Assembly (NCBI GenBank): GCA_022823465.1
Contig: JAJEHX010000053.1
Coordinates: forward strand, 1 to 64,000
DNA: 64,000 nt
Direction of reading: 5' to 3'
Source of the DNA: Candidatus Latescibacterota bacterium
GTDB taxonomy: Bacteria; JAAXHH01
Shown here: positions 1-64,000 of the stretch, in pieces
Layout of the letters: the number at the start of each line of letters is the position of its first letter
How positions within the stretch are numbered: position 1 is the stretch's first letter
Program-made: the position numbers and the translations under genes
Notes under the pieces: model-generated
What the model saw: only the letters and a program-made list of their open reading frames with translations
Databases searched by the model: none
Told to the model about the DNA's origin: nothing

Positions 1-843
1 GCCAAGGCCCTGCTCGACGCCGGCGTTATCGGCGCGCCCCGGTACATGGTCCACAACACCGCCGGCGGCAGCAACAAGATGATGATCACCGTGTGGCGGC
101 ACCTGAAAAACGTCAGCGGACTGCTCCTCGACGTGGGCGTACACTTCGCCGACATCCTGGAGTACTTCATGGGGCCGGTGTCGGATATATACGCCCAGAC
201 GCGTCTGCACGAGAAGATCCGCTACAACGACATGGCGGGCAAGGATCCCGCGACGGCTTCCGGCAACTCGCCGGCCGGCGTCTACGAGCACTGGCAGGCG
301 GAAATGCCCGCGGAATTCGAAGTGACCGCGGAGGACGCGGCCTACGCGACCCTGACCTTCGAAAGCGGCGCGGTCTGCCAGTACCTCGAGGAACACGCGA
401 CTTTCGGCAAGGGATTCTGGCACCGGGGCATCTACGGTTCGGCCGGTTCGATGGCACTGCCCGGAGACCGCTCCGGCCAGCCGTTTTCCATTGCCCTCGA
501 AGGGAAGACCATCGAGGGAGACGCGCTCCTCGAACTCGTGCCGGACTTCGCCCTGGACGAGGCGACGGCGGCCCTCTTCGGAGGCGAGCGCCTGTGGCGT
601 TACGATTTCCCCTTCCCGGAGACGGACCGCAAGATCATCGCCATCGAGTACGCCGATTTCGCGGAGGCCATCGACGAAGGCCGCCAGCCCGAGGTCGACG
701 GGTACATGGGCATGCGCTCAGTCGCCATCTCCTATGGCATCATGGAGTCGGGCCAGGCGGGCCGGGCGGTCACCACGGACGAAATCATGGCGGACGACAC
801 CAACGACTACCAGCAGGAAATCAACGAGAGCCTGGGTATCTGA
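1..843 (+). CDS. Gfo/Idh/MocA-family oxidoreductase, C-terminal part (5' end outside window)
   Basis: The reading frame is open from the first base and codes for about 280 residues, so the N-terminal NAD(P)-binding Rossmann half mostly lies upstream. The visible start, AKALLDAGVIGAPRYM, is the usual link between the Rossmann domain and the substrate-binding alpha/beta domain. The stretch LLDVGVHFADILEYFMGP contains the family's D-x-G-x-H-x-x-D motif, whose His normally lies in the active site. The family oxidises or reduces sugars and related polyols with NAD(P). Substrate cannot be read from the sequence. A TIM-barrel sugar-phosphate isomerase follows 80 bp downstream, and this pairing is common in sugar or inositol catabolic clusters. 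Confidence 0.82.
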   Translation, partial: AKALLDAGVIGAPRYMVHNTAGGSNKMMITVWRHLKNVSGLLLDVGVHFADILEYFMGPVSDIYAQTRLHEKIRYNDMAGKDPATASGNSPAGVYEHWQAEMPAEFEVTAEDAAYATLTFESGAVCQYLEEHATFGKGFWHRGIYGSAGSMALPGDRSGQPFSIALEGKTIEGDALLELVPDFALDEATAALFGGERLWRYDFPFPETDRKIIAIEYADFAEAIDEGRQPEVDGYMGMRSVAISYGIMESGQAGRAVTTDEIMADDTNDYQQEINESLGI

Positions 844-923
844 AACCGGAACTGAGACAGGGTTGAGACGCGGATGAGGTACGGCAGGGTGGGCAATCCA
901 GGCGGCCACCGGGGCGATCGATC

Positions 924-1766
924 ATGAAACTCGGCTATTCCACGTGGGGCATGCCGACCGTCGAGATGGACGAGGCGGTGCCTCACCTGGCCTCCCTTGG
1001 ATACGACGGCATCGAAATCACCGTCATCCCGGGCTATACCACGGAACTGGGCACGCTCGACACCGGGGAACGGCGGCGTATCCGGAGCCTCTTCGAGACG
1101 CACGGCGTGGAGATGCCCGCCATCGCCGGGCACACCAGTCTCCTCGATCCCGACGTGCGGCAACACGCCGCCAACATGAAGCGGCTCAAGGATACCGTGG
1201 AACTCGCAGCGGACTTCACCATGGGGCATCTCGTGCCCTGCCTGGACACCACGCCCGGCGGCCGGCCGGAGGACTGGACGGACGTCAGGGACCGGCTGCT
1301 GAACGAGGTGGGCAGTCTCGTGGATTTCGGCGCGCGGCACGGCGTGGTCATCGCCATGGAGCCCCACATCGGCTGCTGCCTGTGCGACGTGGAGCGGACC
1401 CTGTGGCTGCTCGACCAGATCGATTCGGCGTACCTGAAACTCAACTACGACATCAGCCATTTCGACGTGGCCGGCGTGCCCACGGCGGAAAGCGTGGCGG
1501 CCCTGGCGCCGCACACCGTGCACACCCATGTGAAGGACCAGCGGGGCCGGGCGCCGGACTTCGAATTCCTGATCCCCGGCGAGGGCGATTTCGACTACGT
1601 GGAATACCTGGACGCCATGAAGGCGGCGGGATACGACGACTACATCACCGTGGAAGTCAGCATGATGGTGCAGCAGCGGGAGGACTACGATCCTTTAGGC
1701 GCCGCCGGGCTGGCCTATCGCACCCTGGAGGAGGCCTTCGAGGCTTCGGCGGCGGAACGGACATAG
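924..1766 (+). CDS. Sugar phosphate isomerase/epimerase (xylose isomerase-like TIM barrel)
   Basis: 280 residues beginning MKLGYSTWGMPTVEMDEAV, the typical first strand of AP endonuclease family 2/xylose isomerase-like barrels. Metal-ligand positions are visible: a Glu in IAMEPHIG, an Asp/His pair in LNYDISHFDV, HTHVKD, and a late Glu in YITVEVSMM. The family isomerises or epimerises sugars, keto-inositols or related compounds using a divalent metal. It lies directly after the Gfo/Idh gene on the same strand, so the two are probably co-expressed and act on one substrate. The start at 924 fits the expected first beta strand; the ribosome-binding site is weak. The exact reaction is unknown. Confidence 0.85.
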   Translation: MKLGYSTWGMPTVEMDEAVPHLASLGYDGIEITVIPGYTTELGTLDTGERRRIRSLFETHGVEMPAIAGHTSLLDPDVRQHAANMKRLKDTVELAADFTMGHLVPCLDTTPGGRPEDWTDVRDRLLNEVGSLVDFGARHGVVIAMEPHIGCCLCDVERTLWLLDQIDSAYLKLNYDISHFDVAGVPTAESVAALAPHTVHTHVKDQRGRAPDFEFLIPGEGDFDYVEYLDAMKAAGYDDYITVEVSMMVQQREDYDPLGAAGLAYRTLEEAFEASAAERT

Positions 1767-1915
1767 ACCCAGGCGGGATGCCTGGTGCCAGGAAGCGAGG
1801 CGCGTCTCGATGCAACAAGCGGCGACGTACCTGTAAGGTGACCGGATACGCGTCAGTCAACAGTGCATTTGCAAGTAATTTGATGAATATAGCGGTGTAA
1901 GATGAATTTAGCAGT

Positions 1916-1966
1916 GTAACGAGGTAACGAGGTAACGAGGTATGAGGTAACGAGGTAACGAGGTAT
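1916..1966. repeat. 8-bp tandem repeat (GTAACGAG)n
   Basis: Six near-perfect units of GTAACGAG (one shortened to GTATGAG), ending GTAT, in the gap between the isomerase and bacilliredoxin genes. The array lies about 65 bp upstream of the bacilliredoxin start. No function is evident; it matches this genome's habit of carrying short tandem repeats in intergenic gaps. Confidence 0.95.
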
Positions 1967-2028
1967 AATGAACGCGCATCGCGCGTATGATCGGTAAGAT
2001 CCATCACCCTTCGAGGAGGCATCACACC

Positions 2029-2442
2029 ATGTACGATCCCGTACTCGTTGAACCCATGCGCCGGGAACTGACGGACCTGGGCGTGGAAGAACTGAAGACC
2101 GCCGACGAGGTGGACGCGCTGTTGGAGGAGCACGAGGGTACGGCGCTGGTCGTGGTCAATTCCGTCTGCGGCTGCGCGGCGGCCAACGCCCGGCCGGGCG
2201 TCGCCATGGCCCTGCAGAACAGGAAAAAGCCGGATCGGATCACCACGGTATTCGCCGGCATGGACCTGGAAGCCACGAGCAAGGCGCGGGATTACTTCAA
2301 GGGCTATTTCCCGTCATCGCCGCAGATCGCGCTGATGAAGGACGGCAAGGTGGCGTACATGCTGGAACGCCACGACATCGAAGGCCGCACGGCCCTCGAC
2401 GTGGCCCAGCGGCTCATGGTGGCTTTCAACGAACACTGCTGA
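2029..2442 (+). CDS. Bacilliredoxin, BrxA/BrxB family (YphP/YqiW)
   Basis: 137 residues. The start is ATG at 2029, preceded by GAGGAGGC at 2013-2020. The protein begins MYDPVLVEPMRRELTDLGVE and carries the family's CGC redox motif (Cys47-Gly48-Cys49) in VVVNSVCGCAAANARPG, with length typical of the family. In Firmicutes, bacilliredoxins remove bacillithiol from S-bacillithiolated proteins. A YpdA-type bacilliredoxin reductase is encoded at 18045-19022 in the same window, so both steps of a de-bacillithiolation cycle may be present. No bacillithiol biosynthesis gene (bshA, bshC) is visible here, so use of that thiol is inferred. The last codons overlap the first unit of a 20-bp repeat array. 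Confidence 0.92.
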   Translation: MYDPVLVEPMRRELTDLGVEELKTADEVDALLEEHEGTALVVVNSVCGCAAANARPGVAMALQNRKKPDRITTVFAGMDLEATSKARDYFKGYFPSSPQIALMKDGKVAYMLERHDIEGRTALDVAQRLMVAFNEHC

Positions 2443-2614
2443 TCGACTGAGCACACTGCATATCGTCTGAGACCAGTGCTTATCGTCGGAGCACACTGCC
2501 GATAGACTGAGCATTCTGCTGATCGTCGGCGAACACTGCCGATCGACTGAAGCGCACTGCTTATCGTCGGCGAACACTGTCGATCGTCGGTGCACACTGC
2601 CGGTCGTCGGAGCG
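2434..2614. repeat. Nine-unit 20-bp degenerate tandem repeat between convergent genes
   Basis: Nine consecutive units (one of 21 bp) with approximate consensus CACTGCYGATCGTCGGMGCA. The array starts inside the last codons and stop of the bacilliredoxin gene and ends 5 bp before the queF stop codon, so it fills the whole space between two convergent genes. Units 2434, 2454, 2474, 2494, 2514, 2534, 2555, 2575 and 2595 alternate between GATCGACTGAGCA-like and ATCGTCGGCGAA-like halves. There are no spacers, so it is not a CRISPR. Confidence 0.95.
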
Positions 2615-2618
2615 GCGT

Positions 2619-3017
2619 CTATTCCTTCTCGTACTCCGCCGTGCAGACCGTGTGGATGCCGCCCCGGATCCGGTAGTCGGTACGCACGGTCATGCGGACC
2701 GGTTGCACCGCGGCGGCGAGGTCGTCGAGGATGCGGCGCGTGACGTGCTCCTGCACCATGCCGACGGTCCGGTATGAGAGCAGGTAGTACTTGTAGGAAC
2801 GCAGTTCGAGGACCTTCTCGTCCGGCGCGTAGGAAACGATTACCTCACCGAAATCGGGCAGTCCCGTCCAGGGACAGACCGCCGTAAACTCGTCCGTATC
2901 GATATCCACGTCGAGGGGATCGCCCTTGGATTCGTAGGGAAAGGTCTCCAGAACCTCGGGCCTGATGGCCTCGGGGCCGTCGAAGTCGAACTGCTTCTGT
3001 CGGGGTTCGATGTTCAT
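2619..3017 (-). CDS. queF: NADPH-dependent 7-cyano-7-deazaguanine reductase (QueF, short form)
   Basis: 132 residues, the length of the unimodular QueF type. It reduces preQ0 to preQ1, a four-electron nitrile reduction in queuosine tRNA modification. Cys48 in FTAVCPWTGLPDFG is the nucleophile that forms the thioimide, with the conserved Asp seven residues later. ELRSYKYYLLSYR matches the QueF family signature. The C-terminal half carries the T-fold pattern ending in the conserved GGIHT segment. No other queuosine gene is nearby. It is convergent with the bacilliredoxin gene. Confidence 0.95.
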   Translation of the reverse strand: MNIEPRQKQFDFDGPEAIRPEVLETFPYESKGDPLDVDIDTDEFTAVCPWTGLPDFGEVIVSYAPDEKVLELRSYKYYLLSYRTVGMVQEHVTRRILDDLAAAVQPVRMTVRTDYRIRGGIHTVCTAEYEKE

Positions 3018-3136
3018 TGGATCATGTTTCTCCGGTGCGGTGTCGGCGTTCCGCTAGTATCTGCTTGATGCTGCTCTGCTTGATACTGCTTTCCTTTGGG
3101 CTCCGCAGAAATGTCCGTCCGCACTTCCCCTTGCCT

Positions 3137-4333
3137 TCAGACTCTTCCCGTGATATCCGGCGCATCAGGGTCGATACTGCCCCCTTCCGGCTGTTCGGCG
3201 AGCGGCCGGTAGGGCATTTCCGTGTAAGAGGTATACGCGACGTCGAGCCAGGAAGTCTCGATCTTGCGGTGGCCCTCGTACCGGCTGTTCATCACGGCGT
3301 CGATGATGCCCGTGACCAGCAGGGTCCGCTCGGGCGGATACGGCGCCGCGCCGGTCTGGAAGAACCGCTGGATGTTGTGGCACAGGTAGCTGAAGTGGGC
3401 GTGGTTCCCCTCGCGGACCAGGTTGAAGCAGGTCCCGTGCACCTTCCCGTCGACCCGGGCCGCATAGGCCCAGGTTTCGATGTAGCCTCCCAGCATGAGG
3501 GTGGTCGTGCGGAGACCATCGCGCCGTTCAACCAGGAAGGCGGCGGGTTCGTTGGCGTGTTCCCGCGCCGTTCCCTCCGGCTTGCCGGGTATGGCGTCGA
3601 GGGCCGCGTCCATCAATTCCTTCGACCATCGCCCTTCCTCGCAGGCCCGCCACATTTCGTCGCCTTCCAGGCACTGCACCGAAGCCACGCCCGTTTCGCC
3701 GCCAAGACGCCGCTCGACCATGCACTGCAACGCTTCCAGGGTATGGTATCCATAGGATTCGATCCCGCCGAACCCCACGGTGAGGGCTTCCTCCACATTG
3801 GTTTCCAGGTCGTATTCGATCCACGGATCACGCCACGCCAGCGGCAGGGAGGAACCGGCCATCAGGGGGATGTCCAGCTCCTTCGCCCGGTCCCACATCC
3901 ACAGGGCGTCGCGGTAGTCGTAGGCAAAATGCTTGTCGCTGAACACGGGCACGGAGCGTCCACTCTCGGCGAACACGCCGGCAATCTGCTCGAAGAAGTA
4001 CCGCCGCGGGTACATGTGCCGCCCCCGTTCGTTCCACGGGTAATCGCCATGCTCGCCGATGAGCAGCACCGCGTCCACCCCCAGGCTGTCGCCTCCCGCA
4101 TGCAATGCCCCGCGGATGCTCGGGTAGACCGGCACGCCGAACTTTTCGGCCAGCTGCAGGCCAATGTCGTTCTCCAGGACGTGGTCGATGTAGAGGGACA
4201 CGACGTCCACCTGGGGCGCGAAGTAACCCTCGTCGACCGACCAGCCCTTCAGGAACTTGGAGACGATGACGTCCGCGTGGGCGCGGGGGTGATAGATAGT
4301 GCAGATGGCGGCGACGCGGAGGCGTGTCGACAT
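3137..4333 (-). CDS. Conserved protein of unknown function, Rossmann-like (possible Gfo/Idh-like oxidoreductase)
   Basis: 398 residues. The start ATG at 4333 is preceded by GGAG. The N-terminus (RLRVAAICTIYHPRAHADVI) and the segment VDAVLLIGEHGDYPWN resemble a dinucleotide-binding fold, but a canonical GxGxxG is missing. Conserved-looking stretches include MYPRRYFFEQIAGVF, VPVFSDKHFAYDYRDALWM and a Cys/His-containing middle (VASVQCLEGDEMWRACEEG). No signal peptide is seen. I believe it belongs to an uncharacterised family seen in Planctomycetes-like and other uncultured bacteria, but I cannot name a function. It stands alone, downstream of and co-directional with the inositol-phosphate synthase gene. 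Confidence 0.6.
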   Translation of the reverse strand: MSTRLRVAAICTIYHPRAHADVIVSKFLKGWSVDEGYFAPQVDVVSLYIDHVLENDIGLQLAEKFGVPVYPSIRGALHAGGDSLGVDAVLLIGEHGDYPWNERGRHMYPRRYFFEQIAGVFAESGRSVPVFSDKHFAYDYRDALWMWDRAKELDIPLMAGSSLPLAWRDPWIEYDLETNVEEALTVGFGGIESYGYHTLEALQCMVERRLGGETGVASVQCLEGDEMWRACEEGRWSKELMDAALDAIPGKPEGTAREHANEPAAFLVERRDGLRTTTLMLGGYIETWAYAARVDGKVHGTCFNLVREGNHAHFSYLCHNIQRFFQTGAAPYPPERTLLVTGIIDAVMNSRYEGHRKIETSWLDVAYTSYTEMPYRPLAEQPEGGSIDPDAPDITGRV

Positions 4334-4513
4334 GGATGCTCCCGGGCGAATGGATCCGGTTTCGCTTCTGGCTTGCGACCATGATAATGATTCGCATGCC
4401 GTTCACGCACGTGTTTTCGAAAAGAAAACGCCGACGGAACGCGCGTCCACATGACGTGACGGGCGTTCCCACCGGCATTATCGCATACGACCCGATCTCT
4501 TACGAACAACCAA

Positions 4514-5668
4514 TCAACTCGCGGGGACCGGCTCCTCCACGGGCACTTCCGCGGGCGTCTCCGCGGGTGCTTCGGCGGGACGGTCCGTCTTCTGGCCGTA
4601 TTCCTCGATGAACTCCTCCACCAGGCGCCGGCACACGTCGTCGGCGTACTGCTCGGGCGGGGACTTCATGAAGTAGGAAGAAGGACCGAGCTGGGGTCCG
4701 CTGAGGCCGTTGTCCAGGGCCAGCTTGCAGCAGCGCACCGCGTCGATGACCACGCCGGCCGAGTTGGGCGAATCCCAGACTTCCAGCTTGAGTTCGAGGT
4801 TCAGCGGCACGCCGCCGAAGGTCTCGCCTTCCATGCGGATGTGGCACCACTTGCGGTCTTCGAGCCACGGCACGTGATCGCTGGGTCCCACGTGGATGTT
4901 GTCGTCGCCCATGTCGTAACTGAGCTGGGACGTCACCGCGTTGGTCTTGCTGATCTTCTTGGATTCGAGCCGCGAGCGCTCCAGCATGTTGTAGAAATCG
5001 GTGTTGCCGCCGAAATTGAGCTGATAGGAGCGCAGGACCTTGACGCCGCGGTCCGCGAAAAGGCGGGTCAGCACGCGGTGCGTGATGGTGGCGCCCACCT
5101 GGGACTTGATGTCGTCGCCGATGATGGGCAGGCCGTGCTTGCGGAACCGCTCCGGCCAGTGGCCCGTGCTGGCGATGAAGACCGGGACGCAGTTCACAAA
5201 ACCGCATCCGGCCTGCAGGATCTGCTCCACGTACCACTTCGTGGCTTCCTCGCTGCCCACGGGCAGGTAGCTCACCACCACGTCCGTCTTCGTTTCTTTC
5301 AGCACCTCGACCACGTCCACCGTGTCGCCGGCGTCCTTCTCGATGACCTCGCTGAGGTACTTGCCGAGTCCGTCGTGGGTCATGCCCCGTTGTACCGGCA
5401 CGCCCAGGTTCGGCACGTCGGCGAACTTCACCGTGTTGTTCGGATGGGCGAAAATGGCCTCGCTGAGGTCCTTGCCCACCTTGTCCGCGCCCACGTCGAA
5501 GGCGGCCGAGAACTCGACGTCGCTGATGTGATATCCGCCCAGGTTGGCGTGCATCAGGCCGGGTATGAACTCGTCCTTCGCGGCGCCGCGGTAGTACTCC
5601 ACGCCCTGCACGAGGGACGAGGCGCAATTGCCCACGCCAACGATGGCCACTCTTACTTTGCTACTCAT
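4514..5668 (-). CDS. ino1: Inositol-3-phosphate synthase (actinobacterial/archaeal-type)
   Basis: Converts glucose 6-phosphate to 1L-myo-inositol 1-phosphate with bound NAD+. The 384-residue protein starts at [20 protein letters not shown], whose GVGNCASS loop binds NAD. Other hallmarks are [34 protein letters not shown] and [10 protein letters not shown]. The frame is open another 28 codons upstream, but homology begins at 5668. The C-terminus ends in a Pro/Ala/Glu-rich low-complexity tail of about 20 residues encoded by a small repeat. A LysR gene is divergent from it. Inositol could feed phospholipids or compatible solutes. Confidence 0.95.
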
Positions 5669-5927
5669 GTTTTCCCCGCTTCCTTCCGTCACCGGGCCCG
5701 CGGCACGCGCTCCCGAAGTATTGATGAATGAATGAAATGCTCTGCATTGCACATCTGAATTGCGCTATTGCGCTAATGATTTCTGGTAATAAGAAACCCC
5801 AAATCTGGTATAATTCAAATAAATAATTACTATAATATCTATAAGTTTTATCTATAATAAGCAGACGACCTCAGACTAACCCTGAAAACACGCGCAAAAC
5901 ACGCGCAAAACACACGGAGCCAAGCCG
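5669..5927. promoter_or_regulatory. AT-rich divergent promoter region between ino1 and the LysR gene
   Basis: The stretch 5750-5870 is far more AT-rich than the surroundings. It contains TATAAT at 5809-5814 and a 9-bp direct repeat TATCTATAA at 5836-5844 and 5849-5857. LysR proteins usually bind the region shared with a divergent target gene, so the repeat is a plausible operator. A direct repeat ACACGCGCAAA lies just before the LysR start, near 5889-5912. Exact promoters were not resolved. Confidence 0.45.
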
Positions 5928-6860
5928 ATGAACCTGTATTATCTGCAGTACTTCCTGGCGGTCGCGCGGCGCGAGAGTTTCTCCAGGGCGGCACGGGACA
6001 TGCACGTGACGCAGCCCACGGTGAGCAACGGCGTTCGGGAACTGGAAGAGACGCTGGGCGTGAGGTTGTTCAACCGTGGGAGCCGGCACGTTTCATTGAC
6101 CATGGAAGGCAGGGCGCTGGTCGACTACGCCGTGCGAATCCAGGATCTCGCCGAGGAGGCGGAGAACCGCCTGGCGAGCGGGGACGTCCTGCCGGGCGAA
6201 GGATTCACCTTCGGCGCCACCGACGCCGCGGTGTCCTACCTGCTCACCGATATCCTGAAGCGCTACGTACGGCGGTATCCGGAACTGGAATTGTCCGTGC
6301 ACGTATCGCCCTCCCAGTACCTGGTGGAGGAGTTGCTGGCAAACCGCTCGGAATTCGCCCTGATCACCCTGCCGTACACCCACCCCCGGATCGAGACCAT
6401 GTCCATCTACCACGATTCCATGCCCCTCGTGGTCGGCGCCAGCCATCCCTTCGCGAACCGGCCCTCGGTTTCGCTGACGGAGGTGGCGGAACAACCGCTG
6501 ATCCTGTTTCACGAGGATTCCGTGTCCCGCCGGATCGTGGACGAACGATTCGCCGAGGTGGGCGTGTCGCCGCGCGTCGTCATGGAAATGCGCAGTCCGG
6601 AGGCCATGCGCAAACTCGTAGAAGCGGGTGTGGGGATATCCTTCCTGCCTTCCCTGACGATCCAGGAATCCACAGCAGCCGGCACGCTTCGCGAGGTTGA
6701 CGTGGAGGGCGTCGCTTTCAGCCGCGATATCGGCGTGGCCTGGCGTCGCGGCCGGTACTTCAGTCCCGCACTGGAGGTACTACTGGAGGATATTTTCGGA
6801 AGTTACGGCGAGGGGGAGGCCTGGTCGGAGCGCCAGAAAATGGAACGAAATCAGTCGTAG
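5928..6860 (+). CDS. LysR-family transcriptional regulator
   Basis: 310 residues. The N-terminal winged helix-turn-helix is clear: MNLYYLQYFLAVARRESFSR followed by AARDMHVTQPTVSNGVRELE and LGVRLFNRGSRHVSLTMEGR. Residues from about 90 on form the periplasmic-binding-like effector domain (GFTFGATDAAVSYLLTDILK). ATG at 5928 is preceded by ACGGAGC. Divergent orientation to ino1 suggests that it controls that gene and itself. The effector is unknown. Its 3' end overlaps the convergent CcmH-like gene by 10 bp. Confidence 0.93.
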   Translation: MNLYYLQYFLAVARRESFSRAARDMHVTQPTVSNGVRELEETLGVRLFNRGSRHVSLTMEGRALVDYAVRIQDLAEEAENRLASGDVLPGEGFTFGATDAAVSYLLTDILKRYVRRYPELELSVHVSPSQYLVEELLANRSEFALITLPYTHPRIETMSIYHDSMPLVVGASHPFANRPSVSLTEVAEQPLILFHEDSVSRRIVDERFAEVGVSPRVVMEMRSPEAMRKLVEAGVGISFLPSLTIQESTAAGTLREVDVEGVAFSRDIGVAWRRGRYFSPALEVLLEDIFGSYGEGEAWSERQKMERNQS

Positions 6861-7345
6861 GCGTTCAGTTCGTCGTCGATACGGGCCTGATGCCGAGGAT
6901 CTTTCGACGGGCTGCCCGAATCACTCTCGTCCCCGCGGTTCAGGCGGCCGATCCGCCACCGGCGCAACGTGATGAAGATGATCCCGCCACCGACGAGGAA
7001 CATGAGCGGAGTAAAGAGATAGGCCATCCGGTTGAAACCGGCATTAGGCGGAGCCGACAGGATGCGTTCCCCGTACATGGCCTTGTAATGATCGATGATC
7101 TCCTCGTCGGTCTTGCCGTCGGCGAGCATTTTCCGGAGATCCTCTTTCATCCTTTCAGCGGTGCCCGAGTAGTGCTGACTGAGCGGCGCGCGCCAGCAGC
7201 AAGGGGCGATCAATTGCTCCTCGACTGCCGCGGCGATCCGTTCCCGGCCATCGTCCGTGGTCGCGTCTACCCGTGAAATGGATGTACCGGGAGTCGCCAG
7301 GAGTACCAGGAATAAGAGTATGAAAAAGAGGGTGGCTCGTCGCAT
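6851..7345 (-). CDS. CcmH-like cytochrome c maturation protein with altered Cys motif
   Basis: 164 residues. There is an N-terminal signal/anchor (RRATLFFILLFLVLLATPG), a CcmH/CycL core and a C-terminal membrane segment (MAYLFTPLMFLVGGGIIFIT) followed by a charged tail. CcmH normally reduces apocytochrome c haem-binding cysteines through an LRCxxC motif. Here the matching place reads LIAPCCWRAPLSQHYSG, with two adjacent cysteines. The following helical pattern (MKEDLRKMLADGKTDEEIID, then the MYGERILSAPP-like end) is typical of the family. No other ccm genes are in the window. The variant motif may define a subfamily or another thiol role. Confidence 0.8.
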   Translation of the reverse strand: MRRATLFFILLFLVLLATPGTSISRVDATTDDGRERIAAAVEEQLIAPCCWRAPLSQHYSGTAERMKEDLRKMLADGKTDEEIIDHYKAMYGERILSAPPNAGFNRMAYLFTPLMFLVGGGIIFITLRRWRIGRLNRGDESDSGSPSKDPRHQARIDDELNAYD

Positions 7346-7442
7346 GGAACCTAAAAGACCGGCATTGGGTTAAGGCCGCATACAATCCTACTATTGTATA
7401 TACGCGAGATGGCTCAACTGTCAATGAAATTCACCTTATCGC

Positions 7443-7880
7443 TTACGGAAGACGAGCTTTTTTCGCGGCGGATCTGCCCTGTTTCAACTCGCTGATATCT
7501 ACGCTGATCCCCTCGATCAGGGTGTCCATTCTCTCGACTTTAGCATCTATTTTCTCGACTTTGGCGTCCATTCCGGCTACCTGTCCTTCCAGGGTACCCA
7601 TCCGCTCATCCAGTCTGCCCTGTTGAATCTCGACGGAGTTCATTCGCTCGTCCAGCCGGTCAAATCGCCTGTCAATAACATCAGACCGCTTGTCAACGGC
7701 ATTAAATCGCTCTTCCACGCCTTTAAATTTCTCGTCAATCCTGTCGAGAATCCGCGATTCTATGTGAAGCATTTCGGCCTTTGCTTCCCGTCTGCTCCCT
7801 TTGGCTTCCCGCCAGAAGAAAATAAAGGCCGTCAGCAATACGGCTGGTTGGATCCAGATCGATACGGTTTCCAAGTCCAT
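7443..7880 (-). CDS. Small membrane-anchored coiled-coil protein
   Basis: 145 residues. One N-terminal hydrophobic segment (IWIQPAVLLTAFIFFWR) is followed by a long heptad-rich coiled coil with repeated motifs such as DRRFDRLDERM and DAKVEKIDAKVERM. The topology and the first 25 residues resemble the 80-residue protein at 30538-30780, with a shared AFIFFW motif, so the two are probably paralogues. Such proteins often form oligomeric membrane-attached scaffolds. No family or function can be assigned from the sequence. Confidence 0.65.
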   Translation of the reverse strand: MDLETVSIWIQPAVLLTAFIFFWREAKGSRREAKAEMLHIESRILDRIDEKFKGVEERFNAVDKRSDVIDRRFDRLDERMNSVEIQQGRLDERMGTLEGQVAGMDAKVEKIDAKVERMDTLIEGISVDISELKQGRSAAKKARLP

Positions 7881-8215
7881 GCTCCTTTCCAGATGTATTG
7901 GTGCATACTGATGATATAAGGAATTAGTGGATAGCTGGCTACGAATCTCGTAATGAATCTTGCATTCGAGGGATATTTGCCGCTGAAACTCGCAAATTCC
8001 CTTGACCTTACCGGTCCTGGCCTCCTATTCTGTGGCAAAATTCGCGGGACCGCGTAGCTTGTCTCGATCAGAATTGCGGTATTGGTCTGTGCGGAGCTAT
8101 GCGCGGAGATTCCGGTGTAGGGAGCGACAGGCAGCGACGGGCATCAACAGGCAGCGTTCCCACTGCCGGCCACACCGGCTCGAAGAAACCAGAACGGAAA
8201 ACGGAGCATCCCAAC
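7881..8215. other. 335-bp intergenic region between divergent genes
   Basis: Separates the leftward coiled-coil gene from the rightward MFS gene and must hold both promoters. The part near 7895-7990 is AT-richer than the rest. The 5' part of the MFS frame stays open from 8099, but conserved sequence begins at 8216. No RNA gene or clear hairpin was seen. Confidence 0.5.
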
Positions 8216-10489
8216 ATGCTGTCACGAGGCGAAGTCAACCGTACCCTCCGGTCGTTCATATTCGCCAGCGGTCTATCGGGCGCCTGGGGACAAATGGTTG
8301 GCATGGGCACGGCCGTCTTCACCGGCTTCGTCCTTTCGCTGGGTGCGGACGCCTCCGATATCGCTTTCTATTCGGCCATTGCGTCGATCCTCGCTCCCGT
8401 CCAGATACTTTCCTCCCTCTTCAGCAGATCCATCGAAAATAAAAAACGCTGGGTCGTGTGGAACGGCATCTTGGAGACGCTGTTCCGCGGGTTGTTGATC
8501 ACCATTCCCTTCCTGTTTGTCGAATCGCTGCACGAACAGATGCTGCTCATCTTCCTCATCGCGGGCCTGGTATCGGGTTATGTCTATTCCCCCTTCTTTT
8601 CGACCTGGGTCGCCGGCACGGTCCCCGAAAATATCCGGGCGCGGTTCACGAGCCGGCAGACCATGGTCAGCAGTCTCGCGGGGATGGCGGTCGGAATCCT
8701 CACGGGACGGTTCGTCGACTGGTTCCCGGACGAAGAGAAGCTGACGGCCTTTGTCGTAGTATTCACGGTTGGCACGGTGGTCGGCATATCGGGATACCTG
8801 GTCATCAGCCGCGCCCCTCATCCTTCCCACGCGACCGAGTCGGAAAACCGGAACCCGATCCGGTACCTGATGCAGCCCTTCAAGGATCGCAGGTTCCGGC
8901 ATCTGGTCCTCTATTACTCGTCGTGGCAGTTCGCCGTGGGACTTTCCGGTCCGCTCTTCGGTGTGTTCATGCTCGATCGACTGGGATTCGGGTACACCGC
9001 CATCTCCATGCTGAGCGCCCTGGGTACTCTGGCCACCATCGCGGGCTACCGCGCCTGGAGTGTACTCATCGACCGGTTCGGCGGTAAACCCGTGGCTATG
9101 ATCCTCATCGTGCCAGGCGCCCTGAACGCCTTCTTCTGGGGTTTCTGCCAACCGGGAAACCATCTCATGGTCGCCGGCGCCATGGCCGTATCGGGCCTGA
9201 TCATGGGAGGAATCGGCCTTTCGGTCACGCCGCTTCTATACGCCTTGCTGCCTAAGGGAAACACGGACGAGCGTGTGGCCTACCTGGCATCCTGGTCCAC
9301 CTCCATCAACCTCCTCTACGCCGGAGGACCCCTCCTCGGCGGTGTCCTGGTCGCTTCACTCGCCGGCGTACAATTCACGGTGGGCGGCTTCCTGATCCAG
9401 GATATCAACCTGATGTTCTTCCTGAGCGGTGTCGCGCGGCTGGTACCGCTGTTCCTCCTTCGGCCCGTCAAGGACGCCCGGTCCATTACCTCGCAGCAGC
9501 TTCTGACGAACATGTTCCGTGGCAATCTCCTGAGCTACGCCGTAAACTACATCGTGTTCAACGTGGCCACCGCCGAAGACCGACGAGCGAGGGCGGCCTT
9601 CCGGCTGGGCCGTTCGCGCAATCCCATGGCCATCGACCATCTGGTCCACGCCCTTTCCGATGCCAGCGGCAAGGTGCGGCGGCAGGCTGCGCGGGCACTG
9701 GGGGAAACCGGTTCGGAAGTGGCGGTCGACACACTCATCCGGGAACTCGAGAGTTCTTCGTCGGACATCCGCAGCGAAGCGGCTGAAGCTCTGGGTCGAT
9801 TGAAGCACGCCCGGGCGGTGGACCCGCTGGTCGAGGCCCTGGAGGACGAGGACCCCCGCGTGCGAATCAGTGCCATTTCGGGGTTGGGACAGATCGAAGG
9901 CGACGATGTGCGGGAACTGTTGTTCTGGCATTTCTCGAATAACGTCGACCCGCTGACCTTCCCGACGCTGGTCGAGGCCCTGAGCCACCGCGAGGACTAC
10001 CGCATCATCAAGCCGACCTTTGATCGGCTTGGATCCTTCACTTCGCCCGCGGTACGACTGCAACTGCTGAATAGCATCTGCCGGACGCTGGGCGTCGGCG
10101 ACCGGTTCTACAAGCTGCTGTCCATGGAGGAAAACGAGCGCTATGGCGAATTGGAAGGCATGATCAAGCGTACCGTCAACCAGTTCAAGGAATCGAAGGC
10201 CGTTCCCGAAGACACGCGGCGCGGTGTCGAGAGCCTGTTCACTCTTTTCGTACACGCCTACGAGCGCAACGACGTGGAAACCATGATGGAACAGGCCCGG
10301 ATGCTGGCCGCGCTGATCCGCGACAGCCACCCCGTTGTCGAGCAGAGCCCGGTTGACACGCTGTCGGTGTACCTTATCATCATGACGATGAACCACTTCA
10401 TCGAGAGCGACGCGCACCGGGACCTGCCGGGCGCGCAGGAGATTTTCCTGGCGGTGTGCATGCGTCGCATCGCCGCGCTGGTGAGTTGA
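8216..10489 (+). CDS. MFS transporter fused to C-terminal HEAT-like repeats
   Basis: 757 residues. ATG at 8216 follows ACGGAGC; the frame is open further upstream but that part looks non-coding. Residues 1 to about 430 form a major facilitator membrane domain with many hydrophobic segments (SGYVYSPFFSTWVAG, FVVVFTVGTVVGISGYLVIS). The part from about 455 to 570 contains PBS-lyase/HEAT-like repeats: AIDHLVHALSDASGKVRRQA, DTLIRELESSSSDIRSEAAE, DPLVEALEDEDPRVRISAIS. A further helical region of about 190 residues has no recognised domain. MFS proteins are usually 400-450 residues, so the soluble tail nearly doubles the size. HEAT repeats bind proteins, so the tail may couple transport to a partner. 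Substrate is unknown. Confidence 0.88.
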   Translation: MLSRGEVNRTLRSFIFASGLSGAWGQMVGMGTAVFTGFVLSLGADASDIAFYSAIASILAPVQILSSLFSRSIENKKRWVVWNGILETLFRGLLITIPFLFVESLHEQMLLIFLIAGLVSGYVYSPFFSTWVAGTVPENIRARFTSRQTMVSSLAGMAVGILTGRFVDWFPDEEKLTAFVVVFTVGTVVGISGYLVISRAPHPSHATESENRNPIRYLMQPFKDRRFRHLVLYYSSWQFAVGLSGPLFGVFMLDRLGFGYTAISMLSALGTLATIAGYRAWSVLIDRFGGKPVAMILIVPGALNAFFWGFCQPGNHLMVAGAMAVSGLIMGGIGLSVTPLLYALLPKGNTDERVAYLASWSTSINLLYAGGPLLGGVLVASLAGVQFTVGGFLIQDINLMFFLSGVARLVPLFLLRPVKDARSITSQQLLTNMFRGNLLSYAVNYIVFNVATAEDRRARAAFRLGRSRNPMAIDHLVHALSDASGKVRRQAARALGETGSEVAVDTLIRELESSSSDIRSEAAEALGRLKHARAVDPLVEALEDEDPRVRISAISGLGQIEGDDVRELLFWHFSNNVDPLTFPTLVEALSHREDYRIIKPTFDRLGSFTSPAVRLQLLNSICRTLGVGDRFYKLLSMEENERYGELEGMIKRTVNQFKESKAVPEDTRRGVESLFTLFVHAYERNDVETMMEQARMLAALIRDSHPVVEQSPVDTLSVYLIIMTMNHFIESDAHRDLPGAQEIFLAVCMRRIAALVS

Positions 10490-10510
10490 TCAGCTGACGG
10501 TGGATTTACC

Positions 10511-10614
10511 TGGGGAATCGAATAGGGGTATTTGACTGGGAATCGAATTGGAGTATTTGCGCAGGGGTTCGAAATGAGGTATTGGCCCGAAGAATCGGAA
10601 ACAGGATCGCACCC
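10511..10614. repeat. Four-unit 26-bp degenerate tandem repeat
   Basis: Units at 10511, 10537, 10563 and 10589, related to TGGGAATCGAATNGGGTATT. The array lies between the MFS-HEAT and Gfo/Idh genes and ends 25 bp before the next start codon, so it lies in that gene's leader. The last unit is the most diverged. Confidence 0.85.
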
Positions 10615-10638
10615 GTGGTGTGGAGGAGCCATCCATCC

Positions 10639-11775
10639 ATGAACGCCAGCCACGAACAGTTCCACCTGGCCATTGCCGGGGCATGCGGACGGGGCCTCGG
10701 TTTCCGCATGGCCTGCGACGCCCTGCCCCGGGTCCGCGTCCACGCCGTGTGCGACGTCGACGCCGAGGCCCTGCCCGCCACGGCGGAACTGCTGGGCGCT
10801 TCGGAACAATACACGGATTTCGGCGAGATGCTGGAACGGTCCGACCTGGACGGGGTGATCATCGCCACGCCCATGCCCCTGCACGCGTCTCAGGCCGTCG
10901 CCGCGCTCGACCGGGGCCTGCACGTCTTCAGCGAGGTGCCGGCGGCGGTGTCGATCGAGGAGTGCCGGGGGATCGTGCAGGCGGCAAAGGCATCGGGCTG
11001 TGTATACATGATGGGCGAAAACTATACCTACATCCGGGAGAACGTGCTGGTCAGGGAACTGGTGAAGGCGGGTCATTTCGGCACGCCCTACTATGCCGAG
11101 GGAGAATACCTCCACGAGCTCAAGGGATACGACGAGCGCCGCCTGGCGGCCCGGGGCCTGCCGCCCGAACAGGTCTGGCGCCGCCACTGGCAGTCCGGCA
11201 TCGACGGCATTACCTACGGGACCCACAGCCTGGGGCCCATCCTACAGTGGTTCGACGACCGCGTCGCCCACGTCACCTGTCACGGCAGCGGGCATCACTA
11301 CCTGGACGCGGAAGGCAAGCCCTACGCGCAGGACACCAGCGTCATGCTCTGCAAGATGGCAGGCGGCGGACTGGCCAAGATCCGGATGGACCTCACCTCC
11401 GACCGGCCTCACGCGCTCACCAACTACCAGCTCCAGGGCACCGACGGTTGCTACGAATCGGCGCGGGACCCGGGGCAGGAATTCCGGCTCTGGCTTCGGT
11501 CCCGGTGCGAGGACGAGAACACGTGGATGGACCTCCACGAACTGGAGGACGAGTTCCTGCCCGACGCGATGAAGGCGGCGGCCGCACAGGGCGCCGGCCA
11601 CGGCGGGAGCGACTACCACGAACTCGTGGAATTCATCGACGCCGTGGAAGGCCGCCGCAAGCCATCCATCGGCCTGCACGAGGCCATGGACATGACCCTG
11701 CCCGGCCTCGTCAGCCAGCAGTCCATCGCCGAAAACGGGAGCACCCTGCCTGTGCCTGATTCGAGGGACTGGTAG
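10639..11775 (+). CDS. Gfo/Idh/MocA-family oxidoreductase
   Basis: 378 residues. ATG at 10639 is preceded by TGGAGGAG, which decides this start over a frame opening 57 bp upstream. The N-terminal Rossmann motif reads LAIAGACGRGLGFRMA, a GxxGxG variant. The segment VIIATPMPLHASQAVAALDR and VFSEVPAAVSIEEC correspond to the usual substrate loop; SEVP replaces the common EKP motif, so the catalytic Lys is not at its normal place. ITYGTHSLGPILQWF supplies the conserved His. Substrate is unknown. It precedes two PLP enzymes on the same strand, but a gap of about 200 bp with a repeat array separates them. Confidence 0.87.
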   Translation: MNASHEQFHLAIAGACGRGLGFRMACDALPRVRVHAVCDVDAEALPATAELLGASEQYTDFGEMLERSDLDGVIIATPMPLHASQAVAALDRGLHVFSEVPAAVSIEECRGIVQAAKASGCVYMMGENYTYIRENVLVRELVKAGHFGTPYYAEGEYLHELKGYDERRLAARGLPPEQVWRRHWQSGIDGITYGTHSLGPILQWFDDRVAHVTCHGSGHHYLDAEGKPYAQDTSVMLCKMAGGGLAKIRMDLTSDRPHALTNYQLQGTDGCYESARDPGQEFRLWLRSRCEDENTWMDLHELEDEFLPDAMKAAAAQGAGHGGSDYHELVEFIDAVEGRRKPSIGLHEAMDMTLPGLVSQQSIAENGSTLPVPDSRDW

Positions 11776-11863
11776 GGCGCATATACGGGCATTGGGCATC
11801 GGTCCATGCCAGGCGCCAGCTTCAGATTAGCCTGTACGCAACCGACTCGCGCGGCTATACTTT

Positions 11864-11944
11864 GAACAGGCCGGACAGGTCGAACAGGCCGTTCAAGCCA
11901 TACAGGCCGAACGGGCCGGACATACCGAACAAGTCGGCCACGCC
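11864..11944. repeat. 9-bp tandem array, nnnC(C/A)GGnC family, copy 1
   Basis: Nine consecutive 9-bp units, for example GAACAGGCC, GGACAGGTC, ATACAGGCC, GAACGGGCC and GGACATACC. It lies 40 bp upstream of the DSD1-like gene. The unit phase and core match arrays at 38738-38836 and 61114-61176. Confidence 0.85.
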
Positions 11945-11983
11945 CTAATCTACCTGCATTTCATTAATTCAGGAGCACGCTCC

Positions 11984-13072
11984 ATGGCTCGCCCCGGCAG
12001 CCCGATCGAAGACATCGACACGCCCGCCCTGGTGATCGACCTCGACCTGATGGAAGGCAATATCGCCCGCATGGCGGAGTTCTTCGCCGGCAAGGCCGCC
12101 CATCTTCGGCCCCACACGAAGACGCACAAGACGCCCGTCCTGGCCCACCGGCAGATCGAGGCCGGCGCCCGGGGCGTCACCTGCGCCAAGCTGGGCGAGG
12201 CCGAAGTCATGGCGGCGGCGGGCATACGGGACATCCTCGTCGCCAACCAGGTCGTGGGACGCGTCAAGATCGACCGCCTGGTCGCCCTCGCCCGCCATTC
12301 GGACGTCATCGTCGCCGCCGACCATGAAGACAACGTCCGGGAGATCTCCGACGCGGCCGTCGCCGCCGGCACCCGGGTGAACATGATCATCGAGGTAGAC
12401 GTGGGCATGGAGCGGTGCGGCGTGCCGGCAGGAGAACCCGCGTGGCAACTCGCCCAGGCCATCGACCGCCATCCCGGCGTCAACTTCCGCGGCGTGATGG
12501 GCTACGAAGGGCATATCATCGGCAACCCGAACGACGAGGAACGCTATGCCGGATGCCGGGAATCCATGACCCTGCTGACCCAGACGGCCGATTACATCCG
12601 CGAGCGGGGCCTGCCCGTGGACCTGGTCAGTGGCGGCGGCACGGGGACGTACAAGGTCACCGGGACCTTCCCGGGCGTGAACGAGGTGCAGGCGGGTTCC
12701 TACATCCTCATGGACGGGACCTACCGGAAACGCATCCCCGAGTTCGACTGCGCGCTGACCATTTACGCCACCATCGTCAGCCGGCCCGGCGACGAACTGG
12801 CCGTCGGCGACGCGGGCCTCAAGACCATGACCAACGACATGGGCCTGCAGACCGTCCGCGGCGTGGACGGCGCGTCCATCCTGCGCCAGTCGGAGGAACA
12901 CGTCAAGATCGAGCTGCCCGGCGCGTCGTGCACCCTGAGGCCGGGCGACAAGATCCACATCGTCCCGAGCCACTGCTGCACGACCATCAACCTCCACGAC
13001 CGGTTCTACGGCGTGCGCAACGGAACCGTCGAGTCCGTATGGGACATCGCGGCCCGAGGGAAACTGCAGTAA
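11984..13072 (+). CDS. DSD1/D-threonine aldolase-family PLP enzyme (alanine racemase fold III)
   Basis: 362 residues. The N-terminal PLP barrel carries RPHTKTHKTP; the Lys in this family motif forms the Schiff base with PLP. Later PLP-phosphate-binding features include LVSGGGTGTY. The C-terminal domain has VPSHCCTTINLHDRFYG, with the His/Cys pair that binds the catalytic zinc or manganese in D-threonine aldolases and D-serine dehydratases. Likely reactions are cleavage or dehydration of a D-beta-hydroxy amino acid; the substrate is unknown. A second family member starts 9 bp downstream. Confidence 0.88.
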   Translation: MARPGSPIEDIDTPALVIDLDLMEGNIARMAEFFAGKAAHLRPHTKTHKTPVLAHRQIEAGARGVTCAKLGEAEVMAAAGIRDILVANQVVGRVKIDRLVALARHSDVIVAADHEDNVREISDAAVAAGTRVNMIIEVDVGMERCGVPAGEPAWQLAQAIDRHPGVNFRGVMGYEGHIIGNPNDEERYAGCRESMTLLTQTADYIRERGLPVDLVSGGGTGTYKVTGTFPGVNEVQAGSYILMDGTYRKRIPEFDCALTIYATIVSRPGDELAVGDAGLKTMTNDMGLQTVRGVDGASILRQSEEHVKIELPGASCTLRPGDKIHIVPSHCCTTINLHDRFYGVRNGTVESVWDIAARGKLQ

Positions 13073-13081
13073 GGAGTACCA

Positions 13082-14182
13082 ATGGACCCCCGATACCTTG
13101 TAACCAACGTCGATGAGATTCCCAGTCCGTCCATGCTGGTATACCGCGAGCGGCTGAGGGAGAACATCGACCGGACCCTGGAGATCGCGGGCGGTCCCGA
13201 ACGGCTTCGGCCCCACATCAAGACCCACAAAATGCGCACCGTCATCGAGATGCAGCGCGAGGTGGGAATCGACAAGTTCAAGTGCGCCACGATTTACGAA
13301 GCAAAGATGCTGGCGGAGATGGGCGTGGAAGACGTCTTCATCGCCTACCAGATGGTCGGTCCCAACATCGGACGGCTGGTCGATCTCGCCAGCCGTTTCC
13401 CGGGAACGACATTCCGGACCATGGTGGACGATCAGGGCGCGGCCGAGGCGCTCTCTGCGGCGGCGGCTCAAGCCGGTGTGACCATCGACGTACTGCTGGA
13501 CTTCGACGTGGGGCTGCAGCGCACCGGGATCGCAGCGGGTCCGAAGGCACTGGCGCTCTACGCGCTCCTGGACAGCCTTCCAGGTGTTACGCCCGGCGGG
13601 ATCCACGGCTACGACGGCCACAACCACCAGGAAGATCTCGAGGAGCGCAGACGGGCCTGCAGCGCGGCGCTGGACCAGGTGCGGGCTTTCCAGGCGCAAC
13701 TGGAATCCCACGGCCTGTCCGTGCCCCGGCGCGTCATGGGCGGTTCAATCTCCTTTCCATGTTATGCTCCCGCCGAAGACGTGGAACCTTCGCCTGGCAC
13801 CTCGGTATTCTGGGACTGGGGGTACAGCCGGCGCTTCCCGGACCTGCCCTTCGAGGCCGCGGCCCTGCTGCTCAGCCGCGTCATCAGCGTACCGACCGCG
13901 ACCCGCGTGACGCTCGACCTGGGCAACAAGGCCATCGCATCGGACCCCGCGGGACAGCGTGGCCTCCCCTGGAACCTTCCCGGCGCCGTACCCGGACTGC
14001 ACAACGAAGAGCACTGGATCATGGACTGCCCCGACGCTACGGGCTTTTCGGTCGGCGATCCCATCTACGTCTTCCCCACCCACGTGTGTCCCTGCACCGC
14101 GCTGCACCGCCAGGTGTACGTGATCGACGGCGACGGCCACTGCCGCGAACAGTGGCAGGTCGACGCGCGAAATCGGGAATAG
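13082..14182 (+). CDS. D-threonine aldolase/D-serine dehydratase-family PLP enzyme (tandem paralogue)
   Basis: 366 residues. Start at 13082 is preceded by TAAGGAG. It shares the RPHIKTHKM PLP-lysine motif with its upstream neighbour and has the metal site VFPTHVCPCTALHRQVYV at the C-terminus. Middle segments (LLDFDVGLQRTGIAAGPKAL, GGIHGYDGHNHQEDLEERRR) are typical of the D-TA family. Overall similarity to the upstream enzyme is limited, so this looks like an old paralogue or partner rather than a recent duplication. The two genes are probably one operon acting on D-amino acids. The last 49 bp of the gene are duplicated just downstream. Confidence 0.87.
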   Translation: MDPRYLVTNVDEIPSPSMLVYRERLRENIDRTLEIAGGPERLRPHIKTHKMRTVIEMQREVGIDKFKCATIYEAKMLAEMGVEDVFIAYQMVGPNIGRLVDLASRFPGTTFRTMVDDQGAAEALSAAAAQAGVTIDVLLDFDVGLQRTGIAAGPKALALYALLDSLPGVTPGGIHGYDGHNHQEDLEERRRACSAALDQVRAFQAQLESHGLSVPRRVMGGSISFPCYAPAEDVEPSPGTSVFWDWGYSRRFPDLPFEAAALLLSRVISVPTATRVTLDLGNKAIASDPAGQRGLPWNLPGAVPGLHNEEHWIMDCPDATGFSVGDPIYVFPTHVCPCTALHRQVYVIDGDGHCREQWQVDARNRE

Positions 14183-14249
14183 CCGGTTCGATCATCTCAC
14201 GCCACTGCCGCGCGCAGTGGCTGGCCGACGCGCGGGACCGGGAATAGCC
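14136..14249. repeat. Duplicated gene tail with hairpin, two 49-bp copies
   Basis: Copy 1 (14136-14184) is the final coding segment and stop of the PLP enzyme gene. Copy 2 (14201-14249) repeats it with 7 differences in 49 bases, including a second in-phase stop. Each copy holds an inverted repeat; in copy 2 GCCACTGC and GCAGTGGC flank a 5-base loop (14201-14221). A third, weak copy may lie near 14275-14322. No T-tract follows, so a standard intrinsic terminator is unlikely. Confidence 0.85.
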
Positions 14250-14454
14250 CTACGGATCTCAAACCACATCCGGCGCCTGGCAAAGCGGCTGGCCTACACC
14301 CGCTATCGGGAACAACATGGCCTGACTTCTACAGGCGCTCGACCGGTTCCAACCGGTTCACCCCTCCCTGGAACCTCCCCGAATCCGCCCTGAGACCTCT
14401 CCGAAATCACCCCTTATTTGTGTGACGAACGTGTTACAAATTTTAACTTTCCTA

Positions 14455-14483
14455 TTGACGAAGTGACGTAAATACATTATCTT
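14455..14483 (+). promoter_or_regulatory. Sigma70-type promoter for the enoyl-CoA hydratase gene
   Basis: TTGACG at 14455-14460 and TATCTT at 14478-14483, separated by exactly 17 bp, inside a local AT-rich patch of the 395-bp gap 14183-14577. Transcription would start near 14490, leaving an 85-90 base leader. The rest of the gap holds the duplicated gene tail and nothing else recognisable. Confidence 0.6.
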
Positions 14484-14577
14484 AAACTGTTCGCGCTTGA
14501 TGCGAAAACCGGGCCGTGTTCCATGGGAACCGTCCTGGCTAATTGGGTGTTTCCAGGCACGTCGACAGGGCGCTTGC

Positions 14578-15357
14578 ATGTCGTTTGAGACGATCCTCAT
14601 CAACCAGGATGGCGGGGTGGTCACCATCACGATCAACCACCCGCCCTTGAACGTACTCAGTGCCCAGGTCGGAAAAGAGCTCAATGAAGCGCTCGACCGG
14701 ATCGACGGCGATTCGACCGCGTCCGTGGTTGTGCTCACGGGAAGCGGCGACCGGGCCTTTGCCGCCGGAGCCGACATCCGGGAACTGCAGCGGCTTTCGG
14801 GTTCGGACGCCGAGGAAATGACCCATCGCTGGCATCGCCTATTCCGGCGGATCGAGGGCTTCAGACTGCCGGTCATCGCCGCCGTGAACGGAGTGGCGCT
14901 GGGAGGCGGGTGCGAACTGGCTATGGCGTGCGACATGCGTTACGCCTCGGAGAAAGCCCGGTTCGGCCAACCGGAAATCAACCTTGGCCTGGTTCCGGGA
15001 TGGGGTGGAACGCAGCGGCTGCCGCGGCTGATTGGACGGGGACGGGCCCTCGAGTTGATGATGACGGGCGACATGTTCGATGCCGCCGAGGCCGAGCGCC
15101 TCGGGCTCGTCAATCGTGTCACGGCGCCGGAAGCCTTGATGGATACGGTCGGGGAACTGGCCGGGCGCATGGCTGTCAAGGGCGGCCTGGCCCTCGCTTC
15201 CATCAAGACCTGCGTCAACGAAGGGCTGGACCAGGGACTGGACGAAGCCCTGGCGCTGGAGGCTCGTGAATTCGGAGCCGTGAGCTCCACAGAGGACAAG
15301 GCGGAGGGCATCGCGGCGTTTCTCGAGAAGCGGCCGGCGCAGTTTCGGGGCCGCTGA
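14578..15357 (+). CDS. Enoyl-CoA hydratase/isomerase (crotonase) family protein
   Basis: 259 residues. Hydrates trans-2-enoyl-CoA in beta-oxidation or a related pathway. The oxyanion-hole motif AFAAGADIREL and the CoA-binding VNGVALGGGCELAMACDMRY are present. Both catalytic glutamates of true hydratases are seen: the Glu in GGCELA and the Glu in FGQPEINLGLVPGWGGTQRL. ATG at 14578 gives the standard N-terminus (MSFETILINQDGGVVTITIN). It stands alone with its own promoter; no other fatty-acid gene is adjacent. Confidence 0.93.
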   Translation: MSFETILINQDGGVVTITINHPPLNVLSAQVGKELNEALDRIDGDSTASVVVLTGSGDRAFAAGADIRELQRLSGSDAEEMTHRWHRLFRRIEGFRLPVIAAVNGVALGGGCELAMACDMRYASEKARFGQPEINLGLVPGWGGTQRLPRLIGRGRALELMMTGDMFDAAEAERLGLVNRVTAPEALMDTVGELAGRMAVKGGLALASIKTCVNEGLDQGLDEALALEAREFGAVSSTEDKAEGIAAFLEKRPAQFRGR

Positions 15358-15443
15358 TTCGGGGCGAACGCACAGGTCGCCAGAATCGATCACACTGTAT
15401 CTACAAAGTATCTACAGATACGCGGCAGGAAGAGGGAGTTCGT

Positions 15444-15761
15444 ATGCAGATGGGTCCAACCGAAGGCGAATACATCCAGGTAACCGGCGAATTCGAGAAG
15501 CGCGAAGCCATCGAATTCTGCGTTCAGGATCTTAACAGCAAGAACATGGAATTCGGCGTCTGCGAACAGGACGGCAAGTTCTTCGTGGCCCGGGTCATCG
15601 TACCGGACGAAGAGATCGATACCCGTTCCAAGATCGTCACGGTGCGCAGCGACCGGGTGGACATACACGGCAATCCGCGGGGGATCATCCGCAAGGGGGT
15701 CTACAACTTCGTGGAATGGTACGCGGGCGGAGAAGTCACCGCGCAGGAAGCCGCCGTCTAG
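15444..15761 (+). CDS. Small protein of unknown function
   Basis: 105 residues. Start at 15444 is preceded by AGGAAGAGGGAG. The protein is acidic and soluble with no signal or membrane segment. Alternating beta-type segments such as GEYIQVTGEFEKREAIEFCV and KFFVARVIVPDEE suggest a compact alpha/beta fold. It ends VEWYAGGEVTAQEAAV. Good codon use, a good ribosome-binding site and a strong terminator about 195 bp downstream argue that it is real. I do not recognise a family. Confidence 0.65.
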   Translation: MQMGPTEGEYIQVTGEFEKREAIEFCVQDLNSKNMEFGVCEQDGKFFVARVIVPDEEIDTRSKIVTVRSDRVDIHGNPRGIIRKGVYNFVEWYAGGEVTAQEAAV

Positions 15762-15956
15762 GATCCGGATCGATCCGCCCGGGACTTGCGGGCCTGCTTT
15801 GATTGATCCCGGCCGACCCGGCTGAACCCTGCCGCGCGGGCCCGATCCGGTCCGTTTCTGAACCGTACCGATTCAAGCCGATCCGCACCTGAACCGAACG
15901 GTATCCGTACCTGCCATACTACTACGAAATCCAGGCTGCGTGCCTATTGCTCGACG

Positions 15957-15993
15957 AAACCATGGAAGCTGACCAGCCTTCCATGGTTTTTTT
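15957..15993 (+). terminator. Strong rho-independent terminator
   Basis: Perfect 12-bp stem AAACCATGGAAG/CTTCCATGGTTT with a 9-base loop, followed by a run of seven T residues (15987-15993). It ends the transcript of the small gene 15444-15761, possibly with the enoyl-CoA hydratase. The rest of the 336-bp gap 15762-16097 holds a GC-rich degenerate repeat-like stretch (15780-15910) and a 27-bp repeat just before the ABC-F gene. Confidence 0.88.
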
Positions 15994-16010
15994 GATATAT
16001 GCTCGTTTTC

Positions 16011-16063
16011 ACCATGTGCGTGATGTCGATCGTCTACACCATGCGCGTGATGTCGATCACCGC
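16011..16063. repeat. 27-bp direct repeat upstream of the ABC-F gene
   Basis: Two tandem copies beginning ACCATGTGCGTGATGTCGAT (16011) and ACCATGCGCGTGATGTCGAT (16038). Because 27 bp keeps the frame, the repeat extends the ABC-F frame upstream with several in-frame ATG codons; this makes the start of that gene ambiguous. Confidence 0.85.
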
Positions 16064-16097
16064 TCGCGATCATCGCTCGCGAACATGCCCGTCAACC

Positions 16098-18008
16098 ATG
16101 CCGCTCATATCCCTACATAAAGTCACGAAATTCTACGGCGCGCAATGTGTCCTGCAGGGCATAAGCTGGGGCATCGACCCCGGTCAGCACGTGGGCCTGA
16201 TCGGGACCAACGGGACCGGGAAGACGACCATGCTGCAGCTCATCACCGGCGACCTGTCGTCGGACGAGGGCGAAATCTCCCGGCGCCGCGACCTCCGGGT
16301 CGGCTACCTGACCCAGGACGCGCACCTGACCTCCACCAACTCCGTCCTGGACGAGGCGCTGAGCAGTTTCGAGCGTATACACGAACTGGAACGGCAACTG
16401 CGCGAGACCGAAGCGGCGCTGGAGAAAGCCAAAGGCGACACGGAAGAAACCGAGCGCCGGCTGGGACAGTACGGCCGCCTCGAAGAAGCCTATGAGCGGG
16501 CCGGTGGTTACACCTACCAGCACCGCGCCCAGACCGTGCTGCATGGCCTGGGCTTCAAGGAGGACGACCTGCCCCTGCCCGTCCGCGTGCTGAGCGGGGG
16601 ACAGAAGACGCGCCTTCGCCTGGGCAAGCTCCTGCTGGGCGACGCGGACCTGCTGCTCCTGGACGAGCCTGAAAGCCACCTGGACGTGGCCGCGACGGAG
16701 TGGCTGGAGGAGTACGTCACCGACCACCCGGCGGCGATCCTGATCGTGTCCCACGACCGCTACTTTCTCGACCGGACCGTAAACCGGATCGCCGAACTGG
16801 AAGACCTCGGCCTGCAGAACTTCCCCGGCAACTACACCCGGGCCATGGAAGTCAAGGCCGAACGCCTCAAGGCACAGCAGCGCGAGTACGATCAGCAGCA
16901 GGCCTTCATCCAGGAGCGGGAGGAGTTCATCCGCCGGACCATCGAGGGCGTCAAGACCAAGCAGGCCCAGGGCCGGCGCAGTCATCTCGCGCGTCTGAAG
17001 CGTCTCGAGAAACCGTGGACTCGGCAGCGAACGGCCTCGCTGAACTTCGGATCGATGAAGCGCAGCGGCCGCGACGTGCTCATGCTGGAGGACCTGTCCA
17101 AAAGCTACGGCACGCGGACGCTGTTCTCGGACCTGAACTTCATCCAGCACCTGGGCGACCGCGTGGGCCTGATCGGGTACAACGGGGCCGGAAAGACCAC
17201 CCTGCTTCGCATGATCGTGGGGCAGGAGACGCCCTCGACGGGGACCATCCGCCTCGGCACGGGCGTGGGCATCGGCTACTACGACCAGGAACGGGCCAGC
17301 CTGACGGGCGATCGGTCCGTGCTGAACGAACTCTGGTCCGTCAAGCCCGCCATGAACGAAGGCGCGGTCCGCAACCTCCTCGGCCGGTTCCTGTTCCGGG
17401 GCGACGACGTCTTCAAGCAGGTCGGCCTGCTGAGCGGAGGCGAGCAAGGCCGCCTGGCACTGGCCAAACTGATCCTCGAGGAACCGAACTTCCTGGTACT
17501 CGACGAGCCGACCAATCACCTCGATATCCTGTCCAGGCAAGCCCTCGAACAGGCCCTGGCCGACTACCCCGGCACGCTCATGGTGGCGTCCCACGACCGG
17601 TACTTCCTCGACCAGATGGTGAACGCGCTCCTGGTCTTCGAACAGGAAGGCGTCAGCCACTGGGCGGGCACCTACTCGGAATACCGGGCCTTCAAGGAGG
17701 AACAGCGTCGCGCCGCGGCAAAGGAGAAGGAAAGAGAGAAGACGCCGCGCCGCAAGCGGGCGCCCGCGGGCTACGATCCCCGGAAGAAGGAACGCAAGGA
17801 GCAGCGGATGATGGCCGAGGCGCTGGAGGCGGCCATCCGGAATAAAGAGGCGGAGATCGCCCGGCTCGAGGGCGACCTGGGCGAGGAAGGGACCTTCTCG
17901 GACCACGAGACCGTCTCCCGGGTCGGCAACGCCTACGTGCGTGCCCGGCAGGAGCTGGAAGACCTCTACGTGGAGTGGGAGGTCGTCACCATGGAGCTGG
18001 AAGAATAG
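16098..18008 (+). CDS. ABC-F family ATP-binding protein (Uup/EttA-like translation factor)
   Basis: 636 residues with two ABC ATPase domains and no membrane segment. Domain 1: Walker A GTNGTGKTT near residue 35, signature LSGGQKTRL near 165, and Walker B LLDEPESHLD, where PES replaces the usual PTN. Domain 2: GYNGAGKTTLL near 360, LSGGEQGRL near 445 and LVLDEPTNHLD near 468. A charged linker of about 80 residues joins them, and a C-terminal coiled coil (about 530-634) resembles Uup. ABC-F proteins bind the ribosomal E site and relieve stalls or antibiotic action. Start chosen at MPLISLHKVTKFYG, where homology begins; upstream ATGs lie in a repeat. Confidence 0.92.
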   Translation: MPLISLHKVTKFYGAQCVLQGISWGIDPGQHVGLIGTNGTGKTTMLQLITGDLSSDEGEISRRRDLRVGYLTQDAHLTSTNSVLDEALSSFERIHELERQLRETEAALEKAKGDTEETERRLGQYGRLEEAYERAGGYTYQHRAQTVLHGLGFKEDDLPLPVRVLSGGQKTRLRLGKLLLGDADLLLLDEPESHLDVAATEWLEEYVTDHPAAILIVSHDRYFLDRTVNRIAELEDLGLQNFPGNYTRAMEVKAERLKAQQREYDQQQAFIQEREEFIRRTIEGVKTKQAQGRRSHLARLKRLEKPWTRQRTASLNFGSMKRSGRDVLMLEDLSKSYGTRTLFSDLNFIQHLGDRVGLIGYNGAGKTTLLRMIVGQETPSTGTIRLGTGVGIGYYDQERASLTGDRSVLNELWSVKPAMNEGAVRNLLGRFLFRGDDVFKQVGLLSGGEQGRLALAKLILEEPNFLVLDEPTNHLDILSRQALEQALADYPGTLMVASHDRYFLDQMVNALLVFEQEGVSHWAGTYSEYRAFKEEQRRAAAKEKEREKTPRRKRAPAGYDPRKKERKEQRMMAEALEAAIRNKEAEIARLEGDLGEEGTFSDHETVSRVGNAYVRARQELEDLYVEWEVVTMELEE

Positions 18009-18044
18009 CATCGATGGAACTGGCATAATAGCATCGGAGGAAAC

Positions 18045-19022
18045 TTGTACGACGCCGTCATCATCGGAGCCGGACCCGCGGGACTCGCCGCGGCCTACGC
18101 GGCAAAGCAGGCCGGGCTGGACTACGTGGTCGTGGAACGCCAGTGCATCGTCCACACGATCTACCAGTTCCCCACGGGCCTGATCTTCTACTCGACTCCG
18201 GAACTCATCTCGCTGGGCGACGTGCCCATGATCGTCCAGGGGCTCAAGCCCACCCGGGAAGAGGCGCTGAACTACTACCTGAAATTCGTCGAGTCTCAGG
18301 GGCTGAAGGTGAACACCTACGAGGAAGTCACCAGTATCTCCGGCGAGGACGGGGATTTCGAGATCCGGTCCGTTTCGCAGCGGGAGGGTGCGCAGTGCTA
18401 CCGGACCCGGAAGGTCATCCTGGCCACCGGCGCCTTCGACAGCGCCAACCGGATCGGCGTGCCCGGCGAGGAGTTGCCCAAGGTCTTCCACTACTTCAAG
18501 GAGGGCCATCCCTACTTCGACCGGGACGTCCTCGTCGTGGGCGGCAAGAGCTCGGCCGTGGAGACGGCGCTGACCCTGTACCGCGCCGGCGCGCGGGTCA
18601 CCATGTCCTACCGCCGCGGCGCGTTCCGGGGCATCAAGTACTGGGTCCTGCCCGACCTGGAAAACCGCATCGCCGAAGGGTCCATCACGGCCATCATGGA
18701 TTCCAGGCTGAAGGAAATCCGGCAGACCGAGGTGGTCCTGGAGGTGGCTGGCGAGGAGCGCGTGATCCCGAACGACTTCGTCTTCTGCATGACGGGCCAC
18801 GGACCGGACGTGCCCTTCTTAAGCGGCACGGGCGTCGAAGTCCAGCCCGAGGACAACGTGCCGGTACACGATCCCGACACCTTCGAATCCAACGTGCCCG
18901 GTATCTACATCATTGGCGTCATCACCGCTGGCAACGTAAGCAGCGATATCTTCATCGAGAACAGCCGGTTGCATGGGCCGAAGGTGGTGGAGCATATTCT
19001 GGCGCAGAACGGCGTTTCATAG
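18045..19022 (+). CDS. ypdA: YpdA-family bacilliredoxin (bacillithiol disulfide) reductase
   Basis: 325 residues from a TTG start at 18045, with GGAGG 4 bases upstream. FAD-binding GAGPAG (residues 8-13) opens the protein, and a second nucleotide-binding loop, VVGGKSSAVETALTLYRAGA, lies near residue 164. The segments IYQFPTGLIFYSTPELISLG, GVPGEELPKVFHYFKEGHPY and the end GVITAGNVSSDIFIENSRLH are diagnostic of YpdA rather than thioredoxin reductase; there is no CxxC. YpdA uses NADPH to reduce bacillithiol disulfide or mixed bacilliredoxin. It follows the ABC-F gene by 36 bp and precedes purE by 12 bp. Confidence 0.92.
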   Translation: MYDAVIIGAGPAGLAAAYAAKQAGLDYVVVERQCIVHTIYQFPTGLIFYSTPELISLGDVPMIVQGLKPTREEALNYYLKFVESQGLKVNTYEEVTSISGEDGDFEIRSVSQREGAQCYRTRKVILATGAFDSANRIGVPGEELPKVFHYFKEGHPYFDRDVLVVGGKSSAVETALTLYRAGARVTMSYRRGAFRGIKYWVLPDLENRIAEGSITAIMDSRLKEIRQTEVVLEVAGEERVIPNDFVFCMTGHGPDVPFLSGTGVEVQPEDNVPVHDPDTFESNVPGIYIIGVITAGNVSSDIFIENSRLHGPKVVEHILAQNGVS

Positions 19023-19034
19023 TGAGGTGAATTC

Positions 19035-19538
19035 ATGAGCGAGAACAGTTCTTCTCAAAATCCCCTGGTCGGCGTGGTCATGGGCAGCAAGTCGGACTGG
19101 GATACCATGCGGAACGTCCGGGACGTGCTCGAACAGTTCGATGTGCCCCACGAATGCCGGATCGTCTCTGCCCACCGCACGCCCCTCTGGCTGGCCGAAT
19201 ACGCGGCCGAGGCCGAGGGCCGGGGACTCGAAGTCATCATCGCGGGCGCCGGCGGCGCGGCCCACCTGCCCGGCATGATGGCGGCCCAGACCCTGCTGCC
19301 CGTCCTCGGCGTGCCCGTGGAAAGCAAGGCGCTCAAGGGCATGGACTCCCTGCTCTCCATCGTCCAGATGCCCCGCGGCATCCCCGTGGGCACCCTGGCC
19401 ATCGGCCAGTCCGGCGCCGTAAACGCTGGCCTGCTCGCCGTGGCCATCCTCGCCAACTCGCGCCCTGAACTCAGGGAGAAATTGAGACAGTACCGGGAGG
19501 ATCAGACCGGCAAGGTCATGGGGGATGAACTGTCATGA
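19035..19538 (+). CDS. purE: 5-(carboxyamino)imidazole ribonucleotide mutase
   Basis: 167 residues. Class I PurE moves the carboxyl group of N5-CAIR to C4, making CAIR in purine synthesis. [20 protein letters not shown] holds the phosphate-binding Ser/Asp loop. [15 protein letters not shown] and the glycine-rich [20 protein letters not shown] with [18 protein letters not shown] complete the active site. A GAGGTGA ribosome-binding site precedes ATG 19035. PurK, its obligate partner, follows after 82 bp. Confidence 0.95.
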
Positions 19539-19620
19539 GCGATAAGGATAACGCGGGTGACCTGGGCGGCGCGACCGAATCGAATGAAGTGACGCGAATG
19601 ACGGGAGCGAGATAAACGAC

Positions 19621-20841
19621 ATGAGCGAAGCAGCCAGTACGAGCGAACCAACCTCGACCGACCCCGTACTCCCCGGCGCGACCATCGGCATCCTCGGCAG
19701 CGGACAGCTCGGCCGCATGATCGCCATCGCAGCCCGGCGCATGGGGTACCGCGTCCACACGCTCTCGCCCGAATCCGACTCGCCCACCGGTCACGTCGCC
19801 GACCGCGAAATCGTGGCCGCCTATGACGACGTGGAGGCCGTGAAGCGCTTCGCCGCTGACGTGGACGTCATCACCCTGGAATTCGAGAACATATCCGCTG
19901 CCTGCGTCGACGCCGCATCACCCATCGCGCCCGTACGCCCGAAGGGTAGCGTGCTCCACACGACCCAGAACCGCCTGAGAGAGAAGACTTTTCTCGCCGA
20001 TCACGGCTTCCCCGTCGCGCCGTTTAGACACATAAAGTCGCGAGACGAACTCGCCGCAGCGGTCGAGGAAATCGGCACACCCGCCGTGCTCAAGACGGCC
20101 GGATTCGGCTACGACGGCAAGGGGCAGGTAAGGATCGCCTCGGTGGACGACGTGGACGGTGCGTGGACATCCATGGCCGGACAGGACGCGGTCCTTGAGG
20201 CGTTCATCGACTTCGACCTGGAACTGTCGGTCGTGGCCGCAAGAGGATTGGCCGGGGACTTCGCGCACTACGGTGCGGTGGAAAACAAGCACAGCAACCA
20301 CATACTTGACGTCACGACTGCCCCGGCCGACGTGTCGGGCGCAGTGAACGTCACCGCCGTGAACCTTACGAGGAAGGTGTTCGAGGCCCTCGACGTCGTC
20401 GGGGTCGCCTGCGTCGAATACTTCCTCGACCGCGGCAACAACCTCATCATCAACGAGATCGCCCCCCGCGTTCACAACTCGGGCCACTTCACCTTCGACG
20501 CCTGCGTCACAAGCCAGTTCGAGCAGCAGGTGCGCGCCGTGTGCGGGTTACCTCTGGGGTCGACCGATCAGCCACGGCCAGCGGCCATGGCCAATCTGCT
20601 GGGGGACCTTTGGGAGAACGGTGAGCCGGACTGGGCGGCGGCTCTGGCCATACCGGAAGTCAAGCTGCACCTGTACGGCAAGCAGGAAGCCCGCCCAGGG
20701 AGAAAGATGGGGCATCTGACGGCGGTGGCGGATACGCGGGAGCAGGCGGTGGAACGGGTGGTGGAGGGGAGGCGGGGGTTGGGGGCTGAAAGGTTATTTT
20801 TGAATACTAATGATCGCACAAACGCCCTTCCTAAAACATGA
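19621..20841 (+). CDS. purK: 5-(carboxyamino)imidazole ribonucleotide synthase
   Basis: 406 residues. This ATP-grasp enzyme carboxylates AIR with bicarbonate and ATP to give N5-CAIR. Visible motifs: ATIGILGSGQLGRMIAIAAR, TPAVLKTAGFGYDGKGQ, HSNHILDVTTAPADVS and NEIAPRVHNSGHFTFDACVT. The N-terminus has an extra stretch of about 17 Ser/Thr-rich residues. The last roughly 17 residues (ERLFLNTNDRTNALPKT) are encoded by DNA whose base composition drops abruptly to AT-rich from about 20790, so the native C-terminus was probably replaced by read-through into the adjacent island. The core is complete and the enzyme is likely active. Confidence 0.94.
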   Translation: MSEAASTSEPTSTDPVLPGATIGILGSGQLGRMIAIAARRMGYRVHTLSPESDSPTGHVADREIVAAYDDVEAVKRFAADVDVITLEFENISAACVDAASPIAPVRPKGSVLHTTQNRLREKTFLADHGFPVAPFRHIKSRDELAAAVEEIGTPAVLKTAGFGYDGKGQVRIASVDDVDGAWTSMAGQDAVLEAFIDFDLELSVVAARGLAGDFAHYGAVENKHSNHILDVTTAPADVSGAVNVTAVNLTRKVFEALDVVGVACVEYFLDRGNNLIINEIAPRVHNSGHFTFDACVTSQFEQQVRAVCGLPLGSTDQPRPAAMANLLGDLWENGEPDWAAALAIPEVKLHLYGKQEARPGRKMGHLTAVADTREQAVERVVEGRRGLGAERLFLNTNDRTNALPKT

Positions 20842-20992
20842 ATTTAAACCGTTCAATACCTATGTTTCAATAAAGATTCCGCCTATTAATCAAGGGAACA
20901 TTAAAAAGGTGATTTGCCTAATACTGTGCATTTGGACTGAGCCAAATCATTGGATAACAGTATCGGTAAAATTCTTAGAATGAGGTGAATGC

Positions 20993-21586
20993 ATGTTGCC
21001 CGATTTTCCAACGGTCAAGCGTAAATGGTCGAATTTGTTTGTAAGATCAGTAGAGGAGAAGGTGCCTCAGGGTACCATCTTATCGCAGATAAAGAAAGTA
21101 AGACATTTTGAAGGAGATGGGATGGAGACAAGAAGGGGTAGCGGTGATACTGATCAATCTGAATATCAGGAGTTCTGTCAAATCCTTGCAGTTCATAACT
21201 GTGATGTAATAGAAAAAGGGCCTACTGCATTTCTGGAAAAACTAGATAGTTTAGCGGAAGAATTTAGAAAAGAGCAGATGCAAATGATCCTCAATCAAGT
21301 GTCGGAATCTGTAGCTAGGACTGGAAACTCTGTTAGTGCTCAAGGTAAAGAGTTTAGTTTCGAACACCTACTCGCGGTATATGAGAAAACTGATATTGAT
21401 TTTGATGAGGATGGCAAGCCGAGTCTTCCTGTCATGCTACTACCCGAAAGTAAAAAAGACGAAATCATAGGGAAAATACGCAAGTGGGAGAACGATAGTG
21501 ACTGTAAAAGGAGATTGAATGAACTCATCGACAGAAAGAAAAAAGACTGGCTTGATAGAGAGAGCCATAGAAAACTGGCTGATTAA
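20993..21586 (+). CDS. Unknown protein, first gene of AT-rich nuclease cassette
   Basis: 197 residues. ATG at 20993 follows GAGGTGA at 20981-20987. The protein is hydrophilic, rich in Lys and Glu and predicted to be mostly helical, without signal or membrane segments. Segments include YQEFCQILAVHNCDVIEKGP, FLEKLDSLAEEFRKEQMQM and a basic end (RRLNELIDRKKKDWLDRESH). I do not recognise a family. Its last 68 bp overlap the nuclease-like gene in another frame, which suggests translational coupling and a joint function such as an adaptor, inhibitor or sensor. Confidence 0.7.
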   Translation: MLPDFPTVKRKWSNLFVRSVEEKVPQGTILSQIKKVRHFEGDGMETRRGSGDTDQSEYQEFCQILAVHNCDVIEKGPTAFLEKLDSLAEEFRKEQMQMILNQVSESVARTGNSVSAQGKEFSFEHLLAVYEKTDIDFDEDGKPSLPVMLLPESKKDEIIGKIRKWENDSDCKRRLNELIDRKKKDWLDRESHRKLAD

Positions 21587-22283
21587 TACCAATGAGCGTA
21601 ATTACCAGACTCCTTTCTGCCAAGCTTTGATGGTTCAGGGACATACTGTTCTTTTTAGATCTAAGCATCGTCCGATGGAGCAAGGTAAAGATATCGTTAC
21701 TAGAGACAAATCGGGTTGTTACCATGCTTATCAACTCAAATCAGGCGACGTCAATCAAGGCTTTTGGAGAAACATTAAAGGGGAAATTGACGCGCTTATG
21801 CAATTGCCGATTGTTCATCCCTCAGTGCAGAAGGATGATGGTCATCGCGCGTACTTAGTGTGTAATGGAGAGATTACAGACGAAGTAAGGTTTGAAATTG
21901 ACCAAATTAATGAGGATAACTTACGGAGAAACAGGGAATATGCATATCTCTATGTAATATCGTTTCCCGAGTTACTAGACATGTTTCTTCAAGCACAGAG
22001 TGAGTTCTTGCCAAAAAGTATTGAGGAATTTAGGGCTTTTCTCGAACTTCATCTGTCAGATGGTCGCGATTTCTTAGACAAGAACGAGTTAGCTAAGTTT
22101 CTTGCGAGTTCAGTGTTAACACCGGGTATCAGACAGAAGAGCGATAAGATCCATGCAATATCAAGTAGTGTAGTACTTCTAAGCCACTTACTTAAATCGT
22201 ATCAAGAAGAAGAAAACCATTTCGCACTTTTTGAAGCATGGGGGTTACTTGCTTCGGCCATTGTCGTGTTCGCCAGAATCTAG
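21519..22283 (+). CDS. Restriction-endonuclease-like protein, PD-(D/E)XK core
   Basis: 254 residues. ATG at 21519 has a strong AAAGGAG at 21507-21513 inside the preceding gene. The N-terminus GLIERAIENWLINTNERNYQ supplies a helix with candidate Glu residues. GKDIVTRDKSGCYHAYQLKS places Asp57 and Gln71-x-Lys73 in the spacing of Mrr/Holliday-resolvase-like nucleases (D, then Q-x-K). Residues 77-150 (GFWRNIKGEIDALMQLPIVH, AYLVCNGEITDEVRFEIDQI) complete an alpha/beta core. The rest is helical. It ends with tandem stops TAG TGA and overlaps the next gene. DNA cleavage in defence is an inference from fold and context. Confidence 0.7.
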   Translation: MNSSTERKKTGLIERAIENWLINTNERNYQTPFCQALMVQGHTVLFRSKHRPMEQGKDIVTRDKSGCYHAYQLKSGDVNQGFWRNIKGEIDALMQLPIVHPSVQKDDGHRAYLVCNGEITDEVRFEIDQINEDNLRRNREYAYLYVISFPELLDMFLQAQSEFLPKSIEEFRAFLELHLSDGRDFLDKNELAKFLASSVLTPGIRQKSDKIHAISSSVVLLSHLLKSYQEEENHFALFEAWGLLASAIVVFARI

Positions 22284-23145
22284 TGAATTGAGTGATGGAT
22301 GGCACACATCCTTTAGACTGGTACTGGATGAAGCTACGGTTAGCCTTCATCATCTCAAGGATGAAGCACTATCAAGAACTGACTTTCTTGAAGGCGACCC
22401 AATGGGCGATGGCGACCTAATGTATAAAGGTAGAGTTACGATCATATTAGGTGCCATATCGGTGCTAGAGTTGCAGCGTCTTGAAGAGGGTAAAAACGAA
22501 AAACCAGATGACAGGATAGTTGAACTAGTACTTAACAACATTGGTAGATTGTGGCTTTGGGGTGATTCGGCGGTTCCTTTTTTCCTAAACATTGTTTGGT
22601 TGTTGGAGGCGGCAAATCAAACTGAAACGGCAAATGAACTTCTGAAAGATCTACTTACAGCAATAATCGATACGAATAGTAGATCGCACAGAGATGTATG
22701 CCCTTTACCATCGCCCTATTACTCACTCTCTCAAATATTGGAAACTCAGTACGGAGTTACAGAAGAACCAATTGATTTCGAGTCGTTTGTCGATCACTCA
22801 TATTGTCTGAGTGTCATAGTGCAAACATTAGCAAGAAGAAACCATCGGGAGACTTTGGAACAATACTGGCGGAAGATATCTCATTTCTACGTACATGAAT
22901 TTGTCCCCAAGCGAGATATAGATTACCTGGCTTGGTTTGTTGAGGATGGGAAGAACGCAGGCTACTTCTTGCCGGAAACACAAAGTTGGAAGTGTCTAGT
23001 TGAAGAATCGAACAAGAGATCTAAGAGCGATTTGACGAAGTACAAAACGATACTTCGTATGATGACTTTACTTGCTCCTCATCGGCTTACACCCAAAACA
23101 GCGAACATTTTAGATCCGTGTGTCTCCGTAACGACATGCCACTAG
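22231..23145 (+). CDS. Helical protein, probable C-terminal part of the nuclease-like protein
   Basis: The frame is open from TTG at 22231 and codes for up to 304 residues; it overlaps the nuclease-like gene by 53 bp in the +1 frame. No good ribosome-binding site precedes the TTG. The conserved-looking part begins after the overlap (SDGWHTSFRLVLDEATVSLH). It is helical with Trp/Leu-rich patches (NNIGRLWLWGDSAVPFFLNI) and ends ILRMMTLLAPHRLTPKTANI plus a short tail. The lack of a start signal suggests that it was once, or still is, joined to the preceding frame by a frameshift. No family recognised. Confidence 0.55.
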   Translation: MKHGGYLLRPLSCSPESSELSDGWHTSFRLVLDEATVSLHHLKDEALSRTDFLEGDPMGDGDLMYKGRVTIILGAISVLELQRLEEGKNEKPDDRIVELVLNNIGRLWLWGDSAVPFFLNIVWLLEAANQTETANELLKDLLTAIIDTNSRSHRDVCPLPSPYYSLSQILETQYGVTEEPIDFESFVDHSYCLSVIVQTLARRNHRETLEQYWRKISHFYVHEFVPKRDIDYLAWFVEDGKNAGYFLPETQSWKCLVEESNKRSKSDLTKYKTILRMMTLLAPHRLTPKTANILDPCVSVTTCH

Positions 23146-23225
23146 ATTATAGGAGAAGGAAGGACATTTATCACCATGATTTCGTATCGTTAAACAATAT
23201 TAAGAATCGATCACAATAACAACAC

Positions 23226-24338
23226 TCACACCATCCCCCTCAAAGTCTCCACAGCCTCGTCCAGATACTCATCCTGAGACAGCTCTCCTTCAATCAGATC
23301 CGGCCTGTGACCACCCCACAGTGTAGCCAGCACCAGCGTCTCCCCGATATCCCATAACGTCCAGGCGTTCGCGAAGATTGGAAGGCAGTCCAACTCTGCC
23401 TGGGTCAATGACCGTACCCGGTTGTATCCTTCCAGGAAACAGCGCCATATCTCGTCCGTTAAGTGATCGGGTACCGTTTCCATGATGTTGTACTTGAAGG
23501 TCGCCACGTCGTACGCCCGCCAGCCGAAGGCGCACTGGTCGAAATCCAGGATACAGTATCCGTCATCGGGATTGTACAGTATGTTTCCGACGTGCAGGTC
23601 GGCGTGGATGAGACCGTAGGTGTCCTTGCCCTTGCCAAGTCCACTGATCTGGCTACGCATGTGATCGGCGTAATCCTTGAAAAACGACAGGTCCTCGCTG
23701 CGCCGCTCCTTGAGGATGGATTCCAGCGTTTGCAGCGGACCGTCCAGCAGGTATTGCAGATCGAAATGATGACGACAGTATGGCACCTGAAACTGGTCCG
23801 CCCGCCGGTGGATCTCGGCCACGGCGGAACCGAAGGAGATCACGATCGGCTCGTTCACTTCGGGATGCCAGGTGACGTGCTCCTCGCCCTCGAAGAAATG
23901 GAACAAGGCTCCGTAGCGGGGTGGGTCTGATGGGTCTGCCGACTGATTGGCTGAGGCGCCCATTACACTCAACCGCTCTCCATCCAACCGCTTTGCCGGT
24001 TCAGGAACGGCCAGCTTGTACTCTTTTAGGTACGCCAGCAGGTCGAGTTCATACCGATAGGCCTCGGGGTTGCGGACGTAGAAGTCGTGATCGGTATATA
24101 TCCTGTAAACGTACCGTTGGTCCTGTGACGTAACGAGGAAGTTCCGGTTGGCCCCACGCTCCAGTTCGCGCACTTCGACGGGTCCGGCCAGGCCGTAGTG
24201 ATCCGCCAGATATGATGCGATGGAAGAGCAGGACGGATCAGCAGATTCGGAAGAAGCGTCGGGACCGGAAGAAGCGTCGGGACCGAACGAAGCGTCAGGA
24301 CCGGACGAAGCGTTAGATGCGGTAGAATCAGGTGTCAT
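23226..24338 (-). CDS. Phosphotransferase (APH/choline kinase/homoserine kinase II-like)
   Basis: 370 residues with a kinase-like fold. The catalytic loop YGLIHADLHVGNILYN near residue 245 and the metal-binding YCILDFDQCAFGWRAYD are clear. The ATP-binding N-lobe starts at RELERGANRNFLVTSQDQRY. The first 30 residues are a low-complexity repeat of the type ASSGPD, encoded by short tandem repeats at about 24237-24320. ATG 24338 is chosen; a TTG six codons upstream is possible. Substrate is unknown. The family includes homoserine, choline, fructosamine and aminoglycoside kinases. Confidence 0.85.
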   Translation of the reverse strand: MTPDSTASNASSGPDASFGPDASSGPDASSESADPSCSSIASYLADHYGLAGPVEVRELERGANRNFLVTSQDQRYVYRIYTDHDFYVRNPEAYRYELDLLAYLKEYKLAVPEPAKRLDGERLSVMGASANQSADPSDPPRYGALFHFFEGEEHVTWHPEVNEPIVISFGSAVAEIHRRADQFQVPYCRHHFDLQYLLDGPLQTLESILKERRSEDLSFFKDYADHMRSQISGLGKGKDTYGLIHADLHVGNILYNPDDGYCILDFDQCAFGWRAYDVATFKYNIMETVPDHLTDEIWRCFLEGYNRVRSLTQAELDCLPIFANAWTLWDIGETLVLATLWGGHRPDLIEGELSQDEYLDEAVETLRGMV

Positions 24339-24400
24339 ATCCACGATGGTCTCCAATATGGGTTTGCGAACTTGACCAGGGCAACAGGTTTCAGTTCATT

Positions 24401-24469
24401 GCGTGGATAGCCACGTGAGGATAGCTGCGTGAGGATAACTGCGGATGACAGTTGCGCGAGGATTGTCGC
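24401..24469. repeat. Five-unit 14-bp degenerate tandem repeat
   Basis: Units of the type GTGAGGATAGCTGC at 24401, 24415, 24429, 24443 (13 bp) and 24456. It lies between the divergent phosphotransferase and sulfatase genes, in the region that must hold both promoters. Confidence 0.85.
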
Positions 24470-24558
24470 GCGTAGAGCAAAGAATACTACCAAGTGAGAA
24501 CACCAAGCGGTAACACCGAATGAAATCACACTGAATTTAACGTCGAGAGGAGCCCCCA

Positions 24559-26019
24559 TTGCCCAAACGACCCAATATCGTCGTCCTGATGTCCGACCAG
24601 CAGCGGCTCGACACGGTGAGTTGCTACGGGCTGAACGACGTGTGCCGGACGCCGCACATCGACGCCCTGGCCGCGCGCGTCGTGCGCTTTGACTGGGCGT
24701 TCACGCCGACGGCGATTTGCTCGCCGGCCCGCGCCTCCTTCTACACGGGCCTCTATCCGCACAAGCACGGGGTTACGGCCAACGGCTTGTGCCTGAACGA
24801 AGGCGTGCGCGGCATAAACCACTACCTGGCGGATGCAGGTTACCGCTGCGGGTACGCCGGCAAGTGGCACGTGGATCAGGAGACCGGTCCGTCGGGATAC
24901 GGGTTCACCGGCAGGGATTTCATGGGCTACGGATTCCCTGGCGGCAACCTGCTGCCGGGCCTGCAGTTCGGTGGCAGTCTGAGCAGCCACAATCATTACG
25001 CCGACTATCTCAAAGAACGCGGTTTCGATCCGCCGCCCACGGTTTCTCATCGCTACGTCGGAACCAATCCCGCGAACCAGCGGCAGGAGATGTTCGCCCT
25101 GCACGAGGGACCGGTCGAGTCATGCATCGAGTACTTCGTCGCGGAAGAAGCCATCCGCGTGCTCGACGAGGTGTCCGGCGGCGAGGAGCCCTTCTACCTG
25201 TGGGCCAACTTCTGGGGGCCGCACAGCCCTTCGCTGGTCCCGGAGCCCTACTTTTCCATGTACGATCCCAGCGCCATTCCCGAACACCCGGGGTACGCCG
25301 AGACCTTTGAAAAGAAGCCCCTGCGCCAGAAGCTGATCGAACACATGTGGGGACTGGGCGATTATGGCTGGGAGGGATTCCAGGAAATCGCTGCGCGCTA
25401 CTTCGGGCACTGCACGCTCATCGACGACATGGTGGGACGGGTGGTGGCGCATCTGGATAAGCTGGGCGAACTCGACAACACGATCATCGTATATACGTCC
25501 GACCACGGAGACTGCCTCGGCGCGCACAAGCTGATCGAGAAGGGTGAGTTCATGTACGACGAGATCTACCGCATTCCCCTCGTCATCGCCCATCCCGAGT
25601 GCCAGGAGCCCGGCACGGCCTGCGACGAATTCGTCTACCTGCACGAGATCATGCTTTCGTCCTTGGACGCCGCCGGGCTCGAAGTCCCCGCCGACCTCGA
25701 CGGCCAGTCCTTCCTCCCGGCCATGGAGGGACGGCCCTTTGCGAACGGACGCGAGGAAGTCTACTGCGTGTTCGACCGGCACTTTACCGTCGCCAACCAG
25801 CGCATGGTCCGCACCCGCACGCATCAGTTTACCTTCAACTCCACCGATACCGGCGAGCTGTACGACCTGCAACGTGACCCCTGCCAGCTCGACAACGTGT
25901 ACGGCGAGCCGGCCTATGAAGCCGTGCGCCAGGACCTGATGGGACGGATGGATCGCTACATGGAGGAATTGGGCGATCCGTTGCGCGGGTGGTTCGGGAA
26001 GATCAAGGGGGCGTACTGA
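24559..26019 (+). CDS. Sulfatase (type I, formylglycine-dependent)
   Basis: 486 residues from TTG 24559, preceded by GAGAGG. Hydrolyses sulfate esters. The formylglycine signature CSPARASFYTGLYP has Cys54 in the C-x-P-x-R context, so the residue can be matured by a formylglycine-generating enzyme. MSDQQRLDTVSCYG supplies N-terminal metal ligands, and IVYTSDHGDCLGAHKLIEKG holds the conserved Asp/His pair. No signal peptide is evident, so it may be cytoplasmic. C-terminal segments (YDLQRDPCQLDNVY) are typical of the aryl- and carbohydrate-sulfatase group. Substrate is not predictable. Confidence 0.93.
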   Translation: MPKRPNIVVLMSDQQRLDTVSCYGLNDVCRTPHIDALAARVVRFDWAFTPTAICSPARASFYTGLYPHKHGVTANGLCLNEGVRGINHYLADAGYRCGYAGKWHVDQETGPSGYGFTGRDFMGYGFPGGNLLPGLQFGGSLSSHNHYADYLKERGFDPPPTVSHRYVGTNPANQRQEMFALHEGPVESCIEYFVAEEAIRVLDEVSGGEEPFYLWANFWGPHSPSLVPEPYFSMYDPSAIPEHPGYAETFEKKPLRQKLIEHMWGLGDYGWEGFQEIAARYFGHCTLIDDMVGRVVAHLDKLGELDNTIIVYTSDHGDCLGAHKLIEKGEFMYDEIYRIPLVIAHPECQEPGTACDEFVYLHEIMLSSLDAAGLEVPADLDGQSFLPAMEGRPFANGREEVYCVFDRHFTVANQRMVRTRTHQFTFNSTDTGELYDLQRDPCQLDNVYGEPAYEAVRQDLMGRMDRYMEELGDPLRGWFGKIKGAY

Positions 26020-26089
26020 GGACTGCCTGGTCCTTACCGTCCTACCAGGATAAGCGTGTTTCGCGCAGCAGGGAAGTAACGCGTGCGGC

Positions 26090-27004
26090 TCAACCGGCTT
26101 CTATCTCCTGCGCCCATTTTCGCAAGGGAACGTCGTCCAGGTTATCCGAAAGCCAGTGCCGGGAAGCGGGATGGTAGTCCGGGTCCGGTCCCATGGGGTC
26201 GCCTTCCGGGGACAATTCGCCCAGCAATTGCCGCCGAACGGGCGATGATCGCTCGATGAGCCCGGGATCCTGCACGTCGAAATCGGTGGGACGAAGCCAG
26301 CGGTAGTGGTATCCCACGTGCATGATCTTGCGCGTCTTCCGCGACAGGTTGGGGCCGACGCAGTGCCACACCGCGGTGCGCCACAACACGGCCGATCCGA
26401 TGGGCAGCTTGAGCTCGACGGCCCCTTCCGGATCGGCCCCATTCTCCCGCTCGCGCAGTTCGGCGGGCCTGCGCCGGTGACTGCCGGGCACGAGCCACAG
26501 ATTGCCGCAATTGGATTCGGTCATGTCGTAGAGTACGTAGAAGACCTTGACCTCCATGAACGGGAGGCGTCCATCGAGGGAGGGCGCCATGAACAGGTCA
26601 TCGCTCGCCAGGTCGGGATGCCACCCGACGTTGCGATATCCCGCCTCGTGGTCTTCGCCCTTGCCGACACCTGAAATGCGGCCCTTCAGGTCCTCGGGAT
26701 AGGGCGGCCGGAAGTCCAGGTGCGTGGTGCGGATCTGGATGTTCCACCCGATGGCGTCCACCACCAGGGGCAGCATGCGCGGATGATCGATTAGGTCGAG
26801 AAAGGCCTCGTGATGCGCCAGGGCGTTGCGCACGGCAAAGGGATCCTCGGGTCCGAGCCCCTTCTCCGCCCGAATCCGTTCTCCCACCTCGTCGATCGCC
26901 TTGAGCAGCCGGTCTAGTTCGGACTGGTCGAAGAACTCCTCGAGCACGATAAACCCCTGCTCGTCGAAGTTTTTGATTTGCTGTTCGTTCATTGAGAGGG
27001 ACAT
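26090..27004 (-). CDS. Phytanoyl-CoA dioxygenase (PhyH)-family protein, copy 1
   Basis: 304 residues. Fe(II)/2-oxoglutarate-dependent oxygenase fold. The facial triad is seen as H-x-D in VGWHPDLASDD and the distal His in TAVWHCVGPNL; an Arg for 2-oxoglutarate follows. The N-terminal IKNFDEQGFIVLEEFFDQSE is the family's usual opening. A second ATG four codons in (MNEQQIKNF) could be the real start. Substrate is unknown; in such genomes these enzymes are numerous and often modify small metabolites. It is followed on the same strand by nothing closely coupled. Confidence 0.9.
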   Translation of the reverse strand: MSLSMNEQQIKNFDEQGFIVLEEFFDQSELDRLLKAIDEVGERIRAEKGLGPEDPFAVRNALAHHEAFLDLIDHPRMLPLVVDAIGWNIQIRTTHLDFRPPYPEDLKGRISGVGKGEDHEAGYRNVGWHPDLASDDLFMAPSLDGRLPFMEVKVFYVLYDMTESNCGNLWLVPGSHRRRPAELRERENGADPEGAVELKLPIGSAVLWRTAVWHCVGPNLSRKTRKIMHVGYHYRWLRPTDFDVQDPGLIERSSPVRRQLLGELSPEGDPMGPDPDYHPASRHWLSDNLDDVPLRKWAQEIEAG

Positions 27005-27049
27005 GGGGTCTTCCCACCGCGCGGGCCACGTGCTGATGGTTGGTCCGGC

Positions 27050-28162
27050 TCACCGCGCGAGCCACGTGCTGAAGCGCTCGTTCATCTCTTCGCCGTTGTC
27101 GCTCCACCATTCCCAGTCGTTGTGCAGCGCCCGGACCGCGTTCTCCGGCGTTGTGGGCATGTGCGGCCTCATGACCACTCCTGTCTCGGCGTGGGTCGAG
27201 ATCAGGGGCATGGCGGAACGGCGCGTCGGGCTGTAGGCGATGTACCGGGCGAGGCCGGCCATGGACTCCGCCGTGGTGGCGAAGTTGAGAAACCGGAGCG
27301 CGGCTTCGGGGTTGCGCGTGCCCTCGACGATGCCGAACCCGCTCGAATCCAGGACCTGGCCGTCCCAGACGATGACAAAAGGCTGATCCTCCAGCACCTG
27401 GGCGTTGAAGATGCGCCCGTTGTAGGCCGTGGTCATCACCACCTCGCCGTCGGCCAGCAACTGCGGCGGATGGGCCCCGGTCTCCCACCATATGATGTGT
27501 TCCTTGATGGTATCCAGCTTGCGGAAGGCCCGGGCGATGCCCTCCTCGGTGTCCAGCGTGGCATATACTTCGTCCAGCGGCACGCCGTCCGCCATCAGCG
27601 CGAATTCGAGATTGACCCGCGGAACCCGACGCATGCCCCTGCGGCCCGGGAACTTCTCCAAGTCGAAGAAGTCGTCGATGGCGGTGGGTTTCAAGTCCCC
27701 GATGCGTTCGTCGTTGTACGCGAAAACCGTTGAAAAGAAGAGTGTCGTCACACCGCATTCCGTGATCGTACCGTCAACGAAGTCATCTACGGCCGGCGTG
27801 CCATCAGCGCCCGGAGACAGATTGTCGATGTTGATTGGAACGAGCAGTCCTTCATCGCAACCCCGGACGAGTTCGGCCACATTCAGATCAACTACGTCCC
27901 AGTACACGTTCCCCACGTCCACCTGCGCGCGGATCTGCGCCAGCCCGCCGTTGTAGTCCTCGAAGTTGATTTCAATGCCCGTCTCGGATTCGAACCGCTC
28001 GTGGTAGCCCTTCTCACAGGCGCGGGAGTAGGACCCGCCGAAGCTGACGACGGTTATTGTCTGGTTTTGGGCGGTAACCTGGCCCGGGGAATATGCAATG
28101 AGCGAGGTCAATGCCACCAGGGACGAAAGGACGGTATGAATCATGGGGGAATTGCTCGGCAT
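27050..28162 (-). CDS. Extracellular solute-binding protein, spermidine/putrescine (PotD/PotF) type
   Basis: 370 residues with a hydrophobic N-terminal export signal ending near AYSPGQVTAQNQ. The mature protein starts ITVVSFGGSYSRACEKGYHE, typical of the PotD/iron-binding cluster, and contains WDVVDLNVAELVRGCDEGLL, a binding-cleft segment. GVTTLFFSTVFAYNDERIGD and IIWWETGAHPPQLLADGEVV fit polyamine-type binders. It would deliver a small solute to an ABC transporter in the inner membrane. No permease or ATPase gene is adjacent, so it is an orphan here. Located 45 bp upstream of a PhyH gene on the same strand; the two may be co-transcribed. Confidence 0.88.
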   Translation of the reverse strand: MPSNSPMIHTVLSSLVALTSLIAYSPGQVTAQNQTITVVSFGGSYSRACEKGYHERFESETGIEINFEDYNGGLAQIRAQVDVGNVYWDVVDLNVAELVRGCDEGLLVPINIDNLSPGADGTPAVDDFVDGTITECGVTTLFFSTVFAYNDERIGDLKPTAIDDFFDLEKFPGRRGMRRVPRVNLEFALMADGVPLDEVYATLDTEEGIARAFRKLDTIKEHIIWWETGAHPPQLLADGEVVMTTAYNGRIFNAQVLEDQPFVIVWDGQVLDSSGFGIVEGTRNPEAALRFLNFATTAESMAGLARYIAYSPTRRSAMPLISTHAETGVVMRPHMPTTPENAVRALHNDWEWWSDNGEEMNERFSTWLAR

Positions 28163-28283
28163 TCGGACTTTTCTCCGGTTGTTCGGAAAGGGAACGTGAT
28201 GGATGGAGGGGTGGATGGTTGATTGATCTGATGAAGCTAAATTAGGTAAAATGTGTCAATTATCAATTCAAAACGGGCGGGAT

Positions 28284-29165
28284 TCAGGGGTAGGCACTGT
28301 AAATCGCAGGCGTAAGCTGAATACGATCCTCCGGCGGTGGCTCCAGGCGGTACGCTCGCGCTTTTCTACGGAAATCGTATAACCTCACGACTCTGAAGAT
28401 CTCCGGGTTCTCCTCGGATACGTTCAACTCGTTTCTGGTAATGAAGAACGGGGTTGTCTTCGGACCGTTCGTCGTTTTAATCTCCAGCCAGCGCTCGCGG
28501 CTGGCCTCGTAACCTGTACCTGTTCCATGGAAAGACCGGATATCGAAGCCGTAACCATCCCCATCGTCCCTGGCGACCCAACGTACATCGTCAGCCAGAT
28601 CCTGCCTGCCCAGCATGGACAACCTCTTACGCTCCAATTCGAACACGAACTCCTCGCCTGCCTTTCCAAGCATGCGATTACGGGCATCCCGCTCGGCGGG
28701 AGGTTCGAACTTCCGTATTATCCTGCTGATGTCTTCTGGAAATTGCGGATCTGTGACTTCCAAAGGTAACGGTGCGTCTACATAGACCTGTTCCGGGTCA
28801 ACTACCCGTTCCGTATCTATGCGAAACTCGGGTAAAGGTTCCCCTACCGCAGCAGCCTCTCCCGTCAGCGACGAATAAAGAACAGCGTCGTCATGAAGTC
28901 GTGCCTGCACCGCCTCGAACAACGCCTGTTGGAAATTACTGTAAGGTTTATAACCATCGATATAAGGAAGACCGAGCACGGCCAACACCGCGCTGATGTT
29001 CATATGCTTGCGCTCAATCGATCCCTTGGTACGATCAACCGTATCCATGAGTGCAAGACGATGTTCGGTCTTGTTGTAATGTCGTCCCTCCAGTTCGAGC
29101 GCTAGCATCTTGAAGTAGTCATCTACGATGGCGGCGATTTCGGCTTCGGACCAGTTTCGGGGCAT
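28284..29165 (-). CDS. DUF3883-domain protein, PD-(D/E)XK nuclease-like
   Basis: 293 residues. The N-terminal part (WSEAEIAAIVDDYFKMLALE, then SIERKHMNISAVLAVLGLPY and GYKPYSNFQQALFEAV) is a module often found in front of nuclease domains in restriction-type proteins. The C-terminal DUF3883 domain carries GYGFDIRSFHG (Asp near 207) and RWLEIKTTNG (Glu-x-Lys near 227), followed by FFITRNELNVSEE. This is a Mrr-like catalytic pattern. A stand-alone restriction or defence role is inferred; no methylase or helicase is adjacent. Confidence 0.85.
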   Translation of the reverse strand: MPRNWSEAEIAAIVDDYFKMLALELEGRHYNKTEHRLALMDTVDRTKGSIERKHMNISAVLAVLGLPYIDGYKPYSNFQQALFEAVQARLHDDAVLYSSLTGEAAAVGEPLPEFRIDTERVVDPEQVYVDAPLPLEVTDPQFPEDISRIIRKFEPPAERDARNRMLGKAGEEFVFELERKRLSMLGRQDLADDVRWVARDDGDGYGFDIRSFHGTGTGYEASRERWLEIKTTNGPKTTPFFITRNELNVSEENPEIFRVVRLYDFRRKARAYRLEPPPEDRIQLTPAIYSAYP

Positions 29166-29270
29166 GTTTTGTTTGGTCAGTCAATGGTTGCCAGGCGACA
29201 CCATTGTCAAGCAAATGCAACTGTTTGTGTTCTTAAAGGTACGCCCAGGTCAACTATGCGTTCGTTTGTA

Positions 29271-29333
29271 TGAAAAATGTATACCATGTCGTAAAAAAAC
29301 TATGAAATCTTACAACGTGGTATACACATTTCA
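29271..29333. repeat. 24-bp imperfect inverted repeat with GTATAC core
   Basis: Arms 29271-29294 and 29310-29333 match at 20 of 24 positions around a 15-base AT-rich loop, with TGTATACCA as the longest conserved run. It lies in the AT-rich 216-bp gap between the DUF3883 gene start (29165) and the end of a PhyH gene (29382). No T-tract follows on either strand, so an operator or element end is as likely as a terminator. Confidence 0.85.
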
Positions 29334-29381
29334 CATTTACTTCAGTCTAGTTCCCGCCTTTTCGACTGACCCACTCCACAC

Positions 29382-30167
29382 CTACCGCAATAGCTCGCCC
29401 GGAATCCTGGACCCGGGATATTCCACCTCGGGGTCGCGTTCGGCGATGATGGCCGGCACCGGATCGGTCCAGTAGGCCGGCACGGTGTCGGGGCGTCTGT
29501 GCCAGGCCAGTACCAGGGTGCGGCGTTCGTCGGTCAGGTTCCGATGCGCCGAGTGCAGCACACGGGCATCGGCCAGTACCAGGTCACCGGCCTTGACGCA
29601 GACCTCGACCTGGTCCGGGTGGTCGCTGAACATGGTGGGATGGTCCTCGGCAATGAAGCGGGCGCCCTGTTCATGGGCCGGCAACAATTGGTCGTGCAGC
29701 GGGATGCGTTTGAGGTGGGTTCCCGGGATGATTTTGAGGCATCCGTTCTCTCGCGATGTATCGCTCAGGTAGTAGGATACGAAGATGATCTGCGGCCAGG
29801 GACAGCAGCTCATCGGATCGTTCCACTGCATCCAGTCCTGGTGCCAGTACAGTGCCGGTTCACCGGGGTCTTTGGTGAGGAGGATGACACCACCGGTGCT
29901 GGCAAAGTCGCCCAGACCCATCTGTTCAAGGGCGCGCCGCGTGGCGGGCCAGTCAAGCAGCTTCTGGATGGTCGGGTTCTCAGCCCCCTGCGCCGTGACG
30001 TGCTGACCCTGGTACTTGTAATCGGGCGGCGGCACCCAGTCTTCCATCATACGCTCGGTTTCGATGCGCAACTCCTGAAGGAAAGATCCGCTGAGTATCT
30101 CGTCGACCACGCAGAAGCCGTCGCGCATCAGTTGTTGGCGTTTTTCAAGGGCTTGTTCGGGGGTCAT
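29382..30167 (-). CDS. Phytanoyl-CoA dioxygenase (PhyH)-family protein, copy 2
   Basis: 261 residues from ATG 30167, with CGAGGA upstream; a longer frame exists but is not conserved in type. Fe(II)/2-oxoglutarate oxygenase. The iron triad is seen in ALYWHQDWMQW (H-x-D) and ADARVLHSAHRN (distal His), with an Arg in DERRTLVLAWHRR as 2-oxoglutarate ligand. NGCLKIIPGTHLKRIPLHDQ is the family's typical core loop. It differs clearly from the copies at 26090 and 56351, so these are separate subfamilies. Substrate unknown. Confidence 0.9.
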   Translation of the reverse strand: MTPEQALEKRQQLMRDGFCVVDEILSGSFLQELRIETERMMEDWVPPPDYKYQGQHVTAQGAENPTIQKLLDWPATRRALEQMGLGDFASTGGVILLTKDPGEPALYWHQDWMQWNDPMSCCPWPQIIFVSYYLSDTSRENGCLKIIPGTHLKRIPLHDQLLPAHEQGARFIAEDHPTMFSDHPDQVEVCVKAGDLVLADARVLHSAHRNLTDERRTLVLAWHRRPDTVPAYWTDPVPAIIAERDPEVEYPGSRIPGELLR

Positions 30168-30537
30168 GGAATCCTCGCTGAAATGTGGTGAAGCCGGATA
30201 CCTGCAATCAATCCTATCCAAGGATGAGGTAAACAAGGTATTCTCTAAGTATACACGAATCAAGATCGACCTATGACTCAATCGGCGTTTCTCTCTACCG
30301 GGTCTGGCGGTGCTACACCTGTTTTCCCGCATTACATCACTTGTCTTCTTTCGCTTTCTGATTCCGCACAACAATCGCCTCAGTTACGCAAGCCCACACA
30401 AAAAACTCCCCTTTCGCACGATTAATTCCAGATTTGCTGCGTTTTCTTCGACTGATACTTAAGGAAGCGGTGGTAGCCCACATCGATTCGAAGCGCGACT
30501 GAGACCATTCACCCGAACTCCATCGAAGGAGCAAACC
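30168..30537. other. 370-bp intergenic region between divergent genes
   Basis: Lies between the PhyH gene (leftward) and a small membrane protein gene (rightward) and should hold both promoters. It is of mixed composition. I saw no tRNA, repeat array, clear hairpin or convincing promoter in it. Confidence 0.4.
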
Positions 30538-30780
30538 ATGGAACTCGCCCAGCTTCTCCTGACACCAGCTACACTACTGGCGGCCTTCATCTTCTTCTGG
30601 AAACAGACTCAAGTCATCAGCAATGAACTGAGGAGGGAATTAAAGTCAGTCAAGGAGGAGTTAAAGGAAGAGATCGTGTCCGTTCGCAAGGATCTTACAT
30701 CCATCCGGGTCGAAATGCACGACATGAACGGACGCCTCAGTCGTATCGAGGGTCTGCTGAAGATAACGGATTCCGGTTGA
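30538..30780 (+). CDS. Small membrane-anchored coiled-coil protein (paralogue of 7443-7880)
   Basis: 80 residues. ATG 30538 is preceded by GAAGGAG. One N-terminal hydrophobic segment (LLLTPATLLAAFIFFWK) and a charged coiled coil (ELRRELKSVKEELKEEIVSV, then MNGRLSRIEGLLK). The AFIFFW motif and layout match the 145-residue protein at 7443-7880. Function unknown; probably a membrane-tethered oligomer. Confidence 0.7.
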   Translation: MELAQLLLTPATLLAAFIFFWKQTQVISNELRRELKSVKEELKEEIVSVRKDLTSIRVEMHDMNGRLSRIEGLLKITDSG

Positions 30781-30795
30781 TTCCGGCGAACTGTC

Positions 30796-32313
30796 TCAAC
30801 CCTCCGCCAGCTTCTTCCGCAACAACTCGTTCACCAGCTTCGGATTGGCCTTGCCCTGGGTCGCGCGCATGACCTGGCCCATGAAGAAGCCCAGGAGCTT
30901 GGTCTTGCCTGCCCGGTAGTCGGCCACGTCGTCGGGATGTTCGGCGAGGATGCCGTCGACGACGCCTTCGAGTTCGCCGGTGTCGGAGATCTGCACGAGG
31001 CCCTGCTCCTCGATGACCGAGGCAGGCGCCTTGCCGGATTCGGCCATGACGTCGAGGACGTCTTTGCCGATCTTGCCGCTGATTTTGCCTTCCTTGATCT
31101 GTCCGAGAAGCTGGGCAAGGTGATCGGGCGGAATGCGCTCTTCCAGAGTCTGCTGGTCCATGCGGTTCTCGTGCTGGACACGGAGGAGTTCGCTGAGCAT
31201 CCAGTTGCTGACGGTGCGCGCATCGCCGGCCGCTTTGCCGGACGCTTCGCCGGAGTCCTGGCTAGCCGCTTCGCCGGACGCGTCTCCGGCTACTTGGCCG
31301 ACGCAGGCTTCGAAATAGTCAGCCCGTGCACGGTTCTCCGTCAGTTGCCGCGCCATGTCCTGTGGCAGTCCGTAATCTTCGACGAATCGCTGCATGCGCA
31401 CGTCGGGGAGTTCGGGCAGGTCTTCGCCGATCTCATCCACCCAGGATCGGGCGATCTCGACGGTGACGAGGTCGGGGTCGGGGAAGTACCGGTAGTCGTG
31501 GGCTTCCTCCTTCGACCGCATGGGGAAGGTCTCCCGCTCTTCCTCGTTCCACAGGCGGGTCTGGCGCACGACCCTCCCGCCGTCGTCGAGCAGGTCGGCC
31601 TGCCGTTCGATCTCGAACTCCAGCGCCCGTTCCATGGACCGCATGGAGTTCATGTTCTTGATCTCGACGAGCTCGCCCAGGGGATCGCCGGGCTTGCGGA
31701 TGGACACGTTGGCGTCGCAGCGCAGGCTGCCCTCATCCATGTTGCCGTCACAGACGCCGATGTACTGCAGGATCTGCCGCAGCCGGGCGAGGTAGGCCGA
31801 GGCTTCGCGGGGGCTTCGGATGTCGGGTTCGCTGACGATCTCCATGAGGGGGACGCCCGTGCGGTTGAAGTCGATGTAGCTCAGGTCCGGATCGTACCCG
31901 GGCTCGCTGTGGATGGATTTGCCGGCTTCTTCCTCCAGGTGGATCCGCCGGAGCCGGACGAAACGGGGACCGTCTTCGCCCTCGATCTCGATGCCGCCGT
32001 CCAGGGAGATGGGTTCGCCCGCCCGGTCGTACTGCGAGATCTGGTAGCCCTTGGGCAGGTCCGGGTAGAAGTAGTTCTTTCGGGCGAAGGCGCTGGTCTC
32101 GGCCACGCGGCCGTCCACGGCCAGCGCCATGCGAATCGTGTATTCGACGGCGCGGCGGTTCAGGACGGGCAGGACGCCCGGCATGCCGAGGCAGATGGGG
32201 CAGACGCGGCTGTTCGGCTCGCCGCCGAAGGCCACGGGGCATCCGCAGAAGATCTTCGAATTCGTCAGGAGCTGGGCGTGCACTTCCAGCCCGATCACCG
32301 CTTCGTAGTTCAT
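30796..32313 (-). CDS. gatB: Asp-tRNA(Asn)/Glu-tRNA(Gln) amidotransferase subunit B
   Basis: 505 residues. With GatA and GatC it converts misacylated Glu-tRNA(Gln) or Asp-tRNA(Asn) to the cognate amide. [20 protein letters not shown] with a zinc-binding Cys pair ([18 protein letters not shown]), [19 protein letters not shown] and EEEAGKSIH are diagnostic. The C-terminal GatB/Yqey domain ends [18 protein letters not shown]. Near residues 336-366 a low-complexity insertion ([20 protein letters not shown]) is encoded by short repeats at about 31225-31300. It overlaps gatA by 4 bp; gatC is not in the window. Confidence 0.96.
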
Positions 32314-33830
32314 GGCCCCGTCGCCTCCTCGAAGGCGTAGGCCGCCCGCAGAATGCGTTCCTCGCCGAAGTGGGGACCGATGATCTGCAGGCCGATGGGC
32401 ATGCTGTCGGGGTCCTTGCCGCAGGGCAGAGAGATGGCCGGCACGCCGGCGAGGTTAATAGGCACGGTGTAAATATCCGACAGGTACATCTGCAGGGGAT
32501 CGCCGATCTTGTCCCCGATGTGGAAGGCGGTGGTGGGCGTGGTGGGCGCCACCAGGAGGTCGACCTTCTCGAAGGCCTGGTCGAAATCGCCCTTAATGAG
32601 CGTCCGCACCCGCTGGGCCTTGTCGTAGTAGGCATCGTAGTACCCGGAGCTGAGCACGTAGGTGCCGAGCATGATCCGGCGCTTCACCTCGAGGCCGAAG
32701 CCCTCGCTCCGGACCGAGCCGTACATGGCGGACAGGCGGTCTTCCGGTGCAAGCGCCTGCGAGCCGGTCACTCCTCCTGCTTCACCTGCGGTCGGCGCGC
32801 CTCCCCCAGCCGACGCCCCGCCATCGTCCCCCCGGTACCCGTACTTCACGCCGTCGTAGCGCGCCAGGTTGGACGAGGCTTCCGCGGTGACGAGGATGTA
32901 ATAGGCGGCCACGGCGTATTCGGTGTGGGGCAGGTGGACGCTTTCCACGCGGGCGCCGAGTGCTTCCATGCGTTCGATCGCCCGGCCGACGCTTTCCTTC
33001 ACGGCGCCGTCGAGGCCCTCGGCCATGTATTCTTCCGGCACGCCGATGCGCAGGCCTTCGATGCCCCGCTTCAGGGTGGCCGTGTAATCCGGCACCGCTT
33101 CCGATGACGACGTGGTATCCATGTGGTCATGGCCCGCGATGACGCCCAGGAGCCGTGCGCAGTCCTCCACGTTCCGGGCCATGGGGCCGACCTGGTCGAA
33201 GGACGAGCCGTAGGCGATGATGCCGTAACGGGAGACCCGGCCGTAGGTGGGTTTGAGGCCCACGACGCCGCAGAAGGCCGCGGGCTGGCGGATCGATCCG
33301 CCCGTGTCCTCTCCCAGGGCCAGGACCGCCGTGCCTGCCGCGAGGGCCGCGGCTGAACCGCCGCTCGATCCGCCCGGCACACGGTCGGTATCCAGGGGGT
33401 TTCTGCAGATCTCGAAACCGGTGTTCTCGTTGGAGGACCCCATGCCGAATTGGTCCATGTTGGTCTTGCCGAGGATCACGGCGTCCGCCTCGCGCAGCCG
33501 GGCGATGACCGTGGCGTCGTAGGGCGGCACGAACCCTTCGAGGATTCGGGAGGCGCAGGTGGTCTCCAGGCCCTTCGTGCAGATGGCGTCCTTGATGGCG
33601 ATGGGGACGCCGGCCAGCGTCCCGGTGAATTCTCCGGCGGCGACGCGCCGGTCCACGTCCCGCGCGTCTGCGATCACCGACTCCGGTCGGACCGCGAGAT
33701 AGGCGTTGATGGCGGGGTCTTTCTCTTCGATCAGGCGCAGGGTATCCCTGGCCACTTCTTCCGCTTTCAATTCGCCCGATTTGATCCGCGGCGCCAGTTC
33801 GTGGGCCGTCATATCTTTAAGGTCTTCCAA
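32310..33830 (-). CDS. gatA: Asp-tRNA(Asn)/Glu-tRNA(Gln) amidotransferase subunit A
   Basis: 506 residues. Amidase-signature glutaminase that supplies ammonia to GatB. The Ser-cisSer-Lys triad is visible: Lys80 in [14 protein letters not shown], the loop [12 protein letters not shown] near 150-157, and [16 protein letters not shown] near 177. TTG 33830 is favoured as start because GGAG lies 7 bases upstream; an ATG six codons in is the alternative. A Gly/Ala-rich insertion ([17 protein letters not shown]) lies near residues 327-358, between the conserved [10 protein letters not shown] and [13 protein letters not shown] segments. Confidence 0.96.
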
Positions 33831-33948
33831 TTCGTCACTCCAGAAACGCAGATCAACCGATCTTGCTCGATTGTGTGCTCAAAAATCTCGACCGTCCCTT
33901 CAACACGATCTCCCCTTCACCTCAAACTCCCTTCACCTCAAACTCCCT

Positions 33949-35853
33949 TCACCGCGCGATCAGCAATACCACCCGATTCGGTTCAGTACCCGGCAGCTCC
34001 ATCGGCGCTCCATGCGCGTCCCGCTGCGTGAACGGATGGTGCATGACGATGTCCTGGCGACCGTCCCGGTTGAGGTCCGTCATCCAGGCGTATTCCTCGT
34101 CGTTGGGCAATTCGACCGCCACCTTCTGGGGTTGCTCGGCAAACAGGTCCTGCCCGGGCACACCGGCGAAAACGTGTAATTCCCGGTGGGTCCACTCGAT
34201 CAGCAGGTCGGAGCGGCCACTGCCGGTCACGTCTCCGATGAACAGGTTCTTGTTGAAGGCCCGCGGATATGCCGCACGGTCTTTGCGAAGCACGTGCTTA
34301 CCGCCCCGGAGCACGACGTCCAGGGGCACCCAACCCGGTTCCCGGGGACTGGGCGCGCCGTCCAGCTGAATCTTACGGATGGCGGTGGGCCGGTCGGGTA
34401 TGCGGCCCTCGCTCACCCGATAAAACGCGAGATTGAGCCACACGTCGTCGCCCATGAAGCCCTTGATGCGCTTGAAGAGGCTGCTTTCGAGATACCGGTT
34501 TTCGATCGTGGTGACGAGCAGGCCGGATTCGCCGTCCCCGCCGAAATCCCTGCGCTCCATAGCGAGCTGGATGTGGCCTTCGGATTGGATCGAGACGCCT
34601 GCATCGGACGCGAATTGTGTGCGGCCGTCAGCGGTGCGCGTGCCGTAATGCACTTCGTATGCGGACCGTTTGTCGGATATCCTTTCGCCCTCGAGCGCGT
34701 AGATCACCATGTCGGCCACGCCGTCGCCGTTCAGGTCGTCGAAGGAGCGCAACACCCGGCCGGCCATGTCCCCGTTGGCGAGCGAGGTAAGATCGTCGGA
34801 GTCGAAACGTACACCGGCCGTGAAGGTCACCGGCACGGGATCGAAGAGGCCTTGATCGTCTTGGACATGCACCTCGAAGTGATCGCCGTTCCAGGACACC
34901 AGGTCGTCGCGGCCGTCGCCGTTGTAATCGAATGCTTGGACCCGGCTCACGCTCCAGGGATCGTACCGGTATCCGTCGGCCCCGTAGATCCGGTCCAGAT
35001 CGGCGGGGGGACCGACATCCACCGGGTCGGCAAAGGATCCGTCGGCCAACTGGATCAACACCTGGAATCCATCGTCGCCGGGAACGACAAGGTCGATCCT
35101 GCCATCGCCGTTCACGTCCCGGGTGACGTCCACGTGCGGCACCTCGTCCTCACGGGGCGGCGTGAAATCGGAGGTGACGGACGCGAGTTCGTATTCCGAT
35201 GTCGTTCCGGGATCCCACGCATTCAAACGGCCCTCGCCGTACGTGATCAGCCGGTCGTGATCTCCTATTCGGGCTACATCGACGAAGGATACGCCGTGAC
35301 GCAGCCGCGCGTCCATCCGAAGTCGCCAGGCACCGCTTCCCTCCGGCTCCAACCGGTTTTCAGCCAGATCCGCCCGGTTTTCAGATGGTTCAGATTGCCC
35401 CGATTGGTTTCCCTCCGGCCCCGCTCCTTCTTCAAAGGCATAAACACGCACGCGGCGTTCGCCGCCCTCATCCACTTTCACCACGACCAGGTCCGCAACG
35501 TCCCCGCCCAGCAGAAACCCGGTCAGTACGGTTTGCCTGGATGCCGGCCCGATGACGACTTCCTGTTCTTCAAAAGTGAACGCCGGGACGGTTTGTGGTG
35601 CGGATTGCACGGTGGTTTGTGCGGTTTGCGCGGTGGCGGGGCTCAGGATGCCGGCAAGGAACGTGGCCGAGGCCAGAAACAGGGCCGCGGCAAGAATCAG
35701 GGTCAGCACCCCGGCTAGCGTTTTGTATATACGCCTGGAAGAGTGGCGCGCCGGAGCGAGAATCCGAATAGGCCGTTGTGAAAGGTCGTGTACCGGCGTC
35801 GGGCTGATGCAGGTGGGGGTGTATCGGGATCGGCCTGGGTATGGTTTCGTCAT
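33949..35853 (-). CDS. FG-GAP/VCBS-repeat exported protein
   Basis: 634 residues. A basic N-terminus is followed by one hydrophobic segment (LAGVLTLILAAALFLASATF) and an Ala/Thr/Gln-rich stretch, giving an anchored or secreted protein. The body holds Ca-binding FG-GAP-like motifs: DVNGDGRIDLVV, DYNGDGRDDLVSW, DLNGDGVADMVIY, GDVTGSGRSDLLIE and DLNRDGRQDIVMH, consistent with a beta-propeller. A low-complexity linker lies near residues 145-170. Probably an extracellular binding or adhesion protein; partner unknown. The start is uncertain because the N-terminal 45 residues look unstructured. Confidence 0.82.
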   Translation of the reverse strand: MTKPYPGRSRYTPTCISPTPVHDLSQRPIRILAPARHSSRRIYKTLAGVLTLILAAALFLASATFLAGILSPATAQTAQTTVQSAPQTVPAFTFEEQEVVIGPASRQTVLTGFLLGGDVADLVVVKVDEGGERRVRVYAFEEGAGPEGNQSGQSEPSENRADLAENRLEPEGSGAWRLRMDARLRHGVSFVDVARIGDHDRLITYGEGRLNAWDPGTTSEYELASVTSDFTPPREDEVPHVDVTRDVNGDGRIDLVVPGDDGFQVLIQLADGSFADPVDVGPPADLDRIYGADGYRYDPWSVSRVQAFDYNGDGRDDLVSWNGDHFEVHVQDDQGLFDPVPVTFTAGVRFDSDDLTSLANGDMAGRVLRSFDDLNGDGVADMVIYALEGERISDKRSAYEVHYGTRTADGRTQFASDAGVSIQSEGHIQLAMERRDFGGDGESGLLVTTIENRYLESSLFKRIKGFMGDDVWLNLAFYRVSEGRIPDRPTAIRKIQLDGAPSPREPGWVPLDVVLRGGKHVLRKDRAAYPRAFNKNLFIGDVTGSGRSDLLIEWTHRELHVFAGVPGQDLFAEQPQKVAVELPNDEEYAWMTDLNRDGRQDIVMHHPFTQRDAHGAPMELPGTEPNRVVLLIAR

Positions 35854-35865
35854 CTCGTTTGCGTA

Positions 35866-36141
35866 CTAGTACCAGCGATAGTAGTAGGTGGCGAAACCGA
35901 TGCCGAGGATGCTGATGACGTTCACTTTCAGTGTGAAGCCGAAGGTGACGGAGAAGATGACCAGGGGCAGCGTGGCCGGAGGGAAGGTGTAGATGAAGGC
36001 TTCGAGGAAGAACTTCTCCACCATGCTGCCGGGCATGAAGTATCCGAAGAGGAATCCGATCAATTCACCGGCCACGCCGCCGACGATCGCGCCGACCAGG
36101 AGGTAAAGCACCAGTTTTCCCATTCCCTTACCCTGCGCCAT
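35866..36141 (-). CDS. DUF4321-family small membrane protein
   Basis: 91 residues. KLVLYLLVGAIVGGVAGELI at the N-terminus is the DUF4321 signature; a second and third hydrophobic segment follow (PPATLPLVIFSVTFGFTLKV, ISILGIGFATYYY). The family is widespread but uncharacterised. It lies 27 bp after pssA on the same strand, so it may share the psd-pssA transcript and act in the envelope. Confidence 0.8.
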   Translation of the reverse strand: MAQGKGMGKLVLYLLVGAIVGGVAGELIGFLFGYFMPGSMVEKFFLEAFIYTFPPATLPLVIFSVTFGFTLKVNVISILGIGFATYYYRWY

Positions 36142-36168
36142 GGGTAGACTCCCAGAATTTCGTTATTC

Positions 36169-36927
36169 TCACTCTTCCGCGGATAGCGCCACGTCCTCGT
36201 CGTGGCGGACCATGTGTATGCCCCAGGCCGCTATGCCGGACAGGACGTAGAGCAGCACAATGGGGAAGATCGTGAGCTTCGGGTCCCAGACCAGGGCCAC
36301 AAGGGCGACGGCGATGGCGAAAAGCTTGAGTATGGACCACTTGCTCTTGAAGGCGAGGGAAGGCAGGGTCCGGTAGGACAGGGGGCTGACCATGAGTATG
36401 GAAAGGAGGAGCATAAACCCCATGAACGGCCCTACATGGTTCAGCCCTTCCCAGCGGTCCCAGCAGAAGATGACATAGGAGGCCACGGCGATGGCCGCCA
36501 CCGGGATCGGCAGGCCCATGAAGTTGTCCTTTTCCTGGTTGATCCGCTCCACCCGCCGAAGCGTCATCACGTTGAACCGGGCCAGGCGGATCGCCCCGCA
36601 CATCAGGAAGAGCAGGCAGAGCACCCAGGTGATCTCGCCGAAGGGCTTCAGGGTATATACGAGCACCATGGGCGCCACGCCGAAGGAGATCACGTCCGCC
36701 AGGGAGTCCAGCTCGATGCCGAAGCGGGTCGCCCCCTGGCTGAAGCGCGCCACCTTGCCGTCGATGGAGTCCAGCAGGGCGGCGGCGATGATGAGCCACG
36801 GCGCGCGGCCCGGGTCTCCCGTCAGGGCGTTGAACCCGTCGATACAGTAGAAGATGGCGGCAACCCCGCAGAAGATGTTGCCCAGCGTGAACAGGTTGGG
36901 CAACGCGACGCGCATCCAGTTTTTCAT
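36169..36927 (-). CDS. pssA: CDP-diacylglycerol-serine O-phosphatidyltransferase
   Basis: 252 residues, integral membrane. Makes phosphatidylserine from CDP-diacylglycerol and serine. The CDP-alcohol phosphotransferase motif D-G-x2-A-R-x8-G-x3-D-x3-D is complete in DGKVARFSQGATRFGIELDS plus the following LAD. At least six hydrophobic segments. It overlaps psd by 4 bp, and the two catalyse consecutive steps to phosphatidylethanolamine. Confidence 0.95.
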   Translation of the reverse strand: MKNWMRVALPNLFTLGNIFCGVAAIFYCIDGFNALTGDPGRAPWLIIAAALLDSIDGKVARFSQGATRFGIELDSLADVISFGVAPMVLVYTLKPFGEITWVLCLLFLMCGAIRLARFNVMTLRRVERINQEKDNFMGLPIPVAAIAVASYVIFCWDRWEGLNHVGPFMGFMLLLSILMVSPLSYRTLPSLAFKSKWSILKLFAIAVALVALVWDPKLTIFPIVLLYVLSGIAAWGIHMVRHDEDVALSAEE

Positions 36928-37565
36928 TTCAACACTCCCAGAATCGTCTCGCCGCCGCGGACCCGGTCTCCGTTCCTCACCCGGATTTCCGTGCCGGACG
37001 GCACGATGACGTCTATCCTCGAACCAAAGCGTATCAGGCCGAACCGGTCGCCGATACGCACTTCGTCACCCTCGTTGACGTTGCAGACGATGCGCCGGGC
37101 CACGAAACCGACGATCTGCTTGATCAGGACGCGGCCCCTGTCCCCTTCTATCCCCAGGACCATCTGCGCGTTGTCGCCCGAGGCCTCGTCCTTGAAGGCG
37201 AGCCTGAACTTGCCTTCGATCCGCTGGCGCAACCTGATCACGCCGCTGATCGGTATCCGGTTGACGTGCACGTTCACGATGGACAGGAACACGCTGATCT
37301 GCGTGGCCGGTCCGCCGATGAATGGGTCGTCTTCGAGTTCCTCGATCGCCACGACCCTGCCGTCGCCGCCGGATATCACCAGGCCTTCGCCCGGGGGCAC
37401 GCGCCGGGCCGGATCCCGGAAGAAGAACCCGACAAACAGGGCGAACGCGGCGAAAACCGCCGCCAATACGATCCAGATCAAACCAGGGGCCAGGTAATTG
37501 ATCACCAGGCTGACGGCAGCCAGTGCCGCCAGGGGGATGACCATGACCCAACCGTCGCGTACCAT
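36924..37565 (-). CDS. psd: Phosphatidylserine decarboxylase proenzyme (short type)
   Basis: 213 residues, the size of the short PSD class. Decarboxylates phosphatidylserine to phosphatidylethanolamine using a pyruvoyl group made by self-cleavage. The cleavage site is the Gly-Ser in RFGLIRFGSRIDVIVPSG near residue 180. Two N-terminal hydrophobic segments (AALAAVSLVINYLA, LIWIVLAAVFAAFALFVGFF) and VFLSIVNVHVNRIPISGVI are typical. Start codon at 37565 on the minus strand. First gene of the psd-pssA-DUF4321 unit. Confidence 0.95.
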   Translation of the reverse strand: MVRDGWVMVIPLAALAAVSLVINYLAPGLIWIVLAAVFAAFALFVGFFFRDPARRVPPGEGLVISGGDGRVVAIEELEDDPFIGGPATQISVFLSIVNVHVNRIPISGVIRLRQRIEGKFRLAFKDEASGDNAQMVLGIEGDRGRVLIKQIVGFVARRIVCNVNEGDEVRIGDRFGLIRFGSRIDVIVPSGTEIRVRNGDRVRGGETILGVLK

Positions 37566-37647
37566 TCCGTTTCCTTACTAAGCGGTTCCTCGCGGGGTGT
37601 CAACGGGGTGTCACGGCTTGACAGCCCGCCGTCGCCTCCGGCGTGCC

Positions 37648-39048
37648 TCACAACTCTGCGATGTGCAGGGTCAGGGACATCAGCCGGCCTTCCCGCTCGA
37701 CTTCGAGTTCGATGGAATCGCCCACCAGGCTGCCGTACAGGGCCTCCCGCGCGTCCGGATAACTGGCGATGGCCTCCCCGTTGATCTTCCGTATGATGTC
37801 CATGACCCGGACGCCGGTCCGCGCCGCCGGGCTTTCCGGATCGACCTCGTTGACCAGCACGCCCAGGCGGTCTTCAATGTTCAGTTCCTGTGCTACGTAT
37901 TCCGTGATATCGATTACCGACAGCCCCGTCCATCCCCGCCTCGGCCCGCCGTACTGGATCAGTTCGTCCGCCACGCGCCGGACCCGGTCGATGGGTATGG
38001 CGAAGCCCACCCCTTCCGAGCCGCCGCTTTCGGAGAGGATGAAGGTGTTGATCCCGATGACCTCCCCGAGGGCGTTTACCAGTGGTCCGCCGCTGTTGCC
38101 GGGGTTGATGGTCGCGTCGGTCTGGATCATGTCCCGGTAGACCGTCCTGGACCCCTGCTCCCGGCGGAAGTCGCGGCCCACCGCGCTGACCACGCCCACG
38201 GCCACCGCCGGCTGGGCGTCCTCGATGGCCAGTCCCAGGGGATTGCCGATGGTGATGGCCCATTCGCCGGCCATGATGTCGTCGGACCGGCCCAGCGCCG
38301 CCACCGGAATGTCCTCGCCCTCCATGTGGAGCACCGCCAGGTCCGACATGATGTCTACGCCGACCAGGGTGCAGGTCAGGCTGCGTCCGTCGGTCAGCAC
38401 GGCCTGGATGCGCCGGGCCGTATATTCACCCAATTGCACCACGTGGGCGTTTGTGACGATGTACCCCGCCTCGTCGATGATCACGCCCGAACCCGTGTTC
38501 GGCTCCTCGCGGGTGTACAGCTGCGGTACCACGAAATGGCCGAAGAAGGGGTCGTCGAACATCCGGGTGAAGCCGCGCCGCTGCATCTGGAAGGTCGCGA
38601 CGATACTCACGACCGCCGGTCCCGCCCGCTCCACCGCGGAAACGATGGACGTCCGGCGAGACACGCTGATGGCTTCGTTGGCGGCGTAAAGACCCGTCGG
38701 CGAAACTTCGCCGTTCAGCGGGTCGACGCGCCCGCCTGTACCGGACATACCGGTCAGGCCGCGCGAACCAGGCGAACCGGGCCGCTCAGATGATCCGGCC
38801 TGGCCGGACGATCCAACCGATTCGGCCGGTTCGAATTGCGCCGCGCCTTCTAAAGACGACTGTTCCGACGTCCCGTTACCGGTAGCGGATCCCCCGCTGA
38901 TCACGTGCAGCGCTTCGGGATAGGCCACCACCAGGAAAACGATGCCCATGAGCGCGCCCACGAAGGCCGCCAGGATGTACCACACCGCCATCGGGGTCCG
39001 TCTTGCGGTTCGGAAGCCCCGATGGGATCTTTCGCTGTTCTGCATCAT
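37648..39048 (-). CDS. S1C serine protease with one PDZ domain (DegP/HtrA-type)
   Basis: 466 residues. N-terminal membrane anchor (MAVWYILAAFVGALMGIVFL), a variable linker, a trypsin-like domain and one C-terminal PDZ domain (about 365-460). Catalytic triad: His202 in IVTNAHVVQ, Asp236 in DIMSDLAVLH and Ser319 in INPGNSGGPLVNA. It should degrade or refold misfolded periplasmic proteins. The linker at about residues 70-105 (for example GSSGQAGSSERPGSPGSRG) is encoded by an 11-unit 9-bp repeat array. Single PDZ and anchor resemble DegS or bacterial HtrA; regulated proteolysis in envelope stress is possible. Confidence 0.93.
   Translation of the reverse strand: MMQNSERSHRGFRTARRTPMAVWYILAAFVGALMGIVFLVVAYPEALHVISGGSATGNGTSEQSSLEGAAQFEPAESVGSSGQAGSSERPGSPGSRGLTGMSGTGGRVDPLNGEVSPTGLYAANEAISVSRRTSIVSAVERAGPAVVSIVATFQMQRRGFTRMFDDPFFGHFVVPQLYTREEPNTGSGVIIDEAGYIVTNAHVVQLGEYTARRIQAVLTDGRSLTCTLVGVDIMSDLAVLHMEGEDIPVAALGRSDDIMAGEWAITIGNPLGLAIEDAQPAVAVGVVSAVGRDFRREQGSRTVYRDMIQTDATINPGNSGGPLVNALGEVIGINTFILSESGGSEGVGFAIPIDRVRRVADELIQYGGPRRGWTGLSVIDITEYVAQELNIEDRLGVLVNEVDPESPAARTGVRVMDIIRKINGEAIASYPDAREALYGSLVGDSIELEVEREGRLMSLTLHIAEL
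38738..38836. repeat. 9-bp tandem array inside the protease gene, nnnCCGGnC family, copy 2
   Basis: Eleven 9-bp units, for example GTACCGGAC, ATACCGGTC, GAACCGGGC, GATCCGGCC and TGGCCGGAC. The 9-bp period keeps the reading frame and encodes a flexible Gly/Ser/Pro linker in three-residue steps. Core and phase match the arrays at 11864-11944 and 61114-61176. Confidence 0.88.
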
Positions 39049-39565
39049 TCGGCACCGGGCATCCGCACCGCAATCATGCAGGATCTAACGCAACGCTGAT
39101 TTCAGTCGGAATCGCCGGGAGAAGTCCTGCGCCTGAACGCTCCGGAGCAACCTTTTCAACCGATTCTCCGGTCCCGAAAATAGTTACAACATTATACGCG
39201 CAAGGCCCCTTCGCGTCAATACCTTTTCCAAGGGAAGGCGCCCCGTTTAACTGCCATGAACCCGGAGTCGAAGTTCTGGGATTTGTAGCGCATTTATTCC
39301 CGGAATCGATATGCCGTCCCGAGATCGAACGAATCTGTCCGATCAGGAGGTCAAAAAGAATTTCAGCGATTTAACAAGGATTTAACTTCAGGGAAACACT
39401 TGCGAAACAATGGCGATGTACATTAAATTTGCTGAATTCGATTTTGCGGCGAAGTTCATAATGGTTGCGGTGATGGGCCCGGGCAAGTCCGTCTTTTGCG
39501 GACGGCCGTCGTCCCGGACTTTCCATCATCGGTTCTGACGGACCCCAACAGGAGGAGCATTACTC
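39049..39565. promoter_or_regulatory. 517-bp region upstream of glnA with possible promoter and stem-loop
   Basis: Holds the promoters of the protease gene (leftward) and glnA (rightward). A candidate sigma70-type promoter is TTGCGA 39400-39405, an 18-bp spacer and TAAATT 39424-39429. Downstream, GTCCG/CGGAC (39487-39491/39499-39503) forms a small hairpin enclosed by CCGGG/CCCGG (39479-39483/39513-39517), so the glnA leader may be structured. No sigma54 -24/-12 element was found. A DNA repeat GGATTTAAC-like is seen near 39370-39385. Confidence 0.35.
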
Positions 39566-40981
39566 GTGACCCCAATTGAGGTACTCGCATACGCCAGGGA
39601 TAATGGCGCGGAAATGGTCGACTTCCGGTTCATCGACGTGCCTGGGACGTGGCAGCACTTTTCCGCGCCCATCGAAACGCTGGAAGAAGAGACTTTCGAG
39701 GAAGGCGTCGGTTTCGACGGCTCGAGCGTCCGTGGTTTTCAGACCATCGATAAAAGCGACATGATCCTGATTCCCGATCCGCTGTCGGCCAAGATGGATC
39801 CTTTTACCGAAGTCAAGACCCTGATCCTGGTCTGCAACGTCAAGGATCCGGTGACCCTTGAAATGTACACGCGCGACCCGCGGTACGTGGCCCAGAAGGC
39901 CGAGGCCTATATGCAGTCCGTGGGCATCGCCGACACGGCGTACTTCGGTCCGGAAGCCGAGTTCTACATCTTCGACGACGTGCGGTTCGCCCAGAAGCCG
40001 AACGCCAGCTTCCATCGCGTCGACGCCGGCGAAGGCTGGTGGAACACCGGCCGCAACGAGGGACCGAACCTCGGCAACAAGATTCCTTACAAGCGCGGTT
40101 ATTTCCCCGTGCCGCCGACCGATACCCACCAGGACCTGCGCACGCGCATGGTGCTGACGCTTCGGAGCATGGGCATCGAGTCGGAAGTCCATCACCACGA
40201 GGTGGGTACGGCGGGACAGGCCGAGATCGACATCCGGTTCAACACCCTGCTGCGGATGTCCGACGACCTGCTCATGTACAAGTACATCGTCAAGAACGTT
40301 GCCCGGCAGGCGGGCAAAACGGTGACCTTCATGCCGAAACCCATCTTCGAGGACAACGGTTCGGGCATGCACGTGCACCAGAGCCTCTGGAAGGACGGCA
40401 AGAATCTCTTCTTCGAGGCCGGTACGTACGCCGACCTGAGCGACATGGCCCGGCATTACATCGGCGGACTGCTCAAGCACACCGCCTCGGTCCTGGCCTT
40501 CGGTGCGCCGACGACGAACTCCTACCGGAGACTCGTCCCGGGTTACGAAGCGCCGATCAACCTGATCTACTCGCAGCGGAACCGCAGCGCATGCGTGCGG
40601 ATCCCCATGTACTCGAAGAGCGAGAAGGCCAAGCGGATCGAGTTCCGCTCGCCGGATCCGGCGGCCAACCCGTACCTGGCCTTCACCGCCATGATGATGG
40701 CCGGCCTGGACGGCATCGAGAATCGCATCGAGCCGCCCGACCCCATCGACCTCGACCTCTACGATCTCGAACCGGAGCAGGCCGCGGAAGTGGCGCACAC
40801 GCCGCAGGACCTCGGCGAGGCGCTGAATGCCCTGGAAGATGACCACGAATACCTCCTCAAGGGCGACGTGTTCACGCCGGACCTGATCGATACGTACCTC
40901 GATTACAAGCGGGAGAACGAGCTGGACCAGATCCGCCTGCGTCCGCACCCGTGGGAGTTCGGGCTCTACTACGACATCTAG
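39566..40981 (+). CDS. glnA: Glutamine synthetase type I
   Basis: 471 residues from GTG 39566, preceded by AGGAGGAG. Makes glutamine from glutamate, ammonia and ATP. Key segments: [71 protein letters not shown] and [20 protein letters not shown]. The adenylylation-site region reads [15 protein letters not shown] with Tyr399, so the enzyme belongs to the adenylylatable (GSI-beta-like) type. A truncated GlnE-like gene follows, after a terminator. Nitrogen-dependent control is likely. Confidence 0.97.
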
Positions 40982-41013
40982 GTCGTATGGCAGTCGAGTA
41001 TCATCGTAACGCA

Positions 41014-41055
41014 CGCGCCTCCTCCGTTTCGACGCGGGGAGGCGCGGTCTTTTTT
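41014..41055 (+). terminator. Rho-independent terminator after glnA
   Basis: Stem CGCGCCTCC (41014-41022) and GGAGGCGCG (41038-41046), 9 bp perfect, followed by GTC and six T residues (41050-41055). It lies 33 bp after the glnA stop and separates glnA from the GlnE-like gene. Confidence 0.88.
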
Positions 41056-41072
41056 CGTCGGTCCGCGCCATT

Positions 41073-41169
41073 CATCTCGACAGGTTGCGTCCATGAACCA
41101 GGACGGACCGCACCCATGATTCACGACGGCCCGCGACCAATGCATCTTGACAGGTTGCTTCCGTGAACC
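41073..41169. repeat. Pair of 27-bp direct repeats between glnA and the glnE-like gene
   Basis: CATCTCGACAGGTTGCGTCC (41073) and CATCTTGACAGGTTGCTTCC (41143) begin two 27-bp copies with three mismatches; spacing 70 bp. A related fragment, GTGCTTCCGTGATCC, follows near 41168-41182. Located in the leader of the GlnE-like gene. Confidence 0.8.
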
Positions 41170-41223
41170 GTGCTTCCGTGATCCGTAGCGGACCAGACAC
41201 ATGCGTTTCAACAGCAAAGGCCC

Positions 41224-42795
41224 ATGACGACGCTCACCTTTGATCGCGTTGCGCTTTCATCACCGGTGACGGACACGGTGTCCGGCCATCTGCAGTCCGC
41301 CGGATTTGAGAATCCGCCCGACGCCTGGCGTATACTGGGACAGATCGACGGACGCCTGGCCCCGCTTGCGCTACCGGGGAATCCCTTCCCGGCGCTGGTC
41401 GAAGCGGCGGGCGTCTCCCTGCAGCCCGACCGGGCCCTCATCAGCCTGCACACGCTTTTTACCCGGTGCGGCGACGAGCATATCCCGGCCCTGCTGGACC
41501 TGCTGGCCGTCCCGTCGGATTCCCGGGACGCCCTGCTCACGATCCTTTCTTGCAGCCCGTACCTCAGCAACGTGCTCGTCCAGGACGTGGGATTCCTGCT
41601 CGACACCTTCGCCGGTGATTCATGGCGCGTACTGCAATCCGCGGAGGAGCTGGACGCCGAACTGGCGGAGATGCTCCAGGGCGTGTCGTCGCCGGACGAG
41701 GCCATGAAACCCCTGCGCACCTTCAAGAAGCGGGCCTACCTGCGCATCGCGGTGTGCGACCTGATGAAGCAGACCGGAACGCCGGCGATCCTGGAACGGC
41801 TCACGGACGTGGCCGACCACTGTCTGCAGGCCGCCCACGACGTGTGCGGCATGAAACTGCAGGAGCGGCACGGACGGCCGATGCTTGAAGGATCGAAGCC
41901 GAGCGGCTTTGCCGTCATCGGCATGGGCAAGCTCGGCGGCCGGGACCTCAACTTCAGTTCGGATATCGACCTGCTCTACGTCTACGACGCCACGGACGGC
42001 CGCACCGAGAAGGACGGGACCTCCACCTACGAGTACTACCCGAAACTCGCCCGGGCCATCACCGACCTCATCAGCAGGCTCACGCCCGACGGTCAGGTGT
42101 TCCGCGTCGACCTGCGCCTCCGTCCGGAGGGGCGGGCCGGCGACATCGCCAATTCGATCGAAGGCTACCGCTGGCACTACGAGATCCAGGGTCAGGCCTG
42201 GCAACGCCAGGCGCTCCTGAAGGCCCGGTGCTCGGCGGGGAGCAAAGAGGTGGGCGGCCTGTTCCTCGACACGATCCAGCCCTTCGTGTTCTACCCGGCC
42301 CTCGACCAGCCGCTGATCCTGGAAGATATCAACCACATGCGGGAGCGGATCGCGAAGGCGCTGATCGAACGGGGCAGCGGTGACTACCACGTCAAGCTGG
42401 GAAAGGGCGGCATCCGGGAGATCGAGTTCATCGCCCAGGGTTTCCAGCTCGTGTACGGCGGATTCCAGGACTGGCCCTGGGAACGCGGCACACGAAACAT
42501 GCTGGCGTCGCTGGCGGAAAAGGGGTACCTGTCAGATGAAGAGGCCTCCGACCTGGACGACGCCTACCTCTTCCTCCGGGACCTTGAAAACCGCATCCAG
42601 ATGACCTCGGGCCACCAGACCCACGAAATCCCCAAGGAACGCGGTGCCCAGGCCGTCCTGGCCGGCATGATGGGGCTGTCGGGAACGACCCTCGAAGCGC
42701 GGGAGGCCGCGCCGGACAGGATGCTGGAAGCCTACGGGAAGCACACCGCCCGCGTCCACCAGATCTACGACCGGGTGTTCCACTCGGCGATGTGA
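41224..42795 (+). CDS. GlnE-like protein with only the N-terminal (deadenylylase-type) half
   Basis: 523 residues, whereas GlnE (glutamine synthetase adenylyltransferase/deadenylylase) is usually about 950. It has the first nucleotidyltransferase motif, GMGKLGGRDLNFSSDIDLLY, with Asp247 and Asp249, then VFRVDLRLRPEGRAGDIANS. The following helical domain includes HVKLGKGGIREIEFIAQGFQ, characteristic of the region after the N-terminal domain. The protein stops after YGKHTARVHQIYDRVFHSAM, just where the linker to the second (adenylylating) half would begin, and no second half is encoded nearby. The frame shows no decay. It may only remove AMP from glutamine synthetase, or have a separate partner. 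Confidence 0.88.
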   Translation: MTTLTFDRVALSSPVTDTVSGHLQSAGFENPPDAWRILGQIDGRLAPLALPGNPFPALVEAAGVSLQPDRALISLHTLFTRCGDEHIPALLDLLAVPSDSRDALLTILSCSPYLSNVLVQDVGFLLDTFAGDSWRVLQSAEELDAELAEMLQGVSSPDEAMKPLRTFKKRAYLRIAVCDLMKQTGTPAILERLTDVADHCLQAAHDVCGMKLQERHGRPMLEGSKPSGFAVIGMGKLGGRDLNFSSDIDLLYVYDATDGRTEKDGTSTYEYYPKLARAITDLISRLTPDGQVFRVDLRLRPEGRAGDIANSIEGYRWHYEIQGQAWQRQALLKARCSAGSKEVGGLFLDTIQPFVFYPALDQPLILEDINHMRERIAKALIERGSGDYHVKLGKGGIREIEFIAQGFQLVYGGFQDWPWERGTRNMLASLAEKGYLSDEEASDLDDAYLFLRDLENRIQMTSGHQTHEIPKERGAQAVLAGMMGLSGTTLEAREAAPDRMLEAYGKHTARVHQIYDRVFHSAM

Positions 42796-43009
42796 GGTTG
42801 GTGAAGCAAAACCACGATACATGCCGAAAGCGACAATCCGAATACCGCTTCAGTTTTTGACACACGCCTTTAGTCTCTCGACCTGCTGACCTGCTTCAAG
42901 TCTTCCGGAACCGCTTCCCGCCGCGACAGTCCAGTCCCATCGACCATCAAGTCAGGCACGTCCGATTTAATTTTACCAGACCAAAGGCGCCGGTGGTGCC
43001 TTTGGGTAT

Positions 43010-45241
43010 ATGCCTATGAGCGATTCCAAACTCTCATCTCTTGTCGTCCGTGCCCAGACCGGCGACCGCGCAGCCTACGACGACATCGTCCTCCTTTTCC
43101 AGGACATGGCGGTGGGCTACGCCTCCGCCCTGCTGGGCGATTTCCATCTGGCCGAAGACGCCGCGCAGGAGGCCTTTGTAGGCGCATGGACCGAACTGCC
43201 GCGCCTTCGGAAACCGGCAGCGTTCCCCGGATGGTTCAAGCGGATCGTCTTCATGCGCTGCAGTCGCGTGTCGCGCAAGCGACAGCCCGTGGGCATCGAA
43301 CATGCGTCGGCAGAGTCGCTGGCGACGGCCGATCCTCGGGAGGAACTGGAATCGCGCGACGAGAAAGCCAGGGTCATGGGCGCGATCGGACGGCTGCCCG
43401 ACGAAGAGCGCGTGGCGATGTTGCTGTTCTACATTTCGAATTATACGCACCAGGAAGTCGGATCGTTTCTGGGCCTGCCGGCGTCGACGGTCAACAACCG
43501 GCTGCGATCGGCCCGCAAAAAGCTGCGAAAGGAGTTGCTTAAAATGGCTGAACGGGAATTGCCTGGACAGGCACCCTCGCGCGACGAGCGCTTCGCGCAA
43601 CGGGTCGCGTATCTGCTCCAGCCCGATGACATGAAGACCGAACGCTACCAGTACGGGATCGAAGCCGTGGACGGACACCTGGCCTGGGCGCTCTTCTGCG
43701 CCAGCGGGGCAGGCGACCTGGCGCGGGTCAGCGCCATGCTCGACCGGGACCCCGGGCTGGTCAACGCGCAGTACTGGTACCAGTTTCCCATTCACATGGC
43801 GGTGCGCGAGGGTCATGCCGAGGTGGTGCAGACGCTATTGCAGGCCGGTGCCGACCCGGGCCAGTCGCGTTATACGTACAATTCATGGGACAAATTGCTC
43901 GACATCTGCGAGGAACGCGGCTACAGCGGGGTCAAGGCGCTGCTGGAGGCGGAGATGCGGGAGCGATTCGGCTACGATCCGAAATTCATCGCGTTAGTTG
44001 AGGCGATTAAAAGTCGAGATCGGACACGCGTAGAGGCGGTGTTGGCTGATCAATCCGAATTGATACACGCTTCCGACGCACTGGGCAATGGACCGCTGCA
44101 CTGGGCGGCGTTGACGAGGCAGATCGACCTGGTGGATTTCTTTGTCGCACGGGGCGCAGACCTGGAAGCCCGCCGTGCCGACGGCCAGACTCCGTTGCTT
44201 GTTTCGCTTAACGGGGACTATTGGTTCCAGTCGAGCGATTTGCCTGCGGATGCGCCGCAGGACACCTGGATCGTCACCCGCCACTTGCTCGCTTGCGGTG
44301 CGGAGTACGCACTGAGCATCGCCTGCGCGGCTGGGGATGAAGAACGAGTCGAGGCGGTGCTGGCCTCCGACCCGGTCCAAGCCCGCATCCTCGATGCCGG
44401 AAGGCGCAGTCCGCTTGCCTATGCCGCTGGTAACGCCCACACCCGGATCGTCGAAAGACTGCTGGACCTGGGCGCCGACCCCAACCTGCCGGAAGAAAAC
44501 GCACCGCGTGGAGGAGCACTTTTCGCCGCTTGCACGGGCAACTACCTGGAGACGGCGGAACTGCTGCTCAAACGAGGTGCCGATCCCAACGCCGAAGTCG
44601 ACTCTTCCGGATCCTGTCTGGCCACTGTCGAGTACAATCATGGCACAAAGGGCCATCGGTTACAGGACCTGTTGCGCGAATACGGCGCCGTGACACCGCC
44701 TTTAGCCATGGACGACGCCACGCTGGAACGAGCCGTGCGCGAGGGGGATGGCATTGTTCAGCATCCACAATTCCTGCACAAGTTGATGGGACAGAACAAT
44801 CCCGAACTCATCGGCATCTTTCTGGAAACCACGCCGGACGTGGGTGATCTTTTTCGACTGACGGACATCTGGGGCGGCAACTATCCTTCAGACCCCGATA
44901 CGGTCCGTGCCCTGGCCGCCCATGGCATTGATCTTTTCCGAGCCAACTGGATCGGCCGCACCTTTCTGCACGGCTGTGCCGAAAAGGGCGATGTCGCGGC
45001 GGCCCGCGTCTTTCTGGAGTTGGGGGCCGACATTGAGGCGATCGAGCTGGAATTCGGGGGAACGCCGTTGGCCGCAGCCGCGCGCTTCGGACAGGTGGAG
45101 ATGGTGCGTTTCCTGTTGGACCAGGGTGCCGATCCTGCTGCGCCAGTCGATTCGCCCTGGGCGCAGCCGCTATATTGGGCCGAGAAGGAAGGGCACGGGG
45201 AAGTGGTAGCGCTGCTGAAAGACCGTATATCCCTTCGATAG
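43010..45241 (+). CDS. ECF-type sigma factor fused to ankyrin repeats
   Basis: 743 residues. Residues 8-90 are a sigma region 2 (YDDIVLLFQDMAVGYASALL, EDAAQEAFVGAWTELPRLRK) and 120-180 a region 4 with helix-turn-helix (YTHQEVGSFLGLPASTVNNR). From about 224 to the end there are ankyrin repeats: FPIHMAVREGHAEVVQTLLQ, NGPLHWAALTRQIDLVDFFV, RSPLAYAAGNAHTRIVERLL and TPLAAAARFGQVEMVRFLLD. Ordinary ECF factors are under 220 residues. The tail could sense a protein partner in place of a membrane anti-sigma factor, which is absent nearby. The start ATG 43010 or 43016 is preceded by a small hairpin (42983-43003) rather than a strong ribosome-binding site. Confidence 0.9.
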   Translation: MPMSDSKLSSLVVRAQTGDRAAYDDIVLLFQDMAVGYASALLGDFHLAEDAAQEAFVGAWTELPRLRKPAAFPGWFKRIVFMRCSRVSRKRQPVGIEHASAESLATADPREELESRDEKARVMGAIGRLPDEERVAMLLFYISNYTHQEVGSFLGLPASTVNNRLRSARKKLRKELLKMAERELPGQAPSRDERFAQRVAYLLQPDDMKTERYQYGIEAVDGHLAWALFCASGAGDLARVSAMLDRDPGLVNAQYWYQFPIHMAVREGHAEVVQTLLQAGADPGQSRYTYNSWDKLLDICEERGYSGVKALLEAEMRERFGYDPKFIALVEAIKSRDRTRVEAVLADQSELIHASDALGNGPLHWAALTRQIDLVDFFVARGADLEARRADGQTPLLVSLNGDYWFQSSDLPADAPQDTWIVTRHLLACGAEYALSIACAAGDEERVEAVLASDPVQARILDAGRRSPLAYAAGNAHTRIVERLLDLGADPNLPEENAPRGGALFAACTGNYLETAELLLKRGADPNAEVDSSGSCLATVEYNHGTKGHRLQDLLREYGAVTPPLAMDDATLERAVREGDGIVQHPQFLHKLMGQNNPELIGIFLETTPDVGDLFRLTDIWGGNYPSDPDTVRALAAHGIDLFRANWIGRTFLHGCAEKGDVAAARVFLELGADIEAIELEFGGTPLAAAARFGQVEMVRFLLDQGADPAAPVDSPWAQPLYWAEKEGHGEVVALLKDRISLR

Positions 45242-45391
45242 GACGTGGCAGCCTGTAGTGGATCCAGTACGGGATCCCACCGACCGGATCGCCGCAAGGC
45301 CTGGTGCTACCTGGCCAGTGGAAGAACCATCAAACCTGGTTTCTGAAGGGGTTGGTCGTCGGAAGAGTTATGTTTTCGGGTGATGCGAATC

Positions 45392-45435
45392 AAAAACGCC
45401 CGGCCCTGGTTACATCTCTTCCAGGACCGGGCGTT
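45392..45435 (-). terminator. Terminator of the RND efflux operon
   Basis: Inverted repeat with 14 pairs and one mismatch: arms 45395-45409 and 45421-45435, loop of 11 bases. On the minus strand the stem is followed by TTTTTG, giving an intrinsic terminator about 50 bp beyond the stop of the last RND gene. The opposite strand lacks a T-tract. Confidence 0.88.
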
Positions 45436-45482
45436 CTATGTTCCGGGCGCGTCTCTATTGCACTACCCCTCAGGCTGATCTC

Positions 45483-48400
45483 TTACGCCCAGGCCCGCTT
45501 CATGCTGGACATGACCCACCGGCTCAGGTCCTCGAAGATCGTGTAGACCGTCGGCAGCAGGATGAGGGTCAGGATGCCCGAAGTGGTCAGGCCGCCCACC
45601 AGGGCCAGGCTGACCGGACCCCACTGGTTGGCGCCGCGGTCTTCCACTGGCCCGAAGATCTCGGGAAAGAGGATCGGGGCCACCATGGGCAACAGGCCGA
45701 AGATGGTGGTCAGGGACGTCATCAGGATCGGCCGCAGGCGGTGCCGGCCACCCATCAGGAGGGCTTCGGTGCGCGTCATCCCCTCCTTGCGCAAATGGTT
45801 CACGTGGTCGATGAGCACGATGGCGTTGTTCACCGCCAGCCCCGACAGGACGATGATGCCCAGGTAGGAGTTCGTATTCAGCGTCGTCCCGGACAGGTAG
45901 AACACGACGAAGGCGCCCACCAGTCCGCAAAGCACCGACAACAGGATCGTGAAGGGCTGGATGAAAGATTCCGAAATCGCCGCCATGATCAGGTAGATGA
46001 GGACCACGGAAAGCAGGATGGCGAAGAGGAACTCGCTCTGGGATTCCCGCATCATGTTCCAGTTCCGGCCCATGTTCCAGGAGTAACCGGGAGGCAGTTC
46101 CATCTGCTCCATCATCTCCGCCACCTGCGCGTTGACCTGGCGGGAGCCGGTTCCCGTGATGTTGCCGCCCACTTCCACCTGCGATTCCCGGTCCTCCCGC
46201 CGGATGGCGTCGGGTCCCTTCTGTCGCGTGAAGCTGGCCAGGTTCCCCACGGGGATCATGCCGCCTTCCGCCCGATCGAAGGTCATGTTCTGCAGCTTGG
46301 CCATGCTGGCCCGGTCCTCTTCCTCGAGGTGCAGCAGGATGTCTACCTCGCGGTCGTCCGCCTTGAACTTGCCCCGGGCGCGGCTGCTCAGCGCTGCCTG
46401 GACCGTCCGCGCCGCCTGCCGCGGCGAGATGCCGTAGGTCTGGGCCATGGCCCGGTCGACCTGCACCTGGATTTCCTCGTCGCCCCGCTCCAGGCTGGTG
46501 TCCACGTCCTTCAATCCCGGGATGGCTTCCATTCGGCCCCGGATATCCTCGGCGATATTGGAAAGCACCGCCATGTTGTCGCCGCGCAGTTCCACGTCTA
46601 CGCCCGACTGCCCGCCGCCGTACCGCCGCATGCGTCCGGGTCTCCAGCGCACGCCGGCGACCTCCGGCAATGCCTTCGTGATCCGGGCCTGGAGTTCCTT
46701 GGCCGATTCCTGCCGTTCCTCGGGCGGGGTCAGCACGATGCGGAAGTTGGCCCTGCGGAGGCTGCCGTAGGACGAGATGGACTCGATGTGGAAATCCTCC
46801 TTGCTGTCCAACAGGAGCGTTTCCACTTCGCCGAAGACCTCCTTGACGTCCTCGATGCTGTAACTGCTCGGCAGGTCGGCGGCGATGGCGATATCCCGCG
46901 TCGGCGCCATGGGCTGGAATTCCGTCTCGATGTTCTGGTACAGCCAGTAGCTTCCGTAGAGAATCGCCGCGAAAGAGGCCACCGTGACGAACCGGTGCTT
47001 CAGGTTCCAGGCCAGTACCTTGGAGTAGAGTTCGGAAAGCCGCGCGAAGAACGAAGAGGGCTTGCCCAGCGGCCGGGCGAAGAGCCGGGAGGAGACCAGC
47101 GGTATGAGCGTCAGCGCGATGAACACCGCCGCCACCATGACGATGCAGAAGGTGACCACGAAGTCCTTCATGAAGAGCATGACCCGGCTGCCGCCGCCCA
47201 GGAAGACGAGGGGCAGGAAGACGCACAGGGTCGTGGCCGTGGCCGCGATGATGGCCATGGTCACCTCGCGGGTGCCCACGACGGCCGCGATACGCGCCGG
47301 CAGGTTCGACTCCTGTCTATGGCGGTAGATGCTCTCCAGCACCACCACGGCGCTGTCCACGAGCATGCCCACGGCGAGCATCAGGCCCATGAGCGAGATC
47401 AGGTTGATGGACACCGTGGATCCCGCCCCCTGCCGGAGCAGGTACATGAAGGTAAAGGTGCAGATGATCGAAATGGGGATCGCGAGGCTGATGATCACCG
47501 TGCTCCGCATGTTGCGCAGGAAGAGGTACAGCACGATCACCGCCAGCAGACCGCCCAGCATGCCCGTGTTGCGCAGGTCAGACAGCCGGTCCGTGATACT
47601 CTGGGACTGGTCGAAGAACACGCGGGTCTCCAGATCGGCGAACTGGGGCTGGGACTTGATCTCGTCCAGCACGGACGCCGCGCGCTGCGCCACGTCCACG
47701 ATGTTGGCCGTGGATGTCTTGTACACCCGGATCGTGACCGCGTCGACCCCGTTCAACCGCTGGAAGCTGTCGTTTTCCGGGTAGTCGAATTTCACCCGCG
47801 CCACGTCGCTCAGGGAGAGGGTCGTGCCCGGTATGGGCAGATTCGCCACTTCCTCGGCGGCCCGGTACTCGTTCACCGATCGCACCGCGTACTTGCGGCC
47901 GCCCTCGGTGACCGTCCCCGCCGTCATGGTGATGTTGTTCTGCACCAGGGTCTGGCTCAGGTTGAACATGTCCAGGTTGTGGGACTGGAGCTTCTCGTTG
48001 TCCACGTGGACCAGCAGCTGCTTTTCGACCATGCCGCTGATCTCCACGTTCGCCACGCCGTCCACCCGCTGGATCCGCGGCTGGATCACCTTGGTGACGA
48101 TGTTGTAGAACTCCGCGGGATCCCCGCCCCAGGCCACGCTGAAGTTGTAGATGGGCATGTCGTTCGGATTCCAGCGGCGGATGCGGATGCGCTCCACGTC
48201 ATCGGGCAGGTCGCCCCGCACCTGGTCGATGCGGTCCCGCACTTCCATGGCCGCCATGTTCATGTCCGTCCCCGTCTCGAACTCGATGCGGATCCGGGCG
48301 TTGTCGTCGCTGGAGGTGGATTCCATGCTCTTCATGTTGCTCAACGTGCCGAAGGCGTCCTCCAGCGGACGGGAGATCAGCCTTTGCACTTCCTCGGGCG

Positions 48401-48563
48401 AGGAGGAAGGATAGGGGACGCTGACGTTCAGCGACGGAAAGGACATATCCGGCAGGAACATCAGCGGCAGCTTAGTGTAGGAAATCACACCAAGGGCCAC
48501 GACGCTGACGATGATCATGATCGTCGTGACCGGTCGGTTTACGGAAAACTCGGCTATGCTCAT
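45483..48563 (-). CDS. RND efflux transporter permease (HAE1/AcrB-like), second of pair
   Basis: 1026 residues, normal length for the family. Twelve membrane segments with two large periplasmic loops. N-terminus FSVNRPVTTIMIIVSVVALG; TM4 carries GMLVDSAVVVLESIYRHRQ, where a single Asp occupies the proton-relay position; conserved VEISGMVEKQLLVHVDNEKL and the C-terminal LIDHVNHLRKEGMTRTEALL. It should use proton motive force to export drugs, detergents or envelope-derived compounds. It overlaps the first permease gene by 4 bp (ATGA), suggesting a heteromeric pump like MdtB-MdtC. Confidence 0.95.
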   Translation of the reverse strand: MSIAEFSVNRPVTTIMIIVSVVALGVISYTKLPLMFLPDMSFPSLNVSVPYPSSSPEEVQRLISRPLEDAFGTLSNMKSMESTSSDDNARIRIEFETGTDMNMAAMEVRDRIDQVRGDLPDDVERIRIRRWNPNDMPIYNFSVAWGGDPAEFYNIVTKVIQPRIQRVDGVANVEISGMVEKQLLVHVDNEKLQSHNLDMFNLSQTLVQNNITMTAGTVTEGGRKYAVRSVNEYRAAEEVANLPIPGTTLSLSDVARVKFDYPENDSFQRLNGVDAVTIRVYKTSTANIVDVAQRAASVLDEIKSQPQFADLETRVFFDQSQSITDRLSDLRNTGMLGGLLAVIVLYLFLRNMRSTVIISLAIPISIICTFTFMYLLRQGAGSTVSINLISLMGLMLAVGMLVDSAVVVLESIYRHRQESNLPARIAAVVGTREVTMAIIAATATTLCVFLPLVFLGGGSRVMLFMKDFVVTFCIVMVAAVFIALTLIPLVSSRLFARPLGKPSSFFARLSELYSKVLAWNLKHRFVTVASFAAILYGSYWLYQNIETEFQPMAPTRDIAIAADLPSSYSIEDVKEVFGEVETLLLDSKEDFHIESISSYGSLRRANFRIVLTPPEERQESAKELQARITKALPEVAGVRWRPGRMRRYGGGQSGVDVELRGDNMAVLSNIAEDIRGRMEAIPGLKDVDTSLERGDEEIQVQVDRAMAQTYGISPRQAARTVQAALSSRARGKFKADDREVDILLHLEEEDRASMAKLQNMTFDRAEGGMIPVGNLASFTRQKGPDAIRREDRESQVEVGGNITGTGSRQVNAQVAEMMEQMELPPGYSWNMGRNWNMMRESQSEFLFAILLSVVLIYLIMAAISESFIQPFTILLSVLCGLVGAFVVFYLSGTTLNTNSYLGIIVLSGLAVNNAIVLIDHVNHLRKEGMTRTEALLMGGRHRLRPILMTSLTTIFGLLPMVAPILFPEIFGPVEDRGANQWGPVSLALVGGLTTSGILTLILLPTVYTIFEDLSRWVMSSMKRAWA

Positions 48564-51500
48564 GCCTCTGCCACCTCCTGGGGTACCGGCTGGCCGGCGG
48601 TTCTTGAAAACAGACTGAAGACTCTGGCCACGGCCGACTCGATCGTCATGTAGATGAGGGGCACGAGAACCAGCGTTACGACGGTGCCCGCGATCAGGCC
48701 GCCGATCACGGTGATGGCCATGGGCGCGCGCAATTCGGCGCCTTCGCCCACGCCGATGGCCATGGGCAGGAGACCGAGGACCGTGGTGGCCGTCGTCATC
48801 ATGATGGGCCAGAGGCGCGTCCGCGCCGCCTCCACGATGGCATCCTGCAGTTCATTACCACTGCGCCGAAGTTGATTGATATAGTCCACCAGCACGATGG
48901 CGTTGTTCACCACGATGCCGGTGAGCATGATCACCCCGATGAGGACGACTACGCTGATCGTCTGGCCCGTGAGCACCAGCGTCGCGACCACACCGATGAT
49001 GGAAAAGGGAAAGGTGAACATGATCACGAAGGGATGGAGCAGCGATTCGAACTGGGACGCCATGACCAGGTAGACGAGAAAAATGGAGAGCAGAATGGCG
49101 AACTGCAGGCTGGTGAAGGCTACCTGCATCTCCTCGTTCTGCCCCTTGATGCCCACGATGAAATCTATAGGGAGCATGAACCCGTCGATGATCCCCTGGA
49201 TGTCCTCGGCCACGTCGCCGAGGGAACGTCCCGTCAGTCCCGCGGACACGATGGCCACCCGCTGCTGGTTGATCCGCCGGATCTCGCTGGGACCTTGGGC
49301 GACACGGACTTCCGCCACGGCCGACAGCGGCACGGGCACGGCGCCCTCGGGGTTCACCACCAGCCGGCGGATGGCGTCCAGGCTGAGGCGCGTCTCGTCC
49401 TCGGCCCATACGCGGATATCGATCTTCCGGTCCCGTCGGGTCAGTTCCGTGGCCACGTTGCCCTGCACCTTGTTCTGTACGATCTCGGTAACCGTGCCCA
49501 GGTTGAGCCCCAGGTTGGCCAGCCTGCGGCGGTCGAAGAGGATCTGTACCTCCGGGTTGCCGCCTTCCATGCTGGCCTTCACGTCGGTCAGGCCGGGCAC
49601 GAGCGACATCTCGGCCGCAAGCTCCTCGGAGACCTCCGTCAACCGGGTCAGGTTGTATCCGCTGACTTCCACCTCCACCGGGTTCTTGAAACTGAAGAGC
49701 GCGGGACGGGCGAACTCGGGCGCCTCGATGCCCGGTATGGGTTCGAAACTCGCCCGGAGACGGTTCATCACGTCTTCTTCCACCTCGCCGCGGAGGCCCG
49801 GCTCCAGCCGGATGTGCAACTGGCCGATGTTCTCCCGCTCCTCGCCCGCGTTGCCGCCGGACTGCCCCATGGTGCCCGCGAGCACGTATACGGTGCTCAC
49901 TTCCGGGTAGTCGCCTGCGATACCGGACATGCGGTTCAGCACGTCCTCGGTCACGGGCAGCGGGGTGCCCACAGGCAGCTTCACGTTGACGAAGAACTCG
50001 CCCTGGCTCATCTGGGGAATCAGTTCAACGCCGATCGTGGGGACGACGTACAGGGATCCGGCAAGGACGGCCGTGCCCGTGAACAGCGTCAGCGCGCGGT
50101 GGTTCAGCGCCCAGCGGAGAAAGGGCGGGTAGACCCGCTGGATGACGGGAAAGATCCGGTCGAAGATCCAGCCCGGGACCCAGAGCACGACGCGCAGCGC
50201 CGACCAGACCACCCAGATAGCCCACCGGACGATGAAGAAAATGCCGTACAGGATGAAACCCAGACCCCGGGAGAAGCCGCTCCAGATCGCGCCGAAGACG
50301 GCGCGGGTCCTGCCCCAGGCCGTGGTCGGATCGTAAGCGGGCTTGGTGTCCTCGTCGTCCGCGGACGGCTCCCGGTCCCGGTGCAGGATCGACGAGATGA
50401 CCGGGATCAGCGTGACGGCCACCAGGGTGGCCACGATGAGGGAGAAGGTCACGGCCAGCGCGAGGTCGCGGAACAACTGCCCGGCGATGCCTTCCACGAA
50501 AACAATGGGCACGAAGACGCACACCGTGGTCAGCGTGGCGGCCACGACCGCCTGACCCACCTCGGACGCGCCCTGGCGCACGAGTTCCTTCAGGGGCTGG
50601 TCGCCGCCCCGTCTTCGATGACGGTCTATGCCCTCAAGCACCACGATGGAATTGTCCACCAGCATGCCGATGCCCAGGGCCAGCCCGCCGAGGGACATGA
50701 TGTTCAGCGAGACGTCGAAGGCGTACAGGAAGAAGAACGTGGTGACCACCGAAATCGGAATCGAAACACCGATGATCAGGCTGCTCGAACTTCGAAGGAA
50801 CAGGTACAGGACCAGGATGGCGAGGATGCCGCCGTACATGGCCGTCTTGAGCACTTCGTCCACCGACTGCTGAATGAAGATCGACTGGTCGAACACGACC
50901 TCCAGGATCACTCCGGCGGTGAGCGCCGCCAGGTTCTCCTGCACCGTCGCCAGCCGGTCCTTGACCACCTGTCCCACCTGGATCGTATTGGTACCCGCTT
51001 CCTTGTAAATGGCGATCTCGATGCTTTCCCGGCCGTTGATCCGCGCCGACAGCTTGCGTTCCTTGTGGCTTTTCGACACCGCGGCGACGTCGGAGAGCAG
51101 GATGGGCACGGTGTTGACCTGTCCGACGATGATATCGCCGATCTCGTCCACGGCCTGGAACTCGTTCAGGATGCGCACCAGGTATTCGGTCTCGCCGTCC
51201 TTGATCGTGCCGCCCGCGAGGTTGACGTTCTCCTGCTCGAGCCGGCTCGCCACCTGGGTGATGGGAATGCCGAGGCTGGCCAGCCTGGACTCGTCCAGTT
51301 CCACGTGGATTTCCTCTTCCAGGCCGCCGCTGATCTTGACGGCGGCGACGCCCTCGAGGGCTTCCAGCTCCCGCTTGATCTCCTCTTCCGCCATGATGCG
51401 CAGGGCAGTCAGGCTTTCGTTGCCGGACAGCGCGATGCGCAGGATGGGATCGAGGCTCGGGTCGAACCTGAGCAGGATGGGTTTCTCCGCCGCCTGGGGG

Positions 51501-51850
51501 AGGTTGAGCAGGTCGATCTTCTCCCGCACGTTCAGGCTGGCGAAATCCATGTTCGTGCCCCACTCGAACTCCAGGATGACGTCGGACCGCTCGGGACGCG
51601 ATATGGAACTGACGCGCACCACGCCGGTGACCACGCCCACCGCTTCCTCGATGGGTTCCGAGACGAGGTTCTCGATCTCGTTCGGCGCGGCCCCGATATA
51701 TTCGGTCCGCACCGTCAGGGTCGGGTACGTGATATCCGGCAGCAGATTGATGGGCAGCCGCGAGAAGGCGATGGAGCCGAAGAGCAGCATCGCCGTCATC
51801 AGCATGATGATCGTGACTGGCCTGCCGATGGAGAAACCGATGATTTTCAT
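48560..51850 (-). CDS. RND efflux transporter permease, first of pair, with extra hydrophobic insertion
   Basis: 1096 residues. N-terminus SIGRPVTIIMLMTAMLLFGS; TM4 region GIGMLVDNSIVVLEGIDRHR; C-terminal INQLRRSGNELQDAIVEAAR are RND hallmarks. Between TM6 and TM7 (about residues 490-585) it has an extra stretch of roughly 55-60 residues compared with its partner, including LGFILYGIFFIVRWAIWVVW and VVLWVPGWIFDRIF. This is hydrophobic enough to form one or two additional membrane or interface helices. It is part of the sigma-to-permease operon and probably pairs with the downstream permease. Confidence 0.94.
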   Translation of the reverse strand: MKIIGFSIGRPVTIIMLMTAMLLFGSIAFSRLPINLLPDITYPTLTVRTEYIGAAPNEIENLVSEPIEEAVGVVTGVVRVSSISRPERSDVILEFEWGTNMDFASLNVREKIDLLNLPQAAEKPILLRFDPSLDPILRIALSGNESLTALRIMAEEEIKRELEALEGVAAVKISGGLEEEIHVELDESRLASLGIPITQVASRLEQENVNLAGGTIKDGETEYLVRILNEFQAVDEIGDIIVGQVNTVPILLSDVAAVSKSHKERKLSARINGRESIEIAIYKEAGTNTIQVGQVVKDRLATVQENLAALTAGVILEVVFDQSIFIQQSVDEVLKTAMYGGILAILVLYLFLRSSSSLIIGVSIPISVVTTFFFLYAFDVSLNIMSLGGLALGIGMLVDNSIVVLEGIDRHRRRGGDQPLKELVRQGASEVGQAVVAATLTTVCVFVPIVFVEGIAGQLFRDLALAVTFSLIVATLVAVTLIPVISSILHRDREPSADDEDTKPAYDPTTAWGRTRAVFGAIWSGFSRGLGFILYGIFFIVRWAIWVVWSALRVVLWVPGWIFDRIFPVIQRVYPPFLRWALNHRALTLFTGTAVLAGSLYVVPTIGVELIPQMSQGEFFVNVKLPVGTPLPVTEDVLNRMSGIAGDYPEVSTVYVLAGTMGQSGGNAGEERENIGQLHIRLEPGLRGEVEEDVMNRLRASFEPIPGIEAPEFARPALFSFKNPVEVEVSGYNLTRLTEVSEELAAEMSLVPGLTDVKASMEGGNPEVQILFDRRRLANLGLNLGTVTEIVQNKVQGNVATELTRRDRKIDIRVWAEDETRLSLDAIRRLVVNPEGAVPVPLSAVAEVRVAQGPSEIRRINQQRVAIVSAGLTGRSLGDVAEDIQGIIDGFMLPIDFIVGIKGQNEEMQVAFTSLQFAILLSIFLVYLVMASQFESLLHPFVIMFTFPFSIIGVVATLVLTGQTISVVVLIGVIMLTGIVVNNAIVLVDYINQLRRSGNELQDAIVEAARTRLWPIMMTTATTVLGLLPMAIGVGEGAELRAPMAITVIGGLIAGTVVTLVLVPLIYMTIESAVARVFSLFSRTAGQPVPQEVAEA

Positions 51851-51880
51851 GTATGGCTTACCGTATTACCTGTTGATTGA

Positions 51881-52345
51881 TCAGTGTTCGTCACCGATCA
51901 GATTGTGAATCATCTGGACCAGTGCCTCGCTGGCCTCTTTCATGGTCGGCGCCTCGCGGCGCGCGCCCAGGTACAGGTCCGCATACTGCTTGCAGATCTG
52001 TAACGACGGCGTGAAGGCGCCGGCCGAATCCAGTTCGCGCCGCACACCGTCTATCGTGCGATGGAACATCTCGACCGTATCGAGGAAACCGTCCTCCTTT
52101 TTCGCCTCACGCACTTTACCCCATGTATCGGCCAGGACATCGCCAATTTCCTCTGGCTCACAGACGCACAGGGTGTGCAGTTTCGGCCAGATGGCCCGGA
52201 AACGCTTTTCGGCCTCTTCCCGCTTAGCCTCTTCGGGGGCTTCAAGGGTCAGGGAACGCTGGATCAGTTTCTCGTACTCCTGACCTTCCTGGGCCGCGGC
52301 CGGGAACGTGATCGACGCAATGAGGAGCAAGACTAACCAACGCAT
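51881..52345 (-). CDS. Small exported protein of unknown function in the RND operon
   Basis: 154 residues from ATG 52345, with GGAGGTGG just upstream; the frame is open further, but this start gives a clean signal peptide (MRWLVLLLIASITFPAAAQ). The mature part is helical and charged (EEAKREEAEKRFRAIWPKLH) and contains two close Cys (LHTLCVCEPEEIGDVLAD). It lies between the adaptor and permease genes, so a periplasmic accessory role to the pump is plausible. No family recognised. Confidence 0.75.
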   Translation of the reverse strand: MRWLVLLLIASITFPAAAQEGQEYEKLIQRSLTLEAPEEAKREEAEKRFRAIWPKLHTLCVCEPEEIGDVLADTWGKVREAKKEDGFLDTVEMFHRTIDGVRRELDSAGAFTPSLQICKQYADLYLGARREAPTMKEASEALVQMIHNLIGDEH

Positions 52346-52503
52346 AATCCACCTCCAGTGGGTGTGCCTGTTGATTCCGCGCCTGCGTCTGTTTCTGCGT
52401 GCACGGAGACTCGCGCGAGTACGGCTATACAATATATATAAGTCATATACGTCCGCGTTCATCTCCCGTCAATAGTTGCCGTGCTACTGTGAATGGCCGC
52501 CGT

Positions 52504-54030
52504 TTACTGTGGACGGCCGCCGCGTTGCGCCCGCATCTGGCGCATCTGCTGGATCAGGAACGCCCGTTGCCTTTCCTCGTCATCCGCGAAAGCCGGGTCC
52601 TCTTCCACCTGCTTGTCGTAGGCCGCCTTGATCTGCGGGTTCTGGAACATCCGCTCCTTCATCTGATCGAGGTCCATGGCCATCATGCGGTTCCCCCGCG
52701 TGCCGCCGGGTTGGCCTCCGGCACCTTCTCCCGCGCCGCTCATAGCGGCCCCCCGCGCGCCCGGATTTCCTTCCTGTGCGGCCGGTGTTCCGGCCGATTC
52801 ACTGCCGGCTCCGCCCATGCCTGTCGCACGGTCCCCGGTTCCGCCGTTCGCGCCTCCGGTCCGTCCACCCATGCCGCCGGGCCCGCCGTCCATTCCTCCT
52901 GCCATCCCTTCCGCGGTGGGCGGGATCTGCCCGGCGATGCGGACCGGCGCCCCGTTACGCAATCCCTCCTGGCCCACGGTGATGATGGAATCCCCGTCGG
53001 ACAGGCCGGAAAGCACTTCCACGTAATCGCCTTCGGCAATCCCGATTTCAAGGAGACGCTTTTCCGCCGTGCCGTCCTGGAAGAGGAAGGCGTAGGATCC
53101 TTCCGCCTCGGCCACCAGGGCCTTCTTCTCGATCTGCAGCACTTCCTCGTGGATCGCGATCACCAGGTTGACCGTGGTGAACATGCCGGGTCTCAGGGTA
53201 CCCCTGCGATCCCTGATTTCCACGGTGACCTTGACGGTGCCGCTCTGGGGATCCACGATGGGACTGATCCGGGCGACCCGGCCGGTGTGGGTCTGGTTCG
53301 ATCCCTCGACATTGATGCGGACCGATTGTCCCGGCCGGACCTGTCCGATGTCCTTTTCTGGCACGTGGATGCGGGCGAGCAGCGGATCCAGGTCGGCCGT
53401 GCGGAATACCACGTCGTTCGCGTTCACCAGGTTGCCCACCTCGATCAACCGCTCCGTGATGATGCCGGAGAAGGGGCTTCGGATCGTGGCGTAGGCCAGT
53501 TGGAGTTTCGCCGATTCGTACTGCGTCCGGGCCGCTTCATACTGAAACTTGGTCTGTTCGAATTCCTGGCTGCTGAGCAATTCCTGTTCCTGCAGTTCCC
53601 GGGACCGGTTGTAATTCGATTCCAGGCTGTTCATGTTCACTTCCCGCTCCTGCAGCGTCAGTTCCAGCACGTCGGTGTCGAGCTGGGCCAGCGGCTGGCC
53701 TTCCTCCACGCGGTCGCCCTCCTCGACCAGGATGGTCTTCACGAGTCCCTGCGTGCGGGATACGACGTCCACGTGCCGCTCCGCCTCGAGCGACGTATAG
53801 GTAAGCAGGGTCGCCGCGATATTTCCCCGGTCCACGGTTTTCACCTCGACCGGTATGGAGGCGCCGGTGCGCGCCGGACCGCCCATGCCGCCCATGCCGG
53901 GCCGGCCGCCGCGCTGATTCTGGGCCGCGCTTTCCTCCGCTTCCTCTTCGCCGCCGCACGCCAGCGTACCCGCCATGGCCAACGCGATCGACCAGTACGC
54001 CAGTTTTCTCATCCCAAACCGCTTGAACAT
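52504..54030 (-). CDS. RND efflux periplasmic adaptor (membrane fusion protein), lipoprotein
   Basis: 508 residues from ATG 54030 with GAAGGAG upstream. Lipobox LAMAGTLAC gives an N-terminal lipid anchor. The HlyD/AcrA core is clear: a biotinyl-lipoyl half (GLVKTILVEEGDRVEEGQPL), a helical hairpin, the second half (ATIRSPFSGIITERLIEVGN) and beta-barrel domains up to about residue 370. A Gly/Met/Ala-rich low-complexity stretch (about 385-450) is followed by a helical tail (MDLDQMKERMFQNPQIKAAY to the end) not usual in adaptors. It bridges the permeases to an outer-membrane channel not found in the window. Confidence 0.93.
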   Translation of the reverse strand: MFKRFGMRKLAYWSIALAMAGTLACGGEEEAEESAAQNQRGGRPGMGGMGGPARTGASIPVEVKTVDRGNIAATLLTYTSLEAERHVDVVSRTQGLVKTILVEEGDRVEEGQPLAQLDTDVLELTLQEREVNMNSLESNYNRSRELQEQELLSSQEFEQTKFQYEAARTQYESAKLQLAYATIRSPFSGIITERLIEVGNLVNANDVVFRTADLDPLLARIHVPEKDIGQVRPGQSVRINVEGSNQTHTGRVARISPIVDPQSGTVKVTVEIRDRRGTLRPGMFTTVNLVIAIHEEVLQIEKKALVAEAEGSYAFLFQDGTAEKRLLEIGIAEGDYVEVLSGLSDGDSIITVGQEGLRNGAPVRIAGQIPPTAEGMAGGMDGGPGGMGGRTGGANGGTGDRATGMGGAGSESAGTPAAQEGNPGARGAAMSGAGEGAGGQPGGTRGNRMMAMDLDQMKERMFQNPQIKAAYDKQVEEDPAFADDEERQRAFLIQQMRQMRAQRGGRPQ

Positions 54031-54191
54031 GAACTGCTCCTTCAAATGTAAGATCCGGTGCACTCCGGTCTCGTGGTCAATCCGCCCGTCCAGTGGGCTC
54101 GCCCTTTCTGCCTCGCCTGGATCCGGTTGTTCCCGCGCGTCGATACAGCCGGTTCAATGGCGCGCCTTCTCGCTCTCGCAGGCCCGTCCTG

Positions 54192-54650
54192 CTATCTCCG
54201 CCGGTACCCGTTCCGGAACCTGTCCTTGATCATGGTGAAGAACTTCGTCTGCTGATCCGGGGTCAACACTTCCTTGTGCGCCAGGATGTATTCAAAAACG
54301 ATGGCCTCCCGCTCGGCCTGCAGCGAATCCATCTGCGCCTTGATCACCTGGATCTCCCCGCGGTCGGCATCCGGTATCATGAGCAGATCGTACAGCCGGT
54401 CTCGCCTGTCGCGATACGCTTCCCGGTAGGGCGTCATCCGGTCTCCGAGTTCGGTGCGCATTGCCCGGACCTGTTCCGCCTGGGCTTCGGTGAGGCCGAG
54501 CCGTTCGGTTATGGACATCCGGGCCTCGCGCCGGCCTTCGCGGCCGCGCCGCTCGTCGTCGCCCCAACGGTGATATGCTCGGGTCGCCAGCGAAGCGAGG
54601 TTGATGACCGTCAGCAGGACCACGCCCCATATGATCAGCTTTTTCTTCAT
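54192..54650 (-). CDS. Periplasmic heavy-metal-sensor/Spy-CpxP-like protein
   Basis: 152 residues. One N-terminal membrane or signal segment (KLIIWGVVLLTVINLASLAT) and a helical body with LTEAQAEQVRAMRTELGDRM and a second LTPDQQTKFFTMIKDRFRN, the LTxxQ motifs of the Spy/CpxP/CnrX-like family. Such proteins act as periplasmic chaperones or sensors tied to sigma/anti-sigma pairs. Located between the anti-sigma factor and RND adaptor genes, so it is likely a sensor for envelope stress that induces the pump. Confidence 0.85.
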   Translation of the reverse strand: MKKKLIIWGVVLLTVINLASLATRAYHRWGDDERRGREGRREARMSITERLGLTEAQAEQVRAMRTELGDRMTPYREAYRDRRDRLYDLLMIPDADRGEIQVIKAQMDSLQAEREAIVFEYILAHKEVLTPDQQTKFFTMIKDRFRNGYRRR

Positions 54651-54712
54651 CCTGTCGTATCGTCCCTTGTGAATAGCGTTGGATTACGCGACAACCGCTC
54701 CAAAGCCTGCGT

Positions 54713-55207
54713 TCACCTTGCCGGATCGTCCAGGGCTTCATCCCAGTCCAGCAACAGGTAATCCTGGCCGACGGATTCGGTGGAGCCCTCCTGCAAGTCT
54801 TCGGCCAACGTGTATGCCAGTTCGTTCGTTTCCGCGGGCGGCGCATCCACCTGCGCCGATTCACCGTTGGGACCGCTGCCGAGATAGGCGCCAATCAGGA
54901 TGCCCACGGCCAGCGTGGCCGCCATCAGCGCCGGACGGGCGAGCCAGTCCAGCTTCGACACGACCGTCGGACCGGGTTCGACCGGTGCTTCGCCCCGGAG
55001 AGCCGCCTCGAAGCGCGTACGTAGCCGCAGGGTTGGTCCGGGTACACTCAAAAGGGAGTCGGAATCCCAGGCCGCGCGCAACGCGTTCACCCGCTCCCGG
55101 CATTGGGGACAGGAACGCAGGTGCTCTTCGCACTGTGCCTGTTCTCCCGGTGGCAGATCCCCGTCGATGTAGAGAAAGAACCGATCTTCGACGAAACGAT
55201 GTTTCAT
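54713..55207 (-). CDS. Anti-sigma factor with zinc-finger (zf-HC2) and membrane anchor
   Basis: 164 residues. N-terminal zinc-binding domain: FFLYIDGDLPPGEQAQCEEH followed by LRSCPQC. One membrane segment near residues 91-110 (LMAATLAVGILIGAYLG) and an acidic periplasmic tail. This architecture binds and inhibits an ECF sigma factor until an envelope signal arrives. The cognate sigma gene is upstream (55405-55983), separated by 197 bp. Confidence 0.9.
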   Translation of the reverse strand: MKHRFVEDRFFLYIDGDLPPGEQAQCEEHLRSCPQCRERVNALRAAWDSDSLLSVPGPTLRLRTRFEAALRGEAPVEPGPTVVSKLDWLARPALMAATLAVGILIGAYLGSGPNGESAQVDAPPAETNELAYTLAEDLQEGSTESVGQDYLLLDWDEALDDPAR

Positions 55208-55404
55208 GGTAGACTTCCGCGTGATAGGTAGCGTTGTGTTTTACTCGCCGTCTGCGTTGTCCGGGCGGCCGGGAGGCTTGAGCGCCGCGGTCAAACCGTG
55301 CCGCCATCGCCCGTTGTCATCTCCTTCTTATACGCTTAGACAACCCGTCCGCCCAATCCATTCGGTTTTTGTGTATCGCTTCGTAGCATGTCGCCGCCGA
55401 TGAT

Positions 55405-55983
55405 TTACAGTTCGTCGAGGCGTGGCCGCAGGCGCTTGCCCAGGCTGACCTTGGCACGGTGCAGCAAGGACTCCACCGCAGAAGGCGAACAGTCCATGGT
55501 TTCGGCGATGGCCTTGTAGGGCATGCGCTCGAAATGGGCGAGGATCAGGGCGGTGCGCTGTCTCTCGGGGAGTGCGTCGATGGCCTCCCCGACGATGCGT
55601 TCCCGATCTGTCTGCTGGAGGTCCTCCTCGACGCTGCCGCTACGGTCCCGGAGTACCGTAGTCTCGTCGGCGCCCTCGTTCCAGAAATCCAGGGCCAGCC
55701 ACTGCAGCCGGCGTTTCCGGCGCCGGACGTTGAGGCACTGGTTGACGGCGATCCGGTAGAGCCAGGTGCCCGGGTCGGCGTCGCCGCGAAACCGGTCGTA
55801 AGCCTGCATGGCCCGGACGAAAACGTCCTGGGTAACGTCCTCCGCCTCCTGCGGATTTCCCATGAGCCGGAAGCAGGTCTGGTAGATACGCGCATGCCAG
55901 GCGTCGAACAGCCTTCGGAAGACTTCCTGTCTGTCTTCCGGCGCATTCCCCTTGAGATCGCCGGATCGATGGGTTTCAGGCAT
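55405..55983 (-). CDS. ECF RNA polymerase sigma factor
   Basis: 192 residues from ATG 55983; an ATG 26 codons upstream is also in frame, but that extra part looks non-coding. Sigma region 2: RIYQTCFRLMGNPQEAEDVT and DVFVRAMQAYDRF; region 4: LPERQRTALILAHFERMPYK and SPSAVESLLHRAKVSLGKRL. It is first in the 10.5-kb minus-strand unit and likely directs transcription of that unit under control of the adjacent anti-sigma factor. Confidence 0.92.
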   Translation of the reverse strand: MPETHRSGDLKGNAPEDRQEVFRRLFDAWHARIYQTCFRLMGNPQEAEDVTQDVFVRAMQAYDRFRGDADPGTWLYRIAVNQCLNVRRRKRRLQWLALDFWNEGADETTVLRDRSGSVEEDLQQTDRERIVGEAIDALPERQRTALILAHFERMPYKAIAETMDCSPSAVESLLHRAKVSLGKRLRPRLDEL

Positions 55984-56350
55984 TTTCCACGGCACCTTCG
56001 GGTCAGCTTGGCGGATCGGGCATGACGCGGGCGCCGCCAGACAAAACCTGGTTACATTCATGAAAACCGCAGGTCATCTTACCCTTGCGCACGGTCCGAA
56101 CGGTCACTATTATAAAAACGGCTTGCCAGACCGGTATTTCAAGCCGGCGTTTCGCATGCTGCCGAACCCGGCTTTACGCGATGGAGCGCGGACAGTTCGC
56201 CGGAATCCCCACTTCGTCCGGGGCTTGCGCCGAACCCCGTTTTCATCCACAATATACCGTTAAAGCGCCGATTTCTTGTCTAATTATGTTGACGCGTCCG
56301 GTCACGGACGAGACATAAAGCCCCTGCTGCCGGGCACGACGGAGGTGGAC
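55984..56350. other. 367-bp intergenic region between divergent sigma and PhyH genes
   Basis: Should hold the autoregulated promoter of the ECF sigma operon and that of the PhyH gene. An AT-rich patch lies at 56085-56115. A TTG in the PhyH frame at 56276 is less likely than ATG 56351, which has a good ribosome-binding site. No RNA gene or clear repeat was seen, and no -35/-10 pair could be chosen with confidence. Confidence 0.4.
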
Positions 56351-57322
56351 ATGTCACCCATTACCGACGAACAGATGGCTTTTTTCAAAGACCAGGGCTA
56401 CCTGATGGTGAGGGGCCTGCTGGATCAGGAAGAAGTGCTCGATCCAGTGATCGAGGAATACGGGACCGTGCTCGACCAGCTCGCGGAAGAACTTTTTCTG
56501 GCCGGCAAAATCGAATCCAAATACGAAGACCTGCCTTTCGGCGAGCGCATCACGAAAGTCTGGGGTGAAAGCGGCATGGTCCACCAGCAGTATTTCGATT
56601 TCACCCTGCCCCAGGGGAATATCAAGGAAGACACGCCCTTCTGGTGCGGCCCCGCGGTGTTCGACGTCCTGACCAACCCGCGGCTGCTCGACGCCGTGGA
56701 AGCCTTCATCGGCCCCGAGATCTATTCAAACCCGGTCCAGCACGTGCGCATCAAGCTGCCCGAGCACCTGACGCCGGTCAACCCCGCCACGGGACGCATT
56801 CAGCTGGGCATCTCCCCCTGGCACCAGGACAACGGCGTCGTCACGAAGGAAGCCGACGACACCGACATGCTGACGGTCTGGTTCTCGCTGAAGGAGGCCA
56901 CGGTCGAACAGGGATGCCTGACCGTCATTCCCGAAAGCCACCGCGAAGGCCTGCTCCATCACTGTCCCGATATCTGGGGCCTCGAAATCCCCGAGAAGGT
57001 GAAGGACCGGTCCGCCGCCGTTCCCCAGCCGACCAAGCCCGGCGACGTCCTTTTCCTGCACAAACATACCTGCCACTCGTCGCTGCCCAACAAGAGCGAC
57101 GAGATCCGGTGGAGCTACGACCTGCGGTACAACCCCATCGGCCAGGCTTCGGGACGGGGCGCCTTTCCGGGATTCGTGGCCCGAAGCCAGGCCGACCCGG
57201 AGCGGGTCCTGACCGATCCCGTCGCGTGGAACCAGATGTGGCTGGATGCCAGGGACGCCCTCGCCGGCCTGCCCAACCCGTCCTTCAACCGGTGGAGCAG
57301 GGACCACGAGCTCTGTGCGTAG
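56351..57322 (+). CDS. Phytanoyl-CoA dioxygenase (PhyH)-family protein, copy 3
   Basis: 323 residues from ATG 56351, with GGAGGTGG at 56341-56348. Fe(II)/2-oxoglutarate oxygenase. The H-x-D is in ISPWHQDNGVV and the distal His is in LHKHTCHSSLPN; SYDLRYNPIGQ follows with the Arg expected for 2-oxoglutarate. The N-terminal ITDEQMAFFKDQGYLMVRGL is typical. Distinct from copies 1 and 2. A TIM-barrel isomerase is convergent downstream. Confidence 0.92.
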   Translation: MSPITDEQMAFFKDQGYLMVRGLLDQEEVLDPVIEEYGTVLDQLAEELFLAGKIESKYEDLPFGERITKVWGESGMVHQQYFDFTLPQGNIKEDTPFWCGPAVFDVLTNPRLLDAVEAFIGPEIYSNPVQHVRIKLPEHLTPVNPATGRIQLGISPWHQDNGVVTKEADDTDMLTVWFSLKEATVEQGCLTVIPESHREGLLHHCPDIWGLEIPEKVKDRSAAVPQPTKPGDVLFLHKHTCHSSLPNKSDEIRWSYDLRYNPIGQASGRGAFPGFVARSQADPERVLTDPVAWNQMWLDARDALAGLPNPSFNRWSRDHELCA

Positions 57323-57413
57323 GGGTAGGGGACGACCGGGTCACGCCGGCCGCGAAGGACGCGTCGTTCACGCGCAGCGCGGACGCTCCCGTATGAGGGC
57401 CTGATCCCGCGTC

Positions 57414-58268
57414 TCACTCGAAACGCACCCCCGCCTTCACGGCGGTTTCCGTCAGGAAGTTTCTGACCTCCGCCACTTCGCCGTAGTCGCCCAGATGCTC
57501 GACGACCACGCAGGTCCAGTCCGGCAGAGATGCCGCGCGGCGCAGCAGGCGTTCGTAGTCAAGCACGCCCCGGCCGGCGGGCCGTTCTTCGAGGCGTACG
57601 ATGAGCGGCACGTCACAGGCCGCCGCGTCCTTGGCGTGGACGTTGACGATCCGGCTGCCCAAGCGGTCGAAGGCGTCGTCGATGAAATCGCCAGACCGGT
57701 ACAGTGACAGGGGATCCAGGATATTGGCGGGATCGAAGTTGATGCCGACGCCGGGGTGGCCGACCTCCTCCACCAGTGTCATCGCCCGGTCCACGGCGGC
57801 CAGGATCGTCATCAGCGACATCTCCGGGGCGATGGATACTCCGTGGTCCGCCGCAATGGGCGCGATTTCCTTCAGCGCCTCGATGAGACGCGCCAGCGCC
57901 TCCTCACCGTGATTCTCCGGATGGGGAAACCAGGGGTTCGCGGGGTGCATGCCGCCGGCCTCGGTCAGCAGCACGCGGCAGCCAAGCGCCGCGGCCAGGG
58001 GCACCCGATCCCGCAGGGCCTGCAGATTGGCCGCGGATTCATCCGGATCCGGACGCACGAGCGGCGTACCCACACTCCATACCTGGCCGATGGATATCCC
58101 TTCAGCCTCCAGGAGCTTCCTGATCAGCGCGCATCCATCCATATCGACGGACACCGCCGGCTCAAGGTCCACCCCGATCACCTCGAAACCCAGTTCCCTG
58201 ACCCAGTTGGCCGTACCCGTGGTTATCCGGTCCAGGGGCGGGACGAAACTATCCAGGCAGAGTCGCAT
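57414..58268 (-). CDS. Sugar phosphate isomerase/epimerase (xylose isomerase-like TIM barrel)
   Basis: 284 residues, beginning MRLCLDSFVPPLDRITTGTA. Barrel metal ligands appear in VSIAPEMSLMT (Glu), GVGINFDPANILDPL (Asp), IVNVHAKDAA (His) and a C-terminal VVVEHLGDYG (Glu). It resembles the protein at 924-1766 only in fold. Likely an isomerase or epimerase of a sugar-like compound; the substrate is unknown. Confidence 0.85.
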   Translation of the reverse strand: MRLCLDSFVPPLDRITTGTANWVRELGFEVIGVDLEPAVSVDMDGCALIRKLLEAEGISIGQVWSVGTPLVRPDPDESAANLQALRDRVPLAAALGCRVLLTEAGGMHPANPWFPHPENHGEEALARLIEALKEIAPIAADHGVSIAPEMSLMTILAAVDRAMTLVEEVGHPGVGINFDPANILDPLSLYRSGDFIDDAFDRLGSRIVNVHAKDAAACDVPLIVRLEERPAGRGVLDYERLLRRAASLPDWTCVVVEHLGDYGEVAEVRNFLTETAVKAGVRFE

Positions 58269-58463
58269 TGGTTACCCGGGGTGATCAAATAAACTTAATA
58301 AATGGAATTATTTAGAAATATGAAACAAACCGCTGTATGAAGAAATTGACAGCCGAGAATGTAATTAGATAATATATGTAGGTCCGAGGTGGATAAACGC
58401 AAGGCGATCCTGAACGATCCGGAACGATCCTGCCCAGGCCGACGTAAACCGGAGCGCATACCC

Positions 58464-59099
58464 ATGAGCAGTAAGGAATTCTTTGACCGCGTCGCACAGG
58501 ACTGGGACGAAATGCGCGAAGGATATTTCTCCGAAGACGTCATGGAAAGCGCCCTCGCAGTCGCCGACGTCCGGAAGGGCGGCATCGCGGCCGACATCGG
58601 CGCGGGTACGGGCTTTATCTCACAGGGGCTGATTCGTGAAGGGCTGCGGGTCATCGCGGTCGACCAGTCCGAGGCGATCCTGAACGAAATTAAGCGAAAG
58701 TTCGGGGACGTCGACACGATCGAATGTCGCGTCGGGAATGCGGAGGACCTGCCCATTCCCGATGAAACGGTCGACTACACGTTCGCCAACATGTGCCTTC
58801 ACCACGTCGAGCGCCCGCCGGTAGCCATCCGGGAAATGACCAGAATCCTGAAACCCGGGGGCAGACTCGTGATCACGGACGCGGACGAGCACGAATTCCA
58901 GTTTCTGCGCGAAGAACACCACGACCGCTGGCTGGGGTTCAAAAGATCAGACATCAAGGCATGGTTTCAGGCCGCCGGACTGACCGACGTAGGGGTCGGC
59001 AGCGTCGGTTCCTGTTGCGAGGTGCAATCGAATTGTTGCGACGAGACCGCCAGCATCGGGATATTCGTGGCATCTGGAGAGAAAGGCGTGTCGACGTGA
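58464..59099 (+). CDS. Class I SAM-dependent methyltransferase with C-terminal Cys cluster
   Basis: 211 residues from ATG 58464 with GGAGCG upstream (the frame is open 25 codons further). SAM-binding motif I GIAADIGAGTGFISQGL, motif II VIAVDQSEAILNEI, and the post-motif YTFANMCLHHVERPPVAI and ILKPGGRLVITDADEHEF are clear. The C-terminal GSCCEVQSNCCDETASIGIF contains four cysteines as two pairs, suggesting metal or thiol chemistry. Substrate is unknown; a Cys-dependent methyltransferase of the arsenite type is one possibility, but the usual ArsM Cys pattern is not evident. Confidence 0.85.
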   Translation: MSSKEFFDRVAQDWDEMREGYFSEDVMESALAVADVRKGGIAADIGAGTGFISQGLIREGLRVIAVDQSEAILNEIKRKFGDVDTIECRVGNAEDLPIPDETVDYTFANMCLHHVERPPVAIREMTRILKPGGRLVITDADEHEFQFLREEHHDRWLGFKRSDIKAWFQAAGLTDVGVGSVGSCCEVQSNCCDETASIGIFVASGEKGVST

Positions 59100-59163
59100 G
59101 GCGTACTGGACAGGCGGATTTCCCACTCATCGCAGCCAGATGCCCAGGATTCCGCAGTAACCG

Positions 59164-61032
59164 TTGAACCGGACCAATCCCTTGCATCCAAACATCGAAC
59201 ATATTCCCATCGTAATCTGTCCGGACCACAAGGCTTTATCGAAGACGGTCGCCCGCGAAATCGTCGATTACGCAAGGAGTCGCGCCGAGCAGGGCCAGCT
59301 GGCCGTGCTCGGTCTCTGTACGGGTTCCACGCCCATCGACGTATACGGTGAACTCATCGCCTTTCATCGCGGGGGCGTCAGCTTCGAGAACGTAGTCACC
59401 TTCAATCTCGACGAATACTACCCCATGTCGCGGCAGTCGACCCAGAGCTATCACCGTTACATGCGGGAGAACCTCTTCGACCACGTCGACATACCGGACG
59501 ACCAGATCTTCGTCCCCCTGGGCGACCTGCCGCCGGAAGAGATCGAAGAACACTGCGGCTGGTACGAGGAACGCATCCGCGCGATGGGCGGCATCGGCAT
59601 CCAGCTTCTGGGCGTCGGGCGAACGGGACATATCGGTTTCAACGAACCCGGTTCGCTGCCCGATACCCGTACCCGCCTGATCCGGCTGGACGAGATCACG
59701 CGCAAGGACGCGGCTTCCGATTTCTACGGCGAGGAGAACGTGCCCATCGAAGCCGTGACCATGGGCGTCGGCACCATCCTCGACGCCGAGCGCATCATCC
59801 TCATGGCCACGGGGGAGCACAAGGCCCCCATCGTCCGGCAGGCCGTCGAAGGCGAGGTGAGCCCTCTCGTCGCGGCCAGCTACCTCCAGAACCATCCGAA
59901 CGCCACGGTCTTCATCGATCCGGCCGCATCGAGCGAACTTACCCGTGTCAAGCGGCCCTGGCTGAACAACCACGCGGTGGACTGGACCGACCAGCTTTCG
60001 CGGCGCGCCGTGCTCTGGCTGTGCGAGCAGACGGACAAGCCTGTGCTGCACCTGCAGCGGCGGGATTACAACGCCCACGACCTCTACTCCCTTGTCGACA
60101 CGGTCTCGTCGGTCGACGAGTTGAACCGGAAGACCTTCGACGCGGTCCGCGCCAGGATATACGGGCGCCAGGACCTGTTCGCCAACAGGCGGTGCATTTG
60201 CTTCTCGCCCCACCCGGACGACGACGTCATCTCCATGGGCGGCACGCTGTTCCGCCTGTCCGCCGTCGGCAACGACATCACCATCGCCTACATGACCAGC
60301 GGCAACATCGCCGTATTCGACGAGGACGTGAAACGGCTCATCGACTTCATCGGGCTGACCTTCCGTGACCTGGGCTGCCCGCACGAAAGGTTCGACGGCA
60401 TCGTGGATTCGGTCCGGTCCTTCCTCGCCGCGAAGCAACCCGGCCAGGTAGACATCCCCGAGGTGCAGGTCATCAAGACCAACATCCGCCGGTCCGAAGC
60501 CATCGCGGCGGCGTCGACGGTGAATGTACCCCCGGAGAAGACGCGGTTCCTGGACCTGCCCTTCTACGAGACCGGGCAGGTGAAGAAAAACCCCGTCTGC
60601 GACGACGACGTCGGCATCGTCCTGAACCTGCTGAAGGAAATCCGCCCGGAGGTCGTCTTCGTCGCCGGAGACCTGTCCGACCCCCACGGCACCCACCGCG
60701 TGTGCAAGGAGGTCATCGACCAGGCTCTCGCCGTCTACGATGGGCCGGCGCCTGAAGTGTGGCTTTACCGCGGCGCCTGGCAGGAGTGGGAAGTGGACGA
60801 GGCGGACGTTTTCATCCCCCTTTCCTATGAAGACCTCCAGCGCAAGATCCAGGCCATCTTCCGACACGAGTCCCAGAAGGACACCGCCATGTTCCCGGGC
60901 GCGTATGACGAACGTGAGTTCTGGGAGCGCGTGCAGGACCGCAATACCCACACGGCCCGGCGCCTGGACAAACTGGGATTTCCCCAGTACTACGCCATGG
61001 AAGCCTTCGTCCTGGAAAGCGGTGGGTCTTAA
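59164..61032 (+). CDS. Glucosamine-6-phosphate deaminase fused to PIG-L (LmbE) deacetylase domain
   Basis: 622 residues. Residues 15-270 are NagB-like: VLGLCTGSTPIDVYGELIAF, VTFNLDEYYPMSRQSTQSYH and GRTGHIGFNEPGS, with the catalytic Asp and His-Asp/Glu residues. From about 340 the PIG-L domain starts with ICFSPHPDDDVISMGGTLFR and holds ALAV..PHGTHRVC-type zinc ligands (DLSDPHGTHRVCKEVIDQAL). The N-terminal half makes fructose 6-phosphate and ammonia from glucosamine 6-phosphate; the second may deacetylate an N-acetylated sugar, so one chain could run two steps of amino-sugar use. TTG 59164 is an uncertain start; no good ribosome-binding site is seen. Confidence 0.92.
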   Translation: MNRTNPLHPNIEHIPIVICPDHKALSKTVAREIVDYARSRAEQGQLAVLGLCTGSTPIDVYGELIAFHRGGVSFENVVTFNLDEYYPMSRQSTQSYHRYMRENLFDHVDIPDDQIFVPLGDLPPEEIEEHCGWYEERIRAMGGIGIQLLGVGRTGHIGFNEPGSLPDTRTRLIRLDEITRKDAASDFYGEENVPIEAVTMGVGTILDAERIILMATGEHKAPIVRQAVEGEVSPLVAASYLQNHPNATVFIDPAASSELTRVKRPWLNNHAVDWTDQLSRRAVLWLCEQTDKPVLHLQRRDYNAHDLYSLVDTVSSVDELNRKTFDAVRARIYGRQDLFANRRCICFSPHPDDDVISMGGTLFRLSAVGNDITIAYMTSGNIAVFDEDVKRLIDFIGLTFRDLGCPHERFDGIVDSVRSFLAAKQPGQVDIPEVQVIKTNIRRSEAIAAASTVNVPPEKTRFLDLPFYETGQVKKNPVCDDDVGIVLNLLKEIRPEVVFVAGDLSDPHGTHRVCKEVIDQALAVYDGPAPEVWLYRGAWQEWEVDEADVFIPLSYEDLQRKIQAIFRHESQKDTAMFPGAYDEREFWERVQDRNTHTARRLDKLGFPQYYAMEAFVLESGGS

Positions 61033-61113
61033 AATCACTGCGGGTCGCGTCGGCCGCTGGCCATAAGGCCGTGCGGGCCGTGCCGGACATGAGGCCGCGT
61101 CAGCCATAGAGCC

Positions 61114-61176
61114 GCGCCGGTCGTGCCGACCATGCCGGCCGTGCCGGACATGCCGGTCATGCCGACCATGCCGGCC
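61114..61176. repeat. 9-bp tandem array, nnnCCGGnC family, copy 3
   Basis: Seven tidy 9-bp units (GCGCCGGTC, GTGCCGACC, ATGCCGGCC, GTGCCGGAC, ATGCCGGTC, ATGCCGACC, ATGCCGGCC), with more degenerate related sequence leftward to about 61055. It lies between the NagB-PIG-L gene and the PanE-like gene. Same unit and phase as arrays at 11864 and 38738. Confidence 0.9.
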
Positions 61177-61353
61177 ACGAAATCCCGCGGCCGCTCACCG
61201 CGAAAAGCTGTTGATCTTCCGACTGCCATCCCATTATATTGCCCTGCTTGCAAAACGGCACCGCGCCGGGGCCAGGACCGATCCGGACTACGGCTCGGCG
61301 TCGTTGTGGCATTAGCTTGTTTAACGGGTAATTCCGGACCATCGGAGGCAAAT

Positions 61354-62301
61354 GTGCGCATAGCGGTATTCGGTACTGGCGGTGTGGGCGGCTACTATGG
61401 AGGCCGACTCGCGGAAGCGGGAGAGGACGTCGTGTTTATCGCACGGGGCCCGCACCTGGAGGCGTTGCGAGAAAGCGGACTTCGGGTGGAAAGCACGAAG
61501 GGCGATTTCACGCTGCCCTCGATCCAGGTCACGGGCGACCCCGGGGAAGCCGGCGACGTGGACGTCGTCATGCTCTGCGTAAAGTGCTGGCAGGTGCCCG
61601 ATGCCGTCGAAGGGCTCCGGCAGTTGATCGGGCCGGATACCTTTGTGCTGCCCATGGAGAACGGGGTAGAGACGCCGGAGCAACTGGCGGCGGAGTTCGG
61701 CTGGCGCCATGTGCTCGGCGGCGTGTGCGGGATCGTATCCTTCATCGCCGAACCCGGTCTCATCCGGCACATTGCCTACGAACCTTTCGTCCATTTCGGC
61801 GAATGGGACAACCGTCCCAGCGAACGGGTAGACCGGTTGCGCCAGGCATTCGAAGGCGCCAGGGGCCTCATCGTCGATACGCCGCCCGACATCCAGGCCG
61901 CCATGTGGCGCAAGTACATCCTCATTGCATCGTGGAGCGGAGTCGGAGCCGTCACCCGCGCGCCGATCGGCGTGGTCCGCAGCCAGCCCGGCACGCGTGG
62001 TCTCCTCGAGGGGGCCATGGAGGAAATCCACCAGGTGGCCACCGCCCAGGGCGTGAACCTGCCGGACGACATCGTGCCCCAGACCCTCGCCATCCTGGAC
62101 AGCGTCGAGTACGGCGGCACCGCCTCCATGCAGCGGGACGTCATGGAAGGCCGGTTTTCCGAACTCGAAGCCCAGACCGGCGCCCTGGTCCGCATGGGCG
62201 AGGATGCGGGCGTGCCCACGCCGGTCAACAAACTGATCTACCACGCGCTGCGGCCCATGGAACTCCGCACCCGGGGGCAGGTTTCCTTCGAGGCGCCCTG
62301 A
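61354..62301 (+). CDS. 2-dehydropantoate 2-reductase-like protein (PanE/ApbA family)
   Basis: 315 residues from GTG 61354, with CGGAGG at 61343-61348. The frame is open further upstream through the repeat array, but homology begins here. NADP-binding AVFGTGGVGGYYGGRLAEAG (GxGxxG) opens the protein; LPMENGVETPEQLAAEFG, with the conserved Asn, and MWRKYILIASWSGVGAVTR, with the catalytic Lys, follow. The C-terminal helical domain includes SMQRDVMEGRFSELEAQTG. It may make pantoate for coenzyme A or reduce another keto acid; no other pantothenate gene is nearby. Confidence 0.9.
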   Translation: MRIAVFGTGGVGGYYGGRLAEAGEDVVFIARGPHLEALRESGLRVESTKGDFTLPSIQVTGDPGEAGDVDVVMLCVKCWQVPDAVEGLRQLIGPDTFVLPMENGVETPEQLAAEFGWRHVLGGVCGIVSFIAEPGLIRHIAYEPFVHFGEWDNRPSERVDRLRQAFEGARGLIVDTPPDIQAAMWRKYILIASWSGVGAVTRAPIGVVRSQPGTRGLLEGAMEEIHQVATAQGVNLPDDIVPQTLAILDSVEYGGTASMQRDVMEGRFSELEAQTGALVRMGEDAGVPTPVNKLIYHALRPMELRTRGQVSFEAP

Positions 62302-62327
62302 GGCTTTCTTAGTGCAACCGGGTCGAT

Positions 62328-62394
62328 AAGGCGACCTGGGGCAAAGACGACAACAGGGTCTACAAGGCGATCTGGGGCAAAGACCGCGCCGTTC
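62328..62394. repeat. Two-unit direct repeat of about 35 bp
   Basis: AAGGCGACCTGGGGCAAAGA (62328) and AAGGCGATCTGGGGCAAAGA (62364) begin two adjacent copies; the tails differ. A third AAGGC follows at 62395. It lies in the gap before the homocysteine S-methyltransferase gene. Confidence 0.8.
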
Positions 62395-62481
62395 AAGGCA
62401 TCCCGGTACCGGCGCTTCAATTCGACACCGCTCGAGATCGCACGGCGCGACAGAAACAGCCGGATGGCCGGAGCATCCCGC

Positions 62482-63480
62482 ATGAAACCCTTTCTTGAAC
62501 GCATCGCCGAAGACCGGCCGCTCCTCTACGACGGCGGCCTCGGCACCGAACTCTTCGCCCGCGGCATCGAACTGGCCAACAGCGCCCTGGCCAACGAACT
62601 GTACCCCGGCGTTGTCACGGATATCCATTTCGATTATATTGAATCAGGCTCCGAGGCGATCGGCACCAACACGTTCGTGGCGTCGTATCCCCACCTCGAA
62701 ATGGCGGGGAAGGACGCCTCGGAATCCGACGGCCTGATCCGGCGGTCCGTGGATCACGCCCGGGCCGCGATCGAGCGCAGCGGCAGGGAGGTGTACCTCG
62801 CCGGCTCCATCGGGCCCCTGCCGGGGGCCATTGAAGCCGACAGCGGCGACACGGAGTTCGGCATCGCGAACAGCATCGCCCGGGACGCCCACGTTCGGGT
62901 GGGCACGACGCTGGCGGAAGCCGGTGTGGATTTCTTCTGCGTCGAGACCATGTTTTCCGCCAACGAGGCGGCCCTGGCCGTGAACGAGCTTGCCCAGTTC
63001 GGCTTGCCGATCGCCGTGAACCAGACGTACAAGTACACTAAGGACCGGGCCACGGGCGAGGTCATCTACAAGACGGACTGGGGCCATTCGGCGTCGGACC
63101 TGCTGGAGATCCTGGCGGGCGGGGCGCAGTCCGAAGGCCGCGACCTGCTCGGGCACGTGCAGATCGTCGGGCTGAATTGCGGGGCGGAATCCCGGCGGGA
63201 CGAGCACACGGGAATGCCCTACGCCATTAACGGCATCGGCCAGTTGAAACACGCCATGGCATCCAGGCCGGAACCGCCGAAGCGCATGATGGCCTACCCG
63301 AACGCCGGGAAGGCCCGCCTGGATGAGCAGCACCGGACTTATTACGCCAACACGCCGGAGGAGATGGCCGCCTTCGTGCCGGACCTCCTGGAGGCCGGCG
63401 CCTACTTCATCGGCGGATGTTGCGGCACGGGCGTCGCCCACATCCGGGCCTTCCGCGAGGCGATGGACAGGGCGGCATGA
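62482..63480 (+). CDS. Homocysteine S-methyltransferase-family protein
   Basis: 332 residues from ATG 62482, with GGAG 8 bases upstream. The barrel's start PLLYDGGLGTELFARGIELA and IGTNTFVASYPHLEM are typical of the MetH N-terminal/BhmT/MmuM family. The three zinc-binding Cys are present: one in VGLNCGAESRR and two adjacent in IGGCCGTGVAHIRAF. It transfers a methyl group to homocysteine from a donor that is not predictable (betaine, S-methylmethionine or folate-linked). The downstream small gene starts within its stop or 33 bp later. Confidence 0.92.
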   Translation: MKPFLERIAEDRPLLYDGGLGTELFARGIELANSALANELYPGVVTDIHFDYIESGSEAIGTNTFVASYPHLEMAGKDASESDGLIRRSVDHARAAIERSGREVYLAGSIGPLPGAIEADSGDTEFGIANSIARDAHVRVGTTLAEAGVDFFCVETMFSANEAALAVNELAQFGLPIAVNQTYKYTKDRATGEVIYKTDWGHSASDLLEILAGGAQSEGRDLLGHVQIVGLNCGAESRRDEHTGMPYAINGIGQLKHAMASRPEPPKRMMAYPNAGKARLDEQHRTYYANTPEEMAAFVPDLLEAGAYFIGGCCGTGVAHIRAFREAMDRAA

Positions 63481-63512
63481 GGTCAGGTGCGAAAGGCACA
63501 GGATCGGCCGGC

Positions 63513-63788
63513 ATGACGACGTACCAGGTGCTCTACTGGCGTGACATCCCCGCGCAGGTGCGCGTCTTCGGAGGCCGGCGTCCACTTTCCCGGCAGATGC
63601 CGGACTGGTTTCAGCAGGAGATCGACCGGGTGGCCATGCGGGACGGGCTGACCGGGACCGACGCCTACCTGGACGAGTGGCAATGGTCCGAGAAGCGGGA
63701 ATGGACCGGCGGGGAATCTGAAGCCGGAGACGTGGCGGAAGCCCTGCTGAAGCAGCTTGAAGGCGAATACAAACAGGGACAATCCTGA
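63513..63788 (+). CDS. Virulence-factor-family small protein
   Basis: 91 residues. TYQVLYWRDIPAQVRVFGGR and the segment PDWFQQEIDRVAMRDGLTGT match a small conserved family annotated as virulence factor (PF13769 type), whose biochemical role is unclear. In alphaproteobacteria similar genes are found with methyltransferases of C1 metabolism, matching its place right after a homocysteine methyltransferase here. An in-frame ATG at 63477 overlaps the preceding stop (ATGA) and would add 12 residues; either start is possible. Confidence 0.82.
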   Translation: MTTYQVLYWRDIPAQVRVFGGRRPLSRQMPDWFQQEIDRVAMRDGLTGTDAYLDEWQWSEKREWTGGESEAGDVAEALLKQLEGEYKQGQS

Positions 63789-63806
63789 CCGTAATGAGGC
63801 GCTATG

Positions 63807-63878
63807 CCGGCCGACGGGAAGAGGCCGGCCGACGGGACAAGCCGGTCGTAGATGGGAAGAGGCCGGAGTGGCCGGCCG
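63807..63878. repeat. Degenerate 17-21 bp tandem repeat
   Basis: Units start CCGGCCGACGGGAAGAGG (63807), CCGGCCGACGGGACAAG (63825) and CCGGTCGTAGATGGGAAGAG (63842), then CCGGAGTGG and CCGGCCG. It lies in the gap before the last gene, about 40 bp upstream of its start. Confidence 0.85.
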
Positions 63879-63917
63879 CGACTGACTGAACGTAACGGAC
63901 GGAAACCGTTCAATAAT

Positions 63918-64000
63918 ATGGGACAGACGACAGACATAGGAAGACGCATCGAACTGGTTCCGCTCGATCCCCACTTCGGGGACGTCTCCATCGGCCTGTA
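63918..64000 (+). CDS. Unidentified gene, 5' end only (cut by window end)
   Basis: Frame open from ATG 63918 to the edge, giving 27 residues (MGQTTDIGRRIELVPLDPHF and onward). The region is too short to assign a family, and the ribosome-binding site is weak. It is co-directional with the homocysteine methyltransferase pair and could belong to the same C1-related cluster. Confidence 0.5.
   Translation, partial: MGQTTDIGRRIELVPLDPHFGDVSIGL

Follow-up and report, generated by a model that had tools for sequence, protein, structure and literature searches.

A foreign two-gene nuclease cassette at the 3' end of purK in a Latescibacterota genome is a candidate anti-phage system

Results

The window analysed here, a 64,000-nucleotide stretch of DNA from a Candidatus Latescibacterota bacterium, contains a foreign AT-rich interval (20785..23222) that extends from the last codons of purK to the stop codon of a convergent kinase gene. 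purK (19621..20841, forward strand; Pfam ATP-grasp/PurK_C) has its final 18 codons inside the cassette, and the kinase gene, of the APH family by Pfam (23226..24356, reverse strand), forms the right border of the variable interval. The GC content of 20785-23222 is 40.7%, compared with 62.3% (sd 2.4, minimum 53.7%) for segments of 2436 bases, about the length of the interval, taken elsewhere within the 64 kb. The preliminary description of this DNA, made from its letters, had reported a block of strongly lower GC and foreign composition between purK and a kinase, and both the contrast and the identity of the flanks are confirmed. In sister genomes the stop codon of purK comes earlier than in the window, and DNA similarity to these genomes is lost at ~20772-20789 and regained at ~23212-23226. 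No recombinase is found among the cassette ORFs, and no direct or inverted words of 9-14 bp are shared between 20701-21000 and 23081-23300; an integrative element targeting the 3' end of purK site-specifically was therefore rejected. No Rfam family reached its gathering score in 20600-23400, and promoter and terminator consensus sequences showed no excess over shuffles.

Three ORFs are present in the block (20993-21586, 21519-22283 and 22231-23145). The first, gene A (20993..21586, forward strand), encodes 197 amino acids. Its predicted structure is mostly helical, of low confidence (pLDDT 64.6) and without a useful structural match. Gene A had no match at E<=1 in Pfam, PADLOC or NCBIfam and a single row in PHROGs (E=0.16). 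Seven rows of the A profile against solved structures (E 0.2-1; fibrinogen, spidroin) were taken as noise, and a Pfam row for the A homologue at locus L007 (E 0.035, below the cut-off) was considered to be at chance level.

The remaining two ORFs belong together. At 66% identity, the 254-aa ORF covers residues 5-253 of the B protein from a homologous locus, L002; residues 243-537 of that protein are matched by the third ORF (22231-23145), at 47% identity. Judged by these alignments, the block is two genes, not three, and the supposed third gene is the 3' half of B. The set of three proteins originally proposed thus falls away, and of the overlapping genes described with it, the overlap of A and B stands while the third ORF is no gene of its own. 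A three-component system of separate genes would account for the chain of three overlapping ORFs, all open, but this is very improbable, given that ORFs 2 and 3 match successive stretches of one protein, which 8 of 10 loci encode in an unbroken frame. The 5' part of B (21552..22283, forward strand) encodes the nuclease domain and the first helices, and the 3' part (22288..23145, forward strand, read in a different frame and contained in the 304-aa ORF that starts at TTG 22231) encodes the helical C-terminal region. We place the start of B, probably, at TTG 21552 rather than at the alternative ATG 21519, because the start codons of homologues align there; the L008 start lies one codon before the position common to the other homologues.

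The B frame is lost in the window copy from about 22270-22290. Unsplit B proteins are 510-555 aa long, and the split copies are the window copy and one from Acidobacteria (L004), broken at different places, the latter near profile position 386-388. A programmed frameshift as a family trait is unsupported, since eight of ten loci are unsplit and L004 breaks elsewhere. Faster decay of the C-terminal half was not seen in the window copy: the ratios of C-half to N-half divergence were 0.69-0.85 (5 pairs), within the range of intact pairs (0.60-1.01, 10 pairs). With B split by the frameshift and nothing pointing to prolonged decay, the copy here looks recently broken and has probably lost its activity; an assembly error at the break, or continued cooperation of the two parts, would mean otherwise. 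That the local copy is a remnant without function, regardless of the family's role, is slightly favoured and compatible with the other readings discussed below; the split itself speaks for it, as does the finding that the genome has the 254-aa part only once. Against it, both halves are still open (254 and about 285 codons) with family-level conservation kept, and an assembly error could have produced the break, although there is no homopolymer there.

Gene B encodes an N-terminal PD-(D/E)XK nuclease fold of the Mrr/FokI-like type, followed by a helical region. The AlphaFold model of L002 B (mean pLDDT 78.1) has the alpha-beta-beta-beta-alpha-beta core of this superfamily (H20-29, E33-37, E49-52, E58-64, H70-85, E99-105) together with its acidic, Q and K residues. 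Among the best VIA-align rows were FokI (Z 10.2, 139 residues, 3.8 A), AF1548 (Z 10.0, 110 residues, 2.6 A) and MspJI (Z 9.4, 126 residues, 3.1 A). The nuclease core proposed earlier is thus supported by superposition of this homologue on FokI/MspJI-type catalytic domains. The D-x13-Q-x-K motif on which that proposal was built holds in its spacing, and all ten B homologues keep the catalytic-type E, D, Q and K unchanged; with ATG 21519 as the start the motif residues are D58, Q72 and K74, and the earlier numbering as 57, 71 and 73 was off by one.

Foldseek gave no PDB match to the L002 model at E<=0.001, and the 254-aa piece had none at E<=1 among the sequences of solved structures. Pfam Mrr_cat (PF04471) matched the Rhodococcus B (22.8 bits; cut-off 21) and neither window part nor the B proteins of L002 and L007; Pfam found no NTPase or SAVED domain in B. 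The viral library gave no match at E<=0.001, the best row being a phage restriction endonuclease (E 2.1e-3). Seven rows of the B family profile against solved structures (lipases, a glutathione transferase), viperin and MptN rows for ORF 3, PHROGs rows and an IMP dehydrogenase row (E 0.055) in one of six B members were all assigned to chance.

In all ten loci A immediately precedes B, and the end of A, stop codon included, overlaps the start of B by 35 nt (21552..21586, forward strand in the window), a length conserved in nine loci, with 44 nt in the tenth. Both genes occurred together in 3 of 396 genomes of one draw (the seed included) and neither occurred alone, with part of the first-look candidates scored for some genomes in this and the other genome surveys. 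The expected co-occurrence of the 197-aa protein with the nuclease is therefore upheld. Record titles place A-B loci in Gammaproteobacteria, Anaerolineales, Acidobacteria, Kiritimatiellae and two actinomycetes, and two further loci lie beyond these; the host labels of several relatives may be wrong, because they come from short contigs of metagenome-assembled genomes. A weak second match in the L002 genome (L017, E 3.6e-4) was excluded from family counts. Within the window's own phylum, B was not found in the 15 other genomes of 16 searched, which argues for horizontal transfer. Scans with B found no homologue in phage and viral collections and one in a single record among 72,556 plasmid records; one of the homologue searches was a pattern scan, which reaches close relatives only. 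The pair is rare and patchy in its distribution and has most likely moved horizontally.

Clear defence systems lie beside A-B in only 2 of the 9 loci outside the window. In Actinospica, a pPIWI-RE island lies upstream and TmtA of the Tiamat system (1281.7 bits) lies downstream, as does a gene with a weak match to HamB. On the Rhodococcus plasmid, the pair adjoins a HamB-like gene and an OLD/GajA-like ATPase gene, the latter judged by the best 25 of its 142 PADLOC rows. The contigs of L002 and L004 are too short to judge, and five other loci have neighbours that are housekeeping, mobile or ambiguous, as judged from selected ones that were scanned. Integrase and transposase genes lie near the L005 homologue, a transposase remnant lies near L018, and a nucleotidyltransferase of PADLOC family PDC-S09 adjoins one homologue. 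Known defence genes beside homologues, as expected earlier, are thus found at two loci. Housekeeping surroundings and native composition, which had been named as counting against a defence role, are found in part: several homologues sit among housekeeping or mobile genes, and GC is close to that of the contig in L005 (0.593 vs 0.590), L004 (0.574 vs 0.551) and L008 (0.567 vs 0.593).

These arrangements bear on whether A-B is primarily an addiction module of the toxin-antitoxin kind, with A as antidote or immunity partner and B as a toxic nuclease, serving post-segregational killing rather than phage blocking. A small protein encoded first, a nuclease second and a near-fixed 35-nt overlap are compatible with a type II toxin-antitoxin pair, as are two-gene insertions without other cargo, the plasmid copy, the PDC-S09 neighbour and the fact that A stays open in both loci where B is split. 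We nevertheless consider this unlikely, as unsplit B, a large protein with an extended helical region, does not resemble small toxins, and copies lie beside pPIWI-RE, TmtA and HamB-like genes; moreover, defence and toxin-antitoxin roles can coexist.

The purK-kinase interval is hypervariable within the genus. Sister species carry PsyrTA (PsyrA 3.6e-138, PsyrT 1.8e-290), a defence system, or an EVE-REase (EVE-nuclease) gene at this site, and not all cargo is defence, with Sel1, AIG2-like and a 187-aa ORF also present. Low GC is common there (0.40-0.52 in the seven sister intervals measured). One sister interval, in genome G008, holds a second purK 3' segment of 214 bp (82.7% identical), which suggests element-mediated exchange at that locus. 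Such exchange, the integrase and transposase genes noted above and the resemblance of the nuclease fold to the DNA repair proteins EndoMS/NucS (Z of about 8) would also suit a part for A-B in how a mobile element is transferred, repaired or recombined, for example in element-borne DNA processing. This we regard as still less probable than an addiction module, considering that the window cassette lacks both a recombinase ORF and shared terminal words.

Discussion

We propose, with a probability of roughly 0.6, that A-B is a horizontally acquired two-gene nuclease defence module inserted at the 3' end of purK, where cargo varies. The cassette is foreign, and its site swaps cargo that includes a known anti-phage system. 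Intact copies in distant bacteria, two of which lie among known defence genes, make the pair a promising candidate for a system of phage defence not yet described; the anti-phage role itself is inferred by association. A more specific version, to which we give somewhat less than even odds, is that of an undescribed, phylum-crossing system in which A, translated with a near-fixed 35-nt overlap, controls an Mrr/FokI-like B carrying a helical sensor, and whose local copy, at a defence-swapping hotspot between purK and the kinase gene, a frameshift has only recently put out of action.

Mechanistically, A and B might form one complex, their ratio being fixed through coupled translation. An invader signal, such as phage or plasmid DNA, perhaps modified as for Mrr-type enzymes, could be recognised by the helical part of B, by A or by both. 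Recognition would then unleash DNA cleavage by B, resulting in restriction or abortive infection, and A might restrain or load B.

If the intact pair protects against phage, it would add a compact two-gene nuclease system with a partner that lacks a known family. The cassette also marks the purK 3' end in this sparsely sampled phylum as a ready-made collection of exchanged cargo, some of it defensive, that is directly minable.

A and the two window parts of B match no named system in PADLOC 2.0.0 (2023) at E<=1, in agreement with the original impression that no named system has this set, and no naming model was found for the pair in PADLOC 2.0.0, NCBIfam or Pfam beyond the Mrr_cat match of one member. 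A non-exhaustive literature search, covering parts of sources that include PMC9122126, found no description of the A-B pair or of a purK defence site. The HamB-like helicase gene that follows A-B on the Rhodococcus plasmid points to Hachiman (HamA-HamB), but neither A nor B matches a HamA model and the window cassette has no helicase, so membership was rejected. Lamassu pairs the effector LmuA, which has a Cap4-type nuclease, with the SMC-family protein LmuB. L002 B resembles LmuA in a weak PADLOC match (E 0.0039, residues 44-185) and in fold (row 9nxx, Z 7.3), but the window cassette lacks an SMC-type LmuB; assignment to Lamassu was dismissed, as A and both B parts have no PADLOC match and the flanks are purK and the kinase gene. 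Avs4, Shedu and Cap4 effectors likewise join a PD-(D/E)XK nuclease to another region, and their fold rows for L002 B (Z 7.5, 7.0 and 6.4) are scores that the tool treats as common-level; A-B differs from them in comprising two genes with a near-fixed overlap and in having no NTPase or SAVED domain in B. With the Mrr/Mrr_cat type IV restriction endonucleases, B shares the PD-(D/E)XK core and the D...QxK motif; MspJI, a modification-dependent enzyme, is among the nearest folds to L002 B. Unlike these enzymes, B carries ~300 or more additional helical residues and is accompanied by a constant partner, A.

Results

As the preliminary description had proposed, the DNA separating purK from a convergent APH-type kinase gene is AT-rich, with 40.7% GC against 62.3% (sd 2.4%) for 2436-base windows elsewhere in the 64 kb, and the three ORFs described for it are present. 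Further stretches of lowered GC, about 52-57%, lie at 7001-8500 and 27501-31000. The third ORF had been taken for a separate gene, a view that did not survive comparison with relatives, in which the regions of the 254-aa ORF (ORF 2) and the 304-aa ORF (ORF 3, 22231-23145) are parts of one protein, B. The alignment of ORF 2 to B from contig L002 spans residues 5-253 (66% identity), that of ORF 3 residues 243-537 (47%). Ten loci were compared: the window, six from a contig pattern scan with the 254-aa ORF, one from a plasmid search and two from a profile search of a 396-genome draw. The B frame is unbroken in eight, including L019 (a 526-aa frame with a profile match at positions 2-146 only), the exceptions being the window and L004. 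The Acidobacteria homologue (L004, 1585-3096) is split elsewhere, near profile position 386-388. In the window, the frame changes somewhere between about 22270 and 22290, a stretch containing no homopolymer. Identity ratios of the C- to the N-half of B (0.69-0.85 in five window pairs vs 0.60-1.01 in ten other pairs) revealed no excess divergence of the window's C-half, so the frame was either broken recently or misassembled. In principle, the cell might still produce the two halves; in its present form the window copy is probably non-functional.

In all ten loci, B is immediately preceded by gene A (197 aa; 20993-21586, forward strand, in the window). Counted with the stop codon of A, the two genes overlap by 35 nt in nine loci and by 44 nt in L024; values of 32 arise when the stop is excluded or, in L008, from a second-codon start. 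B likely starts at TTG 21552 in the window. The AlphaFold model of A was poor (pLDDT 64.6) and gave no useful structure match.

The D/Q/K nuclease motif noted earlier is present in the window, with each residue numbered one higher than first given (D58, Q72 and K74 from ATG 21519), and the motif residues E, D, Q and K are invariant in all ten B proteins. In an AlphaFold model of L002 B, built on seven aligned rows (mean pLDDT 78.1), the first ~150 residues display the PD-(D/E)XK order of elements. Among its best VIA-align rows were FokI (Z 10.2, 3.8 A, 139 residues), AF1548 (Z 10.0, 2.6 A, 110 residues) and MspJI (Z 9.4, 3.1 A, 126 residues), while LmuA, Shedu, Avs4 and Cap4 scored Z 6.4-7.5, a level flagged by the tool as common. 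Foldseek alone returned no match at E<=0.001. Helices make up the remainder of B, for which the fold rows were no more than weak and repeat-like. Neither A nor either window part of B matched Pfam or PADLOC at E<=1, and NCBIfam and PHROGs gave chance-level rows only. Membership of B in Mrr_cat finds partial support in the Rhodococcus protein, which exceeds the Pfam cut-off (22.8 vs 21 bits); L002 B matches LmuA weakly (E 0.0039).

Within the window's phylum, B occurs in one of 16 genomes, the window's own. Draws around four relatives, spanning three phyla and one class, yielded B in 3/396, 1/297, 1/301 and 1/369 genomes, each including the seed genome. A separate search of the 396-genome draw for gene A recovered the same three genomes (G021, G081 and G274) and none besides. 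The pair is rare and patchy, and A and B have so far always occurred together, a pattern pointing to horizontal transfer.

The company of A-B differs among the ten loci. In Actinospica, one side holds a pPIWI-RE island (domain Y/REase gene, DinG-like helicase and pPIWI) and the other a 358-aa gene followed by full-length TmtA (1281.7 bits). The 358-aa gene (L021, 10322-11398), directly after A-B, weakly matches the C-terminal part of HamB. On the Rhodococcus plasmid pdjl-6-4, A-B is accompanied by an OLD/GajA-like gene, a DEDDh-type exonuclease gene and a HamB-like helicase, and a HamB-like gene after A-B may thus be a recurring association. At the Kiritimatiellae locus, A-B is followed by a nucleotidyltransferase gene that falls in PADLOC family PDC-S09. 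Elsewhere the neighbours are an integrase and a transposase (L005), a transposase remnant (L018), an upstream tRNA-Thr and a downstream ADP-ribosylglycohydrolase gene (L002), metabolic genes judged by eye (L003) or a BldD-like regulator (L019). Outside L007 and L008, the scans covered ten chosen neighbour genes. Strong defence neighbours occur at two of the nine non-window loci, with the L002 and L004 contigs too short to judge. In GC content the cassette falls clearly below its contig in L003, L021, L022 and L024, moderately so in L023, and little or not at all in L004, L005 and L008; for L002 the flank compared was 319 bases only.

Across the genus (12 genomes including the window's), purK was found in 12 and the kinase in 11, and a single contig carries the facing ends of both genes in 10. 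Neither of two relatives from outside the genus (G001, G013) had a kinase match at E<=1e-30. The interval, occupied by A-B in the window genome, varies in size and content. Genome G009 (L061, 842-4264) carries a PsyrTA-type pair whose models matched nearly end to end (PsyrA 3.6e-138, PsyrT 1.8e-290). In G012 (L062, 1349-2440) an EVE domain is fused to a REase_II-like region, likely forming a modification-dependent nuclease; a reverse-strand stretch of L082 in G007 is 75% identical to this gene, and the contig ends there. The ~13 kb interval of G008 (L060, about 1160-14330) encodes PP2C/SpoIIE, Ser/Thr kinase, vWA, MotA-like and M48 protease proteins, together with FHA-like and trypsin-like ones recognized by eye, and includes a second, divergent purK 3' segment (13352-13565, 82.7% identical); it looks like a signalling-type system and was matched to no named one. 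G005 holds an AIG2-like gene (G011 has a stretch similar in DNA), G006 a Sel1 gene, and G010 a 187-aa ORF without Pfam match, with similar DNA in G003 and G004. Near the G004 interval (L080), two related ORFs of 188 aa and 201 aa, together with another, partial copy of the kinase gene, suggest local duplication. Leaving aside G002, where purK and the kinase lie on separate contigs, the 11 readable genomes show seven kinds of content, three of them defence-type by our count: PsyrTA, the EVE-REase gene and, as a candidate, A-B. The purK C-terminal tail varies with this content, extending 18 residues into the cassette in the window. All seven sister intervals measured are likewise GC-poor (0.40-0.52), so GC alone does not set A-B apart.

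Discussion

A-B combines a nuclease fold with constant pairing and a patchy cross-phylum spread, and keeps company with defence genes at two loci and at the insertion site; its sensing, target and anti-phage effect we infer. Coupled translation could yield an A-B complex, an infection signal would be sensed by the helical part of B and/or by A, and the B nuclease would then cut DNA. A-B may also be a toxin-antitoxin pair, an identity that would be compatible with a defence role. With respect to known systems, the cassette lies outside the definition of Lamassu, having no SMC gene, and outside that of Hachiman, having no HamA/HamB. B can be assigned to the PD-(D/E)XK superfamily, and A-B most probably works like other single-effector nuclease defence modules.

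Follow-up and report, generated by a model that had tools for sequence, protein, structure and literature searches.

An ECF sigma factor with a long ankyrin-repeat tail and the exchange of tails within its sigma clade

Most ECF sigma factors are kept in check by an anti-sigma factor that is a protein of its own. How, then, could an ECF factor be controlled that has no anti-sigma gene at its side and carries a long protein-binding repeat domain instead? This question is raised by a gene of an uncultured marine bacterium, here called sigma-ANK1, which lies in a 64,000-nucleotide stretch of contig JAJEHX010000053.1 (the window). The original prediction described positions 43010 to 45241 as an ECF sigma factor fused to more than 500 residues of ankyrin-like repeats, called such a tail uncommon, and suggested that it might be a built-in regulator or a recruiter.

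The sigma-ANK1 gene and its locus

Sigma-ANK1 (43010..45241, + strand) runs through 743 codons in one open frame without an internal stop. Its likelier start is the second ATG, at 43016 (741 aa), since GGGTGA stands 6 nt before this codon in most orthologues and the family alignment begins there. A complete ECF sigma factor occupies residues 9-181 according to Pfam and structure-based alignments, with region 2 at 43097..43282 (+; residues 30-91; Pfam PF04542 Sigma70_r2, 1.8e-9) and the helix-turn-helix of region 4 at 43370..43525 (+; residues 121-172; Pfam PF08281 Sigma70_r4_2, 3.6e-11). The original prediction had left room for a damaged region 4, which proved intact. Pfam found only r2 and r4, sigma3 being absent, which is the domain content of an ECF (group 4) factor, and the NCBIfam superfamily model sigma70-ECF scored 73.5 bits against a cut-off of 42.9. 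Residues 12-177 align to the entire SigW (PDB 5wuq, 8.6e-17), and the sigma part also aligns over its full length with SigH and RpoE of known structure.

The sigma part is followed by a linker, APSRDERFAQRV...LQP (43550..43618, +; residues 181-203), which alignments show to be kept in fused family members and which AlphaFold2 predicts to be unstructured over residues 176-199. The remainder is the ankyrin domain, here called module A (43619..45232, +), which spans residues 204-741, that is, ~538 residues and ~15 repeats, in line with the length first proposed. Pfam matched Ank_2 to this tail (8.4e-40, 7 stretches), AlphaFold2 gave a confident helical solenoid at residues 220-560, mostly at pLDDT >90, and fold comparison returned generic ankyrins and DARPins only, with PDB E-values down to 1.7e-14; the Pfam Ank families, the model and the PDB matches thus all describe an ankyrin-repeat solenoid of tandem helix-turn-helix repeats of ~33 residues. 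No match to TPR, WD40 or SnoaL domains was found in the Pfam scan of sigma-ANK1. The structure prediction called for at the outset supplied the linker and the solenoid, but its modelling of the sigma part, on 12 sequences only, was poor and brought out no contact between sigma part and tail.

The open frame is one unbroken gene and no chimera. An assembly join or a frameshift, which the original prediction had named as a danger, is ruled out by syntenic intact orthologues in five other genomes. On the 5' side, glnA, encoding glutamine synthetase (39566..40981, +; ORF read directly), is conserved in every genus genome examined and precedes a half-length GlnE-like adenylyltransferase gene (41224..42795, +; Pfam PF03710 2e-58, PF08335 4.8e-28). 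This half-length GlnE, directly 3' of glnA, consists of one adenylyltransferase domain and a GlnD_UR_UTase domain; a second, distant GlnE-like gene lies elsewhere in the window genome. The gap between the glnE-like gene and sigma-ANK1 is 215 bp in the window and only ~67 bp in orthologues, so that sigma-ANK1 may be co-transcribed with glnA-glnE. On the 3' side, a convergent gene for an RND efflux pump of the AcrB family (45483..48563, -; Pfam PF00873 2.6e-221) stands outside the sigma-ANK1 unit. A GC-rich inverted repeat read from the sequence at 45393..45435, predicted to be a conserved two-way terminator, separates sigma-ANK1 from the convergent RND genes and is kept also where sigma-ANK1 has been lost. 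As first reported, no anti-sigma gene flanks sigma-ANK1, whose neighbours are glnA, the glnE-like gene and the convergent RND pair, and the classical arrangement of an ECF gene with its anti-sigma gene is not found at this locus.

Full-length orthologues with 84-85% identity are encoded in 5 of the 11 other genus genomes, always between the half-length glnE-like gene and the convergent RND pair. The same glnE-RND junction is present in the genomes that have no sigma-ANK1 (6 of 12), and in two of them (L090, L091) an exact 22-24 nt match to the sigma2 coding stretch 43240..43263 (+) survives as a relic just past the glnE-like stop codon. The relics and the shared junction argue that sigma-ANK1 was lost from these genomes and not recently gained in the window genome. 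A recent horizontal gain is likewise disfavoured by the identity of the orthologues, which equals that of the flanking gene (85-86%). Both halves of the protein are under purifying selection, the most constrained part being sigma2 (pooled pN/pS 0.09), followed by the ankyrin repeats (0.17-0.30), sigma4 (0.26) and the linker (0.42).

Free ankyrin modules and exchanged tails

Proteins related to sigma-ANK1 occur in 16 of 16 genomes of the small GTDB phylum to which the window belongs. Among them is a paralogue, sigma-ANK2, with ~39% identity over its full length, which was found across the genus, one incomplete genome having a cut copy only; it sits within a ~35 kb island of about ten ankyrin genes (L103-L106). 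A scan of GTDB contigs recovered fused members in metagenome-assembled genomes labelled Gemmatimonadetes, Latescibacterota and Poribacteria, and module A without a sigma domain mainly in Planctomycetota. Stand-alone proteins of Planctomycetota and Gemmatimonadota (L069, L070, L072, L076, L078-L080, L082) are homologous along the sigma-ANK1 tail, to which they are 42-52% identical, but have no sigma domain. Their homology begins at (L)TQPxxMKTxxY.YGV..DG.DAW, which is residue ~200 of the window protein, and the fusion junction is thereby made visible. Fused and free proteins have in common invariant residues that lie off the usual ankyrin framework, among them W226, Y257, R389, D391, P494, E495 and S532, which suggests a common binding surface older than the fusion.

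Module A probably predates its fusion with the sigma domain. The ankyrin superfamily tree contains at least nine changes between fused and stand-alone states, and a single fused clade inside module A was mildly rejected (AU p 0.025), which makes repeated fusion or fission in this module probable, with modest support. We also considered a separate ECF partner encoded beside the free ankyrin modules; at the sensitivity used, the ~8 kb flanks held no ECF gene, except for weak matches near L072.

The sigma domain, followed in turn, appears with many other tails. A search with the sigma-domain profile gave 62 distinct proteins, and in 59 of them the tail is 128 residues long or more; of the other three, one runs into a contig end and two stop shortly behind region 4. 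On the sigma tree, 45 rows form one core clade (branch support 98/91), and on the whole tree, made of this clade and four rows outside it, the tail class changes at least nine times. The ankyrin tails of the core clade comprise module A, module B and other arrays, and its non-ankyrin tails comprise TPR, an AAA+ sigma54-activator domain (two genera), PurC and PurB (two genomes), besides a GNAT-like tail in two genomes that is without Pfam support. Among 384 sampled genomes, nearly all of different families, the sigma profile found strong matches in the window's phylum only, bar three weaker ones. In Poribacteria, which were searched separately from this sample, tails of this sigma domain include other ankyrin arrays, TPR, an AAA+ domain, PurC and PurB. 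The domain search thus modified the judgement that such fusions are uncommon: it stands for the literature, where we found no ECF-ankyrin group, but not for the window's phylum and Poribacteria, in which the fusion is recurrent and conserved.

The enzyme tails belong to purine synthesis proteins. Sigma-PurB, with an adenylosuccinate lyase, is encoded in two Poribacteria (L146:509-2578 in G065 and L179:937-3006 in G066), its PurB part being 92.8% identical between the two species; no second PurB scoring above the family cut-off was detected in G065 or G066, one of these genomes being only 79% complete. Sigma-PurC, with a SAICAR synthetase, occurs in three sister species (L203:748-2343 in G076, L125:1399-2856 in G077, L206:817-2343 in G078) on sigma domains of two different kinds. 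In the genome where PurC sits on a core-clade sigma, the normal PurC is 93% identical to the fused copy, and in two sister species PurC is joined to a different ECF sigma; G077 and G078 both have a normal PurC as well. Among more distant relatives of the sigma domain, the tails are thioredoxin, a bifunctional nuclease domain or a ribosomal protein S2 that lacks an internal segment.

The ECF fusions with S2, bifunctional nuclease, thioredoxin and AAA+ sigma54-activator tails lie at L198:455-1579, L194:361-1680, L203:2653-3750, L138 and L181. Poribacterial ECF sigma ORFs of ~900-1250 aa are numerous in G054-G142, and the tail of the one scanned, L036, gives a weak match to a BNR / sortilin-like propeller. 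Two adjoining ECF sigma proteins of ~640 aa each (L014, L015; G000:C49:226121-229792) have ~440 aa tails, that of L014, the one scanned, being without a Pfam match.

A conserved, probable promoter motif of the paralogue

Upstream of sigma-ANK2, roughly 60-110 nt before the ATG, the motif TGTAACRNC-N14-RYACTA is kept at fixed spacing in ten genus genomes while the surrounding DNA has diverged; several genomes including G005 have it with one mismatch (GGTAAC), and one genome fragment has its 3' half only. ECF -35 elements commonly contain an AAC core. In four genomes the same motif with the same spacing stands tens of nucleotides before an operon of the sigma-ANK2 island that encodes a stand-alone module B ankyrin and an SRPBCC-like protein, the latter name resting on its sequence rather than on a Pfam match (sites at L012:932, L104:3355 on the - strand, L105:14548 and L062:3146 on the - strand). 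We regard this SRPBCC-ankyrin operon as a candidate regulon of sigma-ANK2. In G005 the two sites are about 16 kb apart, and in 1.6 Mb of this genome the strict motif occurs only before the SRPBCC-ankyrin operon, with 0 occurrences in five shuffles. Allowing one mismatch gave 11 sites in the same 1.6 Mb, fewer than the about 33 in shuffles, so that the strict motif alone is informative.

Module B is also the tail of the Poribacteria sigma proteins L116-L121, and a module B gene follows directly behind sigma-ANK1 in RS822 (L065). The shared promoter motif, this adjacency and the fusion together tie these sigma factors to the same ankyrin family. The window itself contains no copy of the sigma-ANK2 motif, even with one mismatch, and the motif evidence hence concerns the paralogue. 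Upstream of sigma-ANK1, no conserved promoter was seen among orthologues in a region that is short and diverged. Sigma-ANK2 probably works as a sigma factor, and sigma function appears likely for these ankyrin-tailed ECF proteins.

Proposed function and alternatives

Among known systems, the nearest are ECF factors whose own C terminus takes the place of the anti-sigma factor. ECF42 has a TPR tail of ~200 aa and no anti-sigma factor, and is proposed to be activated through contact with other proteins (PMC8999054); sigma-ANK1 resembles it in lacking an anti-sigma gene and in ending in protein-binding repeats, but its tail is an ankyrin solenoid of ~540 aa, and no YCII-domain neighbour was seen at its locus. 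ECF57 (e.g., in Singulisphaera) has a large C-terminal WD40-like repeat tail proposed to bind partners (PMC8999054), and shares with sigma-ANK1 the size and place of the tail, whereas the repeats differ in type; a conserved cysteine pair linking sigma2 and sigma4 is described for ECF57. In ECF41, ECF56, ECF205, ECF294 and ECF295 a fused C-terminal domain likewise replaces the anti-sigma factor, but this is a small SnoaL-like domain, of 120-150 aa in ECF56 and related groups. By its tail domain, sigma-ANK1 belongs to neither ECF42 nor ECF57, nor to the ECF41/ECF56 type, and its NCBIfam equivalog and subfamily scores, among the matches listed, are below cut-off. By analogy, the best reading is that sigma-ANK1 probably works like ECF42 and ECF57.

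On balance, we hold it to be moderately probable that sigma-ANK1 is a one-component ECF factor whose tail stands in for the anti-sigma factor and binds a conserved partner or ligand. We propose a model in which the sigma2-sigma4 part would bind RNA polymerase and the promoter, and a flexible linker of ~20 residues would connect it to a preformed ankyrin solenoid acting as a built-in sensor. Binding of the partner protein or ligand to this solenoid would free the sigma part or let it work. With the sigma part constant and the tail swapped within the clade, one-component sigma factors with different inputs could arise. Because module A exists alone and probably predates the fusion, its partner is probably older than the fusion as well. 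The gene structure, its conservation, the selection, the tail exchange and the motif shared by the paralogue were observed, whereas control of the sigma part by the tail, the nature of the input and the genes that sigma-ANK1 would serve are inferred. The early suggestion of a built-in regulator or recruiter remains plausible in the light of the tail exchange, the selection on both halves, the prior stand-alone module and the motif of the paralogue. Against this reading speak the dispensability of the gene, missing from half of the genus genomes, and the negative search for a promoter motif upstream of sigma-ANK1, and PurB, as the only copy detected in two genomes, would be odd as a pure sensor. 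A wider version of this reading, in which the sigma clade of the window's phylum and Poribacteria is an interchangeable output module on one conserved linker, with tails from ankyrin to PurB and PurC, is put forward tentatively and may well not hold.

The main rival is that the tail recruits: the sigma part would be an address and the tail a payload brought to RNA polymerase or to certain promoters, where an ankyrin adaptor or an enzyme would act on transcription or on local proteins rather than sense. We consider this unlikely, although whole enzymes and an AAA+ sigma54-activator domain occur as tails on the same sigma domain, the enzyme of sigma-PurB is presumably active, being the only PurB above the cut-off in G065 and G066, and protein-binding repeats have been described in other ECF factors (PMC8999054). 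Recruitment indeed suits the enzyme fusions better than the ankyrin fusions; ankyrin tails alone bring no catalytic payload, and the promoter motif and target operon of sigma-ANK2 point to an ordinary sigma function.

Very unlikely in our view is a by-product of recombination, by which genomes rich in ECF and ankyrin genes would keep producing in-frame fusions with a nearly functionless sigma part or tail. The recurrent loss of sigma-ANK1, the great variety of tails, including the S2 paralogue with its internal deletion, and the split or frameshifted copies of the family (L065, L066, L111) would fit such an origin, but it is hard to reconcile with strong purifying selection on sigma2 and on the ankyrin part, with the full-length conservation of sigma-ANK2 across the genus or with the conservation of its promoter motif. 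Hardly probable, finally, is a defence or stress switch that would sense invaders and activate an immune or ankyrin gene island, comparable to MzaA, the sigma factor of the anti-phage system MZA. The NCBIfam model of MzaA is named a sigma-70 family factor and contains an ankyrin-like stretch, the ankyrin part of sigma-ANK1 matches residues 21-89 of it (1.3e-18), sigma-ANK2 lies among ankyrin genes, and architectures predicted to serve bacterial immunity include ECF-like domains (PMC8195603). Yet sigma-ANK1 scores 64-67 bits, far short of the 800 set as cut-off for MzaA, and the match reflects ankyrin similarity only, near the N terminus of MzaA and in the C-terminal tail of sigma-ANK1. Neither mzaBCDE nor any other defence gene was found beside sigma-ANK1, and its PADLOC matches are generic ankyrins. 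Identity with MzaA was rejected.

In the literature compared, including a review of ECF factors with extensions, we found no ECF-ankyrin group, no exchange of tails and no sigma fusion of Poribacteria. The sigma-ANK family is apparently undescribed, but it could already bear an ECF group number, the 2021 classification lying outside that literature. ECF groups with fused regulators mostly have one tail type each (PMC8999054); here, about six classes of tail follow the same linker within a single sigma clade. With many tails on one clade and with ankyrin modules that can be followed free and fused, the origin of a fused sigma regulator becomes traceable, and the promoter motif of sigma-ANK2 makes its function testable in a laboratory host. 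Sigma-PurB and sigma-PurC raise the question of whether housekeeping enzymes can act as sensors for sigma factors. If the sigma domain is indeed an interchangeable output module, one-component sigma factors of this kind would make up a large class, and some of them would read metabolic flux directly through a catalytic tail.
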